NCBI RefSeq assembly: GCF_000255295.1
Contig: NC_017030.1
Span: 5,766,001 to 5,830,000 of the forward strand
Reading direction: 5' to 3'
Length of the DNA: 64,000 bases
Source of the DNA: Corallococcus coralloides DSM 2259
Lineage (GTDB): Bacteria > Myxococcota > Myxococcia > Myxococcales > Myxococcaceae
The position numbers and the translations under genes are program-made. Below the pieces are notes generated by a model, which saw only the letters and a list, made by a program, of their open reading frames with translations, was not told the origin of the DNA and did not search any database. Within the stretch, counting starts at the first letter, position 1. Each line of letters starts with the position of its first letter. Below, one piece after another: positions 1 through 64,000 of the stretch.

Positions 1-114
1 GCCCTGGCTGGAACAATTCACCTCCAGATACCTGCACACACCGGGTCGCCTTGAGGCGCACCCGGGTCGTTTCACTAGCGTGGCCTCCGTCCATTCCACC
101 TTGGAGGTCGCGAC

Positions 115-984
115 ATGGAAGAGGAACGCGGAAGGGCCTGGGTGCCCTGGCTGGTGACGGCGCTGGTGGCGGTGCTCGCGGGGCTGGTGCTCTATCTGTC
201 GCATCGCAGCACGACCCGCGCGGACGCGGAGGCGGCGACTGCCACTGCCCGAGCCAGTGAAGCGGAGGCCGCGAAGCAGCAACTTGAGGCGAAGCTGGCC
301 GCGCTGGAGGCGGAGCACGCGAAGCTGACCACAGAGAAGGATCAGCTCAACACGGAGAAGGAGCAGCTCAGCCAGACCGTGCAGGAGCAGGAGGCGGAGC
401 TCACCCGGCTCAAGGCCACCTACGAGGACCTTCAGGACAAGCTGAAGAAGGAGATCGCCGAGGGCGCCATCCGCCTGTCGCAGGACGGAGGCCGCCTCCA
501 GGTGGACCTGGTCGACAAGGTCCTCTTCGATTCGGGCGACGCCAGCATCAGCACGCGCGGTCAGGAGGTCCTCACCCGCCTGGGCGGCGTGCTGTCCAAG
601 GTGGATGACAAGCTCATCCAGGTGTCGGGCCACACGGATGACTCGCCGCCCACGCAGAAGCTCCAGGCCACCTTCCCCACCAACTGGGAGCTGTCCGTCG
701 CGCGCGCCGTCAACGTCGTGCGCTTCCTCCAGGAGAAGGGCGGCGTGCCCGCGAAGCGCATGCTCGCGGCCGGCTACGGCGACACGCGGCCCCTGGGGGC
801 CAATGCCTCGCCGCAGGGCCGCGCTCGCAACCGCCGCATCGAGCTGCTGTTGATCCCGGAGCTGGCCGCCAAGCGGAACCCCGCCATCGCGAAGGCGGCC
901 CCCGCGAAGGCGACGCCCGTGAAGGGTGCTCCGGCGAAGGCGGCTGCCACGAAGCCCGCCGTCGGGAAGAAGACCGGCCGGTAG
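115..984 (+). CDS. OmpA-family envelope protein with coiled coil
   Basis: This 289-residue protein probably links the inner membrane to peptidoglycan. A single membrane helix lies at about residues 9-29. A long charged coiled coil rich in A, E, K and Q follows at about 35-118, and then an OmpA/MotB C-terminal domain at about 125-250. That domain shows the peptidoglycan-binding signature: SGHTDD, then NWELSVARA, GYGDTRP and GRARNRRIEL. A repetitive Ala/Lys/Pro tail of about 38 residues ends the protein. The ATG follows a clear TTGGAGG ribosome site. It resembles the TM-coiled-coil-OmpA proteins common in myxobacteria. It lacks the plug segment and membrane aspartate expected of a MotB stator, so a motor role is unlikely. 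The first 114 bases before it hold no gene I can support. Confidence 0.9.
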   Translation: MEEERGRAWVPWLVTALVAVLAGLVLYLSHRSTTRADAEAATATARASEAEAAKQQLEAKLAALEAEHAKLTTEKDQLNTEKEQLSQTVQEQEAELTRLKATYEDLQDKLKKEIAEGAIRLSQDGGRLQVDLVDKVLFDSGDASISTRGQEVLTRLGGVLSKVDDKLIQVSGHTDDSPPTQKLQATFPTNWELSVARAVNVVRFLQEKGGVPAKRMLAAGYGDTRPLGANASPQGRARNRRIELLLIPELAAKRNPAIAKAAPAKATPVKGAPAKAAATKPAVGKKTGR

Positions 985-987
985 GCG

Positions 988-1536
988 TCAGGGCGATTCG
1001 GAGAGGTGGCGGGACGCCCGCCACTTCTTTCCGTTGAACAGGTAGACCCAGGTGGCGTTGCCCTCGCCCCAGTCGACCAGCCCCTGGCGTGCCGTCTTGG
1101 GTACGCCATGGGGGCCTGGCTTGGACCGGATGCCGTAGAGCTGGAGGCAGCTCACCTCGCGCGGCAGGGCGAGCACCTCCCGCACCTTCCCATCCTTCGT
1201 GAACAGCACGCGCACCGGCACGGAGCCGTTGCACGAATAGCCCTTGCCCGGGAACGCGTAGTCCGGCTGGCCATCCTTGTCGAAGTCCCCCTGGACGCAG
1301 GGCCACCCGTCCGTCTTCAAGGCGTTCAGGTCCACGCCAATCTCCGCGAGCTGGGCGGTCGCCGTGCCGGGCGTCCCCACGCAGAGGCAGCGCCAATTCT
1401 CCACCGGCGAACACGCCGGATCCGCGGGTGAAATCGCCACGCGTTCGCCGTCCGGCTTCACAGGCGGAGAGGCCTGCGCAGGGCTCAGGGCCGCCAGCGA
1501 AAGGGCCCACGGCCACATCCGACGCATCCGCATCAT
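988..1536 (-). CDS. Secreted hypothetical protein
   Basis: This 182-residue protein has a clear signal peptide (basic start MMRMRRM, hydrophobic core, cleavage after about residue 22). The ATG follows AGGAG at good spacing. The mature part carries several cysteines and a DxDxDG-type calcium-binding-like loop (GDFDKDGQPDYAFPG, about residues 83-97), as found in VCBS/FG-GAP-like proteins. I do not recognise a family beyond that. It is convergent with the OmpA-like gene, with only a few bases between stops. Function is unknown; the protein is presumably periplasmic or secreted. Confidence 0.75.
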   Translation of the reverse strand: MMRMRRMWPWALSLAALSPAQASPPVKPDGERVAISPADPACSPVENWRCLCVGTPGTATAQLAEIGVDLNALKTDGWPCVQGDFDKDGQPDYAFPGKGYSCNGSVPVRVLFTKDGKVREVLALPREVSCLQLYGIRSKPGPHGVPKTARQGLVDWGEGNATWVYLFNGKKWRASRHLSESP

Positions 1537-1620
1537 TCGTCGCTCCTGGTGTTCAACGTTCGCGGCGACATACCAGGAACAGGGCCGGGCGGTGGTGCGA
1601 CCGCCAGGCCCTGGACGGCG

Positions 1621-2795
1621 TCAGCGGAACTGCCAGGCCCGGACGTAGTTGACCTCGAACGCATTGCCTTCACCCGTCGGGGTCGTGCTGTCCGGCGTGC
1701 CGCTCGCGCTGCCGAACCACAGGTCCAGCAGGAGGTACATCGGGTCGCCCATGGACACGTTGACGGTGAGGAACGGCTGGCCGTCGAAGTAGAAGGTCTG
1801 CCGGTTCGCCTCCCACTTCACGCCGTAGACGTGGAAGGCCGCCGACAGGTCGGGCGTCTGCAACATCCGGAAGCCGGCGTTGCCATTGCTGGAGCCGTTG
1901 GGCCACACGGTGGCGGCGAAGGCGACCGGGTGCAGGCTGGAGTCACCCCAGCCGCTGTTGGGGCCACCGCCCGGGTACGCCTCCATGATGTCGATTTCGG
2001 GGCGGCGGTCGCCCGGGTGGGCGAAGAGCCAGAACGCCGGCCACACGCCCTTGCCGATGGGCAGCTTCGCCTGCATCTCGAAGTAGCCGTAGCGCTGCTG
2101 GAACTTCCCATCCGTGTCGAGGGTCCGGTTGAAGAAGTTGCCGCTGGCGTCGCGCTGCGGCCAGATCTTCAGCACGCCGTTGCGGACCGCGTAGTTGACG
2201 GTGGGGTTCGGGGTCTCGTACCAGATGTGATCATTCCACACGCTGGTGTTGAAGCCGCTGTTGAACTCCTCGGAGAGGTCAGCACATAGGCGCTCGCGTC
2301 CTGTCCCACGGGGCCGTTGCCTGTAGGCTGCCCCCCGCCGACGGTGAGCGTTCCGACGGTGTAGCGCAGCTCGTTGTCGGCCGTGACGCCGCTGCCCGTC
2401 GCCAGCGCCACCCGCTGCATGGGCGAGGCGATGTTGTAGAGCCCCACGCGAACCGTGTACGTGCCCGAGGCGAGGTTCGTGGGGAGCGCCACGACGCGGT
2501 TGTAGGCGATGGCGCCGCTCCAGGTCGCCGTGCTGACCGGCGGCAGGTGGTCCGCGCCCAGGTTGGGGTACTGCACACCGTTCGCATCCACCAGGTGGAC
2601 GAAGACGTAATAGCTCTGGCTCATCGGCACGGCGTTGAATCGCATCGCCACCGTGACGGTCTGGCCGGGCTGCGACGACAGGCTGGGCGTGCCCAGCCGC
2701 TGGACGGTGCTCGTCTGGGCAGCGCTGACCGCGGGGATCAGCGCCAGGAGCATGGCGGCGAAGAGCGAAGCGGGACTTCGTCTGGACGACGTCAT
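1621..2795 (-). pseudogene. Secreted glycoside hydrolase family 16, frameshifted
   Basis: The gene begins at 2795 with a signal peptide (MTSSRRSPASLFAAM..., cleaved near AVSAAQ) and an N-terminal beta-sandwich-like domain of about 150 residues. That frame runs out of sense near 2276. The GH16 catalytic domain continues in another frame from SEEFNSGFNTSVWNDHIWYE to the stop at 1621. It carries the catalytic motif EIDIMEAY (about 1979-2002; EXDXXE, nucleophile and acid/base glutamates) and an intact C-terminal WQFR. GH16 enzymes hydrolyse beta-1,3 or beta-1,3-1,4 glucans, so the role would be degradation of external polysaccharide. Adding one base near 2276 would join the frames as AYVLTFSEEFNSG, so this is a recent mutation or a sequencing error. 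Confidence 0.85.
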
Positions 2796-2886
2796 GTGGC
2801 TCTCCGGGAGTAGACGAACGCACTGCCTGCTCAGCAGTACGCCATTCACGGCCATACCCGAAAATCCGTTTGTCCAGACCTTGGAA

Positions 2887-3768
2887 TCAGTCCTGCTTCA
2901 AGGTGCGGAACACCGCGGGCAACTCCTGCTCACCCAGCCCCGCGCCGAGAGCCCGCCGGTAGTTCTCCAGCAGCTCCCGCGGGAAGCGAGCGCTGATGCG
3001 GGCGTCCGTGCTCAGCCGGACGATGTGTTCGATGGCCGCGACATGGGTGTTGAGGCTGCACTGCTGGCCGGTGAAGTCGTTGCGGGCGATCATGTCCTGC
3101 GCGGCGTCCGCGGTGACGGAGATCAATCCCAGGAAGGAGTTCTTCTGGGCGAAGAAGGCCTTCGGGTCCAGCCCCTCGGCCTGGCACATCGCCGCGGCGT
3201 GGAGGACGGCCAGGGAGCCTCCGTAGTAGGCCTCGAGGATCGCGCAGTCGAGCGTCGCGGCGGAGCCGATCTTCTCGTCGACGTAGACGGAGTTCCTGGC
3301 GATGGCCTGGAGGGTCTCCTGGTGCCGGTCGAACACCGCTCGCGACCCGGCGTAGTAGACCGTCGCGTAGTCGGTGGCCACGAACGCGGGATAGGCGAGG
3401 ATCGCCGCATCCAGGTAGTCCACGCCGTGGGCCCTCGCCCACTCCAGGCCGCCGCGCGCATCCGCCGGTGAGCCGCTGGTGAGCTGGACCAGCGTCGTTC
3501 CGGCCAGCGCCGACGCGACGGCCTGTGAGGCGACCAGCTCCGACCACGCCGCGTAGTTGGACAGCGAGACGACCACGAGCGACCGCCCGGTGACGGCCTC
3601 CACCAGGTTCTCGAACGCGACGGTGCCACCGCCCACGGCCCTGGCCTTGCCCGGCGTCCGGTTCCACACCGCGACGTCGTGCCCCGCCGCGGCGAAGGCT
3701 CGCGCCAGCGCGCTGCCCATGAGACCACTGCCAATCACCGCGAGCTTCGTCGAACGGCTGGACGTCAT
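2887..3768 (-). CDS. NAD(P)-dependent dehydrogenase, imine-reductase / beta-hydroxyacid type
   Basis: The 293-residue protein starts with a Rossmann NADP-binding domain: VIGSGLMGSALARAF at about residues 10-24, then VWNRTPGKA, typical of the 6-phosphogluconate/3-hydroxyisobutyrate dehydrogenase superfamily. The C-terminal half (DCAILEAYYGG, LGLISVTADAA) looks like the helical domain of imine reductases and reductive aminases rather than the classic catalytic-lysine beta-hydroxyacid enzymes. I chose ATG 3768 (MTSSRST) because the in-frame extension to 3807 is not conserved-looking. The substrate is unknown. No operon partner is visible; the frameshifted GH16 gene starts about 90 bases downstream on the same strand. 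Confidence 0.8.
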   Translation of the reverse strand: MTSSRSTKLAVIGSGLMGSALARAFAAAGHDVAVWNRTPGKARAVGGGTVAFENLVEAVTGRSLVVVSLSNYAAWSELVASQAVASALAGTTLVQLTSGSPADARGGLEWARAHGVDYLDAAILAYPAFVATDYATVYYAGSRAVFDRHQETLQAIARNSVYVDEKIGSAATLDCAILEAYYGGSLAVLHAAAMCQAEGLDPKAFFAQKNSFLGLISVTADAAQDMIARNDFTGQQCSLNTHVAAIEHIVRLSTDARISARFPRELLENYRRALGAGLGEQELPAVFRTLKQD

Positions 3769-4033
3769 CGTCACGCTCCTGTTGTGAGGCACCCAGCCTC
3801 GAAGCACGAGCGCCTCGCGTCAACCCGGGACGCACCTGGATGCTATTCTTCGAGGCCTCGGCGAAGTCGCGGCGCGCGGGTGCTCCCCTGGCATCCATCC
3901 GGCAGGCCCTGAAATCAGCCAATGAATCCAACCTCCTTCCCTAATCCTAGGGATGGGAATGACCTGTGACCGCGCACAGAATGGACATCGAAACCTCCTG
4001 CCTCCAACCACTCACCAGGAGTTGAAGCCAGCC

Positions 4034-4855
4034 ATGAGAGCGACCCTATTCGCGATGATCTTTAGCGTATGGACACTCAGCTGTGGCGTTGCCCCAGGAC
4101 CTGCTGACGAGACAGAGGAGATCATCAGCAACCTCACGGAGGCCGGATTTCCATCGGACGACATCATGGTGAGCGGTGGCGCCGTCTATGTCGGACGTGA
4201 CACAGTCGTTACCCTCGACGCGTCGCGAGAAATGCTTCAGACGGACAGCGACACGCGAGAGCAATATCGCACGACCAATGTCATTTCTCGCGACGTCAAG
4301 TGGATCAAGATCAGGGTGCCGGCCTCAGCCCCAGCAACCATCCGCACGGGACTGAACGAGGCAATGAAGAACTTCAACGATCTCAAGCTCTCCTTCGAGT
4401 TCATGCCTGAACCCATCGATCCGTGCGACCGCGTGCCTCCGCCTTGCCCTGGCACTGGCATCATGAGCACCATCGACATGGTCATCAACCCAGCCTCTCC
4501 TGGTGGCGGCGGCTCATCGGGTGGAGCCCCATCCAATGGCCTCCCCTATCCACGGTTTTCCATCAGCAGTTCAATCGCATCCTCCCCCATCAACACCATC
4601 GAGCACGTGATCACCCACGAACTGGGTCACGTCGTCGGCCTCCGTCATTCGGACTTCTACAATCGCAGTATCAGCTGCGGCGGGAGTGCCGTTAACGAAG
4701 GCTCCGCTGGCGTGGGTGCTGTGCTCATCCCGGGGACACCCAACTCGGCCACAGCGGGCGGCTCAATCATGAACTCCTGCATTCCGACAGGTTCCACTGG
4801 CGAGTTCACCTCGAGTGACATCACGGCCCTGACCTACCTGTACGGGACAGAGTAG
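4034..4855 (+). CDS. M57-like zinc metallopeptidase, lipoprotein
   Basis: This 273-residue protein has a lipoprotein signal (hydrophobic start, then SC at residues 16-17 as lipobox). The zinc-binding motif HELGHVVGLRH lies at residues 195-205, with a metzincin-type Met-turn SIMNS about 40 residues later. This matches the HEIGH metallopeptidases (Peptidase_M57) that are numerous in myxobacteria. They act outside the cytoplasm, probably on proteins of prey or matrix. The ATG is preceded by CAGGAGTTG. Codon use is visibly less G/C-biased than in the neighbours. A glycine-rich insertion (about 158-166) lies before the catalytic helix. Confidence 0.85.
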   Translation: MRATLFAMIFSVWTLSCGVAPGPADETEEIISNLTEAGFPSDDIMVSGGAVYVGRDTVVTLDASREMLQTDSDTREQYRTTNVISRDVKWIKIRVPASAPATIRTGLNEAMKNFNDLKLSFEFMPEPIDPCDRVPPPCPGTGIMSTIDMVINPASPGGGGSSGGAPSNGLPYPRFSISSSIASSPINTIEHVITHELGHVVGLRHSDFYNRSISCGGSAVNEGSAGVGAVLIPGTPNSATAGGSIMNSCIPTGSTGEFTSSDITALTYLYGTE

Positions 4856-4882
4856 CGGGCAGGGCCTTTCCTCCCTGCCCGC
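4855..4882 (+). terminator. Stem-loop after the M57-like peptidase gene
   Basis: A perfect 10-bp stem (4855-4864 with 4873-4882) and an 8-base loop start on the last base of the stop codon. No T-run follows, so it could be a weak terminator or an mRNA-stabilising hairpin. Confidence 0.5.
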
Positions 4883-4959
4883 TCAGCGGCCTGGCGTCCT
4901 TCCTCACTCCAGGTGCGCCCGCACCGCGTCATCCCCATCCCTCCCCCCGAGGAGATGCC

Positions 4960-5976
4960 ATGGCCAGGAAGATGAAAGCGGCGCAGGTGCAGAAGGCGGA
5001 CGGCACGCTCGAAGTGGTCGAGCGCGAGATCCCCGAGCCCGGTCCCGGGCAGGTCCGGATCGCCGTGGAGGCATGTGGCGTCTGCCACAGCGACGCCATC
5101 ACCAAGGAAGGCTGGATGCCCATCCAGTACCCCCGGGTGCCGGGCCATGAGGTGGTGGGCCGCATCGAACGGGTGGGCACTGGCGTGACGGCCTGGAAGG
5201 AAGGGCAGCACGTTGGGGTGGGCTGGCACGGAGGCCATTGCGGCCAGTGTGTCGCGTGCCGCAGCGGCGACTTCGTCACCTGTGAGAAGCAGCAGATCTG
5301 CGGCATCAGCTACGACGGTGGCTACGCGGAGTACCTGGTCGCGCCCCAGGAGGCGCTGGCCCGGGTCCCGGAGGGGATGAGCTCCGAGGATGCCGCGCCC
5401 CTGCTCTGCGCGGGCGTCACCACGTACAACTCCCTGCGCAACATGGGCGCGCGGCCGGGGGACCTGGTCGCGGTGCAAGGCATTGGCGGCCTGGGCCACC
5501 TGGCCATCCAGTACGCCAGCAAGTTCGGCTACCGCACCGCCGCCATCTCGCGTGGCGCGGACAAGAAGGCCCTGGCGATGGAGCTGGGCGCGCACGAGTA
5601 CATCGACACGGAGAAGGGCAAACCGGCGGAGGCCCTCCAGAAGCTCGGGGGCGCTCGCGTCATCATGATGACCGCGTCGAGCAGCAGCCTCGCGGGCGAG
5701 CTCATTGGAGGCCTGGGGCGCAACGGCACCCTGCTGCTGCTGGGCGCGGGCTCGGAGCCCATCCCCGTGAGCAGCCTGTCCATGATCAGCAAGCGCACGC
5801 GCATCCAGGGCTGGCCCAGCGGCGTGCCCCAGGACTCGCAGGAGACCATGGCCTTCAGCGCGCTCGCGGGCGTGCGCTCGCGCAACGAGGTGTTCCCCCT
5901 GGACCGCGCGGCGGAGGCCTACGAGCGGATGATGAGCAACAAGGCCCGCTTCCGGGTGGTGCTCAAGATGCGCTGA
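4960..5976 (+). CDS. Zinc-dependent alcohol dehydrogenase
   Basis: This 338-residue medium-chain dehydrogenase oxidises alcohols or reduces aldehydes with NAD(P). The GroES-like domain has catalytic-zinc ligands in ACGVCHSD (C42) and PGHE (H63, E64). A four-cysteine structural zinc site is at C94, C97, C100 and C108. The Rossmann fold follows with GIGGLGHLAIQYASKFG. Length and motif order are normal for the AdhP/YahK-like family. The ATG follows GAGGAGATGCC. The M28 peptidase gene lies just downstream on the same strand, but I see no functional link. The substrate is not predictable. Confidence 0.92.
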   Translation: MARKMKAAQVQKADGTLEVVEREIPEPGPGQVRIAVEACGVCHSDAITKEGWMPIQYPRVPGHEVVGRIERVGTGVTAWKEGQHVGVGWHGGHCGQCVACRSGDFVTCEKQQICGISYDGGYAEYLVAPQEALARVPEGMSSEDAAPLLCAGVTTYNSLRNMGARPGDLVAVQGIGGLGHLAIQYASKFGYRTAAISRGADKKALAMELGAHEYIDTEKGKPAEALQKLGGARVIMMTASSSSLAGELIGGLGRNGTLLLLGAGSEPIPVSSLSMISKRTRIQGWPSGVPQDSQETMAFSALAGVRSRNEVFPLDRAAEAYERMMSNKARFRVVLKMR

Positions 5977-6037
5977 CTTGCCGGGGAACGGCCGGGGTGG
6001 GGATGCTTGCGCCGTCCTCTTCCCCGGTGCCCTCCGC

Positions 6038-7567
6038 ATGTCCCCTCCCCGTCCGCTCCTCCGCCTCGCGGCGCTGTCCCTCGCCCTGGCCCTCCCGGCT
6101 CCCACCTGGGCCGAGGAGGCCCCTCCCTCCGTGCGTGAGCGTGAAGCCGCGCTGCTCGTGGGGAGCGTGCTGGGGGCAACGCCCATGCTGGAGGACCTGC
6201 GCTCGCTGGTGGATGAAGTGGGTGGGAGGGCCACCGGCTCCGAAGCCAATCAGCGCTCCGTGTCCTGGGCCCTGGAGCGCTTCCGCGCCGCGGGCGTGAC
6301 GGCGCGTGCGGAGCCCTTCCCCATGCCGGCGCTGTGGCTGGAGCGCGCCGCCACGGCGTCCGTGAAGGGCCAGGACGTGAGCTTCGCCCCGCGCGTTGCC
6401 GCGATGCCCTTCTCCACCGCCACGCCCAAGGGAGGCCTCACCGCGCCGATGCTGGACGCGGGCCGGGGCGCCGACGCGGACTTCAAGCGCCTGGGTACGA
6501 AGGCGCGCGGCGCGTACCTGCTGGTGGAGACGGACGAGCTCAAGGACGTCGACGGGCTCTTCCGCGAGTACGACGAGGCGGCGACCATCGAGTCCCGCGC
6601 GTTCGCCGCGGGCGTGGCTGGCGTCGTCTACATGGGCAGCCGGCCGGGCAATCAGCTCTACCGGCACAGCGTCTCCGTGGGCCCCAGGAACACCCGCCCC
6701 ATGCTGGTGATGGAGCGCGACGGCGCGAAGCGCGCGCTGCGGCTGCTGCGCTCCGGCAAGACGCTGAACCTCACCGCGGTGTTGGACCTGCGAACGGGCG
6801 GTCCCTACGAGTCACGCAACGTCATTGGCGAGATTCGCGGCACCACGCATCCCGACGAGGTCGTCGTGCTGGGGGCGCACCTGGACAGCTGGGACCTGGG
6901 CGGCGGCGCGCTGGACAACGGCGCCAACGTCGCGATGCTGCTCGACCTCGCACGGCAGATGCAGCGCCTGGGCCTGAAGCCCGCGCGCACCGTGCGCTTC
7001 GCGCTGTGGAACGGCGAGGAGCAGGGCATGTACGGCTCGGCTGGCTATGCGCGCACGCACGCGGCGGAGCTGGACCGGCACACCCTGGCGCTGTCGGTGG
7101 ACATCGGCTGCGGGCGCATCACCGGCTTCTACACGAATGGCCGGCCCGCGCTGGTGCCGCTGGTGGACAAGGCCTTGAGGCCGGTGGCGGGCCTGGGCCC
7201 CTTCACGCAGGTGGACGTGCCGGTGGTGGGCACCGACAACTTCGACTTCATGATCCACGGCGTGGCCAACCTCATCGCCAACCAGGAGCCGGCCACGTAC
7301 GGGCCCAACTACCACGCGCGCTCGGACGAGTTCGAACAGTGCGACGCGCGCACGCTGCGCGCCAACGCGGCCGTGGTGGGCGCGCTCGCGTGGGGCTTCG
7401 CGACGATGGAAGAGAAGCTGCCCCGTCAGAGCCGCGCGGAGGTGGAAGCACTCGTGCGCGACACCGACCTGGGCCAGCAGATGAAGTCGTTCAACGTCTG
7501 GGAGGAATGGACCGCGGGAACCCGGGGGCACCCGCTCGAAGGGAAGCCCGCCCCGGCACTGCGCTGA
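6038..7567 (+). CDS. Secreted M28-family metallopeptidase
   Basis: The 509-residue protein has a signal peptide (MSPPRPLLRLAALSLALA..., cleaved near TWAEE). A PA-like insert lies at about 130-220, followed by the M28 catalytic core. The two-zinc ligands are visible: GAHLDSWDLG (H and D), ALDNGANVA (bridging D), ALWNGEEQGM (catalytic E and ligand E), SVDIG and the late YHARSDEF histidine. It resembles carboxypeptidase Q-type aminopeptidases that trim dipeptides outside the cell. I chose ATG 6038 because it begins the signal peptide; the frame is open back to 5978. A stem-loop follows the stop. Confidence 0.9.
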   Translation: MSPPRPLLRLAALSLALALPAPTWAEEAPPSVREREAALLVGSVLGATPMLEDLRSLVDEVGGRATGSEANQRSVSWALERFRAAGVTARAEPFPMPALWLERAATASVKGQDVSFAPRVAAMPFSTATPKGGLTAPMLDAGRGADADFKRLGTKARGAYLLVETDELKDVDGLFREYDEAATIESRAFAAGVAGVVYMGSRPGNQLYRHSVSVGPRNTRPMLVMERDGAKRALRLLRSGKTLNLTAVLDLRTGGPYESRNVIGEIRGTTHPDEVVVLGAHLDSWDLGGGALDNGANVAMLLDLARQMQRLGLKPARTVRFALWNGEEQGMYGSAGYARTHAAELDRHTLALSVDIGCGRITGFYTNGRPALVPLVDKALRPVAGLGPFTQVDVPVVGTDNFDFMIHGVANLIANQEPATYGPNYHARSDEFEQCDARTLRANAAVVGALAWGFATMEEKLPRQSRAEVEALVRDTDLGQQMKSFNVWEEWTAGTRGHPLEGKPAPALR

Positions 7568-7585
7568 AGCAGGCAGCCCTCCAGG

Positions 7586-7606
7586 CCCCAGGCCGCTCGC
7601 CTGGGG
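7586..7606. terminator. Stem-loop between convergent genes
   Basis: An 8-bp perfect stem (7586-7593 with 7599-7606) with a 5-base loop lies between the stop of the M28 peptidase gene and the convergent small gene. There is no T-run. It is possibly a shared terminator. Confidence 0.4.
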
Positions 7607-7622
7607 ACAGTGCCTGACGGCC

Positions 7623-7823
7623 TCAGAGAGCCGCTGGCTGCTCTTGATGCATCCGGGACTCCACCTGGCGCTGGATGACCCACAGCTGGTCGAGCCGGCG
7701 CTTCAGCTCCTCACGCAGCTCGAGCTTGTCGGTGCGGACGATCTCGTCCCGCAGCGCATCGGCGCTTTCGGCCAGCACGGCGTGGAGCAGGTGGATCTGC
7801 TGCTGGGAGAACTCCAGGACCAT
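7623..7823 (-). CDS. Small helical hypothetical protein
   Basis: This is a 66-residue, highly charged, helix-forming protein (MVLEFSQQQIHLL..., then ELREELKRRLDQLW). I chose ATG 7823 because GATGAGGTG lies at good spacing before it. A second ATG at 7835 and a much longer open frame to 7976 have no ribosome site. I recognise no family. It looks like a small soluble helical-bundle or coiled-coil protein. It stands alone between the M28 peptidase and pyrophosphatase genes. Confidence 0.6.
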   Translation of the reverse strand: MVLEFSQQQIHLLHAVLAESADALRDEIVRTDKLELREELKRRLDQLWVIQRQVESRMHQEQPAAL

Positions 7824-7988
7824 GGGACACCTCATCGTCAGGAGAACAGCGCGCGGCACACACCATGAAGTGTAAGCACGCGCTCGCCCACTGCCCCTGA
7901 CGCGGCCGGCATTGCCTGGCCGGGTGTCTGGTCTCCTACACCCAGGGTGCGGCGCCCCGAAGCCGGGTGGCCGCACCCCAGGGACGGC

Positions 7989-10067
<2,079 letters not shown>

Positions 10068-10436
10068 CCGTTCCTCCAGAGCAGTCCCGGGGGCCCCTGA
10101 CCGCTCACCCTGCGGATCGCTCGCGTGCCGCGCGAAATGTGCGGAGGGCCTATACGTGATTTCAGGGCAAGCGGGGAGCCTCCTCGGAGCGGTCGGCCCC
10201 ACCGGGGTCCTTGACGCGGTAGGAGTTCAAAGGGATCCGGCGGGGCCTGGAGGGCCCATCGAGTGGGCTGAAGTGCCCGTATTCACTGGCGATTCAGTGC
10301 GACACAGGGGGAGGTTTCACCGCCACCCCGGGGTTGGAGCGCCACCGCGAGTTCCAGCCACAGCGGCATGCCGGTTCGCGGGAGGGCGTACCCCCAGCAC
10401 CTGGACATGCCAGCATGACGCCCCAATGGGGGTGGA
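10068..10436. other. Divergent intergenic region, no gene seen
   Basis: These 369 bases separate the pyrophosphatase start from the ATPase-TOPRIM start. Promoters for both must lie here, but I see no confident -35/-10 pair, no RNA gene and no strong inverted repeat. Only short GGGCC/GGCCC hairpins occur. Confidence 0.4.
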
Positions 10437-12212
10437 ATGACCGCTTCTTTCTTTCTCGAGCAACTCACGTTCAGCGGTGGCGAGAGCATCCATCTCGAAC
10501 CCGACTCCATCGTCGTCATCGTCGGGCCCAACAACGCGGGCAAGAGCGCGACCCTCCGAGAGATTCGCAGCAAGCAGGTCACTGAGGCCTACAAGACGAC
10601 GAGAAGTCACGTCATCGCCAACGTAAGGATGGGCCGCACTGGCACAACCGAGGAGTTTCTGGAGCGGATGGCTCCGTACTGGCAGCCGGAATCTGGGTAC
10701 TACCAGCTCACGGCGCTGGGGGATCCGGACGTATCAACAGGGCAATTCGGCCAATTAGGACAATTCGGACTAAGCTACATGGGCTTCGATCCTGCGAAGA
10801 CTCCCGAAAACATGCTCCGGCTGATCTGGGAGCAGGGGCACCTGAGTACCCTCCCTAATCTCTTCATCGGCCTTCTGGATCTCTCTACCCGTATCAACGC
10901 CACCGAGCCTGCGGACGTCTTCAATCTCACGACAGACATCCCGTACCATCCCATCCAGAAGATGTGCGTCAATCCGGTCCTGGCGGACCGGCTCAGTCGC
11001 TACTTCCAACGCGCCTTCGGACATGCGCTCATCGTCAACCGGACCTTCGGCAACACGATGCCGCTCCATTGTGGCCCGCTTCCCCCTTTTGCCCCCGGCG
11101 AAGACCGTGTCTCCCCCAGCTACGCCCGGAAGCTTCAGGCGCTCCCGCTCCTCCAGAACCAGGGGGACGGGATGCGCAGCTTCGCGGGCTGCCTCCTTGA
11201 GGTCACGGCCGCCGCCAGTTTCGTCCTCATGATCGACGAACCCGAGGCGTTCCTGCACCCGCCCCAGGCACGCTTCCTCGGGACATTGCTGGCGAAGGAG
11301 AAGCCCGCCGGGCGCCAGCTCATCATCGCGACCCACAGTGGCGATTTGCTCCGAGGCCTGCTGGATGCCAACCCGTCCTCACTCCAGATCATCCGGCTCA
11401 CCCGCGAGGGACACCTCAACCACGCGCGGACACTGGACAAGGAACGGATCCGCACGCTCTGGGATGATCCCATCCTCCGTTTCTCCAACACACTGGACAG
11501 CCTCTTCCACGAGCAGGTCGTGCTCTGCGAGGCGGACGGAGATTGCCGTTTTTATGCCTCACTCCTGGAAGCGACCCTGTCCGAGGACACAGACACCCGG
11601 ATGCCCGACGTCATGTTCACGAGCACGGGTGGCAAACACAAAATCCCGACCATCGCCAAAGCCCTCGCCAGCATCGGCATCCCCACACGCGCGATCGTGG
11701 ACTTCGACATCCTGAATAGCGAATCTCCCCTCAGGGAAGCCGTTGAAGCCCTCGGAGGCAACTGGGACGAGTTCCAACCTCGCTGGAAGCAGGTCAAGGC
11801 AGGCGTCGAGCAGCGTAAGCCGGAGCTTGAGACTCCCCACGTCCGGAAGGAGATTGAGAAGCTCCTGAGTGAGGTCAGCACCGCGATCTTCCCCAATGAC
11901 GTGGCCAAGAGCATCCGAGAGGTGCTCAAGCGTGCTTCGCCCTGGGACGAAGCAAAACAGCTGGGCCTGGGCGCTGTCCCCAAGGGGCAGCTGCGTCAGG
12001 TGGCCGAGACACTCCTCGCGGACCTGCGGCGACTGGGTCTCTTCATCGTCGAGACGGGAGAGATGGAAAGCTTCGTCCCCACCGTCGGGGGACATGGAAA
12101 CGCTTGGCTCGCGGAGGTGTTGCGCAAGGACCTGCGACAGGATCCCCACCTCGAAAACGCCAGGAAGTTCGTTCAGGGACTCTTCTCTCCTCTCCCTCGC
12201 GCCACCTCGTGA
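10437..12212 (+). CDS. OLD-like ATPase with TOPRIM-like domain, putative nuclease
   Basis: The 591-residue protein has an ABC/SMC-type ATPase at about residues 1-320. Its Walker A is GPNNAGKS (30-37), Walker B is VLMIDEPEAFLHP (about 262-274) and the switch histidine is in ATHSGDLL. A TOPRIM-like region follows with VVLCEADGDCRFYASLLE (about 360-377) and VDFDIL (about 421). A helical C-terminal part ends it. This order is that of OLD-family and related ATP-dependent nucleases, many of which work in phage defence. It is a single gene with no UvrD, Gad-type or reverse-transcriptase partner. GC is below that of the flanks, suggesting acquisition. The ATG has only a weak GGTGGA site. Confidence 0.75.
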   Translation: MTASFFLEQLTFSGGESIHLEPDSIVVIVGPNNAGKSATLREIRSKQVTEAYKTTRSHVIANVRMGRTGTTEEFLERMAPYWQPESGYYQLTALGDPDVSTGQFGQLGQFGLSYMGFDPAKTPENMLRLIWEQGHLSTLPNLFIGLLDLSTRINATEPADVFNLTTDIPYHPIQKMCVNPVLADRLSRYFQRAFGHALIVNRTFGNTMPLHCGPLPPFAPGEDRVSPSYARKLQALPLLQNQGDGMRSFAGCLLEVTAAASFVLMIDEPEAFLHPPQARFLGTLLAKEKPAGRQLIIATHSGDLLRGLLDANPSSLQIIRLTREGHLNHARTLDKERIRTLWDDPILRFSNTLDSLFHEQVVLCEADGDCRFYASLLEATLSEDTDTRMPDVMFTSTGGKHKIPTIAKALASIGIPTRAIVDFDILNSESPLREAVEALGGNWDEFQPRWKQVKAGVEQRKPELETPHVRKEIEKLLSEVSTAIFPNDVAKSIREVLKRASPWDEAKQLGLGAVPKGQLRQVAETLLADLRRLGLFIVETGEMESFVPTVGGHGNAWLAEVLRKDLRQDPHLENARKFVQGLFSPLPRATS

Positions 12213-12260
12213 CCCGGAGCATCTGTCGCGTGTCCGAGAGGTATGGCAGAAGCCGCGGCC

Positions 12261-13760
12261 ATGGGCATTCGCTTGGGGCTCCTCGGGTTGGCATTGGCAT
12301 TGTTTTCGGGCTGCACGGCGAGCCGGGCCCTGTGTCCGGCCGAGGGTGGGCGGCCCTGGCGCGAGGTGCGCAGCACGCACTTCCGCGTGCGCACGAACCT
12401 GGAGGAACAGGCGGCGGCGCGGAGCGCGGTGGAGCTGGAGGAGTTCCGGCGGGCGCTGCTGCTGGCCTGGGGCGCGGGCTTCGACCCGCCGGGCACGGTG
12501 GACGTCATCATGCTCGGCAACCCCCGCGACCTGGAGGAGTTCACCGACGCGCGCTACGCGGGCTTCGCCGGCCAGACGCCCGACGGCCCGCGGATGGTGA
12601 TGACGGGAGGTGGCGGCTACCTGCTGGCGGACACGACGGGTGACAAGGAGACCCAGGCCCACGAGCTGGCGCACTACCTGAGCGCCTTCGCCCTGCCCCG
12701 TCAGCCCCGCTGGGTGTCGGAAGGCCTGGCGTCCTACCTGCAGACCGTCACCATCCGGCCCAGCGATCGCAACGTGGTGCTGGGCCGGGCCAGCCCGGCG
12801 CTGCTCCAGTATGTGCGCGCGCACGGCTGGCTCACGCTGGATGAGCTGTGGCAGTGGGACGGCAAGACGAACCAGAGCACCGCGGAGCTCCAGCGCCACT
12901 ACGCCTCGTCGTGGCTGTGGGTGCACTACCTCATCAACGCGCACGGCGAGCGCTTCAGCACCTTCCAGGGCCAGCTGGCCCGGGGCGAGGAACCCCGGCG
13001 CGCCTTCACGGCCGCCTTCCAGGGAGACACCGCGTACCAGGCCGCCCTCACGAACTACGTGCAGCTCGGGCGCTATGCCATCTCCACCCAGCCCCTGCCT
13101 CCGGTGCCCACGCAAACCCAGACACGCGCCCTGGAGCCCGCGGACGTGCACGTCATCCGCTCCATCCTCTTCACGCAGGCGCCGGGCGACGTGCCGCCGG
13201 ACGAACGCCAGCGCAAGGCGGACCTGGAGCTGGACCAGGCGCTGAAAGAAAATCCGACCCACGTGGAGACCCTCCGGCTGCGGGCCGAGAAGCTGGACAA
13301 GGCCGAGCGGCTGAAGCTCGCGCGGGAGCTGGTGGAGAAGCATCCGGAGGACGGGCGCGCGTGGGACCTGCTCGCCAACGCGCTGGAGGCCAACGCGGAC
13401 ACGTCCGCCACCCAGGAGCAGGCCCGCCAGCGCGCCGCGGAGCTGCTGCCGGACAGCCCCTCCGCCCAGAACAGCCTGGCCTGGTACTACGTGACCACGG
13501 AGCAGCCCCAGAAGGGGCTCGCCCCGGCCCAGCGCGCGGTGCGGTTGATGCCGGGCAACTCCGCAATCCTCAACACGCAGGCGGCGCTGTACTTCCAGAC
13601 CGGACGGTGCCGCGAGGCCGTGGCCATGGGGCGGCGTGCGCTCGACATGCTCCACGAAGGGGTCCCGGATGCGGCGCGCCAGGACTTCAAGCGGATCGTC
13701 ACCGTCTTCGAGACGAAGTGCGTCCCCTCCCCGACCGCGTCCCCCGTGAATTCCCAATAG
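12261..13760 (+). CDS. Gluzincin-type metallopeptidase lipoprotein with TPR-like C-terminus
   Basis: This 499-residue protein has a lipoprotein signal ending in LALFSGC. The peptidase core carries HELAHYLSAF (zinc histidines from about residue 134) and the third-ligand motif WVSEGLASY about 20 residues on. This is the gluzincin (peptidase MA/DUF1570-like) arrangement. The C-terminal third (about 310-490) is a run of helix pairs resembling tetratricopeptide repeats, for example AQNSLAWYY and AILNTQAALYFQTGRC. It is probably an outer-membrane or periplasmic peptidase or peptidase-like scaffold. I chose ATG 12261; an earlier in-frame ATG lies at 12243. It is convergent with the next gene, with 9 bases between stops. 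Confidence 0.8.
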   Translation: MGIRLGLLGLALALFSGCTASRALCPAEGGRPWREVRSTHFRVRTNLEEQAAARSAVELEEFRRALLLAWGAGFDPPGTVDVIMLGNPRDLEEFTDARYAGFAGQTPDGPRMVMTGGGGYLLADTTGDKETQAHELAHYLSAFALPRQPRWVSEGLASYLQTVTIRPSDRNVVLGRASPALLQYVRAHGWLTLDELWQWDGKTNQSTAELQRHYASSWLWVHYLINAHGERFSTFQGQLARGEEPRRAFTAAFQGDTAYQAALTNYVQLGRYAISTQPLPPVPTQTQTRALEPADVHVIRSILFTQAPGDVPPDERQRKADLELDQALKENPTHVETLRLRAEKLDKAERLKLARELVEKHPEDGRAWDLLANALEANADTSATQEQARQRAAELLPDSPSAQNSLAWYYVTTEQPQKGLAPAQRAVRLMPGNSAILNTQAALYFQTGRCREAVAMGRRALDMLHEGVPDAARQDFKRIVTVFETKCVPSPTASPVNSQ

Positions 13761-13769
13761 CCTCCCGCC

Positions 13770-15464
13770 TCAACGCGCGAGGAGGAGGTCCCGCAGCCGT
13801 GCCGTCTGGTCCGCGCTCCAGCCCTCCGGCCGAAGGAGCGCGGCCCAGCCGTCCACGTGCTCGGCGGTGTAGACGTGGCCGTGGCCCGCGGGCACCTCCA
13901 TGCCCAGGGGCAGGTCCGCCGTCACCTGCCAGAACGTCACGAAGGGGATCCACACCATCTGGCCCAGGACGTCATCGCCTCGCGGCTCACGCAGCCAGTC
14001 CGGCCGCTGCACCAGGAGCCGGGGGCTCCACCAGATGATGGGGTCGGAGGGATGCAGCAGGTATAGCACGCGCGAGTCTCCCCACGGCGCGGACGCGGGC
14101 GGGATGTCCGTCCCCGGCCGGCGGCTGAAGCGGACGATGCGGCCCTGACGGTAGATGGGTTCCACCTCGGGACTGCCCGGGTCCCGGTGGTCGGTGAACG
14201 CGCGATACAGGGTGTTGAAGTTCGGAGGGCCCACGAAGAGGACTCCGTCGGTGCGGTTCGCCAGGTCCCGCTCGCCGCTGAACGCGGTCTCTCCGCCGTA
14301 GGAGCCCAGGCTCTCTCCGAACACCAGCAGCTTCGGCCGCTGGCCGGGAGGCAGCCGCGACCAGCGCTCATGGACTTCATCGAAGAGGGCCCGGCCTGAC
14401 TCCCGCGCCCGCGCCTGATCCACGAGGACGGAGAGCCACGACCACAGATGCGAGTACTGCATGGCGACGATCGCGGAGTCGCCACCGGTCATGTACTCGA
14501 AGGCGTCCACGGCCTCCGGCACCACCCAGCCACTGCCCGTGGTCGTCACCACCAGCAGGTACGCGCGGTCAAAGCCGCCAGCCCGCTCCAGGTCATCGAC
14601 CGCGAGCGCGGCACGGGCCTCCGCATCCGGCGCGGAGGCGTAGCCCGCGTACGCGCGAATGGGTTCCTTCACCGCGGTGCCATGGAAGCGGGAGAGCTCT
14701 CCGACCGAGGGCCCGCGCCCGATGAAGTTGCGCCCTTCCCGTCCCAGGGACTCCCACGGAATGCGCGAGCCCGGGCCTCCGGAGCGCAACGCCGTGCGCG
14801 GTGGCACCACGCCCTCGTCGGTCATCGTGTCCTGCACCTCCAGGGTGCGGTCCGCCGCAGCGATGAGCCCGTCCCACAACAAGCCACTGGCCACCAGCGC
14901 GGTGAGCACCACGACGGCCAGTCCGCTCGTCGCCCGGGCCGCGCGAGGCCCGATGTGTCTTGAGAGCCGTGTGGCCAACGCGCGGGACACGCCACGCAGG
15001 CCGCGCCCCACGGCGATGATCACGAAGAAGAAGACCGCCGCGACGAAGGGAGCGAGCAGATACCCCGCGCGGCCCGGCGAGGGCATGCCCATGAGCTCCC
15101 GCAGGCGCTGTTGCCAATGCCAGCCAAGCAGCAGTGCCCCCGTCAGCGCCACGGCGGCCACGATGAAGAAGCCCTGCCATGCGCGACGGTGGGGCGTCCT
15201 CGCGGGGCGGTCCGCGAACTCCCGCCAGAGCCAGGCGCCCAGGCACCCGAGCCCATAGCCGATGGCCGCGCTGAGGCCGCTGACGAAGCCCTGGAACGGC
15301 CCGCTGCGCGGCAGCAGGGATGGAGTGAAAGCCAGACAAGCGAAGAGGAGCGCCACCCAGGCTCCCGGCAAGGTGTAGCGGAGCCAGCGAGGCCAGGGTC
15401 GGCTGGCACGTCGGGTATGGCGCACCGCGACGGGTTGCTCGGCGTGGGTGAGGAAGTGCTCCAT
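13770..15464 (-). CDS. Membrane alpha/beta hydrolase (Abhydrolase_9-like)
   Basis: This 564-residue protein starts with about four or five membrane helices in the first 220 residues (ALLFACLAFTPSLL, AIGYGLGCLGAWLW, FIVAAVALTGALLLGW, ...). A cytoplasmic or periplasmic hydrolase domain follows, with the nucleophile elbow FGESLGSYGGE (GxSxG) and a late active-site-like HGHVYTAEH. The architecture matches the Abhydrolase_9 family, whose substrate is unknown (esterase or lipase is assumed). The ATG follows GGGGAGTTCGC. The frame is open far upstream to 16205, but that part is an artefact opposite the next genes. Confidence 0.8.
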   Translation of the reverse strand: MEHFLTHAEQPVAVRHTRRASRPWPRWLRYTLPGAWVALLFACLAFTPSLLPRSGPFQGFVSGLSAAIGYGLGCLGAWLWREFADRPARTPHRRAWQGFFIVAAVALTGALLLGWHWQQRLRELMGMPSPGRAGYLLAPFVAAVFFFVIIAVGRGLRGVSRALATRLSRHIGPRAARATSGLAVVVLTALVASGLLWDGLIAAADRTLEVQDTMTDEGVVPPRTALRSGGPGSRIPWESLGREGRNFIGRGPSVGELSRFHGTAVKEPIRAYAGYASAPDAEARAALAVDDLERAGGFDRAYLLVVTTTGSGWVVPEAVDAFEYMTGGDSAIVAMQYSHLWSWLSVLVDQARARESGRALFDEVHERWSRLPPGQRPKLLVFGESLGSYGGETAFSGERDLANRTDGVLFVGPPNFNTLYRAFTDHRDPGSPEVEPIYRQGRIVRFSRRPGTDIPPASAPWGDSRVLYLLHPSDPIIWWSPRLLVQRPDWLREPRGDDVLGQMVWIPFVTFWQVTADLPLGMEVPAGHGHVYTAEHVDGWAALLRPEGWSADQTARLRDLLLAR

Positions 15465-15635
15465 GCGAACTCCCCGCGAGTGCGCAGGCTCTCCGGAGCG
15501 CACTCCAGAGGGTAGGCCCCAAGACCGCTCCCCAGCAGCGAGCGCATGCCGTGTCTGGCTCCGTGACTGCCAATGGGGCCGGCCGCCAGGTGGGCCGACT
15601 CGCACTCGCAGCAAAATGCCTGATAGCCTTACCGG

Positions 15636-16217
15636 ATGCTTCCCCGCGCCCTTGCTCCCATCCTGTTCGGTGCCTCGGTCCTGTGGCCGCTGCATGCGCT
15701 CGCCTGCATCAACTCGATGGACTACGCCCCCAAGGACTTCAGTCAGTCCTACTGGGCGGACCTGTTCTTCTGGTCCGTGGGCGCGGTGTTCATGAACCGC
15801 GTCATCCTGCGCAACATCTGGGGCCCGGCCGTGAAGGGGCAGCCGGTGCCGCCGCAAGCGCGCAGGGCCTTCTTCGTGGTCGTCGGCGTCGCGCTCCTCC
15901 TGCTGCTGGAGGCGGTCTCGGTGGGAGGACCGCTGCTCAACTTCAGCGCGACCGACTTTTCCGAGTGCCGGATGAGCATCACCAACCTGGTGATGCTGGT
16001 GGCCAGTCCCCTCGTGCTCTTCCTCCTGCAGGCGGCGTTCTTTCACGGGCCCGGCAAGCGGCGGTTCGGCGACACGGGGAAACGGCCGATCGTGGCCCTG
16101 GTGGTCACGTCCGTGGTGCTGGTGCTGGGATTGGGAATGGTCCGGGAGTACATCATCCTCCCGTACCTCTGCGACAACACATCGCTCGGGTTCGCGGACA
16201 TCCACGGTTATTACTGA
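15636..16217 (+). CDS. Four-helix membrane protein next to cytochrome c
   Basis: This 193-residue protein begins with a signal-like or first membrane helix (ending HALACINSMDY) and has about three further membrane helices at 45-60, 80-100 and 115-135, plus one near 160-175. It ends in a short tyrosine-rich tail. I recognise no named family. The following multihaem cytochrome gene starts 9 bases after its stop, so the two are probably co-transcribed and may form one membrane-bound electron-transfer unit. Confidence 0.7.
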   Translation: MLPRALAPILFGASVLWPLHALACINSMDYAPKDFSQSYWADLFFWSVGAVFMNRVILRNIWGPAVKGQPVPPQARRAFFVVVGVALLLLLEAVSVGGPLLNFSATDFSECRMSITNLVMLVASPLVLFLLQAAFFHGPGKRRFGDTGKRPIVALVVTSVVLVLGLGMVREYIILPYLCDNTSLGFADIHGYY

Positions 16218-16226
16218 GCGTCCGTC

Positions 16227-17477
16227 GTGGCATTGCGTTCGTTTCCGTTTGCCTCGCTCGCGGGCCTTGCCCTCGTGGTGGCCGTGGCCGGGGGTGGCTA
16301 CGTGCTGGTCCGCGACGCGGATGTGTTGGCGTTGCGCCTGCCGACGCGGGTGCTCGCCCCCACGAAGCCCTCACCGTCGACGCCGCGGGAGGCCGTGGAG
16401 CATTTCCAGTGCAATCGCTGTCACGTCGTCCCCGGGCTCGAACCGGTGTCCGCGCGCCTGAGCGAGAACTGTGTCACGTGCCACCAGGCCATCGCCGCGG
16501 GGAGGTTGGACCTCTGGTACAAGCAGGCGGAGGTCGAGCGGTGGAAGGGACACATCAACCACCTGGTGAGGACCCCGGACCTCGGCTCGCTGGGCCAGCG
16601 GGTCAAGCGCGAGTGGCTCGTCTCCTGGCTCCAGGCGCCGCACGTGGTGAGGCCGCTCTACGGCGCCACCATGCCCCGGATGAAGGTGGGCCCGAAGGAC
16701 GCGGAGCTGCTCGCGGACTTCTTCGCGGTGACCGAGCAGGAGTCGGCGGAACCCGCGAAAGGCGATGTGGAGGCGGGCCGGGCGCTCTACGCGGAGCACG
16801 CGTGCGCGAGCTGTCACTCCCGGGGAGACTTCCCGCTCGCGTCCCTGCGCTACGGCGCGCCGGAGTTCAACAGCCCCTCGGCCCGGAGGCGGGCCCCCGA
16901 CCTGCGCCACGTGCGTGACCGCATGTCCCTGGCGCAGCTGCGGAGGTGGCTGACGGATCCGCACCGCATCCTCCCCGACACGGAGATGCCCACCTTCCGG
17001 CTCACCCCGAAGCAGGTCGAAGACCTGGCGGCCTTCCTGCGCGAGCCCCTGCCACAGGTGGCGGAAGCGCCACGGTCCCGGTACCAGCCCAAGAAGCTGG
17101 AGCGCGAGGTCCACTACCCAGAGGTGGCGCAGAAGCTCACCCGGCACCTCTGCTTCCACTGTCACTCCGACCTGCGGCGGCCCGGAGATCAGGGGCCGGG
17201 GAACACGGGCGGGTTCGGCTACGACGGTGCCTCGCTCGACCTGGCCACGCGGGCCGGCATCCTCCGGGGCATCCAGCGCGACGGCCAGTTCCGCGGGCTC
17301 CCGGATCGACTGGAGGATGGGACGCCCCGGCTGGTGGCCGCGCTGATCGCACGGCAGGGAGAGCTGGACGGGCACTTCCAGCCGGGTGTGCTGGGCATGC
17401 CCCTGGGCCTGCCGCCCATTCCCGAAGAGGACATCGATCTCATCTTCTCGTGGATTGAGCAGGGCGCGCCCGAATAG
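16227..17477 (+). CDS. Membrane-anchored four-haem cytochrome c
   Basis: The 416-residue protein has an N-terminal membrane anchor or uncleaved signal (about residues 10-27) and four CXXCH haem-attachment sites at residues 62-66, 82-86, 193-197 and 309-313. The first two are close together, as in a dihaem module. The last two sit in separate cytochrome c-like domains, each with a later methionine that could be an axial ligand. It would act in the periplasm as an electron carrier or as part of an oxidoreductase. The start is GTG, 9 bases after the upstream membrane-protein gene, supporting an operon. The redox partner and substrate are unknown. Confidence 0.85.
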   Translation: MALRSFPFASLAGLALVVAVAGGGYVLVRDADVLALRLPTRVLAPTKPSPSTPREAVEHFQCNRCHVVPGLEPVSARLSENCVTCHQAIAAGRLDLWYKQAEVERWKGHINHLVRTPDLGSLGQRVKREWLVSWLQAPHVVRPLYGATMPRMKVGPKDAELLADFFAVTEQESAEPAKGDVEAGRALYAEHACASCHSRGDFPLASLRYGAPEFNSPSARRRAPDLRHVRDRMSLAQLRRWLTDPHRILPDTEMPTFRLTPKQVEDLAAFLREPLPQVAEAPRSRYQPKKLEREVHYPEVAQKLTRHLCFHCHSDLRRPGDQGPGNTGGFGYDGASLDLATRAGILRGIQRDGQFRGLPDRLEDGTPRLVAALIARQGELDGHFQPGVLGMPLGLPPIPEEDIDLIFSWIEQGAPE

Positions 17478-17579
17478 CTCGAAAGCGGATTCGCACCTCA
17501 CCCCGGAGGATTCCCCCTTGGCTCGCTTTCCATGGACTACCCTGCCCATGGGGATGGACCCGGGGAAGAGGCACGTCGC

Positions 17580-18251
17580 TTGAGCATTCGGAATGTCATC
17601 GTCATCGGAGGCACGGGCGATATCGGACGCGCCGTCGTCCACAAGCTGCGCGCGGAGGGGCTGCGCGTGGTGTGCGCCGCGAGTGACGTGACGACGGAGA
17701 CGGCGGACTGCCTGCACGTGGATGTCACGCGCGAGGACTCCGTGAGGGCGCTGTTCGAACGGGCGGAGGCGGAGACGGGTCCTGTCGAGGTCCTGGTCAA
17801 CTGCGCGGGCGTCGGAGTCTTCACGCCGCTCCACGAGACGACCCTCGAGGACTGGAACCGGACCCTGGACGTGAACCTCACGGGCACGTTCCTGTGCGCG
17901 CGCGAGGCCTTCCGGTGGATGAAGCCCCGGGGCGGCGGGCGGATCATCCACATCGGGTCCGTGAGCGACCACCTCACGCTGCCCATGAACGGGGCCTACG
18001 CCGCGGCGAAGCATGGCGTCCGGGGTCTGACCGGCGTCCTGAACGAGGAGGGCAAGGCGTTCGGCATCCGTGCCACCCTGCTGTCGCTCGGTGCCGTCTA
18101 CACCTCCTTCTGGAAGTCGCGGCCGGAGTTCAGTCCGGCCGACATGCTCGCCGTGGAGGACGTGGCCCAGTGCATCTGGGAGATCGCGATCAAGCCCCCG
18201 AACGTGCGGATCGACGAGCTGCGCCTCGTCCCGCCGCAGGGAGTCCTCTGA
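17580..18251 (+). CDS. Short-chain dehydrogenase/reductase
   Basis: This is a classical SDR of about 223 residues. The cofactor motif GGTGDIG lies near the N-terminus, NCAG in the middle and the catalytic Ser-Tyr-Lys set in GSVSDHLTLPMNGAYAAAKH (YXXXK). I favour the TTG at 17580, because GAAGAGG precedes it at good spacing and the fold begins right after. The in-frame ATG at 17532 has no ribosome site. The stop overlaps the ATG of the second SDR (TGATG), so the two are translationally coupled and may act on the same substrate, which I cannot name. Confidence 0.85.
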   Translation: MSIRNVIVIGGTGDIGRAVVHKLRAEGLRVVCAASDVTTETADCLHVDVTREDSVRALFERAEAETGPVEVLVNCAGVGVFTPLHETTLEDWNRTLDVNLTGTFLCAREAFRWMKPRGGGRIIHIGSVSDHLTLPMNGAYAAAKHGVRGLTGVLNEEGKAFGIRATLLSLGAVYTSFWKSRPEFSPADMLAVEDVAQCIWEIAIKPPNVRIDELRLVPPQGVL

Positions 18252-19027
18252 TGAATCCGCAGCCAAAGGCACCCGTCGCCGTCGTCACCGGGGCCAGCCG
18301 GGGGATTGGAGCGGCCATCGCCACCCTGCTGTCCCGGACCGGGTTCGAGGTGGTCCTGGTGTCCCGCGATGTCGCCGCGCTGGAGCAACTCCAGAAGCAG
18401 CTGTTCGACGTCGGAGGCCGCGCGTGGCCGCTGGCCTGTGACGTCGCGAACCGGGACGAGGTGGAGTCAGCGCTCGGCCGGCTCGAAGCGAAGGTGGGCG
18501 TGCCGCAGGTGCTCGTGAACAACGCGGGCCTGGGTGGGCCGTTTCATCGCGCGGACGAGGTGAGCGTCGCCGAGTGGGATCTGCTGTTCGGCGTGAACGT
18601 GGAGGGCGTGCGCAACCTGTGTCAGTGGGCGCTGCCGCGAATGAAGGCGCAAGGCCATGGGCGCATCGTGAACGTCGCGTCCATCATGGGCCTCTTCGGT
18701 GGCGCGCAGTCGTCCACCTACGCGGCCACCAAGCACGCGCTCGTGGGCTACTCGAAGGCCATCGCCGCGGAGTGGGGAGCCTACGGCATCACCTGCAACG
18801 CGGTCTGTCCCGGCTACATCGAGACGGACATGCTGGCGAACGCCCCCACTGCGTCACGCCAGCGCTTGCAGGAGCGCATCCCCGCGAAGCGCTTCGGAAC
18901 GCCAGAAGAGGTGGCGGGGCTGGTGGCGTTTCTCGTGGGGCCCGCTGGCGGCTACGTCAACGGGAGCGCCCTGGTGATGGACGGTGGGCTGTCCTCCCAT
19001 CTGGCGTCAGACCTGCCGTCGTTCTGA
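18251..19027 (+). CDS. SDR family oxidoreductase, FabG-like
   Basis: This 258-residue SDR has TGASRGIGAAIA for NAD(P) binding, NNAGLGG, the catalytic SIMG...YAATK set and the C-terminal VNGSALVMDGG typical of 3-oxoacyl-ACP reductase-like enzymes. A housekeeping FabG would normally sit in a fatty-acid operon. Here it is paired with another SDR, so it is more likely an accessory or secondary-metabolism reductase. Its first codon overlaps the stop of the upstream SDR. Its 3' end overlaps the 3' end of the convergent TetR gene by 21 bases. Confidence 0.88.
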   Translation: MNPQPKAPVAVVTGASRGIGAAIATLLSRTGFEVVLVSRDVAALEQLQKQLFDVGGRAWPLACDVANRDEVESALGRLEAKVGVPQVLVNNAGLGGPFHRADEVSVAEWDLLFGVNVEGVRNLCQWALPRMKAQGHGRIVNVASIMGLFGGAQSSTYAATKHALVGYSKAIAAEWGAYGITCNAVCPGYIETDMLANAPTASRQRLQERIPAKRFGTPEEVAGLVAFLVGPAGGYVNGSALVMDGGLSSHLASDLPSF

Positions 19028-19681
19028 GTCGGGAAGGAGCACCTGCGCCAGCAGCACGCGCAGTTCCTGCTCCAGCCCTGGCACCGAAGCGCCGCGCAGG
19101 TTCCCGCCGCCCCGGAAGAGGGACAGGCCTTCGAAGAGGGCGACCAGCAGGGCCGCTCTCCGCTCCCTGCGCGCCGGGGTGAGTCCGGGAGACAGCTCCC
19201 GCAGCAGGTCCACGACGCCCGCGCGATAGCCGGCGTAGAAGACCGCGAGCGCGTCGGCGACCATGGCGTCCCTCGCGGCCATCGCCCACAGCTCCGCGAA
19301 GAACTGGCAGGCGTGGGGTGAGTCCTGGTCCTCCAGGATGGCATCCACGGCGAGCCGGAGCCGCTGCGCCGGTTCACTTCCGCCCCCCGCCATCCGATCG
19401 CGGACCCGCTGGAGGGCCTGCTCCAGGTAGCGCGCCAATAGGGCCCGCACCACGTCCTGCCTGGTGGGGAAGTAATACTGGAGGTTCCCCAGGCTCACCC
19501 CCGCGCGCTGGGCCACGACGCGCAGGCTGAGGCCCGCGTAGCCGTCGCCGGCCAGGACCTCCATGGTCGCGTCGAGGATGCGCTCCACGCGCTCGGTGCC
19601 CTTGGCATGCACCGCGGTCCCCTTCCGGGGGCTCGCCGAGGGAAGTGTCCCAGGGTCCTTCTTGCTCGTGCGGCGGGCCAT
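19007..19681 (-). CDS. TetR-family transcriptional repressor
   Basis: The 224-residue protein has an N-terminal TetR DNA-binding domain (RILDATMEVLAGDGYAGLSL, then VVAQRAGVSLGNLQYYFPTR as the recognition helix region, about residues 32-73) and a helical ligand-binding C-terminus. Its ATG overlaps the stop of the saccharopine-dehydrogenase-like gene (TGATG), with a GTG three bases earlier as an alternative. The two are therefore one transcript. The perfect 18-bp palindrome in front of that transcript is the likely operator, so the regulator probably represses its own operon. Confidence 0.88.
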   Translation of the reverse strand: MARRTSKKDPGTLPSASPRKGTAVHAKGTERVERILDATMEVLAGDGYAGLSLRVVAQRAGVSLGNLQYYFPTRQDVVRALLARYLEQALQRVRDRMAGGGSEPAQRLRLAVDAILEDQDSPHACQFFAELWAMAARDAMVADALAVFYAGYRAGVVDLLRELSPGLTPARRERRAALLVALFEGLSLFRGGGNLRGASVPGLEQELRVLLAQVLLPDSERRQV

Positions 19682-20772
19682 CACGCCGCCTCGCGCGCCA
19701 GGTGCTCGTCGATCCGGACCGCGACGCCGCAGGCACGCAGCGTGGCCAGCGTCTCCTCGGGCCGGGACTCATGCTCCGGGAACCACACGCCCGGGGATGG
19801 AGGCGGCGCGCCATCCAGTCCCAGGAGCCGCTCAGCGCCCAGCAACGCTCCGACGGCTGTGAGGTGGGCCTGTCCCAGGGGATCCACCACCTCGATGCGG
19901 ATCTGCCCCCGCTCGCCTTCCACGTCAGCCACCCACGCGGCTTCGCCCCCGGTGTTGCTGCCGGTGAGCAGCGTGCGGCGCAGGGGCGTCCAGCGGGGAT
20001 GCTGGAGCAGCCGCAGGATGCCCAGCCGCTGGAGCGCGACGAGCGTCCAGGTCGCGAAGCCCGAGTCGAAGCCCAGCCGCGTCGTCACCGTCCGCGCGCC
20101 CAGCACCCGGGGCAGCGTCGCCTGTTCGGGCGTGTCGAGCCGGAAGACCTGGGTGTGGCGTCCGTCGGAGAACCTCACCCGCCGGCCATCCGTCAGCGGC
20201 AGCACCTGCCGCTCCTGCCCGTCCTCCGTCACCTCGAAGGACAGGCCCAGCCGGTCCATGTACTCCAACGAGTCCGGCCCGGCCTGATCCGCGAGCGCGA
20301 AGCGGATGGCCACCTCCACACGCTCCAGGCGCCCCACCTTCCGTGCCGCCATCGCCACGAGGCGAGGAACCAGCCCCGCCATCCACGCGGATCCGAGCAG
20401 CACCGGCGCGCCCGGCGTCGCACCGGAGAGCCGCAGCACCGTGGCCTTCAGCCGGGACGTCCACCGGGTGATGTCCAGCACGGGCACCCCGGCGCGCGCC
20501 GCCGCCATCAGCAGCGTGTCCTCCGGGTCATTGACCAGGGACAGCACGGCCCGGGGCTTCCCACCCAGCGCCGCCAACGCCTGGGGCGAGCGGACATCCA
20601 GCGCGACGCCCTCCGCACGCCCCAGACGCGCCGCCAGCTCCCGGGCGGGTGCTTCCCTGCGCCCTGCGATGAGCAGCGGCAGGTCCGGGTGACGCTCCCT
20701 CAGCAACAAGGCGAGCTGCGCCCCCACCACCCCATAGCCCCCCACCAGCACGACACGGCCCTCGGACTCCAT
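19681..20772 (-). CDS. Saccharopine-dehydrogenase-like NAD(P)-binding protein
   Basis: This 363-residue protein opens with VVLVGGYGVVGAQLALLL, the nucleotide-binding motif of the saccharopine dehydrogenase/trans-acting enoyl reductase superfamily. It continues with IAGRREAPARELAARLG and a typical mid-domain. In this family the true substrate is often a lipid or small metabolite rather than saccharopine. It is the first gene of a two-gene operon with the TetR regulator, under a palindromic operator 31 bases upstream. The ligand sensed by the regulator is plausibly the substrate or product of this enzyme (inference). Confidence 0.8.
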   Translation of the reverse strand: MESEGRVVLVGGYGVVGAQLALLLRERHPDLPLLIAGRREAPARELAARLGRAEGVALDVRSPQALAALGGKPRAVLSLVNDPEDTLLMAAARAGVPVLDITRWTSRLKATVLRLSGATPGAPVLLGSAWMAGLVPRLVAMAARKVGRLERVEVAIRFALADQAGPDSLEYMDRLGLSFEVTEDGQERQVLPLTDGRRVRFSDGRHTQVFRLDTPEQATLPRVLGARTVTTRLGFDSGFATWTLVALQRLGILRLLQHPRWTPLRRTLLTGSNTGGEAAWVADVEGERGQIRIEVVDPLGQAHLTAVGALLGAERLLGLDGAPPPSPGVWFPEHESRPEETLATLRACGVAVRIDEHLAREAA

Positions 20773-20802
20773 GGCGACTCCCTTTCAAGACCCGCCACGG
20801 AT

Positions 20803-20820
20803 ATAGGTCACTTGACCTAT
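20803..20820. promoter_or_regulatory. 18-bp palindromic operator for the TetR operon
   Basis: The site ATAGGTCA-CT-TGACCTAT is a perfect inverted repeat of 8-base arms (20803-20810 and 20813-20820) around a 2-base centre. It ends 31 bases before the ATG of the saccharopine-dehydrogenase-like gene. Size, symmetry and location are those of an autoregulatory TetR operator covering the promoter. Confidence 0.75.
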
Positions 20821-20890
20821 TTTTTCACGACATTCGATTTCGCGCAACGGCTGGAGCGGCGCGAGCCCCCCAAGATCCGGTCGCCGCGTC

Positions 20891-22351
20891 CTACGGCGCC
20901 CGGGGGCCCCAGTAGAACCCGGTCCCATCCTCGGTGGCGCTCCACAGCTCGTCCGATGACAGCCCTTCGAGGGTCGTGAAGCCCTGGGTGCCGAAGAGGA
21001 AGTCCTGCCACGCCACTCCGTCGAAGCGGACGAGGTCGTCCGTGTTCAGGCGCGCGAAGACGACGCCCTGTCCGAAGGACACCACGTCCAGCAGATCGGG
21101 CGCGACGCCGCCATCCACGTAGATGGGATACGAAGGCTTCGTGCTCCAGGCGCCCGCCGCACGCTCCATGAACAGCCCCTGGGCTCCGCCCGCGTAGGCC
21201 AGGCCCGGCGCCACCACGTGCACGCTCTGCAGTCCGTCCTGCCCTGAGGTTGGTTGTGGCAGCGGCTCCCGCACCCACGGGCCTCCGTCCGCGTTGACGT
21301 GGTAGGCGACGGGCCCTTTGCCCGTGGTGCCCACGGTGATGAGCGTTCGCGGGTCGAGGCCGTGGATGGAGCGCAGGTCCGCGTCCACGTGCGCCACCCG
21401 CTGGGGCTCCGCCGGGTAGTCCCAGCGGAGGATGTCTCCGGTCTCGCTCACCGCGTAGAGCGTCGTGCCTCCGTCCGCCTCGAAGCCCACGAGGTCCTGG
21501 ATGGCCGCCCCGCCTCCGTCAAAGGACGTCAGCGTGCAGGGCTCCGCGGCGGACAGCGACCGCGTGGCGAGCTGCCCCATCCAGGAGCCCATGAACACAC
21601 GCCCGTCGCTCGGCCGCGCCCACGCGGTAGACCAGGCGCCGTGGCAGTCAGTGAAAGGCTGTACGTCGAAGCCCCCATCGGTCTCCCTATGGACGTGGGC
21701 GAGTACGTCGTTGCTGTCGCTCACGAGCCAGGCCTGGCCGCGCGCATGGGGAGCCACATCCCGGAAGCGCGCTTCCAGGAGGCGCTCGGTCGTCCGCCAT
21801 TCGATGCCCTCACAGACAGGAACCGGGTCCACCCGGCTGTCACAGTTGTTGTCCAGGAAGTCGCAGCGCTCCTCCACGCCCGGGGAGATGGAGACGGAGC
21901 GATCGTCACAGTCCGTTCCCCGGGTGGCGGTGTTCACGTAGCCATCCCCGTCGTCGTCCCGAGCGCTCAACGTCAGCTCCACGCTGGCGGTGTCCTCCTC
22001 GGGAACCTCCACTTGCGAGGACGCGGTGGCCACCTCCTGACCGGCGCATGAGCGCTCGCGGGCGGAGGCCGTCACCTTCACGGTGTCACTCCACCCGGTG
22101 CGACGAACGAAACCCACCTCCACCGCTCCCTCGGGCACCGGCAGCTCGAAGGTCCTGGAGGCATCCTCGGCGTCCACCACTCGCAGCGTGACGCAGCCCG
22201 GACGGAAGCCGTCGTAGGTCAGCCGGACCTGGACATGGCAGGGATGGCTCGCGTCACACCCACTGGGGCGCTCCGCTTCGAGTTCATCGATGTCCGGCAC
22301 CGTGCAGGTGATGCAGAGCAACCCGAGTCCCACGGCCACGGCGCGCTTCAT
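20891..22351 (-). CDS. MopE-like metal-motif lipoprotein
   Basis: This 486-residue protein has a lipoprotein-type signal (GLLCITC). A beta-sandwich-like domain follows at about 30-130, then the MopE-type putative metal-binding repeat DDDGDGYVN...GTDCDD...PGVEERCDFLDNNCDS...D (about 133-185). The remaining 300 residues look like a beta-propeller (repeated short W/G-rich strands, SDSNDVLAHVHRE, VSETGDILRWDYP). MopE-like motifs bind calcium or copper in surface proteins, and many myxobacterial lipoproteins combine them with propellers. Its ATG overlaps the stop of the upstream gene by four bases, so the two form an operon. Confidence 0.85.
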   Translation of the reverse strand: MKRAVAVGLGLLCITCTVPDIDELEAERPSGCDASHPCHVQVRLTYDGFRPGCVTLRVVDAEDASRTFELPVPEGAVEVGFVRRTGWSDTVKVTASARERSCAGQEVATASSQVEVPEEDTASVELTLSARDDDGDGYVNTATRGTDCDDRSVSISPGVEERCDFLDNNCDSRVDPVPVCEGIEWRTTERLLEARFRDVAPHARGQAWLVSDSNDVLAHVHRETDGGFDVQPFTDCHGAWSTAWARPSDGRVFMGSWMGQLATRSLSAAEPCTLTSFDGGGAAIQDLVGFEADGGTTLYAVSETGDILRWDYPAEPQRVAHVDADLRSIHGLDPRTLITVGTTGKGPVAYHVNADGGPWVREPLPQPTSGQDGLQSVHVVAPGLAYAGGAQGLFMERAAGAWSTKPSYPIYVDGGVAPDLLDVVSFGQGVVFARLNTDDLVRFDGVAWQDFLFGTQGFTTLEGLSSDELWSATEDGTGFYWGPRAP

Positions 22352-23112
22352 GGGGAGACCTCCGTCCGCGGCGACGGCGAGTCGCCCGTGAGAAGCCAGG
22401 TGACCGCGGCGCCAGCTGCGGCGGTGACGGCCGCGCCCAGCAGGATGTTGGCTGCGAGCGCCTGTCCCCGCGCGCTGTCCAGGTGCGCGGTCCGGTCGCT
22501 GTAGAAGGCATCCTCGCGCGCGGCGTTCACGTTGCTCCGCGACTGGAGGCCCACGTAGCTACCAATGCCCCCGAGCACCACGCCTCCTCCCAGCAAGGCG
22601 AGCGGAAGCACGGGATGCGAACGCGTGCGGTGCACCTCCTCCTGCGCCGGCGGCGGCACGAGCCCTGGCGACGGCACGGACACAAGCTGCGCATCCGTCA
22701 TCGCGACCGGTGCGTCCGGAGGCGGCCGGGGACTGCGTGCCAGCTCCCGCTGCACGTTCCTTCGCACCTCCTCGAAGTCGCGTGACACCTTGGGCGACAC
22801 CTTCACCGGCAGGCTCGCGTCGGGCAGCAGCGACAGCCCTTCCTTGAAGGCGGCCAGGGAATCCTGACGGCGCCCCAGGTCCGCGAGCACGATGCCCCGG
22901 AGGATGGCCACCCTGCCCCGCTCCCCGCCATCGCGCGCCACGGCCTTCGCCGCGTCGAGCTGCTCGAGCGAATGCTCGTAATCGAGCTCCTCGTAGGCCC
23001 GGGACGCGGCGGACATCCGGGCCTGGAAGTCCGCGTCCGACGCGGCCACCGGCTGACTCCAGGCAGGCGACACCAGCATCAGCGCGACGCCGAGCACGAT
23101 TCGCAGGTCCAT
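22348..23112 (-). CDS. Secreted or membrane TPR-like protein
   Basis: The 254-residue protein has a signal peptide (MDLRIVLGVALMLVSPAWSQ). Helical TPR-like repeats follow at about 30-115 (AASRAYEELDYEHSLEQLDA, ILRGIVLADLGRRQDSLAAF), then a proline-rich linker, and two membrane-type helices near 165-185 and 225-245. Myxobacterial genomes carry many such TPR-TM proteins next to lipoproteins, probably as envelope assembly factors. The four-base overlap with the MopE-like gene indicates joint expression. I chose ATG 23112 because it starts the signal peptide. Confidence 0.75.
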   Translation of the reverse strand: MDLRIVLGVALMLVSPAWSQPVAASDADFQARMSAASRAYEELDYEHSLEQLDAAKAVARDGGERGRVAILRGIVLADLGRRQDSLAAFKEGLSLLPDASLPVKVSPKVSRDFEEVRRNVQRELARSPRPPPDAPVAMTDAQLVSVPSPGLVPPPAQEEVHRTRSHPVLPLALLGGGVVLGGIGSYVGLQSRSNVNAAREDAFYSDRTAHLDSARGQALAANILLGAAVTAAAGAAVTWLLTGDSPSPRTEVSP

Positions 23113-23320
23113 GGGCGCGGAAGATACCACCCGGCTCTGGCCCCGGAGTGCCACGCGGCGCCATTTTGACGCCACAGCATGTTTGTCATTGGCACTGGAA
23201 TCAATGCCACCGGACAACAGGTCGGAAACGAGAATTGAAAGCTAAAGCCGACTACATAGAAAATGCGATAGAGTGGTTCGGGCCGGCTTGATGTCGGCCT
23301 TTGAACTCCAAAGGAAGAGT

Positions 23321-24565
23321 ATGTCCAAGCTCCAGAAGACCTTGCTGACGGCGTCCGTGGCCCTGCTGGGATTGAACGGGTGTGGTGGCGATGAAGGTGT
23401 GGAGGGGCCGGCGGAGGCCGTGGTTGCCCAGGGCGTCATCGCGCAGGCGGCGCCCGGGTGTCTGGCCTCCGACGTGGACACCGACGGCGACGGCGTCTGC
23501 GACAAGGTGGAGGCGCAGTACGGCACCAACCCGCAGAGCACCGACACGGACGGCGACCGCCTGAGCGACTACGCGGAGTTGTTCGGTTCCGGTGGCGTGA
23601 ACCTGCCGGCGTTGGGCGCCAACGCGCGCCGCAAGGACATCTTCATCGAGGCGGACTACTACGCCAACCGCAAGCCCACGCAGGGCGCGCTCAACCGGAT
23701 CATCACCGCGTTCGCCAACGCGCCGGTGTCCAACCCGGACGGCAGCACGGGCATCAACCTGCACATCCTGCTGGACCAGCAGATCGCCACGGCGGACGCG
23801 GATCCGGACCTGAACCCGGTGTGGACGGACTTCGACATCATCAAGGCGAAGTACTTCGCCGCCGCCCGCGCGCCGTTCTTCCACTACATGCTGTTCGCCA
23901 ACACCTACAGCGGTGGCACCTCCAGCGGCATCTCACGCGGCATCCCCGCCCATGACTTCATCGTGACGCTGGGCGGCTGGTCCACCCCGGGCGGCACGGA
24001 GGCGCAGCAGGCCGGGACGCTCATGCACGAGTTGGGGCACAACATCGGCCTGCGCCACGGAGGAACCGACAATGCCAACTACAAGCCCAACTACCTGAGC
24101 ATCATGAACTACGAGTACCAGGTGTATGGCTTCACCATCGGCGGCACGGCGAACGTGTTCGACTATTCGCGCGTACGCGTGGCGTCCTTCAGCGAAGCGG
24201 CCATCAACGAGGTCGCGGCCTTCACGCCCGTGGCCCCCACCACGGAGGCGGACCTGGCGAAGATTGGCGGGCTGCGCTTCGTCAACGTCCAGGTCGCCGG
24301 CAACGCGAGCGCCAACCTGGACATGAACGCCAACGGCAGCATCCAGGCGGCCTCGTACGCGCGGGACCTCAACCGCGACGGCAGCAGCGCCACGGTGTTC
24401 CCCGCGTCGCAGAACGACTGGGCGGTCATGGTGTTCGACGGAGGCGGCTCCATTGGAGACAGCGCGCTGGGCACCTCCCGCACGCTGGACCGGGCGGAGC
24501 CCTTCCTCGTCACGCCGGAGAAGGTTGAGCCCTGCCTCAACGAGGACCAGTTCCTCGCCCGGTAG
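23321..24565 (+). CDS. Zinc metalloprotease lipoprotein with calcium-binding repeats
   Basis: This 414-residue protein has a lipoprotein signal (SVALLGLNGCGG). Thrombospondin-type-3-like calcium repeats follow (DVDTDGDGVCDKVEAQYGTN, TDTDGDRLSDYAEL, about 45-85), then a metzincin-like catalytic domain. The zinc motif HELGHNIGLRH is at residues 236-246 and the Met-turn-like SIMNYEYQ about 20 residues later. It is predicted to be an exported, surface-tethered protease. It is divergent from the TPR/MopE operon and convergent with the RHS gene; a strong bidirectional hairpin separates those two. Confidence 0.88.
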   Translation: MSKLQKTLLTASVALLGLNGCGGDEGVEGPAEAVVAQGVIAQAAPGCLASDVDTDGDGVCDKVEAQYGTNPQSTDTDGDRLSDYAELFGSGGVNLPALGANARRKDIFIEADYYANRKPTQGALNRIITAFANAPVSNPDGSTGINLHILLDQQIATADADPDLNPVWTDFDIIKAKYFAAARAPFFHYMLFANTYSGGTSSGISRGIPAHDFIVTLGGWSTPGGTEAQQAGTLMHELGHNIGLRHGGTDNANYKPNYLSIMNYEYQVYGFTIGGTANVFDYSRVRVASFSEAAINEVAAFTPVAPTTEADLAKIGGLRFVNVQVAGNASANLDMNANGSIQAASYARDLNRDGSSATVFPASQNDWAVMVFDGGGSIGDSALGTSRTLDRAEPFLVTPEKVEPCLNEDQFLAR

Positions 24566-24603
24566 TCCTGTGGCTGAACTGGCGGGCGCCTTCGCCACGT
24601 CCA

Positions 24604-24643
24604 CCCAGGTCCCGGCCGGGTTCGTCCACGGCCGGGACCTGGG
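24604..24643. terminator. Strong bidirectional hairpin
   Basis: A perfect 14-bp GC-rich stem (24604-24617 with 24630-24643) with a 12-base loop lies between the convergent zinc-protease and RHS genes. Only short pyrimidine runs flank it, but symmetry and position suggest a shared terminator. Confidence 0.7.
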
Positions 24644-24704
24644 CTTCCTACTCTCGGTGGGACAGCTGCCGGGGCGCGAGCTCTGAACACGCCCCGGCGG
24701 AGGC

Positions 24705-27700
24705 TCAGTCCGGTGTATGACTCCACTGCGGGAGTTCATTCATCCGGGGCAGTGGCTCCTGCCAGGAGAACACCTGGTAGACATTGGCGAAGGGCATCCC
24801 CCAGACCTCATACCCTTCGATGCTCCAGTTGTTGCCGTCGCTTTCAGCGCGATCCCAGTTCGGCGCCTCATTCGGCGGTTCGAAGGCCCCATCGAAGGAC
24901 TTGTGCAGGTAGGACGTCCACGAAGACCTGTTCCAGATCGTGACCGTCATCGTCTTCCCGTCCGGGTTCGGGCTGAAGGTCGCGCGGTAGTTGCCAATGA
25001 CGAACGCGAACACGCCCTGGCTGTCATTGCGCCCCTGGACCCGCAGGGGATGGAACTTGCCCCCTGCCATGTCCACGGCCTCCATCCACTCATTGCGGGC
25101 ATTGATATAGGACATGCTGGAGCGCATGGCCTTCACAGGGGTGGAGTCCGCGTCGAAATGAAGCTCCCGGGCTCCCGTGCCCGTTGCCCAGGAGAAGGCA
25201 ATCTCAAAAGCCCAGGCCCAGCTTTCCGCCCGCTCGGACTGCGTCATGGACACGTCCGGCCGGGTCGCTGGCCGGGTGGGCCCCCGAGGATTCGCGGTCA
25301 TCGAGCTGGTCGGCCCCCGGTTTCCATACAGCAACCAGGCTTCCTCGGGCGTGAGTTCCACCGACATGTTCACGCCGCTGTCGTCGCTGGCGCTCTCCTT
25401 GCCGGTCGGGTCTGAGTCGGCCTCGGCACCCTTCCCGCGCCCGCACCCTGCGCAGCCGGTGCCGGGGCCCGTGACGTTTCCGGTTTCCCCCCATCCATAG
25501 GAGCCGTCGCCTTGCGGCCCATAGGTAGGACCGTCGCCCGAGTAGCTCCCCCCACCGCCCGAGGGCGAACCGGGGCCGGACGGGCCATCTCCCCCGCTGC
25601 CCGATGAGCCGTCGCCGCCTGGCCCGGTCGAGTCGAACCCCGTCGGGTCCACGAACGCGAGCGGGTTGTTCAAGACGTAGCTGTACCGATTGTACGACTG
25701 TCCGAAGTGAGGATACGTGACGTGCGGATCCGCGATGAGGAACCGGCCCAGCACGGGGTCATACATGCGTCCTTTCATGTTGATGAGCCCCGACTCCGCG
25801 TCCGCTTCGTGACCGGTGAAGCCCAGGTGCACGGCTCCGAACGGCGGGGAGATGGACGTGGTGAGCGACGCCGGTGAGCGACGGCTCCCGAATGGATCGA
25901 ACTTCATCCGCTCCTCCACGGCCCCCAGCGTGTTGGTGACTGTCTCCGTGGAGCCCAGCGGGTCCACGTGCAGGAACAACTCCCGGTCCACCTGGAAGGT
26001 CCCGCCGCTCTGCGTCCATACCACCTGCGCCACTTGCCGGTCCGCGCCGTGGATCTTGAAGACATGCTCGGTGGTGGAGCTTTTCCGCCGCTGCTCGTAG
26101 ACCTCGCCCGCGTACAGCGTCTGATCCATCGCAGGGCCCTGCGTGGACCTGCCCACCCGCTGCCGGTTCGCGTCATAGAAGTACAGCGTCGGCTGGCCTC
26201 CCACGGTGAGGGAAGCAGGAAGGTCGAACGACGTATAGGACACCTGCCGCCCCGTCCCCGTGAGCTGCCGGCCGTTGGCGTCATAGGTGTAACTCGACGT
26301 CACGCCTCCCTCGGTCATGCTCGTCACAGCGTGCGGGCCCGCTCCCGCGCCATACCCATACGTCACCGTGGAGCCCGGCCCGGACACCACCGTCCGATCC
26401 AGGAGGTTGCCATTCGGTGCATGGTGGTAGCGCAGCTCGGACAGGCTCCCGCCTTGCGCCACCTTCCAGGTCGTCAGGCGCTCCAGCCGGTCGTAGGTAA
26501 AGTCCTCCACCGTCTGGGCCAACAGGTCCTGGCGTTGCGACAGGTTGCCGTTGGGCTCGTACGTGTAGGCCAGGTCCTGGAGTGTCGTCAGGCCCAGCAC
26601 GGTCCGGATGGAGCGGACCTTCCCGTCGACGTCGTACTGTCGCACCGTCTCCGCCGTGTTGCCCATCCGCTCGTTCGTGAGCTGGCCATAGGCGTTGTAG
26701 GCCTGCGCCTCCCAGTAGAGGTGCTGGGTGGCCGGGTCCTGCACCGCGCGGAGGTAACCCCGGTCGTTGTACAGGCGCTCCACCTGGAGCCGCGTCCTGC
26801 CCGTCACGGCGGGATAGGTCAGGGTCTGGAGGCGACCATAGGCATCGTAGGTCCGGTCGATGTCCGCGGAGAAGAGCAGGTTGCTGGCGATCCACGCGGT
26901 CTGCTTCGGCCGGGACAGCGCGTCGAAGGTCGTCTCCATCCGGACCACCGCGTAGTGGCTGGCGTTGGTGCTCACCGCCACCTTGCCGATGCCATGGAGC
27001 GCGGTGTCCCAGGTGAAGTTGGAGCGGCCGTCGGACTTGTCCACCTGGGTGATCCGCCCCAGGGCATCTCGCGTGTACGTGGTCAGTGCGCCCATCGCGT
27101 CACGCGTGTCCTTCAGCTCCCCGAACGCGTTGAAGTTGAACCGCCGATCGCCCGCATCCGGATCGATCATGCGGGTCCGGCGTCCGCGCACGTCGTACTC
27201 GAAGGACGTGGTGTGCACGCCGCCAGGCTGCCGGACGCCCGTCATCACTCCGAAGGGGCCGTAGGTGTAATATGTGTAGACGCCGGGCCCGCCGCCTTCC
27301 AACTCGAAGTCAGCGCTGCCGCTCACGCGCTTCAGGTCGTCGAACTGGAGGACCGTGGTGTTCCGCTTCTCATCGAAGGTGGTGATGTAGCGGCCGGAGA
27401 ACCTGCGCTCCTTGAACGTGCCGTCGGGGTGCTGCTCCCGCAGCGGGCGATCCAGGTTGTCGTACGTGATGTTGAACAACGCCGGGAGCACGGGCTCCAG
27501 GTGCGGCAGTGCCCGGGAGACCGGGCGCCCCTTCGCGTCGTAGACCTGCTCCATGGCGACATACGCTCCTTCGTACGCCTGCCAGCGGCGGAGGACCTCG
27601 CGCCCCAGTCGGTCGTAGGTGATGTCCGCGCTCCGCGACGTGGTGGGCCCTGTCTTCACCGAAGCGGCAACCTTCGGTCGTCCCGCCCCATCCGCCAGGT

Positions 27701-30700
27701 GGCTGTACGTCACGTCCGCGGAGTCGGGCGAATCCTCGAAGCGCAGCCGGCCCAACCCGTCATACCGGTACATCACCTGGACCCCGTTCGGGTCCTGCAC
27801 GGCCGCGACGACGCCGAGCCCCGGATGATGGGCGACCTCCTGCGTGTGCCCCAGCGCGTTGGTGAACGCCTTCGGGTACGTCTGGTCGAGTTCATCGTAG
27901 GCGATGCGCTCGGTGCGGACCTGCCCCGAGCCCTCCGACACCACGGCGGAGACGAGCCCGAAGCCCGCGTCCCGCTCATAGGTCGTCGTGAGCAGCAACT
28001 CCGAGCCACCGTCGACGACGCCTGCGGGCGCTGTCGGCTCCACCCGCGTCCGCTGGAGCAGTCCCGTCCCAGGGTAATAGTCGTGCTCGACGACCCGCGT
28101 CCGCGTCCCTCCATCCAGAATGGTGTGGGTCTGGCTGAGCCGCCGCTGCTGGCTGATGAGCCAGTCCGATTCGGAGGTGTCGAACTGCGCGGTCGTGAGC
28201 ATCCGGTAGCGGTTGCCACTGGCGGCACCGCTGACGACCTCGTCCGTGAGTTCCTCCAGGCTCGTCACGTTGCCGTAGGCATCCTGGGCGCGCGTCTTCT
28301 GCCCCTGAAACAGCAGGTAGCCGCCCTCCTTCTCCTGCCAGGCCAGCATCTGCGGATACACGTCCAGCACCTTGCCGCCGTGACGGGATTCTGCCTGGTA
28401 GGTGCTGGAGGTCACCACTTCATAGGTGCCGCCGTCCTCCAGGGGGATCAGGGTCCGCAGTTCCAGCGGGAGCCCGGCCTTCGTGTAGAACGTGCCCTCG
28501 CGCGTGACGTTGTCGTACGTCGCGGTGCGGGTCGACAGGCGAAGCAGGTCCTGCTCGACGCGCCGGGCGAACCCCAACCAGCCGCGGCCCTTCCGGTCAA
28601 AACGGCCATCCTGGTAGGTGAACTTCGTGGCGCGAGGCTGGGCGCGCCCCGAGTCCTGTTCGTGGAGCCGCACCAGCCACAGCCCCGTGCGCGCACACCG
28701 CATGGGGTACGCACAGCTCTGCGCCGGGGTGTAGACGCTGGCATCCGACAGCGGCGCGTACTCGAAGCGCTCGAACGCGCTCAGGCCGTCATCCACGCGC
28801 GTGAGCAGGTCACCGGGCGTGCCCTGGCGCACGTAGACATGGAGGCTGCCGTTGACGACCTGGACGAAGTCCAGCTGGCCGTCGCCGTTCACGTCCAGGA
28901 CGTTGGACCAGTCCCAGCCCGCGGGCTCGGTGGCGGTGCCGGGGAACTGGCTGCCCACCGTGAACGGCAGCCGGACCTGCGTGAAACCCGTGCCCGTGGA
29001 CACGAGCACGGTGACCTTGCGCGGTAGCATCGGCGCCAGCGGATCCGAGCTCCCGCCCATCAACAGCAGGTCGTGCCGGCCATCGCCGTTGTAGTCCACG
29101 ACCCGAACGCCCGAGTCATCCAGGTTGAGCGTCCCCACCGTGTGGTTCTGGGCGCCCACGTTCCAGGCCACCGGTTCGGCGAAGCCGTTTCCCGTGTTCA
29201 CCGCGACCCGCAGCTGCCCCTGGCCCACCTGCGCGGCCACAGCATCCATCAAGCCGTCGCCCGTGACGTCCGCGAAGTAGTACTGCTTGCCATCGTCCTG
29301 GGCGAGCGACAGCGGCTGCGTCACCACGGTGTTCGTCGCGCCTTCCAGCCCGTACGCCTGGAAGCCCACGCCCGTGGAGCGGAGCAGCAGGCTCGACTTC
29401 CCGCTGCCATTCACGTCCACGGCATAGCCACGGACGTTGTTCTGGTGCCGCGGCGTCGTCGTCACATAGTTGGCGAGCGTGCCTGCGTTGTTCAGCCGGT
29501 AGCCCAGCGTCTGCCCCGGCATGCCGCCCTGCGCGTAGGCGCCCACGCCCCGAACCCACTCCGCGAAGCCGTCGCCGTTCAGGTCGAGCACGTACAGGCC
29601 GCGGGCCTGATGCACCCAGGGCTCCTGCGGATCGTCGACGAACTCGAACGCCGTGGAGGAACCCGAGGCCGTGGGACGGTAGAGGCAGTTCCGGTACTGG
29701 TAGCCGCCAAGCGATGACAGCTTCTTCCCGGTGATGACCAGCTCCAGCCGGTCATCCCCGTCGATGTCCAGGTACCGCTCCTCTCCTTCGGGGCAATGGC
29801 TGTCGTAGTACTTCACGGTACGGGGCGTGCCGTCGATACCGATCCCCGTGCTCAGGTAGAAGAACGCCGCGCCCTGGATGAGGTCGTCGCGCCCGTCCCC
29901 GTTGATGTCGCCCGTGAGCAGGTGGCCCTCGCTGTGAGCAATGTTCGTGTCGAGCTCCGTGAAGGTCGCGTCCCCTGGGGTCCAGGTGAAGCGCGTGCGA
30001 GGCAGACAGATGCCCGCGCCATCACACGCCTGCACCGCGTCCAGCCGGCTCCGCAGGCTGAGCGTGGCCAAGCCATAGGTCAGGGTGTAGGAGCGCAGCA
30101 GGCCCGGCGTCACCGGGTTGGGACCCCACATCTCGATGCGCTTCAGCCGCTGGGTGCGCTTCTGCTTGAGCCCGCCGACGAAGGCGTCGCTCGGGTCGGG
30201 CCGCGCCTCGTACTGGAACCGGACCGACCGCGTCGTCGTGCCCTGCGGATCCGCCGTGGAGCCCGTGTAGTCGATGCGGTCCGGGAGCTGCTCGATGGCG
30301 GAGGGGTCGCTCGGGTGGGATTGGAGGCGGTAGTCCACCCGGAGGTAGTTCCCCGAACGGTCCTCCACCCGGGAGACGCCCCACGCCCAGCGGACCTGCT
30401 GGCTGTAGTCCGTCGTATAGAAGCGCGGCACGGAGGGGCTCTGGTAGCTCAGCGCCACGCTCACGCGCGGGCCCTCCAGCGAGGCGTTGACGCCCCCGCC
30501 CATCGTCAGGATGCGGCCGTCCTTCAGGAAGACCTTGAAGGACGTGGGCCCCCGCGTGTCGGGGCTGAAGGACACGACCTTGATGTGGGAATCCTGCTCG
30601 GTGCGGTACTCGGACAGGTGCCCGCCGTAGGGGCTGGAGGTCCCCGTGGGCCCACCCGTCAGGACCAGCCGCTGACCATCCAGGCAGAAGCGGTCGCCCG

Positions 30701-31187
30701 CGTCGCCGTTGTCGAACCGGATCTCCCGGTCCGCGCCCTCATGGAGGGTGGTCCGGCGGCAGCGGGTAATGCGCGACAGGCCTGACAGAGACCAGCCCAC
30801 GCCCAGTTCCCCGTTGCCCATGCCACTGTCGTACTGGAGCGCCAGTCCCGGCTGCATGCCCGCGCGGCCGTCCGGCACCCACAAGGGAATGGAGTAGGCC
30901 GCCGTGCCGCTATGGCGAACCAGCCCCTGCCCCGAGAGTGTCCCCACGGCCAACCCGTTCACGGTCTCCGTGGCCAGGACCGTGTCGGAAGGAAGGCCCA
31001 GCGGGGCCGCCTGGGACGCGACCTGGGGCGAGCTCGTGGGGGCGGGAGCACAGTAGAGCAGCGGAAGGGACGCGAGCGCGCCCACCAGGAGAGAAATCCG
31101 TCGTCTGCGTCCATGTGAGGCTCCGGGGGAAGGAAGAAAGGGAATGCGCGCGCGATGCGCGACAGGGAACCGCCGTCTCAGAGGCAT
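24705..31187 (-). CDS. Giant SpvB / RHS-repeat lipoprotein
   Basis: This 2160-residue surface protein has a lipoprotein signal (ALASLPLLYC). An SpvB N-terminal domain follows (SIPLWVPDGRAGMQPGLAL, GVGWSLSGLSRI). Next come FG-GAP/VCBS repeats with calcium loops (DINGDGRDDL, DVNGDGQLDF, DYNGDGRHDL), a TcB/Mid-type region and many YD/RHS repeats (YDALGRI, YDANGRQL). The RHS core ends with GRFLIADPHV and NPLAFVDPTG. RHS shells encapsulate a variable C-terminal piece, here about 300 residues: a Gly/Ser/Pro linker, then a domain I do not recognise. No immunity gene lies downstream. I chose ATG 31187 as the start of the lipoprotein signal. Confidence 0.9.
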   Translation of the reverse strand: MPLRRRFPVAHRARIPFLPSPGASHGRRRRISLLVGALASLPLLYCAPAPTSSPQVASQAAPLGLPSDTVLATETVNGLAVGTLSGQGLVRHSGTAAYSIPLWVPDGRAGMQPGLALQYDSGMGNGELGVGWSLSGLSRITRCRRTTLHEGADREIRFDNGDAGDRFCLDGQRLVLTGGPTGTSSPYGGHLSEYRTEQDSHIKVVSFSPDTRGPTSFKVFLKDGRILTMGGGVNASLEGPRVSVALSYQSPSVPRFYTTDYSQQVRWAWGVSRVEDRSGNYLRVDYRLQSHPSDPSAIEQLPDRIDYTGSTADPQGTTTRSVRFQYEARPDPSDAFVGGLKQKRTQRLKRIEMWGPNPVTPGLLRSYTLTYGLATLSLRSRLDAVQACDGAGICLPRTRFTWTPGDATFTELDTNIAHSEGHLLTGDINGDGRDDLIQGAAFFYLSTGIGIDGTPRTVKYYDSHCPEGEERYLDIDGDDRLELVITGKKLSSLGGYQYRNCLYRPTASGSSTAFEFVDDPQEPWVHQARGLYVLDLNGDGFAEWVRGVGAYAQGGMPGQTLGYRLNNAGTLANYVTTTPRHQNNVRGYAVDVNGSGKSSLLLRSTGVGFQAYGLEGATNTVVTQPLSLAQDDGKQYYFADVTGDGLMDAVAAQVGQGQLRVAVNTGNGFAEPVAWNVGAQNHTVGTLNLDDSGVRVVDYNGDGRHDLLLMGGSSDPLAPMLPRKVTVLVSTGTGFTQVRLPFTVGSQFPGTATEPAGWDWSNVLDVNGDGQLDFVQVVNGSLHVYVRQGTPGDLLTRVDDGLSAFERFEYAPLSDASVYTPAQSCAYPMRCARTGLWLVRLHEQDSGRAQPRATKFTYQDGRFDRKGRGWLGFARRVEQDLLRLSTRTATYDNVTREGTFYTKAGLPLELRTLIPLEDGGTYEVVTSSTYQAESRHGGKVLDVYPQMLAWQEKEGGYLLFQGQKTRAQDAYGNVTSLEELTDEVVSGAASGNRYRMLTTAQFDTSESDWLISQQRRLSQTHTILDGGTRTRVVEHDYYPGTGLLQRTRVEPTAPAGVVDGGSELLLTTTYERDAGFGLVSAVVSEGSGQVRTERIAYDELDQTYPKAFTNALGHTQEVAHHPGLGVVAAVQDPNGVQVMYRYDGLGRLRFEDSPDSADVTYSHLADGAGRPKVAASVKTGPTTSRSADITYDRLGREVLRRWQAYEGAYVAMEQVYDAKGRPVSRALPHLEPVLPALFNITYDNLDRPLREQHPDGTFKERRFSGRYITTFDEKRNTTVLQFDDLKRVSGSADFELEGGGPGVYTYYTYGPFGVMTGVRQPGGVHTTSFEYDVRGRRTRMIDPDAGDRRFNFNAFGELKDTRDAMGALTTYTRDALGRITQVDKSDGRSNFTWDTALHGIGKVAVSTNASHYAVVRMETTFDALSRPKQTAWIASNLLFSADIDRTYDAYGRLQTLTYPAVTGRTRLQVERLYNDRGYLRAVQDPATQHLYWEAQAYNAYGQLTNERMGNTAETVRQYDVDGKVRSIRTVLGLTTLQDLAYTYEPNGNLSQRQDLLAQTVEDFTYDRLERLTTWKVAQGGSLSELRYHHAPNGNLLDRTVVSGPGSTVTYGYGAGAGPHAVTSMTEGGVTSSYTYDANGRQLTGTGRQVSYTSFDLPASLTVGGQPTLYFYDANRQRVGRSTQGPAMDQTLYAGEVYEQRRKSSTTEHVFKIHGADRQVAQVVWTQSGGTFQVDRELFLHVDPLGSTETVTNTLGAVEERMKFDPFGSRRSPASLTTSISPPFGAVHLGFTGHEADAESGLINMKGRMYDPVLGRFLIADPHVTYPHFGQSYNRYSYVLNNPLAFVDPTGFDSTGPGGDGSSGSGGDGPSGPGSPSGGGGSYSGDGPTYGPQGDGSYGWGETGNVTGPGTGCAGCGRGKGAEADSDPTGKESASDDSGVNMSVELTPEEAWLLYGNRGPTSSMTANPRGPTRPATRPDVSMTQSERAESWAWAFEIAFSWATGTGARELHFDADSTPVKAMRSSMSYINARNEWMEAVDMAGGKFHPLRVQGRNDSQGVFAFVIGNYRATFSPNPDGKTMTVTIWNRSSWTSYLHKSFDGAFEPPNEAPNWDRAESDGNNWSIEGYEVWGMPFANVYQVFSWQEPLPRMNELPQWSHTPD

Positions 31188-31310
31188 GGACGTTCCGGAA
31201 GTGGAGAGAATTGATTCCTGCCTCGGCCTGGCAGGTCCCCTGGATAGGCCCGGTGGCGTGACGGGAGCGTGACGGTCCCGCCAAGGAGCGGAAGAGGGTC
31301 GCTCGCCCAC

Positions 31311-31328
31311 GCATCAGACCCGTTGCGT
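31311..31328. repeat. 18-base repeat, copy 1
   Basis: The sequence GCATCAGACCCGTTGCGT is identical to 52918-52935, where it forms the upstream and -35 part of the tRNA-Arg promoter. Here it lies between the divergent RHS gene and the low-GC islet, without a matching -10 at normal spacing. Confidence 0.6.
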
Positions 31329-31437
31329 ACGTCAAGGCGCTTGATCAGCGTCGTAGATAGAGCCCCTTGAGGTACGGGCGCTATCCTTTCAGGCGCCCCT
31401 CAGAGCTTTACGCTGTGGGAGCAGGAGACCCCGCGCC

Positions 31438-32013
31438 ATGCCGGACTACAACCAGAAGGACATCCAGGAAGTCTTCGCCTCGTACAATCGCCTGCGGGCC
31501 GCGATCCATGCCAACCCTCGCTTCGGCTTTGACTTTGACTGGGACACGTTCTGCAAGGTCCTATCCATGTTGAGCATAAGGGCGCGGGGCTCCCGGCTAC
31601 AGAACCGGATCACCGAGCAAAACCAGTACCAGTCCATTCCGGCCAATTTGAACCGAGGAGACATCAAGACGCTCGATGGGAAGTACGTCGAACTCAAGTG
31701 CTCGATTGTCACGGCCGCCAACGATGTCGCCACCATTCGCGGTATCCGGCCGTGGCAGAAGCTAGACGCGCACCTGATCGTCATCATTGACTTCCGAAAC
31801 GAAGACAAACCAGAGACCTATTGCTTCTGGCTCAATAAAACGGAAATAGAAGAAGAGTGTCGCACGCTCAAAGCCGGTGCCGTGAGCGGCACCAAAGTCG
31901 CCAACCGCGCAAACACAAACATCCTATTAGGATTCAACCTGAACGTGGATAAAGAGGATGCACATTTCAAACGATGGCTTAAACGCTACTTGAGAAAGAA
32001 CATCCTGCTTTGA
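31438..32013 (+). CDS. Predicted PD-(D/E)XK-like nuclease, unknown family
   Basis: This 191-residue protein has no family I can name. Its centre matches a PD-(D/E)XK core: E60, then GD at 74-75, then VELK with E85 and K87. A strand IRPWQKLDAHLIVIIDF (Q107) follows, as in restriction endonucleases. Base composition is clearly lower in GC than the surroundings, and the C-terminus is basic (KRWLKRYLRKN). No methyltransferase is present, so a classic restriction-modification pair is not supported. The gene converges on another low-GC unknown gene. Nuclease function is inferred from the motif only. Confidence 0.6.
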   Translation: MPDYNQKDIQEVFASYNRLRAAIHANPRFGFDFDWDTFCKVLSMLSIRARGSRLQNRITEQNQYQSIPANLNRGDIKTLDGKYVELKCSIVTAANDVATIRGIRPWQKLDAHLIVIIDFRNEDKPETYCFWLNKTEIEEECRTLKAGAVSGTKVANRANTNILLGFNLNVDKEDAHFKRWLKRYLRKNILL

Positions 32014-32057
32014 GTGTCGTTCCAAGTCAGCACGCCGACGCCCCACCTCCAAGCCCG

Positions 32058-33185
32058 TCAAGGCACCGATGAAATCTCCAAAGCCGGGGAATTTCGCGAA
32101 TACTGAATATAATACCGTCCCTCCTTCCTCCGAATGAACATCCGGATCACCTGATCCGGGACGCAGCCTTCGAGCCGGACATATCCCTCAACTAGAAGAG
32201 CCTGGAGATTGAGCGAGAACTTGCCGACCGCCGTTGAAGGAGCACTCGCGGGATCCTTCCAGGAGAGGAAGAGCGTATATGGCTTCGCAAGTCGCATCAG
32301 AGGAATCTTCCGCGTGGAGTAGTCCCGGCGATCCCCACCACCAGTCATAATGAATTCGCATCCGGTTTGAGGAGCGAGCCGCGTAACCATCTCTGCTGGA
32401 TAATTATCAGACTGAGTGGTCGGAGGTGGGGCCGAATTGCTCGTAGACTCAGGCATTTCCAGCGACTCGTAGTTTTCTTCTCCCAGTCGAAGGGCTTGAG
32501 CGGCATTCGCCGCATGAATCCTGGAGACAAAGTCCCGATAGTCGTTCCCGTAGCGAAGGAGCATGAAATACGAGGCAACGCCTTGGAAACGTTGGTCTCC
32601 ATGTCTTTCAACAAGGTTCCTGAACCGCTCCGGCATCAGGAAGTGGTTCATCGGACAGAGATATCGAAGCATCTGAGCATTCGCTAACGGAGCCGACATC
32701 TCCTCGGGAGCCCGGGAAACCGCCCCGTCTTTAACGTCAAAGACATGCTTATGATGGTAGGCCAGCGTACTGTTCCAAGTCTTGGCCCCCATCACAAAGT
32801 TGTAGGCGAAGTTTTTATCCGCCTCACTTCGACCTTTGGGATGGCAGATGCAGATCCGATTGATCAACTCCTCGGGCCGCATTCTGGAAAGATCGCGCCC
32901 ATGATAAATCTCCGCAAACACCCAACTGGCAGGCTCGTTATCTCCGTATACGAACCAGCATCCATCCCGGGTCTTCCTCAACTTGGCGCGTCCGGCTTCG
33001 GAGTACTCCCGCAGGATTCTCACCCGGTTCGAATCATCGAGATAAGCCACGATCCATCGATAGAACCGCCGAGCCAAGTCGGAGTCGATTGGGTGCCCGT
33101 TTCGTTCCAAATACTCTCTAAAGAGCAACGCGACCTCCTGCAATATGCCAGCCGGTGACCAAGGGTGATTCCAGGACTGCCTCAC
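32058..33185 (-). CDS. Unknown protein of the low-GC islet
   Basis: This 375-residue protein is soluble and has no signal peptide. Histidine-rich segments sit mid-protein (LAYHHKHVFDVK at about 143-154, and YLCPMNHFLMP about 35 residues later), a weak reminder of HNH-type zinc or nuclease loops. A Ser/Pro/Thr linker separates it from a beta-rich C-terminal domain with WKDP and a basic RRKEG. GC is among the lowest in the window. It is convergent with the PD-(D/E)XK-like gene, with 44 bases between stops. I do not recognise the family; a nucleic-acid-directed role alongside that gene is only an inference. Confidence 0.55.
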   Translation of the reverse strand: MRQSWNHPWSPAGILQEVALLFREYLERNGHPIDSDLARRFYRWIVAYLDDSNRVRILREYSEAGRAKLRKTRDGCWFVYGDNEPASWVFAEIYHGRDLSRMRPEELINRICICHPKGRSEADKNFAYNFVMGAKTWNSTLAYHHKHVFDVKDGAVSRAPEEMSAPLANAQMLRYLCPMNHFLMPERFRNLVERHGDQRFQGVASYFMLLRYGNDYRDFVSRIHAANAAQALRLGEENYESLEMPESTSNSAPPPTTQSDNYPAEMVTRLAPQTGCEFIMTGGGDRRDYSTRKIPLMRLAKPYTLFLSWKDPASAPSTAVGKFSLNLQALLVEGYVRLEGCVPDQVIRMFIRRKEGRYYIQYSRNSPALEISSVP

Positions 33186-33266
33186 ATAATGAGGACGCCC
33201 CTGCCCTTAAGAAAACCTTAAAATACTTCTACCTTTCACTGGCAGCGGATAGCGCAGCTACGGTTA

Positions 33267-33290
33267 GGCTGACGAGGCGTCAGCCTCGTC
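33267..33290. repeat. Two mutually exclusive overlapping hairpins
   Basis: Arms at 33267-33274/33278-33285 (8 bp, loop 3) and at 33271-33278/33283-33290 (8 bp, loop 4) share bases, so only one hairpin can form at a time. They cover the stop of the P-loop gene, at the edge of the AT-rich spacer. Confidence 0.5.
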
Positions 33291-33816
33291 CGAGGCGCTT
33301 GAGGACCTGGGCAATCCGCACGTCCCCGGAGCCGTGGACGGAGAGGACCTCCACGCCCAACTCATAAGGGTCGTCGAGCAATAGCCAGGCGAGCTTCTCG
33401 TCCACCTCCCTGCGCTGCTGGGAATCTTCGTGCGCGGGGAGGCGGATGCGATCGCGCTCCTCGATGGGGACGAAGACGACGAGGTCCAGGGTCTTCAGGG
33501 CGGAACGAATCCGGGTCAGCCACTCCTCGACGTCGAACGCATCGGAGTCCTCGTGCGTCAGGAGGTACCCGAGAAAGTCGAGGGGGCAGCGATCAAACAG
33601 GACGTTTCGCGTGTCCTCTTCTTCGAGCAGCTCCAGGGAGCGACGGAGCTGTTCGAGGAAATCCTCCAGACACGGTGGAGACGCGGACGCGTAACCCTCC
33701 TCTTCGAGCAGGTGGTACGGCTCGTCGACGCTCCGATACTCCGGGAGCTCTTCCCCCAGGTCTTCAATGAGCGTCGATTTGCCCACGCGGTGCGTGCCAC
33801 TCATTGCGATGCGCAT
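33280..33816 (-). CDS. P-loop ATPase/kinase-like protein (AAA_28-like)
   Basis: This 178-residue protein opens with the Walker A motif GTHRVGKST (residues 7-15) and has a DRCPLDFLGYLL motif in the position of the Walker B/acceptor region of nucleoside-kinase-like AAA_28 proteins (the NadR and Ttd14 kinase relatives). It probably phosphorylates a small molecule or acts as a nucleotide switch; the substrate is unknown. The overlapping hairpins at its 3' end form the boundary with the low-GC islet. It may be an old neighbour of the islet or part of it. Confidence 0.7.
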   Translation of the reverse strand: MRIAMSGTHRVGKSTLIEDLGEELPEYRSVDEPYHLLEEEGYASASPPCLEDFLEQLRRSLELLEEEDTRNVLFDRCPLDFLGYLLTHEDSDAFDVEEWLTRIRSALKTLDLVVFVPIEERDRIRLPAHEDSQQRREVDEKLAWLLLDDPYELGVEVLSVHGSGDVRIAQVLKRLGRG

Positions 33817-33887
33817 GCGTGCCGGACTCCTTGCTCTCCGTTGACGGGGAGGAGCAGCTCCGCCCCCTCCCCTTCACGGCCCTGCTG

Positions 33888-35414
33888 CTACCGGCTCAGA
33901 CCGCGCTGGCGGTTGAGGAAGGCGTCGCCGCGAGCGGCATCATAGTCGGTGCGCAGGTCCGGGTTGGCGATCTGCTCACCGAAGGTGCGGTGGAACGGGA
34001 TGGCCTGCGAGGGCTGCTGGGCCCGCTCCTGGAGGCTGGACGTCACCCAGCGCTGGATCTGATCAATGGTCAGGTCCTTGAGCTTGCCCGCGCCGGGGAT
34101 GGGCAGGTTGGGCAGCAGCGACTTGGCGGAGAAGAGCAGATCCACCATGCCCTTCACGGCCTCGTTGCGCTTGCCCAGCTCGTCCAGGGACACCTGGAAG
34201 CCACCCTCCAGCGCGCCCACCACGCTGCCCATGAGGCGCGCACTGCGCTTCGCGTCCTGCGAGGGCGGGTTCTCGTTGGCATGCCGCGCGAGCCCGGCGT
34301 TCATCGTCTCCAGGCGCTGCATCACGTTCTGGCGGAACGCGTCGCTGCCCGGGAAGTCCTGCGGCGGCGAGAAGAGCGTCCGGGCGAAGAGCTCGGACAT
34401 CTTCTTCTGGCCATCCAGCCCCAGCGAACCCGAGCTGTCCTGCAGCGACGACAGCACCGCGTCACCATGCTGGGTGAAGAAGCGGGCGGCGGCGGCGCGC
34501 GACTCACGGTTCTCCCCCAGCCTGTCGATGGAGTCCGTGAACAGCTTCAGCGACTCGGCCGTGGGCGGGTTGATGCGGCCGGCGGCGTCCAGCAGGCGCC
34601 CCAGCGCGGGAGAGTAGGTCGCGTCCGGGCCGGAGGCGTTGATGTTCTTGATGACATCCGCCATGCCCTCCCGGTTCGCCGCCAGGAACGACTGGAGCCG
34701 GTCTGGAGGCATGCCCGCCAGCGCCGTGGCCACCGCCGCGCTGCGCTGCGGATCATTCCCGCCGCTCGCGCGGACGATGCCCATCTCGGCCGTCGCATAC
34801 GTCGCGATGAGGTCCGGGTTGCCCGTGCCGGAGATGATGCCCGCCAGCCCCTCGTGCGTCGCCCCGGGCAGCGCACCGCGGCCGGACGAGGCCACCGCCG
34901 CCGACAGCTCCTGGGGAGACACCGCGCCGGAGCGGTAGGCGTTGTCCAGCGCCTGGGACAGCCGCGTGCGGTCCGCCTCCGGCAGCCGCTGCACGCTGTC
35001 CAGGATGCCGCCCGCCACGGGGCCGAAGTGGAACATCATGTCCATGAACGCCGCCTGCTTGGCCGGGTCCGGGTTGTTCCTCAGCCAATCGGACACGGCG
35101 GTGGCGTCCCGGCCGTCGCTGGAGTTCGCGATGGCCTGCTGCGCCGAGCGCAGCTCCGTGGGCGACAGCGCCGCGGGCGCCACCGGGGTCGCGCTCGTCG
35201 TCCGCACCTCCTCCGCTCCCGCGGGCGCCGCCCCCAGGCGGTTCGCCGTCTGCGTCCCCGCGGTCCCCGCCGTCGGCTGGAAGCCGTCCGTCCCCGTTCC
35301 GGGACGCACCGCTTCATTCCGGGCGGGCGGCTGCGCCGGGGTCTGCGCCACGGGGCGCTCCGTGGGCTTCGTCTCGATGGGTCGGGGTGCGTTGCGCTGG
35401 ATGGGCGTCGTCAT
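33888..35414 (-). CDS. Large helical hypothetical protein with Pro-rich N-terminus
   Basis: The 508-residue protein has no signal peptide. The first 75 or so residues are Pro/Thr/Ala-rich and probably disordered. The rest is a long run of amphipathic helices with repeated GG/DP turns (QALDNAYRSGAVSPQELSAA, LLDAAGRINPPTAESLKLF). I recognise no family. The composition resembles secreted or injected myxobacterial proteins of unknown role, but no export motif is certain. I chose ATG 35414 because an AGGGGGAAC site precedes it. It stands alone. Confidence 0.7.
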   Translation of the reverse strand: MTTPIQRNAPRPIETKPTERPVAQTPAQPPARNEAVRPGTGTDGFQPTAGTAGTQTANRLGAAPAGAEEVRTTSATPVAPAALSPTELRSAQQAIANSSDGRDATAVSDWLRNNPDPAKQAAFMDMMFHFGPVAGGILDSVQRLPEADRTRLSQALDNAYRSGAVSPQELSAAVASSGRGALPGATHEGLAGIISGTGNPDLIATYATAEMGIVRASGGNDPQRSAAVATALAGMPPDRLQSFLAANREGMADVIKNINASGPDATYSPALGRLLDAAGRINPPTAESLKLFTDSIDRLGENRESRAAAARFFTQHGDAVLSSLQDSSGSLGLDGQKKMSELFARTLFSPPQDFPGSDAFRQNVMQRLETMNAGLARHANENPPSQDAKRSARLMGSVVGALEGGFQVSLDELGKRNEAVKGMVDLLFSAKSLLPNLPIPGAGKLKDLTIDQIQRWVTSSLQERAQQPSQAIPFHRTFGEQIANPDLRTDYDAARGDAFLNRQRGLSR

Positions 35415-35557
35415 GGTGGTTCCCCCTCGTCCCCGGCTCGGGGCGGCTGGTTGGCGAGGCAAGGGCTGCCTCGTTTTCCGCGATTATCGCCTGCATGGCG
35501 CCCCAGTTGCGGCGCCCGCGGCATGGGAGTTCCGCCCGGACACTCGCCTACATGAAC

Positions 35558-36343
35558 CTACGGCTTTCGTAGGGTCTCACCCAACCAGCGCCGGACCTCG
35601 TCCAGGTACTCGCGCGGCAGTGCGTGCCCGCTGTCGAAGGCCTTGCGCGTCTTGCGCTTGGAGGGTGCGGCGTCGAAGAGCTTCCGGGTGTCCTCCTCGG
35701 TGGAGAAGACATCGCGGTTCGCGGTCAACAGCAGCCAGGCCTGATGAACCTGGCCCATCCGGTTCACCGGTGCGGCATCGCCCAGCACGGGGTCGACATG
35801 GGGTGGCACCATCGTCACCAGATGGGTGATTCGAGGCTCACGCGAAGCCAGCAGGAGGCCCACCTGGGCGCCCATGCTGTAGCCGGCGACGAGCACCCTC
35901 GGCGGCTTCTTGCCGTTGGCGAGCACGTGGGTGAGGAGCGCCTGCGCATCACGCACGGTGTCGACAATCATCGCTTGATAGGGACCGGGCTCGCCCGCGT
36001 GCGCTCGCTTCGCGAGGGCTCCGGGCCGCGCGTCGGGGGTCGCTCGCGCGCCGTGCCGTCTCGCGTCCATGAGGTAGACGCGATAGCCGGTGCTTCGCAG
36101 TTGCTCCGTCAGGGCGCCTCCGAAGGTCGGCTCCGCATCCGACAGCCAGTCGTCCTTGCTCCGGGTGAGGCCGTGCAGCAGGACGGCCACGGGCGGATTC
36201 GTCCCCTTCCCTTCCGGCTCCAGCACCCACGCGGGAATCCGCTCGCCATCCTCCGCGCGGACCTCCAGGGGGACCGCGGGGCTCGCGGCGTGGGCCACGG
36301 AGGTGGCAAGGAACAGCAGGGCCAGGAACAGCGAACGCATCAT
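35558..36343 (-). CDS. Secreted alpha/beta hydrolase
   Basis: This 261-residue protein has a signal peptide (MMRSLFLALLFLATSVAHAA). The hydrolase core has the oxyanion segment LLHGLTRSKDDW, the nucleophile elbow AGYSMGAQVG (GxSxG) and a late histidine in DSGHALP. It resembles dienelactone-hydrolase or BAAT-type esterases and would act in the periplasm or outside. The substrate is unknown. The first of two adjacent ATGs (36343) is preferred because GAGGAG lies seven bases before it. It is divergent from the two-component pair, so the intervening 117 bases hold both promoters. Confidence 0.82.
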   Translation of the reverse strand: MMRSLFLALLFLATSVAHAASPAVPLEVRAEDGERIPAWVLEPEGKGTNPPVAVLLHGLTRSKDDWLSDAEPTFGGALTEQLRSTGYRVYLMDARRHGARATPDARPGALAKRAHAGEPGPYQAMIVDTVRDAQALLTHVLANGKKPPRVLVAGYSMGAQVGLLLASREPRITHLVTMVPPHVDPVLGDAAPVNRMGQVHQAWLLLTANRDVFSTEEDTRKLFDAAPSKRKTRKAFDSGHALPREYLDEVRRWLGETLRKP

Positions 36344-36460
36344 CACGGGACTCCTCAAGTGAGAGAGGCCGTGAAGGGTGCGGGAGCGCCGGTCAGCCGG
36401 GCGTCACTCACGCGCTGACATTCGTTTGACGCAGACGCGGGTAGCATCCAGGTCACCCCC

Positions 36461-37129
36461 ATGCGCGTGCTCGTCATCGAAGACAACCGCGACCTCCAGG
36501 CCAACATCGCGCGGTTCCTGGAGCCGGACTTCCAGTTGGACTTCGCGAGCACCGGGCCCGAGGGGCTCGCGCTCGCGCTGGGCCATCCGTACGACGTCAT
36601 CGTGCTGGACGTGATGCTGCCCGGCATGAGCGGCCTGGAGGTGTGCGAGCGATACCGGCAGGTCGCGCCCCGGCTCGTTCCCATCCTGATGCTGACCGCC
36701 AGGGACACGCTCGAGGACAAGGAAGCGGGCTTCCAGGCGGGCGCGGACGACTACCTGGTCAAGCCGTTCTCGCTCCGGGAGCTGCGCTGGCGCCTGGAAG
36801 CGCTGGCGCGCCGGCCCGTGCCTCCGAGCGGGCGGAAGCTGACGCACGGAGGGCTCACGCTGGAGCCGGAGAGCGGGCTCACGCAATGGGGTGGGCGCTC
36901 CGTCCGGCTCAACCGCACCGAGGCACTCCTCCTGCGGTGGCTGATGGAGGCCGCCCCCGAAGCCATCCCCGCAGCCACGCTGGCGCAGCGGCTCTGGGGG
37001 GACGAAGCCCCCGAGTCCAGCGCGCTGCGCACGCACGTCTATGCCCTGCGCAAGGCGTTGGCCGGGCTGGGGCTCGACGATGCCATCACCACCCTGCGCA
37101 ACGAGGGGTACCGCCTGGATGCGCGCTAG
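36461..37129 (+). CDS. OmpR-type response regulator
   Basis: The 222-residue protein has a receiver domain (phospho-acceptor D50 in VLDVMLPG, K in LVKPFSL) and a C-terminal winged-helix DNA-binding domain (about 125-220, ending RTHVYALRKAL...NEGYRLD). It is the transcription-factor half of a two-component system. The histidine kinase gene starts inside its last codons (11-base overlap), so the two are translated together. Target genes are unknown; the divergent secreted hydrolase is a plausible target. Confidence 0.93.
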   Translation: MRVLVIEDNRDLQANIARFLEPDFQLDFASTGPEGLALALGHPYDVIVLDVMLPGMSGLEVCERYRQVAPRLVPILMLTARDTLEDKEAGFQAGADDYLVKPFSLRELRWRLEALARRPVPPSGRKLTHGGLTLEPESGLTQWGGRSVRLNRTEALLLRWLMEAAPEAIPAATLAQRLWGDEAPESSALRTHVYALRKALAGLGLDDAITTLRNEGYRLDAR

Positions 37130-38336
37130 GTCCAGCAGGTCGGTGCGCGCCGTCCTCCAGCGCGCCATGGGGCTGTCCGCCGCGTTCGCGCTGGTGCTGA
37201 TGGGAGGGATCTTCACGCTCTTCAGCTACGACCTCGAGGACGTCATCTTCAGCCGCATCGTGGCCGCGGAAGCGGACCGGAGCGAGCCAGGTCACGTCCC
37301 CGGAATCACGCGGTATGACGGCCACGCCGCGCTGCCGCCCTGGCTCGCGGAGCGCCTGAGCCCGGACGCGCCGACGAGAGAGTACGAGGTGCCCGCCGGG
37401 AGCCACGGACACTTCCACGTCGCGGTGCGCCCGGGCGTGGGTGGAGAACGCCAGTACTTCGCGTTCGACGTGACGCGCCTGACGAGCACGACAGCTCACT
37501 TGAAGCGGACCGCTGGCCTGCTCCTCACCAGTGCACTGCTGGCATTGCTGGCCGCCGCGCTCCTCGCCCGCCTCGTGGCCCGCCGGCTCGGTCGGCCGTT
37601 GGAGCGGATGGTGGAGTGGCTCCGGGCCGAAGGGACACCGCCGCCCGAGGATGAAGGGGGAGTGGCCGAGGTCCGGGCGCTGCGGGACGCGCTGCTCGCA
37701 CGCGACGCGCGCATCCGGGAGCAGTTGGAGCGTGAGCAGCGGTTCAACCGCGACGCCAGTCATGAGCTGCGCACCCCTCTGGCCGTGGCCCAGGGCGCGG
37801 TGGAGATATTGGAGCTCGACCCGCCAAGAGACGCGGAGACGTTCGACCGGCTGCGCCGGGCCGTGAGCCAGATGGGCCTGTTGACGGAGGGAATCCTCTG
37901 GCTGGCCCGCGAGCGCCGCTCCGAGGAGCGCTGCGACCTGCACCGCGTCTCGCGAGAACTGCTCGCGTTGTACGGGCACCTGCGGCGCAATGACGAAATC
38001 GAGCTGAGCATCGAGTCCGCGGGCGAAGTCCACGCCCCCATCCCTGCATCCGTCGCCAGGGTGATGATGGGAAACCTCCTCAAGAACGCGCTCGCCTACA
38101 CGGACGAAGGGCGCATCGTGATCACCATCGAGCCCTCGGCGTGGACCCTGACAGACACGGGGGTTGGCTTTGGCCGCGCCGAGCCTGGGAGCGAGAGCCA
38201 CGGCATCGGCCTGTCGCTGGTGGAAAGGCTGGCCCAGCGCTTCGGATGGACGCTGTCCATTGACGCATTGGAGCCCCGAGGCACGCGCGCACGGTTGAGC
38301 TGGCGCGGAGAGGGCGACACGCCAGCCATGAGTTGA
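37119..38336 (+). CDS. Sensor histidine kinase
   Basis: This 405-residue kinase has two membrane helices (about 18-36 and 130-152) bracketing a periplasmic sensor domain of about 90 residues, then a HAMP-like linker. The HisKA box is FNRDASHELRTPLAV with phospho-acceptor H215. The ATPase domain has an N box (MGNLLKNALAYT), a G1-like region DTGVGFG and HGIGLSLV. It should autophosphorylate and pass phosphate to the upstream regulator. The stimulus is unknown. The start overlaps the regulator gene by 11 bases, and its stop overlaps the TTG of the next gene. Confidence 0.92.
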   Translation: MRARSSRSVRAVLQRAMGLSAAFALVLMGGIFTLFSYDLEDVIFSRIVAAEADRSEPGHVPGITRYDGHAALPPWLAERLSPDAPTREYEVPAGSHGHFHVAVRPGVGGERQYFAFDVTRLTSTTAHLKRTAGLLLTSALLALLAAALLARLVARRLGRPLERMVEWLRAEGTPPPEDEGGVAEVRALRDALLARDARIREQLEREQRFNRDASHELRTPLAVAQGAVEILELDPPRDAETFDRLRRAVSQMGLLTEGILWLARERRSEERCDLHRVSRELLALYGHLRRNDEIELSIESAGEVHAPIPASVARVMMGNLLKNALAYTDEGRIVITIEPSAWTLTDTGVGFGRAEPGSESHGIGLSLVERLAQRFGWTLSIDALEPRGTRARLSWRGEGDTPAMS

Positions 38337-38851
38337 AGCGAGCGTTTGGTCTGGCAGCCGTGGCCGTGCTGTCATCGATTGCCATGACATTTGCTTTCGA
38401 CGTTCCTGTCCCGCTGCGAGTCAAAGTGCGCGGCGCAAGGCTACCCGCTCATGGGCTGCATGTGGCTGGCCGACATCAAGGCCGACTGGCAGGGCGCTAC
38501 TTCTTCATGCCCGCGGAGGCCGGTGGTCGCATGGCCATCACCCACTGCTGCTGCGACTACCCGAAGGTGACCAACCTTCAACAGCGCCGCGACAAATGGG
38601 ACAATGCGAGGGAGCGCTTCCGGGACGAGTGGAGTTCCGAGTTCGGCTCCTGGCCAACGACCGCCACCGGGAAGGTCTGGCCCGGACACCACATCTTCGA
38701 CCTGGCTCACGGCGGGCCGCCGGTAGCGCCAGGCAATGTGGTGCCTGTCCCCGGAGACGTCCATAAAGTCTTCAACGACGAGTACCCTGCCTGCTACGCG
38801 CCCGGTGGGAAATGGCTGACGCCCGGCCCTGAGCGACCCTACTCAGATTGA
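38333..38851 (+). CDS. Secreted HNH-like toxin candidate
   Basis: This 172-residue protein begins at a TTG overlapping the kinase stop and has a signal peptide (MKRAFGLAAVAVLSSIAMTF). The C-terminal half holds HCCCDYP, then VWPGHHIFDLAHGG, NVVPVPGDVHKVFN and YPACYAPGGKW. A paired histidine, an asparagine and a final histidine in this spacing recall HNH/endonuclease-VII-type toxin domains. The next gene encodes an SMI1/KNR4 protein, a family that commonly supplies immunity to such nucleases. The N-terminal 60 residues after the signal are low-complexity, and another frame there also looks protein-like, so a frameshift is possible. Toxic activity is inferred. Confidence 0.6.
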   Translation: MKRAFGLAAVAVLSSIAMTFAFDVPVPLRVKVRGARLPAHGLHVAGRHQGRLAGRYFFMPAEAGGRMAITHCCCDYPKVTNLQQRRDKWDNARERFRDEWSSEFGSWPTTATGKVWPGHHIFDLAHGGPPVAPGNVVPVPGDVHKVFNDEYPACYAPGGKWLTPGPERPYSD

Positions 38852-38861
38852 GGCTACCACC

Positions 38862-39323
38862 ATGCCCATGAACAACCTGCTGGCGGAGTTCTCCCGGCTG
38901 CACTTCCCCAACGCCCCTGCGACGCCTGCGCAGCTCTCCGCGTTCGAGGCGCGTGTCGGCTGGAAGCTGGACGAGGACCTGCGCGCCTTCTTCCTGCACG
39001 CCAACGGCGGCACCCTCTTCAAGCCGCTGCCAGACGCGAAGTACTGCATCCTTTCGCTGGACGAGATCGAGCGAGCTCGCGTCGCCATTCGAGGACGAGA
39101 CCAGGACAGCGCGGGCCCCGCTTCGCACTTCACCCTGGTGGACATGCAGGACACCAACTTCGTCATCCTGGATGTCGCCATGCGGTTCAACGGCCGCTAC
39201 CCGCTGCTCGACGCCTTCCACGAGACGTACCCGGACGAGACGCCGCGCATCGCCTCCAGCTTCGAGGAGTTCTTGGAGAAAGCGCTGAGCAGCGGCAACC
39301 GGGCGTTCTGGCTGGGTGGATGA
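38862..39323 (+). CDS. SMI1/KNR4-family immunity protein
   Basis: This 153-residue protein has the SUKH/SMI1 pattern: an N-terminal helix with ATPAQLSAFEARVGWKLDED (the family E-x-x-LG-x-x-LP-x-D-like region), then AFFLHANGGTL, a middle beta sheet and a C-terminal SFEEFLEKAL helix. Family members bind and neutralise nuclease toxins of polymorphic toxin systems. The gene lies 10 bases after the HNH-like toxin candidate in the same direction, which fits a toxin-immunity pair. GAGG precedes the ATG. Confidence 0.8.
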   Translation: MPMNNLLAEFSRLHFPNAPATPAQLSAFEARVGWKLDEDLRAFFLHANGGTLFKPLPDAKYCILSLDEIERARVAIRGRDQDSAGPASHFTLVDMQDTNFVILDVAMRFNGRYPLLDAFHETYPDETPRIASSFEEFLEKALSSGNRAFWLGG

Positions 39324-39353
39324 CCCCCGAGCAGGCGCCCGTGCCGAGGACGC

Positions 39354-40253
39354 TCACGCCTCGCTGGTGCCCTCCATCAGGAAGTCGATGACGGCGCGCA
39401 CGGCGGGGAGCTGGCCCCTGCGGTGTGGCGTCAGGATCGTCGTCGTCACCGTGCCCGCGGTCCAGGCGGGAAGCACACGCACCAGCCTCCCGGCCTCCAC
39501 GTCCACGCGAGTGAACGTCTCTGGCAGACAGACGACGCCCAGCCCGGCCGTGGCCGCCTTCAAGAGCACCAGCGACTCATCGGCGGTCATGCGTGCCCGC
39601 GGCATCACGGTGACCGTCTCCCCCGCCTTCCCGCGCAACCGCCATTGCGTGGCCGTGGCGCTGGTCAGGAGGCCGTCGTGTTCGCTCAGGTCCTCGGGCT
39701 TGCGAATCCTGCCCCGACTGGACAGGTAGCCGGGCGACGCCACCAGGATGGTGGACTCCACCGCGAGCCGGCGCTGCACCAGGCCCGAGGCGGGCAAGGG
39801 CGAGAAGTGACTGCGCACGGCGATGTCGAATCCCTCCTGCACCAGATCCACGAAGCGGTCCGTCGCGTGAAGCTCGACGCGCACCTTGGGATGCGCCAGC
39901 GCCAGCAGTGGCAGTCGGTCCGCGAGCCGGAACTGCGCCGTGGGGACCGACGTGGTGACTCGCACCACGCCGCTGGGCTCTGCCTGCCGGCGGCGCACCA
40001 CGTTCTCCGCGGCCTCCGCCTCCATCACCGCGGCGCGGGCATGGTCGAGGAAGTCCCGCCCCACGTCCGTCAGCGTGAAGCTCCGCGACGTGCGCTGGAT
40101 CAGCCGGGCGCCCAGCGCGTCCTCCAATTCGGCCACGCGCTTGCTCACCGTGGACTTGGGAATGCCCAGCCGCCGAGCCGCCGCGGCGAAGCCACCGCTC
40201 TCCACGGCCTGGACGAAGAGATGGAGGTCATTGAGATTCAAGGGCCGCCTCAT
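39354..40253 (-). CDS. LysR-family transcriptional regulator
   Basis: The 299-residue protein has a winged-helix LysR DNA-binding domain (LNDLHLFVQAVESGGFAAAA, then RLGIPKSTVSKRVAELEDAL, residues 5-45) and a periplasmic-binding-protein-like effector domain. It is divergent from the glutathione-transferase gene with a 116-base spacer. It most likely controls that gene, the common arrangement for this family. The effector is unknown. Confidence 0.9.
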   Translation of the reverse strand: MRRPLNLNDLHLFVQAVESGGFAAAARRLGIPKSTVSKRVAELEDALGARLIQRTSRSFTLTDVGRDFLDHARAAVMEAEAAENVVRRRQAEPSGVVRVTTSVPTAQFRLADRLPLLALAHPKVRVELHATDRFVDLVQEGFDIAVRSHFSPLPASGLVQRRLAVESTILVASPGYLSSRGRIRKPEDLSEHDGLLTSATATQWRLRGKAGETVTVMPRARMTADESLVLLKAATAGLGVVCLPETFTRVDVEAGRLVRVLPAWTAGTVTTTILTPHRRGQLPAVRAVIDFLMEGTSEA

Positions 40254-40369
40254 CGTCCACGGGTGTGGACCTTGCGTTCGCGTTCCGCTGTCTACACGGC
40301 GCGCGTTGCCACGGCCATCTTGTCCCCATCGAAGGCATCACGCCTTCCCCTTCGGACAGGAGCTTCACC

Positions 40370-41077
40370 ATGGCATTGCCTACCCTCTTCTACGGTGTCC
40401 CCTCTGGCTGCTCGTTTGGCTCCATCGTCGCGCTGGAGTGGCTGGGCCGGCCCTATCAGCTGTGCCGCATCGCCATGCCGGAGGACGTCACCACCGCGGA
40501 CTACCGCCGGATCAACCCCATCGCGGAGACGCCCACCCTGATGACGGAGACGGGCGCGCGCATCAGCGAAAGCATGGCCATCCTCAACCACCTCGGTGCG
40601 CGCGGCGTGGGCACCGGGCTGTCGTTCGCCCAGGGCACCGAGGACTTCGACCGGTTGAACCAGATGCTCGCGTACCTGAACACCACCTTCTTCAGCGCCT
40701 TCTCGCCGCTCTGGTACGCGCTCGAGCACACCGAACTGCCGGAGCCCGAAAAGCAGGCGCTGCGCAACCTGGGGGCCCGCAAGGTGGTCTCCGCGCACGC
40801 GAACCTGGAGGCACTGATGGGCGACACGCCGTGGCTGCTGGGCGACCACCGCACGCTGGCGGACGCCTACTTCATCGGCATCGCCCGGTGGACCCGGTAC
40901 CACGAGGTGCTCGACCGCCGCGACTACCCGAAGCTCCAGGGACTCTTCGAGCGGCTGGAGGCGGACGCCGGCGTGCGCTTCGCCCATGCCATTGAAAAGG
41001 GCGAGACGCCGCAGGGCAGCGGCGCCTTCCAGGGGCACATCCGCCTCGCGGAGGCCCTGCGACGGCTGACCGCATGA
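40370..41077 (+). CDS. Glutathione S-transferase family protein
   Basis: The 235-residue protein has a thioredoxin-fold N-terminal domain with a cis-proline region (IAETPTLMTE) and the glutathione-binding Glu-Ser (ARISESMAI, about residue 66), followed by an all-helical C-terminal domain. Such enzymes conjugate or reduce with glutathione, often for detoxification. I chose ATG 40370 because AGGAG precedes it and the domain starts there; the frame is open further upstream. The divergent LysR gene is the probable regulator. Confidence 0.88.
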   Translation: MALPTLFYGVPSGCSFGSIVALEWLGRPYQLCRIAMPEDVTTADYRRINPIAETPTLMTETGARISESMAILNHLGARGVGTGLSFAQGTEDFDRLNQMLAYLNTTFFSAFSPLWYALEHTELPEPEKQALRNLGARKVVSAHANLEALMGDTPWLLGDHRTLADAYFIGIARWTRYHEVLDRRDYPKLQGLFERLEADAGVRFAHAIEKGETPQGSGAFQGHIRLAEALRRLTA

Positions 41078-41093
41078 GCCGGGAGGCCTCGCC

Positions 41094-41843
41094 TCATCCA
41101 GGCCGTACAAGCTCCAGCCAGCGGGCCAGCGTCAGATCGGTATACGGACCTTGTTCCAAACCGTAGGCGCCCAGCGAAAAGCCATCGTTCCACTCAACGA
41201 TGGCGGTTTCACCGGACTCGAGCACGCCGAAGTCGACCGCATATCCCGCGGTCCCCTCTCCAGCTTCCTCCAGGAGCTGGATGGCCCGCAGGACCTGACC
41301 TTCATCGACTCGAACGGAAGGGTCGCCTCCATAGTGACGCGTCCCTACAACGGTGCCGTGCACGACGAAGACCCGGAACTCACTCCGCCATCGGACCACT
41401 TCCGAGCAGAGGACCTCCGTGCTCCCTGATGCGCGCTCCAGATAGAGCAGATCTTCAACCGACGCGAAGACGTGTCCCGTGAACCGTTTACGGCGCCCAT
41501 GGGGTTTGGCGAAAACCGGAGGGCCTGCTTCGTGGAGGACGGCCGCCTTCAGGTCTCTCACGGTGCTCCGCCAGACACGCCGGTGGAGAAAGGAGCTCAG
41601 GCTCGGCGGATAATCGTGGGTTTCGGGTGCATCGATGCCGAGTTGTTTCAGTGCCCCCAGCACCGTCGGTACGTCGCCCGCCACCAGTGCGTCCCGGGCC
41701 AGCGGTATCTGGCCCCTGGAGAGCTGCTTCGCGGTGAAGGTTTCAACGGGAACGTGGCGCCCCCGGAGTTCGTCGAGAAGCGCTCGCATCTCTGGCTCCA
41801 TGCGACCGGAGCCCAGCTCCTGAATGAATGCGCAGCGAACCAT
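41094..41843 (-). CDS. ATP-grasp domain protein (R2K-clade-like)
   Basis: This protein of about 249 residues has ATP-grasp signatures: FAKPHGRRKRFTG (lysines for ATP), a middle YLERASGSTEVLCSEVV segment and a metal-binding WNDGFSLGAYGL (N and D) near the end. The layout matches the DUF4343/R2K group. These enzymes ligate an amino acid or amine to a carboxylate or modify peptides, often in natural-product or conflict-type neighbourhoods. No precursor peptide is adjacent. ATG 41843 has AGGAT ahead of it; an ATG at 41852 is possible. It is convergent with the GST gene. Confidence 0.7.
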   Translation of the reverse strand: MVRCAFIQELGSGRMEPEMRALLDELRGRHVPVETFTAKQLSRGQIPLARDALVAGDVPTVLGALKQLGIDAPETHDYPPSLSSFLHRRVWRSTVRDLKAAVLHEAGPPVFAKPHGRRKRFTGHVFASVEDLLYLERASGSTEVLCSEVVRWRSEFRVFVVHGTVVGTRHYGGDPSVRVDEGQVLRAIQLLEEAGEGTAGYAVDFGVLESGETAIVEWNDGFSLGAYGLEQGPYTDLTLARWLELVRPG

Positions 41844-42020
41844 CGTCGCCATCCTAAAGCATCGTGCCGCGGACGACGTATACCTGAGGGAGAGCGGGAG
41901 AGCCCCGAGCCTCGGCCACATCCATCAGCGGGCGCTCGTTCAGGGAAGGAGCCCGGCTTCTCACGAATTCGCGGATTCGCCGCATCTGTGCTCCAGTGGG
42001 TTCCCCTCCCCTTTTCGTCC

Positions 42021-43337
42021 ATGACCACCGGAACCCATTCGCCTCCTCCTGAGCCGGGCATGCGGCGCGCGGTATCGCGCTGGGAAATCGTCGGGTTTTC
42101 CATCAACGACGTCATCGGCAGCGGTGTCTACCTGCTGCCCGCGGCCGCCGCCGCGAACCTGGGCTCGGCCAGCACGGGCGCCGTCGTGCTCGCGGGCCTG
42201 GCCGTGCTGCTGCTCGTGCTCTGCTTCGCGGAGGCGGCCAGCTACTTCGACAAGCCCGGCAGCGCGTATCTCTACACGCGTGAAGCCTTTGGAGAACGGG
42301 TGGGGTTCCAGGTTGGCTGGATGACGTGGCTGGCGCGTGTCTCGTCCGTGGCCTCGTTGTCCGTCGGCTTCTCCCGTGCGCTGGGCTTCCTGTGGCCCGC
42401 GGCGAACTCGGGCGTGGGCCAGGGCCTGGCCATCGCCGTGCCCCTGCTCGCGCTCACCGCCATCAACGTCGTGGGCGTGAAGGGCGGCGCTCGCACCGCG
42501 GTGTTCCTCGCCGTCACCAAGACGGTGCCCCTGCTGGTGTTCATCGCCGTGGGCCTCTTCTCCGTGTCCGTGCCGCTGGCGACGTCGGTGGCTCCCAGGG
42601 ACGGCGGCAACCTGGGGGCCGCGGTGCTGCTGCTGCTGTTCGCCTATGCCGGCTTCGAGAACACGGCGGCTCCGGCGGGTGAGTTCAAGAACCCACGCCG
42701 CGATGTGCCCTTCGCGCTCATCGTGCAGATTGGCGTGGTCACCCTCATCTACACGGCGGTGCAGTGGGTGGCGCTGGGCACGTTGCCCGGGGTCGCGGAC
42801 GCGCAGACGCCGCTCGCCAACGCCGCCGCTCGGTTCCTCGGGGGTTGGGGTGGGCTCCTCATGACGGTGGGCGGGGTGCTGTCCATCCTGGGGACCAACA
42901 GCAACACCGTGCTCGCCGGGCCGCGCTACCTGTACGCGCTGGCTCAGGATGGCTTTGGCCCCGCCGCGCTCGCCACGCTGCATCCTCGCTACCGCACGCC
43001 GACGGTCGCCATCCTCACGCAGACGGCCATCGCGCTGCCCCTGGCGTTCTCCGGCTCGTTCGAGGTGCTCGCCACGCTCTCCGTGGTGGCCCGGCTCGCC
43101 ACGTACTTCGGCACGGCCCTGGCGGTGCCCGTGCTGCGCCGCAAGCTCCAGGCGCCCCCGAACGCGTTCCGCATTCCCGGTGGGCCCGTGATTCCCCTCG
43201 CCGCCGCCGCGCTGTGCGTCGTCTTCGCGCTGAGCGCGGAGAAAGAGAACCTCGTCGCCGGCGCCATCGCGCTCGCGGTGGGCTTCGTGCTCTACAAGTT
43301 CCAGCGCAAGCCGGACGGGAAGGCGGCGCTCGGATAG
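42021..43337 (+). CDS. APC-superfamily amino-acid permease
   Basis: This 438-residue integral membrane protein has about 12 helices and the typical first-helix motif INDVIGSGVYLLPAAAA, in which the GSG loop binds the amino acid backbone. It ends in a short basic tail. It probably imports or exchanges amino acids with protons. The frame is open upstream to 41472, but conserved sequence begins only at MTTGTHSPPP (42021) or MRRAVSRWE (42060). It is convergent with the DEAD-box helicase gene. Confidence 0.85.
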   Translation: MTTGTHSPPPEPGMRRAVSRWEIVGFSINDVIGSGVYLLPAAAAANLGSASTGAVVLAGLAVLLLVLCFAEAASYFDKPGSAYLYTREAFGERVGFQVGWMTWLARVSSVASLSVGFSRALGFLWPAANSGVGQGLAIAVPLLALTAINVVGVKGGARTAVFLAVTKTVPLLVFIAVGLFSVSVPLATSVAPRDGGNLGAAVLLLLFAYAGFENTAAPAGEFKNPRRDVPFALIVQIGVVTLIYTAVQWVALGTLPGVADAQTPLANAAARFLGGWGGLLMTVGGVLSILGTNSNTVLAGPRYLYALAQDGFGPAALATLHPRYRTPTVAILTQTAIALPLAFSGSFEVLATLSVVARLATYFGTALAVPVLRRKLQAPPNAFRIPGGPVIPLAAAALCVVFALSAEKENLVAGAIALAVGFVLYKFQRKPDGKAALG

Positions 43338-43395
43338 CCCGGGACATATCGCCGTCATGACGGCCCATTCGCCGCGTTCGCGGAGATGAAGGGCG

Positions 43396-44661
43396 CTACG
43401 GCTTGCGCTTCGGGGGAGGGACGGCGGCGGCGGCTTCGCGCAGCTTGTCCTTCTTGCTCTTGCGCCGGCCCTTCACGCCGCCGTTCGCATCCAGCGGCGG
43501 TGCGGCGGACACGGCCGTCAGCGTCGGTTCAAAGCCCGCCACCTGCTCTCGCGCGACGGACAGGTGGTTGCGCTTCTCGATGAGACGGAAGTGGGCTTCG
43601 GTGTCCGCGCTGACGAAGCTGATCGCCACGCCCGGGTCGCCCGCCCGCCCCGTACGGCCGATGCGGTGCACGTAGTCCACGGTCGAACGCGGCAGGTCGT
43701 AGTTCACGACCGCGGGCAGGCCCGCGATGTCCAGGCCGCGCGCGGCGACGTCAGTGGCGACGAGGACACGCACGCGCTTCGCCTTGAAGTCCGCGAGCGC
43801 CTGCGTGCGGGCCCCCTGGCTGAGGTCTCCGTGCAGCGACGTCGCGGGGATGCCGGCGCGGTTGAGCTTCAGCGCGACATGGTCCGCCGCGTAGCGGCTG
43901 GCGACGAACGTGAGGACGTGGGACCACGCGTGGGTTTCCAGCAACTGTCGCAGGAGCATCGTGCGCCGGGGCGCATCCACCTGGATGGCCCGCTGGAGGA
44001 TGAGGTCCGAGGAAGGCAACTCGCCGTCATCGACGTCGATGCGCGTGGGCTCGTGCAGCAGTCGCTCCGCGAACGTCCGCACGGCGGGCGGGAACGTGGC
44101 GGAGAACAGCAGGTTCTGGCGGCGCGCGGGCAGGAGCGCAAGCAGGCGGTTGAGCTCGTCAGCGAAGCCCAGGGAAAACAGCCGGTCGGCCTCGTCGAGC
44201 ACCAGCGTCTCCACCGCACCCAGCCGGAGCGCGTTCTGATCTACCAGGTCCAGCGCGCGGCCCGGTGTGGCCACGACGACGTCCGCGCCGCCCCGGAGCG
44301 CCAGCATCTGCGGGTTCGCGGAGACGCCGCCGACCGCGAGGCAGGTCTTCAGCGGCTTCTTCAAGTGACGGCCATACCGCTGGAGGGAGTCGACGATCTG
44401 GGCGGCGAGCTCCCGCGTGGGGACCAGGATGAAGGCCCGCACCGGCCGGACCGCCCCACCCGGCCGGGCGCGCAAGGCCTCCAGGAGGGGCAGCAGGAAC
44501 GCCGCGGTCTTCCCCGAGCCCGTCTTCGCCGAAGCCAGGACGTCGCCGCCGCGCAGCACCACGGGGATGGCCGCGCGCTGCACCGGCGTGGGTTCGTCGT
44601 ATCCAAGTTCGGCCACGGCGCGGGCGAGCGCGTCCGACAGGCCAAGTGAAGCGAAGGTCAT
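43396..44661 (-). CDS. DEAD-box ATP-dependent RNA helicase
   Basis: The 421-residue protein has the full DEAD-box motif set: Q motif (PTPVQRAAIP), motif I ASAKTGSGKT, motif II VLDEADRLF, motif III FSAT, motif V VATDVAARGLDI and motif VI HRIGRTGRAG. A short basic tail (GRRKSKKDKL) probably aids RNA binding. This is the RhlE/CsdA-like class used in ribosome assembly and RNA decay, useful in the cold. It stands alone with its own promoter; a weak hairpin-free spacer lies toward the permease. Confidence 0.95.
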   Translation of the reverse strand: MTFASLGLSDALARAVAELGYDEPTPVQRAAIPVVLRGGDVLASAKTGSGKTAAFLLPLLEALRARPGGAVRPVRAFILVPTRELAAQIVDSLQRYGRHLKKPLKTCLAVGGVSANPQMLALRGGADVVVATPGRALDLVDQNALRLGAVETLVLDEADRLFSLGFADELNRLLALLPARRQNLLFSATFPPAVRTFAERLLHEPTRIDVDDGELPSSDLILQRAIQVDAPRRTMLLRQLLETHAWSHVLTFVASRYAADHVALKLNRAGIPATSLHGDLSQGARTQALADFKAKRVRVLVATDVAARGLDIAGLPAVVNYDLPRSTVDYVHRIGRTGRAGDPGVAISFVSADTEAHFRLIEKRNHLSVAREQVAGFEPTLTAVSAAPPLDANGGVKGRRKSKKDKLREAAAAVPPPKRKP

Positions 44662-44824
44662 GGGAGGGGAGCCCTGGGTGGCACGACGCGGAGAACCCTA
44701 CCCTACCTGGCACGGCGCCGAACCGACCCCAGATCCTCGAGGACCGGCACCACCAGCATGTAGATGCCGTTACGCGTGGCGCCGCCGCCCTCATCCGGGC
44801 TCGGCTCCGTCCTATACTGACGGG

Positions 44825-46102
44825 ATGTGCTCGTTCCCCGGCTGCACCACGCCCCCCGTGGGCTCCTCGCCGTGGTGTGTGCTCCACGCCAGAGCCAGGA
44901 AGTTCGCGCACCGATGGCTGGAGACGACCCGCATCCAGAAGCACGACCGGCAGGAGCGGGCCAAGGCGTTTCCCGAGGAGGAGCGGGAGGTCAAGGAGGC
45001 GGAGTTCAATCGCATCGCGGAGACCCTTCGCACCGCCGCGATCCTGATCCATGCCTTTCTCCACTCCCCGTCCAACAGGGTCATCTGCGAAGCAACCTTC
45101 GGCGTGGCGAATGGCCTCGCGGCCTACAAACACTTCGAGGCCATGTTGAAGGTCATCGAAACCTGGGTGGCCGCGCCCCAGACCTATTTCCGCATCAACG
45201 CGTGGAACAAGGCTTTTGGTCGCGAGGCCTGCACGACGCCGGAAAACCTTCGCGTGTTGCTGGCACCCGACTTCACGGCGATGGCACCCGAGGTCCTGGC
45301 GCTGACCCTGGTCCATGAAAGCGCGCATGCCGCCAAGGGGCAGAGCGTCATCGACCGCGCGCCCCGGGAGTCCCCCAGCTTCAAGGTGATGTTGGGGGCG
45401 CTGCGGCTGACCAACGCGTACCACTATGAGGCCGCCGCCAGGGCCTACGCCCTCTTCGTGCGGCCCCAGGAGACGACCCGTACTCCCATCAATCCGGTCG
45501 AACTCTCCAAGCAGCTCAAGGACATGATGGGGAATCCCGAGGGGATCAGCTCCGTCGTGGGCATCGCCAGCAGCCCGGATCCCCTGGCGGTGCTCATCCA
45601 GGAAACCGCACAGACGGCCCTCCATGCGCGGATCCAGACGGAGGACATGTTGATGTTCCTCGTGAACAAGGCGCGGCACAACCTGTCACCCGGGGACGAC
45701 TGGAGGTTCTGTGAGCCCATGCTGCGGGCGCCCCACAGTCGGGGCGCCCTGGTCCAGCCGAGGGACATGGACGATGCCGACCTCTTCTTTCGCGAGACGG
45801 GCCGTGTGCACCAGAGGCTCCAGCACTTGAGCAACGCGGGCCTGGTCACGAAGGCCGCTGGCGCCCCCAGCATCAGCATCACCGACTCACACACGGTGCG
45901 CTATCACGTCACGGTCGCCGACAGCGACCTTGCCGCGAAGGTCGGTGCACAGCCGGCGCTCGCGGCGCGGCTGCGGGGGTTGATCCTCAAGAAGGCGCTG
46001 GAGAAGGAGCACGTCACCCTGGTGACCTTCGAGCGGCTTCTGGGAATGTGGAAGATGTACCTGCTCGCGCGCAGCCAGCCGGGGGGCTACGCGGTCGAAT
46101 AG
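44825..46102 (+). CDS. HExxH protein with N-terminal C/H cluster, unknown
   Basis: This 425-residue protein starts with a small zinc-finger-like cluster (C2, C7, C18, H21: CSFPGC, then WCVLH). A charged helix follows (EEEREVKEAEFNR), then a domain with HESAH at residues 164-168, which fits a zincin active site. The rest is helical and has no signal peptide, so it should be cytoplasmic. I know no named family with this order. The frame is open upstream to 44417, but that part lies opposite the helicase gene; CTATACTGACGGG precedes the chosen ATG. Function is unknown; peptidase-like chemistry is possible. Confidence 0.65.
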   Translation: MCSFPGCTTPPVGSSPWCVLHARARKFAHRWLETTRIQKHDRQERAKAFPEEEREVKEAEFNRIAETLRTAAILIHAFLHSPSNRVICEATFGVANGLAAYKHFEAMLKVIETWVAAPQTYFRINAWNKAFGREACTTPENLRVLLAPDFTAMAPEVLALTLVHESAHAAKGQSVIDRAPRESPSFKVMLGALRLTNAYHYEAAARAYALFVRPQETTRTPINPVELSKQLKDMMGNPEGISSVVGIASSPDPLAVLIQETAQTALHARIQTEDMLMFLVNKARHNLSPGDDWRFCEPMLRAPHSRGALVQPRDMDDADLFFRETGRVHQRLQHLSNAGLVTKAAGAPSISITDSHTVRYHVTVADSDLAAKVGAQPALAARLRGLILKKALEKEHVTLVTFERLLGMWKMYLLARSQPGGYAVE

Positions 46103-46174
46103 GGGACCCGTCGAAGCCCCCGAAACCCGTCGTCTGTCGCCCGCGCGTCCCATGCCCATGCATTGAGCACGGTC

Positions 46175-47920
46175 ATGCATCCCCCTCCCTTGCCTCCGGA
46201 CCTCGAGTCGCGCCGTCCCCAGATGTTTCCCGTCCTGGACGCCCGGGACATCGAGCGCATGCAGCGCTTCGGTGAGGTCCGGCACTTTCATGATGGGGAG
46301 TGCCTCTTCGCGGCCGGACAACCGGGCCCTGGGATGCTCGTGCTCGCCCGGGGCCGGGTGGCCCTCTCCCGGCGCGATGGCCTGGGGCACTCGATTCCCA
46401 TCGTGGAGGAGGGCCCAGGCCAGTTCCTCGGTGAAGTGGCCCAGCTCTCCGGACGCCCCTCGCTTGTCGACGCTCACGCGGTAGGGGAAGTGGAGGCGCT
46501 GGTCATCCCCCCGCACCGGCTGCGTGCGCTGCTCGTGGCGGAGGCGGACCTCGGCGAGCGCATCATGCGCGCCCTCATCCTGCGCCGCGTGGGCCTGCTC
46601 GAGACAGGCGCCGGAGGGCCCGTCCTGGTGGGCCCTCCCGAGGGCGCGGGCAGGGTTCGCCTGGAGGGCTTCCTCTCGCGCAATGGCCACCCGTACCTCG
46701 CGATGGACCCGGCGCGGGGCGCAGAGGCCGATTCACTGCTCGAGCGCTACTCGCCACACGCGGAGGAGCTCCCGCTCGTGGTGTGCCCGGATGGCTCGGT
46801 CCTGAAGAATCCCTCCGAGAGCACCCTTGCTCGAGCGCTCGGACTGCTGCCGGAGGGGGCCTTCGAGACGCACTATGACGTCGCCGTGGTGGGCGCGGGG
46901 CCCGCGGGGCTCGCCACCGCCGTGTACGCGGCCTCCGAGGGGCTGCGGGTGCTCGTCCTGGATCAGCGGGCCTTCGGGGGGCAGGCGGGCGCGAGCGCGC
47001 GCATCGAGAACTATCTGGGGTTCCCCACGGGCATCACCGGCCAGGCGCTTACCGCGCGCGCCTACGTGCAGGCGCAGAAGTTTGGCGTGGAGATGGCCAT
47101 CCCGGCAGAGGTCGCCTCCCTGCGCTGCGCTGCCCCTGGCGCGCCGCTCACGCTCGCGCTGACCGACGGGCGCAAGGTGCGCACGCGGACCGTGGTGGTG
47201 GCCAGTGGCGCGCGCTACCGCCGCCCCGCGCTCGCGAACCTCGGCCAGTTCGAGGGCCGTGGGGTCTTCTACTGGGCCAGCCCCATCGAGGCGCGCATAT
47301 GCGCCGACGAGGAGGTCATGCTCGTCGGCGGTGGCAATTCCGCGGGCCAGGCGGCCGTGTTCCTCGCGGGCCACGCGCGTCGGGTCCGCGTGCTCGTGCG
47401 TGGCCGGGAGCTCGCGGCGAGCATGTCCAGCTACCTCGTCGAGCGCCTGGCCGCGTCCCCTCGCATCGAGCTGGTGATGGAGACGGAGGTGGTGGAGTTG
47501 GCGGGCTCGGAGGAGCGCGGTCTGCGACGCGTGCGCTGGCGGCACCGACCCAGCGGGAGGGAGGAGGTGGCCGACGTGCGTCACCTCTTCCTCTTCATCG
47601 GGGCGGATCCGGCCACGGAGTGGCTCACGGGCTGCGGTGTGACACTGGACGCGAAGGGATTCGTGCGCACGGGCGTGGTGCTCGGCGAGGAGCCGCTCCA
47701 GGCGGAGGCCTGGGAGGCCGCCGGTCGGGCGCCGTTGGGGTTCGAGACGAGCCTGCCAGGAGTGTTCGCCATCGGCGATGCGCGCTCGGACTCCGTCAAG
47801 CGGGTTGGGGCGGCGATTGGAGAGGGTGCGGCCGTGGTGGCGCAGCTGCATGCCTGCCTGGCCTCCGCCGCCACGCACGTTGCGACAGGCCCCGTCACAT
47901 CCCCATGTTCGACCCGATGA
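46175..47920 (+). CDS. Cyclic-nucleotide-binding domain fused to thioredoxin-reductase-like oxidoreductase
   Basis: The 581-residue protein has a CRP-type cNMP-binding domain at about 15-130 (FHDGECLFAAGQPGPGMLVL, GQFLGEVAQLSGRPSLVDAH). A linker domain follows, then a TrxR-like FAD/NAD(P)H module at about 235-575 (VAVVGAGPAGLATAVYA, FGGQAGASARIENYLGFP, VGGGNSAGQAAVF, VFAIGDARSDSVKR). The redox-active CXXC pair of true thioredoxin reductases is absent from the second nucleotide domain, so reduction probably passes to another partner. Such fusions usually sit next to a UBP zinc-finger gene, as here. Start ATG 46175 or TTG 46163. Confidence 0.85.
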   Translation: MHPPPLPPDLESRRPQMFPVLDARDIERMQRFGEVRHFHDGECLFAAGQPGPGMLVLARGRVALSRRDGLGHSIPIVEEGPGQFLGEVAQLSGRPSLVDAHAVGEVEALVIPPHRLRALLVAEADLGERIMRALILRRVGLLETGAGGPVLVGPPEGAGRVRLEGFLSRNGHPYLAMDPARGAEADSLLERYSPHAEELPLVVCPDGSVLKNPSESTLARALGLLPEGAFETHYDVAVVGAGPAGLATAVYAASEGLRVLVLDQRAFGGQAGASARIENYLGFPTGITGQALTARAYVQAQKFGVEMAIPAEVASLRCAAPGAPLTLALTDGRKVRTRTVVVASGARYRRPALANLGQFEGRGVFYWASPIEARICADEEVMLVGGGNSAGQAAVFLAGHARRVRVLVRGRELAASMSSYLVERLAASPRIELVMETEVVELAGSEERGLRRVRWRHRPSGREEVADVRHLFLFIGADPATEWLTGCGVTLDAKGFVRTGVVLGEEPLQAEAWEAAGRAPLGFETSLPGVFAIGDARSDSVKRVGAAIGEGAAVVAQLHACLASAATHVATGPVTSPCSTR

Positions 47921-47957
47921 GGCCATCGGTCGGAGACCCCAACACGGAGCGCGAGCC

Positions 47958-48296
47958 ATGAAGAAGGCATGTCCCCACCTGGAAGACACCCAGCAGCACC
48001 GGACGGCTCCCGTCCACCCCAGCAGCCACGGATGCATGGAGTGTCTGAAGGACGGAGGGGACTGGGTCCATCTCCGGATGTGCCTGACCTGTGGGCACGT
48101 GGGCTGCTGCGACGACTCGCCGTCACGCCACGCGACCCAGCACTTCCACGCCAGCGCCCATCCGGTCATGAAATCGTTCGAGCCTGGAGAGAACTGGGCC
48201 TGGTGCTTCGTGGACGAGCAGTTCCTCGACCGGATCCCCACCTTCCCAGGCGAGTCACCGCCGGTGCACTACTCAGCCCCCATGAGCGCGCCCTAA
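47958..48296 (+). CDS. UBP-type zinc-finger protein
   Basis: This 112-residue protein is almost entirely a ZnF-UBP domain: CPHLED, then HGCMECLKDGG, MCLTCGHVGCCDDSP, RHATQHFHASAHPV and ENWAWCFVDEQF, supplying the cysteine and histidine zinc ligands. Bacterial members are commonly encoded beside a cNMP-binding/thioredoxin-reductase-like protein, as here with a 37-base gap. They are thought to partner in a redox or signalling unit. A CXXC in a zinc site may be the reductase partner thiol (inference). Confidence 0.85.
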   Translation: MKKACPHLEDTQQHRTAPVHPSSHGCMECLKDGGDWVHLRMCLTCGHVGCCDDSPSRHATQHFHASAHPVMKSFEPGENWAWCFVDEQFLDRIPTFPGESPPVHYSAPMSAP

Positions 48297-48324
48297 CGAG
48301 GGCCGCCAGCTCTGCCCCGGTCCT

Positions 48325-49248
48325 TCAGCCGTCATCGCGCCACAGGTTGGGCCGGCTCGCGAACAGCTCCGTCAACCAGTCGATGAAGACCCGCGCCCCG
48401 GCTCCCAGCTGGCGTGAGGGTGGGTAGACCAGGAAGAGGGGCCGGGGTTCGGGCCGCCAGCCGTCCAGCACCCGCACCAGCTCCCCGGACGCGAGGTAGG
48501 GCTCCACCACGAAACGAGGAGCGAACATGACGCCCAGGCCGGCGAGTCCCGCGGCCAGGTATGCGTTGGTTTCGTTGAGCGTGAGCAGGCTTCGCCCCCG
48601 GACCTCCAGCCGCTCGCCCTCGCGAACGAAGACGAAGGGGTTCTCCTTGCCGCTCAGCGAGGAGAAGTAGCTGACCACCGCGTGCGCCGGACCCGCCAGC
48701 TCCAGCGGATGGAGGGGCGCACCGTGGCGCTCCAGGTAGCGGGGAGATGCGCACAGCCAATAGCAGAGGTCGCCCAGGTGTCGTGCCACCAGGGACTCGT
48801 CCTTCACCGCTCCTCCGCGAATGGCGCAGTCGACGTTGTCCGCGAGGAGGTCCACGACGCAGTCGCTCACGCCCAGCTCGATGTGCATCTGGGGATAGCG
48901 CGCATAGAACGACGGCAGCGCGGGGATGAGCAGCAGCCGGGAGATCGTCCCACTCGACTCCACCCGCAGACGCCCCCGGGGACCGCGCCGGGACTGGGAC
49001 AACGTGGCTTCGAGCTCCCGCACCTCGCCCAACAGCCGCAGCGCCTGCTGGTAGTAGGTCATGCCTTCCGGGGTGACCGTCACGCGGCGCGTGGTGCGGT
49101 GCAGCAGCTTCACGCGCAGATGTGCCTCCAGCTGTTGGATCAGCCGGGTCACCGCCGCCTTCGGGCGGCCCAGCGCATCGGCTGCCTTGGTGAAGGTGCC
49201 GGTCTCCACCACGCGGACGAAGGCTTCCATCGCCGTGAACGTGTCCAT
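48325..49248 (-). CDS. LysR-family transcriptional regulator
   Basis: The 307-residue protein has the LysR winged helix (MEAFVRVVETGTFTKAADAL, GRPKAAVTRLIQQLEAHLRV) and an effector-binding domain. It is divergent from the exported metallo-beta-lactamase-fold gene with an 89-base spacer, so it probably regulates that gene and itself. The effector is unknown. Confidence 0.9.
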   Translation of the reverse strand: MDTFTAMEAFVRVVETGTFTKAADALGRPKAAVTRLIQQLEAHLRVKLLHRTTRRVTVTPEGMTYYQQALRLLGEVRELEATLSQSRRGPRGRLRVESSGTISRLLLIPALPSFYARYPQMHIELGVSDCVVDLLADNVDCAIRGGAVKDESLVARHLGDLCYWLCASPRYLERHGAPLHPLELAGPAHAVVSYFSSLSGKENPFVFVREGERLEVRGRSLLTLNETNAYLAAGLAGLGVMFAPRFVVEPYLASGELVRVLDGWRPEPRPLFLVYPPSRQLGAGARVFIDWLTELFASRPNLWRDDG

Positions 49249-49337
49249 CTTCCACCTTCCGATTGTTTCAGCGGTGAAACGCAGTGTGCGAAGGGCTCCC
49301 GTTTATCCCAGCGCAGGCGGGGCGTATCTCCTCGCGC

Positions 49338-50354
49338 ATGAAAACGACCCCTGCTCGCGGTGCCTTCCTCGCTGTCTCTCGCGCCCTCACCCTGCTGATG
49401 CTGAGTGGTGCTCCCCTGCTCTCGTCCTCCGTCCACGCCGCCGCGCCCCAGGTCCGGACCCAGGCCCCCGGGTTCCATCGGATGATGCTCGGCGACTTCG
49501 AGGTCACCGCGCTGTCCGACGGCACCGTGCCTCAGACCGTGAGCGAGGTGGCGAAGGGCACGACGCCAGGGCGGGTGAAGGAGCTGCTCTCGAGAGATCA
49601 CCTGGAGGATCCGATCGAGGCGTCCATCAACGCCTTCCTCATCAACACCGGCACCGCGTTGGTGCTCGTGGAGACGGGCTCGGGGAGCTTCTTCGGCCCT
49701 GGCGTGGGAGGCCAGCTCCAGCAGAGCCTCCAGGCGGCCGGCTACCGTCCCGAGCAGATCGACGTGGTGTTGCTGACGCACATCCACTCCGACCATTCGG
49801 GTGGGCTCATGTCCAAGACGAGCCGGGCGTTCCCCAACGCCATCCTCCGGGCGCACGCGCGCGAGGTGGGCTTCTGGCTGGGTCGCGATGGCCAGGCGAA
49901 GGGTTCGGTGGACCCGAAGTTCTTCGAGGAGGCGCGGGCGATGGTGGGGCCGTACCAGGACGCGGGGAAGCTGAAGACGTTCGCGGATGGGGACGCCATC
50001 GTTCCAGGCATCCGGGCCATGCCGACCCCGGGACATACGCCGGGGCACAGCGTCTACGTCGTGGAGAGCCGTGGAGCGCGGTTGGTCTTGTGGGGCGACC
50101 TGATGCACTTCGGCTCGGTGCAGTTGCGCGAGCCTTCGGTGACGGTCGCCTACGACGTCGATGAGCGCGCGGCCGCGGCGCAGCGGGCGCGTGCATTCAC
50201 GGAAGCAGCGAAGCGCGGTGACCTGATTGGCCTTGCGCACATGCCCTTTCCCGGTCTGGGCCGGCTGAGCGCGGAGGGCAAGGGCTACCGGTGGATCCCG
50301 CTCAACTACAGCTCCGGCCAGCGCTGGGAGGACACGAAGGCCAGGGCGGAGTGA
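49338..50354 (+). CDS. Exported metallo-beta-lactamase-fold hydrolase
   Basis: This 338-residue protein has a signal peptide (MKTTPARGAFLAVSRALTLL..., cleaved near VHAAAP). Zinc ligands are in HIHSDH (148-153), PTPGHTPGHS and a late histidine (LAHMPFPG). This is the glyoxalase-II/lactonase-like class rather than a class B beta-lactamase of the drug type. Family members open lactones or thioesters; the substrate here is unknown. It is controlled in all likelihood by the divergent LysR gene. A hairpin follows the stop. Confidence 0.85.
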   Translation: MKTTPARGAFLAVSRALTLLMLSGAPLLSSSVHAAAPQVRTQAPGFHRMMLGDFEVTALSDGTVPQTVSEVAKGTTPGRVKELLSRDHLEDPIEASINAFLINTGTALVLVETGSGSFFGPGVGGQLQQSLQAAGYRPEQIDVVLLTHIHSDHSGGLMSKTSRAFPNAILRAHAREVGFWLGRDGQAKGSVDPKFFEEARAMVGPYQDAGKLKTFADGDAIVPGIRAMPTPGHTPGHSVYVVESRGARLVLWGDLMHFGSVQLREPSVTVAYDVDERAAAAQRARAFTEAAKRGDLIGLAHMPFPGLGRLSAEGKGYRWIPLNYSSGQRWEDTKARAE

Positions 50355-50360
50355 GCGGGT

Positions 50361-50390
50361 GCCGTGCCGGCCCATGGGGGTCGGCACGGC
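50361..50390 (+). terminator. Stem-loop after the metallo-beta-lactamase-fold gene
   Basis: A 9-bp perfect stem (50361-50369 with 50382-50390) encloses a 12-base loop just after the stop at 50354. There is no T-run. It is probably a terminator. Confidence 0.5.
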
Positions 50391-50467
50391 GAGCCCCCAC
50401 CTGGGATTTCGACCTTCGCCAGCTCCGCCCTTCTCCCAGCGCGCCTCCCTCGCCTAGCCTCGTCCAG

Positions 50468-51616
50468 ATGCGATGCGGATCCCATCGGTGGGCTGCCTTC
50501 GGCCCTCACCTGACCATTGAGCGTGACGTCCCTCGCTTCGTGAGAGGGGCGTGCAGGGTCGCGCTGATCGCGGCCCTCTCCTTTCCCGGCGTTGCGCTCT
50601 TCGTGCCCTCCCTCTGGAGCGCATGGCCGGCATGGGCCATGGTGCTCCTCGCCTGCTTGTGGGCCGCCGACCAGCTGACGTCCGAATGGAAAGCGCTGCT
50701 CAACAAGGAAACACAGCTCTTGAAACTGTGGTCCGGTGTCGGCGTGTTCTTCTCCGCGAACACGCACCCGCTCGGGTCTTTTACGTCCGTGGTCCTCTCC
50801 CCCCGCGGAAAGGCTGGGGGAGGCTCCAGCGACTGGGGCTTCTACTCAGTGGAGTTGAAGTCCCCGACACGAACCGTGGCGGTGTCGGGGAGTAACGACC
50901 GGGACGAGGCGCTGGAGCTCGCCCAGGCCCTCTCTCGGTTCCTGGGCGTTGATTTGAGCGTGGACGGCGGGCATGCGCGCCCCCCGGATGCCCGTCTCGA
51001 AGCAGCGCCACTTGAACGCGAGCAGGCGCCACCGTCACTCCCCCCAGGCAGTCGTATCCGGGTCCGGCAGGGTGCGCAGGGGCTGGTGTTGCAGCTGCCA
51101 GGCTGCGGCTGGAGGCCCCTGTTCGTAGTGAAGGCGGGCATCGCGCTTGTCATCGCGGTAGGTGGGCCCGCCGTCTTCGGGCTGGCCTGGGTGCGCACGT
51201 ACGGCCTCCGACAGCTCACCTCCGCGGAGCCGCTGATGGCCCTCGCCGTCTTCCTTTGTCTGGGAGGACTCCTTTTGTGGAGTGTCATTCGGGAGGTCAA
51301 TAGGGGTTGGTCCCTCGCCGCCTCCTCACAGGGGATTGAGCATTCGCGCACCCGGGGCGGGAAGCCGGGAGAAGTCACACGACTCCCAGCGTCACAAATC
51401 GAGGACATCGACCTGCGTGAGCCGGAGGAAGAGTTCTTCGGGAGTTTGACCGTCGTCATCGAGCACAAGAAGGGCTTCGTGCGGATAGGGGCGGGGCTGT
51501 CCCGAGAAGAACTCGAATGGACGGAGACCATGCTGCGCCGAGCGCTGGCAACCCGCCGGGCGCCGCGCGACGATGGCGACTCCCCTCTCTTGATGAGAGC
51601 CGCGACTAGAAACTGA
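50468..51616 (+). CDS. Membrane protein with PH-like soluble parts, unknown
   Basis: The 382-residue protein has two closely spaced membrane helices at about 35-75 and another pair near 230-280 (ALVIAVGGPAVFGLAWVRTY, LMALAVFLCLGGLLLWSVI). Soluble beta-rich stretches between and after them end with VVIEHKKGFVRIG. I recognise no family. The frame is open upstream to 50291, but ATG 50468 starts the protein-like part. The short peptide gene follows 29 bases later on the same strand and may be in the same transcript. Confidence 0.6.
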   Translation: MRCGSHRWAAFGPHLTIERDVPRFVRGACRVALIAALSFPGVALFVPSLWSAWPAWAMVLLACLWAADQLTSEWKALLNKETQLLKLWSGVGVFFSANTHPLGSFTSVVLSPRGKAGGGSSDWGFYSVELKSPTRTVAVSGSNDRDEALELAQALSRFLGVDLSVDGGHARPPDARLEAAPLEREQAPPSLPPGSRIRVRQGAQGLVLQLPGCGWRPLFVVKAGIALVIAVGGPAVFGLAWVRTYGLRQLTSAEPLMALAVFLCLGGLLLWSVIREVNRGWSLAASSQGIEHSRTRGGKPGEVTRLPASQIEDIDLREPEEEFFGSLTVVIEHKKGFVRIGAGLSREELEWTETMLRRALATRRAPRDDGDSPLLMRAATRN

Positions 51617-51645
51617 AGGTGTTGATTCCTCTCAAGGAGGCCACG

Positions 51646-51879
51646 ATGCGTTACACGCGCAAGAACATCTCCGAGCTGCTCGATGCCGTGCAGGGCAACC
51701 CCGACGTCATGGGCTTCTGGACGTCGAACTTCGCCGGCTCCGCCTTCACCCTGGTCCCCTCACCCGGAGGCATGATCTGGCAGGACGTCTACTCGCCCAG
51801 CCGCCAGATCTGCGAGGACGGCATCCCGTACGGCACCGAGGACGGCATGAACAATCACTGCGGCGGCACCGGCTACTGA
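51646..51879 (+). CDS. Small 77-residue protein, possible secreted or modified peptide
   Basis: A very strong ribosome site (AAGGAGGCCACG) precedes this ATG. The product has a charged N-terminus (MRYTRKNISELLDAV) and a Gly/Ser/Pro-rich tail with two cysteines ending HCGGTGY. The leader-plus-core look suggests a ribosomally made peptide, but no lanthipeptide, radical-SAM or YcaO enzyme is adjacent, so this is only a suggestion. It may be co-transcribed with the membrane protein upstream. Confidence 0.55.
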   Translation: MRYTRKNISELLDAVQGNPDVMGFWTSNFAGSAFTLVPSPGGMIWQDVYSPSRQICEDGIPYGTEDGMNNHCGGTGY

Positions 51880-51893
51880 GCAGACGAAGTCAG

Positions 51894-51925
51894 GGGGCCG
51901 AATGGGCCAGAGCCCATCCGGCCCC
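51894..51925. terminator. Bidirectional hairpin between convergent small genes
   Basis: Stem arms pair as 51894-51900/51919-51925 and 51902-51907/51912-51917, with one mismatch and a 4-base loop. It lies between the 77-residue peptide gene and the convergent lipoprotein gene, and probably terminates both. Confidence 0.55.
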
Positions 51926-51933
51926 GTTGAGGC

Positions 51934-52359
51934 TCAGGGCGAGCGGAACCAGCTCGCCGTGAAGCTCCCGGAGACTTCCGTGAAGGAATCGGGCCCCGTC
52001 ATCGTGATGGTCGTAGAAGTCGGCAGGGGATACGGCGGAGGACTTGCGCAGACTCCTGACCCACGGTGGTTGCGCGTCCCAGTGTAGGTCCCGGCAGTGG
52101 AGCCCGGGGTCAGTCCCGAGAACTTCACATCACCCGTCAGCCAGCAGCCATCTCCGTTGTTCGCCATGATTCCGGAGCCACTGCTGCTGATGGTGAAGCA
52201 GCCGGGCCAGCTCGCGTGGCACCACTTCCCCACCAACGGATCCGTCGAGGAGAGGACGGCCGCCTTCTGGGCCGACAGGTCCGCCTGCTCATCCATGGCG
52301 CCGCCACAGGCCGTGAGGCAGAGGACTGCGAGGGCCGCGAACATTGCTTGTCTATTCAT
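51934..52359 (-). CDS. Small lipoprotein, unknown
   Basis: This 141-residue protein has a clear lipoprotein signal (MFAALAVLCLTACGG). A beta-rich domain with several cysteine pairs follows (KWCHASWPGCFTI, DGCWLTGDV, GVCASPPPY). I recognise no family; the pattern suggests a disulfide-stabilised surface protein. GGAAAGACACC precedes the chosen ATG. It is convergent with the 77-residue gene. Confidence 0.65.
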   Translation of the reverse strand: MNRQAMFAALAVLCLTACGGAMDEQADLSAQKAAVLSSTDPLVGKWCHASWPGCFTISSSGSGIMANNGDGCWLTGDVKFSGLTPGSTAGTYTGTRNHRGSGVCASPPPYPLPTSTTITMTGPDSFTEVSGSFTASWFRSP

Positions 52360-52604
52360 CGGGTGTCTTTCCTTGGAAGATCGGCTTGAGGCGATTGCCA
52401 TTCTTCAAGGCCCCGCAATGGATGGCAAGCAAGATGGGTGGCCCTGCGGGTCTGGCCTCTGGTGCAAGGGCATGCGGACATGGGGTGCGGGCACACCCAG
52501 GGATTGGCGAGGATGCCGCGGAACCTCAAGGAGGGGCTCCCACGGGCTTCCGTGGAGTCACTGACGGCTCGGGGGTTCGAGGCGCAACCGGGCCTGGCAG
52601 CCTG

Positions 52605-52841
52605 ATGTTCGCGGCGGGCTGCGGGCCATTGGAATCCGAGCAACCCCTCGACACAGCACCGTCCAGTGAGGCGCAGGCAGAGGAAGCACCCGGAATGAAT
52701 GACACTCACGCAGCCGCCGTCACGTGCGCGCAGAAGTGTCAGAACCAACGCAACAGATGCGTCTCTGAGTGCTCCCCCACCAGTTCGGCATGTATGCAGG
52801 GTTGTCGCAATCGCTACGAGATCTGCATCCTCAATTGCTGA
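52605..52841 (+). CDS. Small cysteine-periodic peptide (CX3C repeats)
   Basis: The last half of this 78-residue product holds eight cysteines in an exact pattern CX3C-X6-CX3C-X6-CX3C-X6-CX3C (from TCAQKCQ to ICILNC). Paired CX3C motifs are the hallmark of alpha-hairpinin disulfide folds. The N-terminal part is acidic and Ala/Gly-rich; LMFAAGC could be a lipobox, but the hydrophobic stretch is short, so the true start is uncertain and may lie upstream. It is predicted to be exported and oxidised. Function is unknown (inhibitor, antimicrobial or structural). Confidence 0.55.
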   Translation: MFAAGCGPLESEQPLDTAPSSEAQAEEAPGMNDTHAAAVTCAQKCQNQRNRCVSECSPTSSACMQGCRNRYEICILNC

Positions 52842-52917
52842 GTCCTGCCACCGCCACTTCCCTGGCCGGATGGCGAGTATTCATCCGGCCTTGGCGTGGA
52901 CAGTGCCCGCCAGGGGG

Positions 52918-52935
52918 GCATCAGACCCGTTGCGT
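52918..52935 (+). repeat. 18-base repeat, copy 2 (tRNA promoter upstream element)
   Basis: The sequence GCATCAGACCCGTTGCGT is identical to 31311-31328. Its last six bases are the -35 of the tRNA-Arg promoter. Confidence 0.6.
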
Positions 52936-52957
52936 GCCTCGGATCGCCTGCTATAAC
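52930..52957 (+). promoter_or_regulatory. Promoter of tRNA-Arg
   Basis: A -35 TTGCGT (52930-52935), a 16-base spacer and a -10 TATAAC (52952-52957) lie just before the tRNA start, a good sigma-70 type fit. Confidence 0.65.
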
Positions 52958-52971
52958 GCCCGCGACCTTTC

Positions 52972-53045
52972 GACCCCGTAGCTCAGTTGGATAGAGCGGC
53001 GGTTTCCTAAACCGCAGGCCACAGGTTCGATTCCTGTCGGGGTCA
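52972..53045 (+). tRNA. tRNA-Arg (anticodon CCU)
   Basis: A full cloverleaf can be drawn. The acceptor is GACCCCG/CGGGGTC, the D arm GCTC/GAGC, the anticodon stem GCGGT/ACCGC with loop TTCCTAA (anticodon CCT, reading AGG), and the T arm ACAGG/CCTGT with TTCGATT. The discriminator A is at 53045 and CCA is not encoded. A rare-codon tRNA in this GC-rich genome. A promoter precedes it and a strong terminator follows. Confidence 0.95.
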
Positions 53046-53046
53046 T

Positions 53047-53083
53047 CGCCCTGCTTCCAACCCCACGGAAGCAGGGCGTTTTT
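53047..53083 (+). terminator. Rho-independent terminator after tRNA-Arg
   Basis: A perfect 12-bp stem (53047-53058 with 53067-53078), an 8-base loop and a T5 run (53079-53083) give a textbook terminator right after the tRNA. Confidence 0.92.
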
Positions 53084-53097
53084 CTGTCCGGTGGCGC

Positions 53098-53709
53098 TCA
53101 AGTCTCGCCGGCCAGCGCCGCGCGGTGGATGGCCACCCAGAAGTCGGCGGCCCGCCGGGCCCCTTCGAGCAGCGGCTCCGGGTGCCCGGCCCCCAGCGCC
53201 GCGCAGAGTGCCTGGGCCCGCGCGCCGTGCTCCAGGTCCACGTCGAGGTGGACGAGGATGAAGCGCGCCTTCGTCCGCTCCAGCCCGAGCCGCCCCAGCC
53301 CCTGGCGGGCCTCGCCTCCCAGGTGCCGCGCCACGCCCTCCAGCACGCGCAGCGCGCCCAGGAAGGCGAGCTGCCGCTCCGGCCCGATGCCCTCCCAGAA
53401 GGCGTGGAAGTCGGCCACCTCACGAGGCGTGTCGGACGAGGGCTCGCGCCCGAAGGCCGCGAGGTCCGCCCTGGCCAGCAGGTAGTGCGACTGCTCGTCC
53501 CCTGCCAGCTCCGTGAAGAAGTCCTTCAGCTCGGGGAGCGTGGCGCGCTCGGCCGCGAGCCGCAGCCGGTCTCCGCTGCGCCGCGTGTAGTGGTACATCA
53601 TGTCGAGGAACGCCACGTAGCGCTCTGGCGTCACCGCCGGCAGCCAGCTCGCGACCTGCCGCGCCATCCCGACGGTGAGCGCCTCCAACTGCTCCTCAAT
53701 CGACGACAT
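53098..53709 (-). CDS. Haem-oxygenase-like diiron oxidase
   Basis: This 203-residue all-helical protein matches the haem-oxygenase-like diiron oxidase/iron-containing redox enzyme family. Candidate metal ligands are H40, E72 with H75 (GDEQSHY), and H154, D158 and H161 in VHLDVDLEHG (H-x3-D-x2-H). Relatives decarboxylate fatty acids to terminal alkenes (UndA) or oxidise amine and amino-acid substrates using O2. It is the last gene of a six-gene minus-strand operon; ATG 53709 lies two bases after the CapA-like stop. A fatty-acyl or lipid substrate is likely given the desaturase in the same operon (inference). Confidence 0.75.
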   Translation of the reverse strand: MSSIEEQLEALTVGMARQVASWLPAVTPERYVAFLDMMYHYTRRSGDRLRLAAERATLPELKDFFTELAGDEQSHYLLARADLAAFGREPSSDTPREVADFHAFWEGIGPERQLAFLGALRVLEGVARHLGGEARQGLGRLGLERTKARFILVHLDVDLEHGARAQALCAALGAGHPEPLLEGARRAADFWVAIHRAALAGET

Positions 53710-53711
53710 CC

Positions 53712-54941
53712 TCAGTCCCTCCGGTCCGAAAGCAGCGCGCCCAACGTCCGCCGGGCGTGCGCGAGGTGCGGCGCCGCCCGCTGGGGGGGCAGCTCGTCCA
53801 GGCGCACCACGCCCGCGTCGAGGAGCCCCTCCCCACCAAGTCCCCGTCCACAGGCGGTGGGCACCGCGCGCAGATCCACCGGCTGGAGCACGCCCCTCGC
53901 GTCCCGGGCGAGCGCGAGCTTCAGCACGGCCCCCGTCTGGCACGCCAGCGTGGGCATGATGCTCAGGAAGTTGCCCAGCGAGTACGCGATGAGCCCCATC
54001 CGCGCGGGCCCGCCCCGGCGCACCTGCGTGGGGCAGGTGGCGTCCGCGCCGTCGATGGACACCCACTCCACCGGCTGGAGGACATGCGGCGAGGAGCCCA
54101 GGAGGAGGTCCGCCCCGCGCTCGATGAGCCGCCAGGCGTGCTCGCGCTGGAGGGCCTCGGGCCAGTACTCGTACTCGAAGCCCCAGTGCGGCATCAGCAC
54201 CACCAGGTCCGGCCCCACCGCGCGAGCGGCGTCGATGAGCGCGCCCAGCCGCTCCCAGTCCGGCGCGTGGAGGGGGCTGCCCAGCCGCGTCACCGGCACC
54301 CCGGCGGGCGGCGCCCCCACGAGGTGGTTGATGTCATACGTCACGGCGGCGATGCCCATCCGCACCCCGTCCACCTCCAGGGCGGCCACCGCGTCCTCGG
54401 GCCGGGGGCCTCCCACGCAGCGGTGCTGGGAGGAGGCCAGCACCGTCCCCCGGGTCCGCTCCAGCCCTTCGGCGCCCTGGTCGAGCGCGTGGTTGTTGCA
54501 GAGGGAGAAGACGCGGTGGCGCGCCGCGCCCTCCCAGGCCGCGAGGTAGTCCGGCGGAGCGTTGTAGTGGAGCGTCTCGTAGACGAGCCGGGGCACGGGC
54601 CGCGCCGGGTCCACCGGCGTCTCCAGGTTGGCGAAGGCCACCGCGTCATTCGCCATCACCTCCCGGACGCCAGGAGAGAGGGCGCGGTGGAAGCCGCTGC
54701 GAATCCACATCATGTCGCCCACGGCGCTCAGCCGGAGCTCTGGCGCGCCCTCGTGCCGCCAGCTCCCCGAGGCGAGGTGCCGGGCGACTCGCGCGAAGTG
54801 CTCCCCGGTTTCGGCCGAGCGCGGCTGTGGCAGGTGCAGGAGGCTCTTGGTGATGTAGCGCAGGTTGAGGTCCCACCGGGACAGCGGCCAGCGGCCGTCC
54901 TCGTAGCGGAGGTCCGCGTACAGCCGGCGCAGGGCGTTCAT
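53712..54941 (-). CDS. CapA-like metallophosphoesterase
   Basis: The 409-residue protein has the CapA/PGA-synthesis metallophosphatase motifs: SAVGDMMW (D76), FANLETPV, SLCNNHALDQG, MPHWGFEYEY and SSPHVLQPVEW. In the last motif serine 284 sits where the family usually has a histidine (G-x-H-P-H), so one metal ligand is lost. Classical CapA helps make poly-gamma-glutamate, but no CapB or CapC is present. Here the gene overlaps the desaturase by four bases, so it is likely a phosphatase or hydrolase for the operon product. No signal peptide is visible, so it is predicted cytoplasmic. Confidence 0.78.
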   Translation of the reverse strand: MNALRRLYADLRYEDGRWPLSRWDLNLRYITKSLLHLPQPRSAETGEHFARVARHLASGSWRHEGAPELRLSAVGDMMWIRSGFHRALSPGVREVMANDAVAFANLETPVDPARPVPRLVYETLHYNAPPDYLAAWEGAARHRVFSLCNNHALDQGAEGLERTRGTVLASSQHRCVGGPRPEDAVAALEVDGVRMGIAAVTYDINHLVGAPPAGVPVTRLGSPLHAPDWERLGALIDAARAVGPDLVVLMPHWGFEYEYWPEALQREHAWRLIERGADLLLGSSPHVLQPVEWVSIDGADATCPTQVRRGGPARMGLIAYSLGNFLSIMPTLACQTGAVLKLALARDARGVLQPVDLRAVPTACGRGLGGEGLLDAGVVRLDELPPQRAAPHLAHARRTLGALLSDRRD

Positions 54942-55918
54942 GGGCGCTTTCGCTCCAGGGTGACGAGTCGCACGTCCTCCTCCACCACCATGGGGCCGGC
55001 CAGGAGGGCCCGCCACATGACGTGGAGGTAGCTGTCGAAGACGGGGGCCCCGCGCGCGAGCAGACCGGGGCGCAGGCGCGCGTGCAGCCGCGCGAGGTTG
55101 TAGCCGGGCACCCGCGGGTAGAGGTGGTGGTCCAGGTGGTGGTTGAGGCCGTTCCACAGGAAGGTGACGAGCCGGGTGCTGCGCACCGTCGTCGCGGTGT
55201 GGAAGCGGTCGCCGCGCCAGACGTTGGCGTGGTGGTCGGAGATGGACTTGAGCCCGTTGAGGGGGCTGGCGAAGAGCACCGGCACAAGCCAGCACTCCAC
55301 CGCGCTCCCGAGGAGTCCGTGGCCCGCCAGGAGCCAGAAGAGCAGCGCGTAGAAGGCCCCGTAGCCGAGCAGCACCCGCGCATGGCGGCGCAGGCGGGCG
55401 GCGTCGAAGTGCTGCACCGGGTAGAGGACGTTGAAGTAGACGAGGCTGAGCGGCAGGCCCAGCAGCACGGTGGCGTAGAAGAGTGCCCACAGTCCGGGCG
55501 AGCGGCGGCCCGCGTTGTAGGCGTCAGGGTCCTTCTCCGTGCGGTTCCAGCGGTGGTGCGCGAGGTGGTCGTGCCGCATCGGCTCGTAGGCGATGCCCAC
55601 GAGCAGGCTGAGCCCGTTGCCGAAGAGGCGGTTCTGCCAGGGCCTCGGGAAGAGGGTGTCGTGCCACGCGTCGTGGTCAAGCTGGATGAGCCCCATGACG
55701 CCCTGGGCCGCCAGCAGCCACAGGGGCAGCTTCAGCCAGAAGCCGCTGACGTGCGCGAGCCCCACGCCGGCCAGCCCCCACACGCCCAGGTGGAGGGCCG
55801 CCATGCCCAGCGCCCGCGCGGGGCGGATGCGCAGCAGTTCCACCCACTCGTCGCGGGAGGGGCCCGGCCCGGCGGGGGCAGCGGGTGAAGCCAGGACGGG
55901 GGCGAGGGCGGGCTGCAT
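54938..55918 (-). CDS. Membrane fatty acid desaturase
   Basis: This 326-residue membrane protein has the three histidine boxes of acyl-lipid desaturases: HDAWHD (82-87), HDHLAHH (116-122) and HHLDHHLYP (about 255-263), plus several hydrophobic helices. It introduces a double bond (or hydroxylates) in fatty acyl chains using diiron and O2. It overlaps the CapA-like gene by four bases and follows the methyltransferase-like gene within a few bases. It resembles the FADS/beta-carotene-ketolase branch. The chain position is unknown. Confidence 0.85.
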   Translation of the reverse strand: MQPALAPVLASPAAPAGPGPSRDEWVELLRIRPARALGMAALHLGVWGLAGVGLAHVSGFWLKLPLWLLAAQGVMGLIQLDHDAWHDTLFPRPWQNRLFGNGLSLLVGIAYEPMRHDHLAHHRWNRTEKDPDAYNAGRRSPGLWALFYATVLLGLPLSLVYFNVLYPVQHFDAARLRRHARVLLGYGAFYALLFWLLAGHGLLGSAVECWLVPVLFASPLNGLKSISDHHANVWRGDRFHTATTVRSTRLVTFLWNGLNHHLDHHLYPRVPGYNLARLHARLRPGLLARGAPVFDSYLHVMWRALLAGPMVVEEDVRLVTLERKRP

Positions 55919-55925
55919 GGGGCCT

Positions 55926-56537
55926 TTAGAGGTAACGGGGGACGCGCTGGCGGTAGCGCGCGTAGGCCTCGCCGAGGCGGGCGGAGAGGTAGCGCTCCTC
56001 CTGGAGCACCAGCCCGTGGAACAGCCCCCCCAGCACCGCGCACGCCCCGAGCGTCACCAGCGACGGAGCCCAGAGCGAGGCGCCCACGAGGTACAGGTAG
56101 GAGAAGATGTAGATGGGGTTGCGCGAGCAGCGGTGGAGCCCTCTCTCGTGCAGCACGGGCGGGGCCTCCCCCGCGTCCACGCCGATGCGGAACGCCGCGC
56201 CCATGCCGTACTGCGCCGCCAGCATGCCCACCAGCCCGAGCACGCCCAGCGCCCAGCCCACCTCCGGCGGAAGGGCCAGCAGGGGCCGGCCCCAGGGCAG
56301 CTCGGACCAGCGCGGCCAGAGCGCCGCCGCCACCACCGAGCCCGCCCACACCAGCGAGACGCCGCTGATGCGCCGCGTGAGGCGCGTGTGGGCGGAGTCG
56401 GCCCTGGTGCTCCGGTAGGCCAGCGGGCCGCGGCCGAAACGCAGGCGGTAGACGAGGCTTGCGCCCAGGTGCCCCAGCAGCAGGTGCAGCGAGATGAAGC
56501 CCAGGTAGAGCGCGGGCGCGTCGCGAAGCCCCTTCAT
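55926..56537 (-). CDS. Isoprenylcysteine-methyltransferase-like membrane protein
   Basis: The 203-residue protein has about four or five membrane helices and a C-terminal ICMT/PEMT-type region: GLHRCSRNPIYIFSYLYL, then EERYLSARLGEAYARYRQRV. These bacterial relatives methylate small lipophilic or carboxylate substrates with S-adenosylmethionine. Its ATG overlaps the stop of the condensation-like gene by four bases. A carboxyl methyltransferase would fit an acyl product made by this operon (inference). Confidence 0.78.
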   Translation of the reverse strand: MKGLRDAPALYLGFISLHLLLGHLGASLVYRLRFGRGPLAYRSTRADSAHTRLTRRISGVSLVWAGSVVAAALWPRWSELPWGRPLLALPPEVGWALGVLGLVGMLAAQYGMGAAFRIGVDAGEAPPVLHERGLHRCSRNPIYIFSYLYLVGASLWAPSLVTLGACAVLGGLFHGLVLQEERYLSARLGEAYARYRQRVPRYL

Positions 56538-57808
56538 GGTCCCACCACCTCCGCCGCAAGCCCGAAGCCCGAGGACGCCCAGCCCGCGAGCTGCTCGGTG
56601 AAGTCGCGCAGCTCGCCCCGGGTCCACAGTCCCTCGAATGTCGCCGTGTTGATGTTGAGCGTGTCGCCAAAGCCCAGGCCCGTCGCGCCCCAGGTGGCCG
56701 TGTGGCTGCGCAGGGAGTGGATGCGGAAGGGCGCGTCCACGAAGTGCTTGTCGAGCCGCCCCAGGTAGGTCGCCACCAGCGTGTTGGTGCGGGGCTCGGC
56801 CACCAGCCCGGGGCGCGCGTTGCGCCGCAGCACGGGCCCCGGGGCGAGCCGCGCCACCGCCATGCACTCCAGCGCCGTCGTCCAGTGCACGCCCTCGTCG
56901 AGCACGCGCCGCAGCGCCTCGCGCACCAGCGCCGCCAGGGCGGGCGCGTCCGCCAGCCGGGCGCGGACCTCCCGCAGGGGAAGCTCCAGCGGCACCGTCG
57001 AGCAGCCGTTGCCCAGCATCCGCCCCAGCCCCAGCATGCGCCGCAGGTCCACCGGCACCCGCAGGCGGATGAGCCCGTCCTTCGTGGGCTCGCGCAGCGC
57101 GACGCCCGCCAGCAGCGCGGCGAAGAAGACCTCCGAGGCCTGGACGTCCGTGCGGCCCGCCGGGAGTGTCAGGCGCGCCGTCGCCATCAACGAGCGGCCC
57201 GCGGTGTCTCCACTGCGGCGCAGGCCCAGGCCCCGCTGCGCGAGGAGCCGGCGGCGGGGGCTTACGAGGCCCAGCACCCGGCCCGGCCCGCGCAGCGCCG
57301 CGAGCAGCACCTTGCCATCCGTCAGCGTCGAGGGGCCCAGCGGGGGCGACTGGGACGCGCGCCCCGCGCAGTGCAGCCAGAGCCGCTCCAGCAGGTGGGC
57401 GAGCGCCTTGGCGTCCCCAATCGCGTGGTGGAGCTGGATGGCGAAGAGCCACGGGCCCGGCGCGCCATCCGACAGGGGGCGGAGGTGCAGCCGCAGCGGC
57501 ACGTCCCTCGCGAGGTCCACCCGGGTGTTGATGATCCGCGTCACCGCCTCGGGCTCGTCCAGCGGCTCGGCGCCTTCCAGCAGGGCCGCGTCCACCGCCT
57601 CGTCCGTGCGCGGCGCGGGCACCCACGCCCCGCGCGCGTCGTCCCAGGCCACGTTGAGGCGCTCGCTCTCGCGCACCAGGGCGCGCAAGGCCCCGCGCAG
57701 CCGCGCCACGTCGGGCCGCGCGTCGATGCGCAGCAGCACCGTGGCCCAGATGGTGGCCACCTCGCCGTCCAGCCGCGCGAGGAGCGTGTCTACGAAGTTC
57801 GCGCGCAT
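56534..57808 (-). CDS. Condensation / wax-ester-synthase-like acyltransferase
   Basis: This protein of about 424 residues has the CoA-dependent acyltransferase fold. The active-site motif HHAIGDA is at 127-133 (HHxxxDG-type), and a DFGWG-like region near the end has drifted (TGLGFGD...NIN). The layout is that of wax-ester synthase/DGAT or a stand-alone condensation domain. It should join an acyl-CoA or acyl-carrier to an alcohol or amine. It is not part of a megasynthase. The start is ATG 57808 or 57820, overlapping the end of the upstream gene; the 3' end overlaps the methyltransferase start. Confidence 0.75.
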   Translation of the reverse strand: MRANFVDTLLARLDGEVATIWATVLLRIDARPDVARLRGALRALVRESERLNVAWDDARGAWVPAPRTDEAVDAALLEGAEPLDEPEAVTRIINTRVDLARDVPLRLHLRPLSDGAPGPWLFAIQLHHAIGDAKALAHLLERLWLHCAGRASQSPPLGPSTLTDGKVLLAALRGPGRVLGLVSPRRRLLAQRGLGLRRSGDTAGRSLMATARLTLPAGRTDVQASEVFFAALLAGVALREPTKDGLIRLRVPVDLRRMLGLGRMLGNGCSTVPLELPLREVRARLADAPALAALVREALRRVLDEGVHWTTALECMAVARLAPGPVLRRNARPGLVAEPRTNTLVATYLGRLDKHFVDAPFRIHSLRSHTATWGATGLGFGDTLNINTATFEGLWTRGELRDFTEQLAGWASSGFGLAAEVVGP

Positions 57809-58854
57809 CGCTCCACCCATCCGCTCCACAGGGCCCGGGCCGCCTCGCCGTCCAGCCGCGCCCGCCCCACCGCCTCGCGCGCCCGCTCCGGCGCCGGCAG
57901 GTGCTGGAAGACGATGTCGTCGGGCGCGTCCAGGCGCGGGCGGAGGCCCGTCGGCAGGTAGCCCGCCGCGAGGAGCACGGGCGTGGCCTCGGCCACCCGC
58001 TGGGGTTCGCCCATGGACAGGTGGACCAGGTCCACGCGCGCCCGCGAGGACGGGAGCGCCGTGGCCCCCTGCCCTTCCCCGGCAGGCCCCACCAGCTCCC
58101 GCCGTTCGAGCCGCAGGGATTCGTTCCAGTCGAGCGGGCGCGGCACGAGGCCCCCGGCGCGAGGGCGGCGCTCCAGCGGCGTCAGCTCCACCGTCCCCGG
58201 CAGGCCCGAGGCGGCGAGGATGGACGCGAGCCACTCCCCCCACGGCCCCGCGGGCAGGAAGCGCCGGCGCGGAGGCAGCGGCGCGAGCACCGTCGTCATC
58301 GCCAGCGCCTGCATCGGCAGGCCCGAGCCCTCCACCCCCACCAGCGTCTCCCCCTCCGTGTAGTCGACGATGAGGCCCACCGGCACGGCCCGCATGAAGC
58401 GCGACGCGTAGCGCTGCGCCATGAGGTGCAGCGTGGACGTCTGCTGGTGCAGGAAGCCCACGCGCGCGTTGAGCAGCTCTCGCCTGAGCAGCTCCAGGAG
58501 GTGGCTCCACAGCCGCTCGTGCTCGGAGCGGTCCATGGCGGTGCGCCGGCTGGACAGGGCCACGGAGAGCCCCGAGTCCAGCGAGTCCCGCCCCGGCTTG
58601 CACCACAGCCCCGTGTGCCAGAGGAGCGTGCCCCGGGCGTCGAACTCCCCCAGGCTGAGCAGCGCGCCGGCCCTCCAGAGCCGCGAGGCCCCTCCAGGCT
58701 CATGGAGGAAGCGGTAGGAGTAGCTCCCGGCGTAGCGCGCGTGGAGCAGCTCGCGCAGCGCGGGCTCATCGGGCTCCGCCAGCCAGCGGGTGTGCTCGCT
58801 GGGCTGGGCGGCGCGAAGGCCGTCAAAAGGGGTGGCGGCGCGTTCCCGGCACAT
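57790..58854 (-). CDS. GNAT-like acyltransferase, first gene of the lipid operon
   Basis: This 354-residue soluble protein has the feel of a GCN5-type N-acyltransferase. YAGSYSYRFLHEPGG and LLSLGEFDARGTLLWHTGLW form the front strands; GFLHQQTSTLHLMAQRYASR and FMRAVPVGLIVDYTEGE resemble the acyl-CoA-binding arch, and a second half repeats a similar layout. No family name is certain. It is the promoter-proximal gene of the operon, with its start beside the divergent spacer. Its tail overlaps the next gene, so the pair is coupled. An acyl-transfer role is inferred. Confidence 0.6.
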   Translation of the reverse strand: MCRERAATPFDGLRAAQPSEHTRWLAEPDEPALRELLHARYAGSYSYRFLHEPGGASRLWRAGALLSLGEFDARGTLLWHTGLWCKPGRDSLDSGLSVALSSRRTAMDRSEHERLWSHLLELLRRELLNARVGFLHQQTSTLHLMAQRYASRFMRAVPVGLIVDYTEGETLVGVEGSGLPMQALAMTTVLAPLPPRRRFLPAGPWGEWLASILAASGLPGTVELTPLERRPRAGGLVPRPLDWNESLRLERRELVGPAGEGQGATALPSSRARVDLVHLSMGEPQRVAEATPVLLAAGYLPTGLRPRLDAPDDIVFQHLPAPERAREAVGRARLDGEAARALWSGWVERCARTS

Positions 58855-59195
58855 GGAGCGTCAGCAATGCACCAACAGGGCCAGCCGGGAAGCCCTCCTC
58901 CTTCCGAGGGGATGGGTCCGGCCGCCGCCCCGCGCGCCCATCGGGTGTGCAGCCCGCTACACGCAGGTGGAGTACCCGGCTGCACAGGCGGCAAGCGCCT
59001 GCCCGGGAGCGTACGCACCACCACGGAACGGCACTCCTTGCGGACGACGCCCGCGCGCTCCCGGTGCACCCGCCGTCTTCCGAGGCAAGCCCGGAAGTCC
59101 GCACCTTGAAGTCAGGCGGGGAATCGTCAACATTGGCGGCCCATCCGCGTGCGTCCGGGCCCCCCGGTTCCGGCGGACGCCCTCGCGAGACCTCC
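58855..59195. other. Divergent spacer between lipid operon and metallo-hydrolase gene
   Basis: These 341 bases separate two divergent starts and must carry both promoters. One weak candidate for the plus strand is TTGAAG at 59106-59111 with AACATT at 59129-59134 (17-base spacing). I see no RNA gene or strong palindrome. Confidence 0.35.
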
Positions 59196-60785
59196 ATGCT
59201 CGACCGCCCGATGTACCTGAAGCCCGATGTCGCCATCGAGCCGCTGTTCAACCAGTGGTACGTCTGGTGGTACCTCATCTCCCCCGCCACGGCGCCGCTG
59301 TTCGTCTCCCGCCTGCACCTGAAGCTGATGCAGTCGTTCGTCGCGAACCCGGACGTGCACGTGGCCGCGCTGCAGAACCCGGCGCTGATGGGCGGCCCCT
59401 TCATCAACCACCCCGTGTCGCGCGTGAACGAGGTGAAGGCGCTGCTCGACCGCACCACCCGCGAGCAGGCGGACATGCTGGCCTACACCAAGGCCGTGTC
59501 GGACCTGGAGCAGCTCCTGGCCAGCTCCAAGGGCGAGTCCCTGGAGCCGCTCTACGCCAAGGTGCCGGACATGCTCCGCGGCTTCGTGGAGCTGCACTAC
59601 GACCTGGCCCACCGCGCCAACGCCCGCATCATGGAGCCGCTGCTCTACCGCAGCAGCCTCTACAAGGAATCCGCGCAGAGCATCTCGCTGATGCGCGTGG
59701 CCGGTGACGCGCGCAAGTACGTCTTCAGCACCCCGCGCCTGGAGGGCGACTCCCCCCTCTGGCTCCAGGTGCCCTACCGGCACGAGGGCATCGACGCCCT
59801 CTTCCGCATGCGCCACACGCCGGGCAGCCCCGGTCAGGTGGCGGAGATGCTGGGCGTGCCGTCCTCCGCCGCGGAGGCCTTCGCGGACCTCTTCACGGAG
59901 ACCGCCCCGCGCAAGCCCGAGCCGTACACGGGCTCCGGCGTGCGCGTGCGCTACTTCGGCCACGCGTGCGTGCTGATGGAGACGCGGGAGGTGTCCGTCC
60001 TCACCGACCCCGTCATCAGCTACGAGTTCCCCACGGACCAGCGCCGCTTCACCCACGCGGACCTGCCGGAGAAGATCGACTACGTCCTGATCACCCACGG
60101 CCACGCGGACCACCTGATGATGGAGACGCTGCTGCAACTGCGTCACCGCATCGGGACCATCGTCGTGCCCCGCTCGAACGCGTACTCGCTGGCGGACCCC
60201 TCGCTGCGCCTGGTGCTGGAGAAGACGGGCTTCAAGAACGTCATCGAGATCGACGACCTGCAGGAGATTCAAATCCCCGGCGGGTCGCTGATGGGCATCC
60301 CCTTCATCGGCGAGCACAGCGACCTGGCGGTGCAGGCGAAGACGGCGCACCTGGTGCGGCTGGCCGGCCGCTCGCTGCTGATGGCCGCGGACTCCAACGC
60401 GCTGGAGCCGCGCATGTACCAGCACCTGTCGGAGCTGGTGGGCCCGCTGGACGCGCTCTACCTGGGCATGGAGTGCGAGGGCGGCCCGATGAGCTGGATG
60501 TACGGCCCGCTGCTCAGCCAGCCCCTGCCGCGCAAGATGGACCAGTCGCGGCGGCTCAACGGCTCCGACAGCGCCCGCGCCACGGAGATCCTCAATCACC
60601 TGAACCCGAAAGAGGTCTTCATCTACGCCATGGGCCAGGAGCCCTGGCTGCGCCACGTGATGGTGCTCCAGTACGACGAGACCGCGCCCCAGATGATCGA
60701 ATCCAACAAGTTCATCGAGGTCTGCAAGGGCCGCAGCATCCCCGCCGCGCGGCCCTTCCTGAGCATGGAGCGCATCCTGGAGTAG
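59196..60785 (+). CDS. Metallo-beta-lactamase-fold hydrolase with helical N-domain
   Basis: This 529-residue protein has an all-helical N-terminal domain of about 240 residues (MLDRPMYLKPDVAIEPLFNQ..., LHLKLMQSFVANPDVHV). An MBL-fold domain follows with YFGHACVLMETREVSVLTDP, the zinc motif THGHADH (HxHxDH 301-306) and a late FIGEHSDLA. The fold suits hydrolysis of an ester, phosphodiester or thioester. There is no signal peptide. It is divergent from the six-gene lipid operon and may serve the same product, for example in release or tailoring (inference). Start ATG 59196; the open frame further upstream looks artefactual. Confidence 0.82.
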   Translation: MLDRPMYLKPDVAIEPLFNQWYVWWYLISPATAPLFVSRLHLKLMQSFVANPDVHVAALQNPALMGGPFINHPVSRVNEVKALLDRTTREQADMLAYTKAVSDLEQLLASSKGESLEPLYAKVPDMLRGFVELHYDLAHRANARIMEPLLYRSSLYKESAQSISLMRVAGDARKYVFSTPRLEGDSPLWLQVPYRHEGIDALFRMRHTPGSPGQVAEMLGVPSSAAEAFADLFTETAPRKPEPYTGSGVRVRYFGHACVLMETREVSVLTDPVISYEFPTDQRRFTHADLPEKIDYVLITHGHADHLMMETLLQLRHRIGTIVVPRSNAYSLADPSLRLVLEKTGFKNVIEIDDLQEIQIPGGSLMGIPFIGEHSDLAVQAKTAHLVRLAGRSLLMAADSNALEPRMYQHLSELVGPLDALYLGMECEGGPMSWMYGPLLSQPLPRKMDQSRRLNGSDSARATEILNHLNPKEVFIYAMGQEPWLRHVMVLQYDETAPQMIESNKFIEVCKGRSIPAARPFLSMERILE

Positions 60786-60804
60786 CCGCGCGCCCACGCC
60801 CGGT

Positions 60805-60835
60805 GGCGCCCCCTCCTCGGATGAGGCAGGGCGCC
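60805..60835. terminator. Hairpin between convergent genes
   Basis: A 7-bp GGCGCCC/GGGCGCC stem (60805-60811 with 60829-60835) lies between the metallo-hydrolase and histidine-kinase stops. It is a weak candidate for a shared terminator. Confidence 0.35.
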
Positions 60836-60848
60836 CCGGGGGAGCGCG

Positions 60849-63263
60849 TCACGTCTTGGGCCAGGTGAAGCGGAACGCCGCTCCCTCGCCCGGCACGGAG
60901 TCCACCCAGGCCCGGCCGCCGCGGGTTTCGATGATCTTCCGCACCACGGACAGCCCGATGCCGGTGCCCTCGACCTTGTCGCGGCTCTCCAGCGTCTGGA
61001 AGATGCCCCAGATGCGCTCGTGGAACTCCGGTGCGATGCCCGGGCCGTTGTCCGCGACGGTGAACTCGTACTGCTCCCCCGCGTCCCGCCACGTCACCTG
61101 GATGCGCGGATCCGGCCGGTGCAGGCGGGTGAACTTGAGCGCGTTCCCGATGAGGTTCAGGAACACCTGCTGCAGCTTCACGCGCTCGGCGCTCACCGTG
61201 GGCGAGCCCGGCTGCACCTTCACCTCCGCTTCGGGCGGCGGGGCCAGCAACTCCACCACCTCCTTGAGCAGGGCGCCTGTGTCCACGGCGGCCGGATCAC
61301 TCAGCTTGCCCGCGCGGGAATAGGTGAGGATGCCGTCGATGAGCGCCTCCATGCGGTGCACGCGGCCGTGCAGGAGCGTGATGAACTCACGCGCCTCGAC
61401 GGTGAGGTTGGAGCCCAGCTCCTCCTTGAGCCACTCCGCCAGGTTGGCGATGCCGCGCAGCGGCGCCTTGAGGTCGTGCGAGGCCACGTAGGCGAACTGA
61501 TCCAGCTCGCGGTTGGACTGCTCCAGCGCCTGGGTGAGCCGCACCAGCTCCCGCGTCCGCTCCTCCGCCTGCTGGCGGGAGCGCACCATGTCGGTGACCT
61601 CCACCGCATGGGTCATGACGCCGAAGGTCTCCCCGTCCTCGTCGATGAGCGGCTGGTAGACGAAGTTGAAGTACGCGTCGTCCACCCGGCCGAAGCGCGC
61701 GACCCGCACGGGCACCTCGTTCCCGACGAAGGGCTGCTTCGTGGCGTACACCTGGTCGTAGAGCTCGAAGAGGCCCTGGCCCGCCAGGTCCGGGAACGCG
61801 TCCGGGATGGTCTTCCCCACCAGGGGGCGGTTGCCCGTCATCTGATCGTAGCCCGGGTTGACCACCTGGATGACGTGCTGGGGCCCGCGGGCCACCATGA
61901 TGGAGGCGGGCGCCTGCATGAAGACCTGGGTCAGCCGGTTGCGCTCCAGCTCCAGCTGCTGCTCCAGGCGGTGCTGCTGGGTGATGTCACGCAGGGTGAG
62001 CACCACGCCCAGATGGACGCGGGTGTCGGTGTACACCGGGACGGCGCTGCCCTGGACGCGCTGCCTGTGGCCGTCGGACGTGTGGATGTTCCACACCTCG
62101 TTGAGGACGCGCTCCCCCCGCCCCGCCCGCGCCGGGGGCAGCTCGTCGGCGGAGAGCGGCGTGCCGTCCACCCGCTCCTGTCGGAAGCCCTGGGCGGCGA
62201 AGGGCTCGCCCACGCGCAGGCCCGGGTAGAGCGTCCGGGCCATCTCGTTGATGAAGCTGACGCGGCCCGCGGTGTCGAAGGTGATCACCGCGTCGGCGAT
62301 GTGGCCCAGCATCGCGACGCGCTCGGCCGCCAGCGCTTCGATGCTCCTGCGCGCCAGCACCTGCTCCGTGGTCTCCACCGCGTGCGCCATGATGCCGAAC
62401 ACGCTTCCGCTCGCGTCCTTGAGCGGCTGGTAGACGAAGTCCACGTAGACGTCCTCCACCGCCCCGGTGCCCTTGCGGTCCAGGCGGACCAGTGCGTCGT
62501 GCGCGATGTAGGGCTTGCCGGTGGACCTCACGTTGTCCAGCAGCTGCAGGAAGCCCTGATCCCCGATCTCGGGCAGGGCCTCGCGCAGGGGCTTGCCGAT
62601 CAGGTCCCGGTTGCCTGTCAGCTGCTGGTACAGCGGGTTGGAGACGGTGAAGCAGTGCTCGGGCCCCTCCAGCACGGCGATGACGGCCGGGGCCTGCATG
62701 AAGACCTCGTACAGGCGCTCGCGCTCCGCCCGCGCCTCCGCCAGCGCGCGGTCGCGCTCGTTGCGCGCCCGGACCTCCCGGGTCACGTCGAAGATGGAGA
62801 CGAGGACGCCGCCCACGGCGCCCGTCTCGTCGCGGACCGGGCTGTAGCAGAGCGTGAGGAAGTACTCCTCCGGGTAGCCGTGCGGCGCGAGCGGGTACAT
62901 CCGCTCCTCGTACGTGACCGTCTCCCCGTTGAAGATGCGCGGGTAGATGGTCTCGTTGATGTGCCACACCTCCGGCCAGCACTCCTTGTTGCCCTGCCCC
63001 AGGCCCCCGGGGTGCTTGGTGCCCATGAGCAGGCGGTAGCCGTCGTTGTAGAACTGGTAGAGCTGTGGCCCCCACAGGACGATGAGCGGGAACTGCGAGC
63101 CCAGCACCATGCTCACCGCGGTCTTGAGGCTCTGGGGCCAGCCGTCCACGGGGCCCAGCGGATGCGCGCTCCAGTCCTTCGCCCGGCACAGCGCGCCCAG
63201 CTCTCCGCCATCGGGGAAGACCCGGGCCGCTGCGTCGGTTGCTGGCTTCCACTGCACGGTCAT
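60849..63263 (-). CDS. Multi-PAS sensor histidine kinase
   Basis: This 804-residue soluble kinase has about four PAS-type domains in the first 570 residues (for example GNRDLIGKPLREALPE, FDTAGRVSFINEMARTLYP, GNRPLVGKTIPDAFPD). HisKA follows with phospho-acceptor H596 (FAYVASHDLKAPL), then the ATPase domain with NLIGNALKF, DNGPGIAPE and GTGIGLSVV. No membrane helix is evident, so it senses a cytoplasmic signal such as redox, light or a ligand via PAS. The single-domain response regulator starts the transcript one base upstream of this ATG. Length and motif order are normal. Confidence 0.92.
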   Translation of the reverse strand: MTVQWKPATDAAARVFPDGGELGALCRAKDWSAHPLGPVDGWPQSLKTAVSMVLGSQFPLIVLWGPQLYQFYNDGYRLLMGTKHPGGLGQGNKECWPEVWHINETIYPRIFNGETVTYEERMYPLAPHGYPEEYFLTLCYSPVRDETGAVGGVLVSIFDVTREVRARNERDRALAEARAERERLYEVFMQAPAVIAVLEGPEHCFTVSNPLYQQLTGNRDLIGKPLREALPEIGDQGFLQLLDNVRSTGKPYIAHDALVRLDRKGTGAVEDVYVDFVYQPLKDASGSVFGIMAHAVETTEQVLARRSIEALAAERVAMLGHIADAVITFDTAGRVSFINEMARTLYPGLRVGEPFAAQGFRQERVDGTPLSADELPPARAGRGERVLNEVWNIHTSDGHRQRVQGSAVPVYTDTRVHLGVVLTLRDITQQHRLEQQLELERNRLTQVFMQAPASIMVARGPQHVIQVVNPGYDQMTGNRPLVGKTIPDAFPDLAGQGLFELYDQVYATKQPFVGNEVPVRVARFGRVDDAYFNFVYQPLIDEDGETFGVMTHAVEVTDMVRSRQQAEERTRELVRLTQALEQSNRELDQFAYVASHDLKAPLRGIANLAEWLKEELGSNLTVEAREFITLLHGRVHRMEALIDGILTYSRAGKLSDPAAVDTGALLKEVVELLAPPPEAEVKVQPGSPTVSAERVKLQQVFLNLIGNALKFTRLHRPDPRIQVTWRDAGEQYEFTVADNGPGIAPEFHERIWGIFQTLESRDKVEGTGIGLSVVRKIIETRGGRAWVDSVPGEGAAFRFTWPKT

Positions 63264-63264
63264 G

Positions 63265-63696
63265 TCAGGGCATCTCCACGAGGGTCCAGTACTTGTTGAG
63301 CGTGGCCATGACCTCCACGAAGTTGATGAAGGTGACGGGCTTGAGCAGGTAGCCGGCGACGTTCAGGTTGTACGCGTCGATCTTGTCCCGCTCGTCCGCG
63401 GACGTGGTGAGCACCACCACGGAGACGGTCCGCAGCTCCGGATCCGCGCGCAGCACGCGCAGGAACTCGATGCCGTTCATCTTCGGGAGGTTCAAGTCCA
63501 GCAGCACCAGCCGGCGCCCCTCGGGCACCGCGCCGTTGCGCAGCATCTCCAGGCCCTCCAGCCCATTGGTGGCCACGTAGAGGGGGTTGGCGATGTGGTT
63601 CTTCTGGAAGGCGCGGCGGACGTTCATCACGTCCACTTCGTCGTCTTCAATCAGCAGGATGTGCAGCGTCCTGTCACCGGAGGTAGCGGTGGTCAT
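63265..63696 (-). CDS. Single-domain response regulator (Rcp1/CheY-like)
   Basis: The 143-residue protein is a receiver domain alone: acidic pocket IEDDEVD, phospho-acceptor D67 (LVLLDLNLPKM), conserved T/S in VVLTTSADE and K in YLLKPVTFINF. The F/N-rich end and lack of an output domain are typical of Rcp1-type regulators encoded with PAS/phytochrome-type kinases. It should relay phosphate from the adjacent kinase, whose ATG follows its stop by one base. I chose ATG 63696 because the receiver fold starts just after it. Confidence 0.9.
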   Translation of the reverse strand: MTTATSGDRTLHILLIEDDEVDVMNVRRAFQKNHIANPLYVATNGLEGLEMLRNGAVPEGRRLVLLDLNLPKMNGIEFLRVLRADPELRTVSVVVLTTSADERDKIDAYNLNVAGYLLKPVTFINFVEVMATLNKYWTLVEMP

Positions 63697-63944
63697 GCCT
63701 GAGCCTTTCGAGCCTGCGCGGCGTCCAGACCCAAGAGGAGCCCGAGCACGCTGGCATCTAGCGTTCGCTTCCGTGCGGATATCAGGCACGTTCGGGCAAC
63801 TGTCTGCTTCCTGACGCGACTCTTCGCACGCCTGCTCGGGAAGGCGCCTGGAGAGTGTCGACCATCCTTCACTTCGCGCCCATGGGTTGAGGGCCCTCGC
63901 GCGGGGACGGTATGGCGATAGGCCCTGTGCGCCGTCCCCCTCCC

Positions 63945-64000
63945 ATGGATGACTCCCAGAAAACAAAGGATGCGCTCCTCGAGGAGCTCCAGGACTTGCG
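63945..64000 (+). CDS. Start of a divergent gene, cut by the window edge
   Basis: An ATG at 63945 opens a frame with an acidic, helical start (MDDSQKTKDALLEELQDL...). The LLEELQ-type coiled-coil start is common in PAS or GAF hybrid kinases that sit beside such response regulators, but only 18 codons are visible. Partial; identity is open. Confidence 0.4.
   Translation, partial: MDDSQKTKDALLEELQDL

Follow-up and report, generated by a model that had tools for sequence, protein, structure and literature searches.

A compact six-gene operon in Corallococcus coralloides that has moved between genera as a unit and is predicted to make an acylated, oxidised amino-acid-type metabolite

The window, i.e., the whole stretch of 64,000 nucleotides of Corallococcus coralloides DSM 2259 that was analysed, carries on its minus strand (53098–58854) six overlapping or nearly abutting genes that run from g1 to g6, with gene-to-gene spacings of −19, −4, +7, −4 and +2 nt (Table 1). 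A sequence-only reading of this DNA had described a compact six-gene set of these families, in which two O2-type metal oxidases accompany acyl transfer and methylation without a megasynthase, and both descriptions are borne out by the gene coordinates, the spacing and the family matches. The operon also contains neither a carrier protein gene nor an adenylation gene. None of its enzymes reached the curated functional cut-offs of NCBIfam, and a literature search of open-licence PMC papers found no description of the six-gene set.

Table 1. Features in and around the operon (positions in the window)
Feature	Position	Strand	Description
g1	57790..58854	-	GNAT-fold acyltransferase-like protein, 354 aa
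g2	56534..57808	-	stand-alone condensation-superfamily acyltransferase, 424 aa; 19-nt overlap with g1
g3	55926..56537	-	ICMT/PEMT-type methyltransferase, 203 aa
g4	54938..55918	-	PF00487 membrane diiron-type oxidase, 326 aa
g5	53712..54941	-	CapA/PGA_cap-like metalloenzyme, 409 aa
g6	53098..53709	-	haem-oxygenase-like (HDO) oxidase, 203 aa
Candidate control region (tentative)	58855..59006	-	travels with the operon
CmlA-type gene, divergent	59208..60785	+	CmlA_N (4e-84) ahead of MBL domain
tRNA-Arg(CCT) beside the insertion	52972..53045	+	adjoins the same empty site in genome G006
Extra DNA relative to the empty site of G006	53092..59068		5,977 bp in the window, 48 bp in G006

The g6 protein matched Haem_oxygenas_2 (PF14518) at 9.1e-19, and its AF2 model (pLDDT 96.2) matches, among the structures listed, the fold of CADD and HrmI. 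Six metal ligands, assigned from position and spacing, were proposed (E72, H75, E124, H154, D158 and H161), five of which are invariant, while H75 is found in 12 of 13 aligned sequences. The ligand rule of HDO proteins is three histidines and three carboxylates, and the substrates of characterised HDOs are mostly fatty or amino acids (PMC13108848). By its fold and ligand set g6 fits the HDO class, and an O2-dependent oxidation is predicted for it. Among plasmid records, a match to g6 was found on one Vibrio plasmid (24%).

The g5 protein belongs by its Pfam match to PGA_cap (PF09587, 7.6e-42, 144 bits against a cut-off of 27), and among solved proteins the g5 profile matched MslH alone (2.8e-7), the epimerase of the C-terminal Trp of a lasso peptide, which has a CapA/PGA_cap fold. 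The catalytic dyads of MslH, His88/Asp91 and His295/Asp11, align to H151/D154 and H286/D76 of g5, and both are retained across the eight aligned g5 sequences; the MslH metal ligands Glu44, Asn87 and His259 align to E107, N150 and H252. In addition, all eight cassette copies of g5 have SPH where all 14 of the ordinary CapA relatives fetched have HPH, the first histidine of this motif being absent from both g5 and MslH. Since g5 scores 27.1 of 700 bits on the MslH equivalog NF038314, it is compared with MslH here and is not classed as MslH. It is predicted that g5 would be an acid/base catalyst, most likely an epimerase working at an alpha carbon and not a phosphoesterase, and the resemblance of its catalytic residues to those of an epimerase points to an amino-acid-derived substrate.

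The membrane oxidase g4 matched FA_desaturase (PF00487) at 9.8e-35, with 121 bits against a cut-off of 29.7, and its three histidine boxes (HxxxH, HxxHH, HxxHH) are invariant in nine of nine sequences. The methyltransferase g3 scored above the cut-off for a PEMT domain (5.5e-7, 30.4 bits versus 25) and matched a solved ICMT at 1.2e-6; its RNP-Y and EE motifs are kept in 8/8 sequences. Transmembrane-like segments were found in both proteins.

For the acyl-transfer proteins, the window copy of g2 matched the Condensation family (PF00668) at 9.4e-5 with 21.7 bits, which is below the threshold of 30.6, while 20 of 23 g2 homologues matched this family at E ≤ 1 and the HHxxxD motif (H127, H128, D132) is invariant in all 23. 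A profile made from these homologues matched, among solved structures, a PCP–C didomain at 3.5e-8 and PapA5 at 0.014. An anti-phage role was considered and rejected, the sole match, of g2 to PDC-S48 at 0.0071, being taken as chance. The window copy of g1 has no Pfam match, and its predicted structure shows a GNAT fold at about residues 20–193. In a test for an OlsB-type N-acyltransferase, 12 g1 homologues matched none of the acetyltransferase models of Pfam at E ≤ 1; a remote relation is possible.

Cassette-type copies of g2 and g6 occur in the same 27 of 195 Myxococcota genomes, and g4 in 26 of these. The similarity searches separate such copies clearly from other family members: for g6 the E-value drops from 1.3e-95 through a fragment in G002 (3e-55) to 4e-14, and for g4 from 7e-168 to 3e-36 beyond the cassette-type copies. 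In fetched DNA, all six genes lie on one stretch in 24 of the 27 carriers; in the others, the contig ends within g1 (G008), the cassette is spread over two contigs (G143), or it is a broken copy in pieces (G002). Beyond these genomes, the full set recurs with unchanged gene order, at 34–57% identity, in planctomycete, proteobacterial and Byssovorax MAGs, among them the loci L072, L074 and L075. The MAG loci have a G+C content near that of their own contigs (43% versus 39% for L074), and g1 and g2 overlap in them by 16–19 nt. A species-genome scan for g2, which used two short peptide patterns only and from which absence elsewhere is not to be read, gave a carrier list that includes both planctomycetes and myxobacteria. 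Several copies are imperfect: in L069 g1 is split over two frames; in L073 fragments of g1 and g2 are found ~3 kb from each other, either a broken copy or a misassembly; and in the genome of L076 no g5 match follows g4 in the remaining 0.67 kb of its contig, while a different contig starts with g5 (residue 87 onwards) and g6.

Nearly all carrier genomes examined keep the operon intact and its gene order unchanged, which together with the patchy spread supports the dedicated gene set proposed in the sequence-only reading. The opposite outcome, homologues scattered singly in other genomes, was not found in the survey of g2, g4 and g6 over the 195 Myxococcota genomes, where cassette-type copies never occurred alone. 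Judged by the recurrence of the same set and order in other genera and lineages, the six genes are more than a chance grouping, and a gene set and order that stay the same between myxobacteria and a planctomycete MAG suggest selection for a single product. No seventh common gene was seen among ten flank ORFs of L068, L072, L074, L075 and L076. As to individual flanks, a P450 gene follows g6 in L074, a phosphoglucomutase gene precedes g1 in L072, and the upstream proteins of L072 and L076 are unrelated.

The history of the cassette differs from that of its hosts. At fourfold sites, the window cassette is 96.9% identical to that of G135 (Pyxidicoccus), 96.2% to that of G137 (Myxococcus eversor) and 96.2% to that of G030, whereas the corresponding gyrB identities are 73.1%, 74.0% and 66.7%; between genera, the cassette overall shows 94–97% against 67–77% for gyrB and rpoB. 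The reverse holds within the genus, where G003, G004, G005, G006 and G011 share only 69.6–71.2% with the window in the cassette versus 83.6–95.0% in gyrB, so that two cassette versions, ~70% alike, exist inside the genus. The rpoB comparison, made without G013 as no rpoB match was found there, agrees with gyrB. In the comparison of cassette and gyrB, which covered 20 of the 25 loci with complete g2–g5, i.e., those having gyrB, the gyrB tree was rejected by the cassette data (delta lnL 4794.5) and the cassette tree by the gyrB data (p-AU 3.9e-5). Together with the empty site of G006 (Table 1), these data show that the operon has moved between genera as one unit and was inserted beside a tRNA gene. 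The insertion breakpoints vary between genomes. Of 44 flank ORFs listed by codon score, 20 (drawn from 12 loci) were scanned, and none proved to be an integrase or a transposase. The final 45 bases of the tRNA gene share no repeat of at least 12 nt with the rest of the window, and no terminal repeats were seen when the ends were compared by eye.

The divergent gene upstream of g1, which had been read as an MBL-fold gene that might add a release step, resembles by its domain order the CmlA-type diiron beta-hydroxylases and not a plain MBL hydrolase. All 12 relatives tested have its DNA (73–98% nucleotide identity), two of them being cassette-free, and in G006 it stands next to the same tRNA-Arg with no cassette in between. 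Because the gene occurs in cassette-free genomes, it lies outside the operon; membership in the pathway was ruled out on this ground and by the empty site of G006, and the proposed release step was not upheld.

Within the candidate control region, an 18-bp palindrome-like site precedes g1 by about 109 nt, and a tentative sigma54-like −24/−12 element, TGGCCCTGTTGGTGCA, lies 14 nt before g1. In the 17 loci that possess the sigma54-like site, between 2 and 31 out of 300 single-base shuffles equalled it, and the −12 GC is missing in two of 19 loci (G026 and L066). The palindrome is absent from G026, G029 and four distant MAG loci. The two elements would allow a host to turn the operon on wherever it is inserted.

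Taken together, we read the locus as a self-contained, transferable operon predicted to build, from common cellular precursors (likely an amino acid plus an acyl donor), a small metabolite that is acylated, oxidised and methylated, and we give this reading a probability of about 0.5. In the proposed pathway, g1 and g2 would acylate an amine or amino acid and attach a further acyl or aminoacyl group. The acyl donors would come from primary metabolism, because the operon contains no carrier protein or adenylation gene. The g4 oxidase would hydroxylate or desaturate, g6 would perform a second O2-dependent step (N-oxygenation, desaturation or C–C cleavage), g5 would epimerise the alpha carbon in the manner of MslH, and g3 would methylate a carboxylate or an amine as a cap. 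The product is probably an acylated, oxidised amino-acid-type metabolite, possibly with a terminal alkene or an N-oxidised group. The sequence-only reading had suggested a modified fatty acid or lipo-amide, whereas the MslH-like residues of g5 favour an origin from an amino acid.

An alternative product is a modified membrane aminolipid resembling an ornithine lipid, for which g1 would N-acylate a head group, g2 would add a second chain, g3 would methylate, g4 and g6 would oxidise and g5 would dephosphorylate. In favour of it, the operon encodes a PEMT-type methyltransferase, a PF00487 oxidase and a pair of acyltransferase-type proteins, g3 and g4 have transmembrane-like segments, and planctomycetes stand beside myxobacteria on the carrier list. 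However, the g1 homologues lack a Pfam match, g2 is nearest to NRPS condensation domains, and g5 has the MslH dyads without the histidine of ordinary CapA relatives; a patchy spread with frequent transfer would also be atypical of a structural lipid, and we regard the aminolipid as rather unlikely. It is improbable, too, that the operon makes a terminal alkene or alkyne from a fatty acid, with g6 decarboxylating or desaturating like UndA or MboA after desaturation by g4.

A product that protects against stress, rather than a weapon or a signal, was considered in view of the HDO protein DtpC, which protects dried Acinetobacter cells (PMC13232832). Survival of desiccation was found to depend on the HDO ligand residues of DtpC, and a small molecule with a protective effect is among the possibilities discussed (PMC13232832). 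However, no link of DtpC to this gene set was seen, and the distribution is patchy and fast-moving, which leaves a protectant little likelihood. A chance or housekeeping grouping of the genes, without a pathway, would agree with each family being common and with the generic CapA, PF14518 and PF00487 proteins elsewhere in these genomes, but the order is fixed at 34–57% identity across lineages and the genes are jointly present or absent in the 195 genomes and jointly transferred, so that this explanation is very hard to sustain.

If the operon makes an acylated, oxidised and methylated molecule as predicted, it would represent a new natural-product pathway without a giant synthase. Standard cluster finders key on synthases, and the operon has none of that kind. 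It is a small unit (5.9 kb, six genes and its own upstream region) of enzyme families noted for unusual chemistry, it would give HDO, CapA-type and condensation-type enzymes one common substrate, and it could be removed or expressed as a single piece. Frequent exchange between predatory myxobacteria hints at a function in competition or signalling. More tentatively still, the locus may represent a megasynthase-free six-gene pathway that passes between genera complete with its control region and down to the last stop codon, recurs in unrelated lineages and does so without a mobility gene of its own. Its product would then be a new class of acylated amino-acid metabolites, formed with the help of two different metal enzymes that activate O2 and of an epimerase of calcineurin fold acting outside lasso peptides.

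In the selfish-operon idea, gene clusters spread as whole units; the present operon is similar in that it moves with its own upstream region and without shared partner genes, and differs in its variable breakpoints and in that no terminal repeats were seen by eye and no mobility gene was found in the flank ORFs scanned. Ornithine-lipid (Ols) pathways carry out a similar series of N-acylation, second acylation, methylation and hydroxylation, from which the operon differs by a g1 without a Pfam match, a condensation-type g2 and the added HDO and CapA-type enzymes. Like PapA5 and WS/DGAT proteins, g2 consists of one full-length domain that carries HHxxxD and has no carrier protein, but it is nearer to NRPS C domains than to either. 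All nine aligned g4 sequences match the arginine hydroxylase GntB and the carotenoid oxygenases CrtR/CrtW (best 2.8e-12), whereas the window copy stays far below the cut-offs for CrtR (46.3 versus 475 bits), GntB (37 versus 380) and CrtW (27.5 versus 350), as it does for the DesA equivalog (34.3 versus 500). In contrast to MslH, g5 has no histidine at the position of the metal ligand His261 and has a conserved N-terminal stretch of ~60 residues, and the operon has no lasso precursor or cyclase. Finally, g6 shares its fold and its three histidines and three carboxylates with the HDO superfamily (UndA, BesC, SznF, HrmI, CADD, PolF and AetD) at 8–19% identity to the solved HDO structures listed, and we know of no described HDO pathway with partner genes like those beside g6.

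Every enzyme family encoded by the six-gene operon g1–g6 (hereafter the cassette) is already known; a literature search of open-licence PMC papers found no description of the six families together. The genome that holds it comprises 10,080,619 bases and belongs to a genus that includes named Corallococcus species.

Operon, component genes and neighbouring features in the window
Feature	Coordinates	Strand	Assignment and basis
Operon g1–g6	58854–53098	minus	spacings −19, −4, +7, −4, +2 nt
g1		minus	GNAT-fold protein; predicted model, no match in a Pfam search of g1
g2		minus	stand-alone condensation-superfamily transferase; family search
g3		minus	PEMT/ICMT methyltransferase; family search
g4		minus	PF00487 membrane oxidase; family search
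g5		minus	CapA/PGA_cap protein; family search
g6		minus	haem-oxygenase-like oxidase; family search
CmlA-type diiron beta-hydroxylase gene	59208–60785	plus	CmlA_N 4e-84 and MBL domain; divergent from operon
Large ORF	24705–31310	minus	SpvB, TcdB middle, FG-GAP and RHS domain matches

The predicted model of g1 (pLDDT 84.7) shows the GNAT fold across about residues 20–193, and the strand and helix order beyond residue ~193 suggests a second, reduced GNAT half. The catalytic sites of g2, g3, g4 and g6 look intact in the alignments. The HHxxxD of g2 is kept in 23/23 homologues and the three histidine boxes of g4 in 9/9 aligned sequences, while g3, which matches a solved ICMT at 1.2e-6, keeps the RNP-Y and EE motifs that we take to be the ICMT/PEMT signature. 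In g6, E72, E124, H154, D158 and H161 are present in 13/13 aligned sequences and H75 in 12/13, the three-histidine, three-carboxylate set that is also described for haem-oxygenase-like dimetal oxidases (HDOs) (PMC13108848).

Across the loci compared, the six-gene set is fixed in content and order. A g5 orthologue at 83–100% was found in 16/59 genomes (the window's own, counted here, and 58 relatives), and the surrounding DNA of the other 15 carries the six genes in order, with g1 of genome G008 truncated where its contig ends. When about 85,000 species genomes were scanned for patterns drawn from the g2 alignment, 21 loci came up, and 15 of them hold all six genes in order; contig ends cut four (L058, L061, L069 and L077), and L076 and L073 are incomplete from causes other than contig ends or uncertain. 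Among the complete loci are ones from MAGs with the labels Planctomycetota (L074), proteobacterium (L075) and Byssovorax (L072), whose identity is 34–57%. Myxobacterial contamination of L074 is unlikely, because the G+C of its cassette is 43%, versus 39% for the rest of its contig and 75% for the window. The g1/g2 overlap of 16–19 nt is retained in L068, L072, L074, L075 and L076.

Of 195 Myxococcota genomes, 27 carry cassette-type g2, and these fall in one family and six genera; weaker matches near 1e-11, in four further genomes and some carriers, sit inside large ORFs and resemble NRPS condensation domains. g6 was found in the same 27 genomes (26 full length and one fragment at 3e-55 in G002, Corallococcus sp. 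CA053C; next match 4e-14), and g4 in 26 of them (weakest 7e-168; next match 3e-36). For these three surveyed genes, no stand-alone cassette-type copy was seen among the 195 genomes. The six genes lie on one stretch of fetched DNA in 24/27 carriers, the exceptions being G008, G143 and G002. Within the window's genus, 14/16 genomes carry the cassette, G002 in pieces, and it is absent from G010 and G014. The G002 cassette is fragmented across several contigs (L056, L069, L073, L138), with g1 and g2 pieces about 3 kb apart in L073. In G011, a short relic of a second g5 (L054:1413–1625, residues 116–186, 68% identity) lies about 7 kb from the intact cassette.

The cassette moves between genera, as judged from its identity at fourfold sites over g2–g5 relative to the host references gyrB and rpoB. 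Cassette identity to the window reaches 96.9% in Pyxidicoccus caerfyrddinensis (G135), 96.2% in Myxococcus eversor (G137), 97.3% in G155, 96.7% in G150, 96.2% in G030, 95.3% in G146 and 93.6% in G026, whereas gyrB in these seven genomes is only 66.7–75.9% identical and rpoB, in the five measured, 68.5–76.7%. Within the genus, G001 (94.7%) and G008 (94.0%) carry the window's version, and G003, G004, G005, G006 and G011 carry a second version at 69.6–71.2% to the window, with gyrB at 83.6–95.0%. The second version in G006 is 96.5% identical to that of Archangium violaceum (gyrB 67.4%) and 95.0% to that of G145 (gyrB 71.3%). Over 20 genomes, the gyrB tree is rejected by the cassette data (delta lnL 4794.5, p-AU 5e-159) and the cassette tree by the gyrB data (delta lnL 1598, p-AU 3.9e-5). 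The Corallococcus pan-genome is described as open, with biosynthetic clusters mostly accessory (PMC6306037), which is compatible with a mobile pathway.

Identity to the window spans about 53101–53124 to about 58790–59006 and is lost beyond either end in almost all relatives; the match of G150 continues through the tRNA gene. The exact breakpoints vary from genome to genome, and comparison of the ends by eye showed neither terminal repeats nor a target duplication. In the window, the junction appears to fall within the final codons of g6, where the sequence departs from that of the closest copies. In G006, the window flanks (53091 and 59069) are separated by 48 bp and adjoin the same tRNA-Arg, and the genome's own cassette sits elsewhere. 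The tRNA-Arg(CCT) adjoins the cassette in G000, G030, G150 and G155, lies 2–5 kb off in G001 and G026, and was not found beside it in the other loci scanned; twenty flank ORFs contained no integrase or transposase. The CmlA-type gene is assigned to the host locus, since it was found in 12/12 relatives tested, two of them without the cassette.

About 68 bp of right-flank DNA (window 59007–59074) is 96% identical to G135:C89:506908–506975 at the upstream cassette junction of P. caerfyrddinensis, some 23 kb from that genome's own cmlA-type gene, and may be a relic of the route of transfer. A 1-kb zinc-dehydrogenase region (L059:14779–15806 and L060:1246–2272, 96.5% identical) immediately follows the cassette in one Myxococcus and precedes it by about 6.5 kb in a second.

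Upstream of g1, 17/19 loci from the myxobacterial family have a −24 element of TGGCC type paired with a −12 element of TGCA type, 13–14 nt ahead of the start. A site resembling TGTGCAG-N4-CTGCACA (≤3 mismatches) begins 97–120 nt ahead, also in 17/19, the 19 loci being mutually related and the counts not independent. Sigma54 and upstream activator sites are reported as usable by Myxococcus natural-product genes (PMC7910581). The element is only a partial match to the sigma54 consensus, its score is reached in 2 to 31 of 300 single-base shuffles, and its −12 GC is lost in G026 and L066. It was not seen at the equivalent place in four distant MAG loci, L075 having a match 94 nt ahead of g1 instead. 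Candidate sigma54 control of the operon is proposed tentatively.

Within the CapA/PGA_cap family, g5 is atypical in its motifs. The sole solved protein matched by its profile (2.8e-7) is the lasso-peptide epimerase MslH, which requires two His/Asp pairs (PMC10406935); these align with H151/D154 and H286/D76 of g5. The last site reads HPH in 14/14 ordinary CapA relatives fetched, SPH in 8/8 cassette g5 copies and GPH in MslH. In addition, g5 lacks a His at the position of the MslH metal ligand His261, and a simple hydropathy scan revealed no TM-like segment. On these features, we consider an acid/base role, e.g., epimerisation, more likely than phosphoester hydrolysis.

None of g1–g6 encodes a carrier protein, adenylation enzyme or CoA ligase, and no neighbour gene is common to the loci, so the substrates should be drawn from primary metabolism. 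In the proposed scheme, an amino-acid or amine core would be acylated by g1 and g2 and oxidised by g4 and g6, with a stereocentre adjusted by g5 and methylation by g3. This scheme fits all six families, its step order and product being predictions. In L074, the planctomycete MAG, a cytochrome P450 gene directly 3′ of g6 (10578–12041) perhaps adds a tailoring step. The substrates of characterised HDOs are described as mostly fatty or amino acids (PMC13108848); GntB, of the same superfamily as g4, is named as an arginine hydroxylase, and MslH works at an amino-acid alpha carbon (PMC10406935). The main rival to the amino-acid or amine scheme is a lipid head-group pathway.
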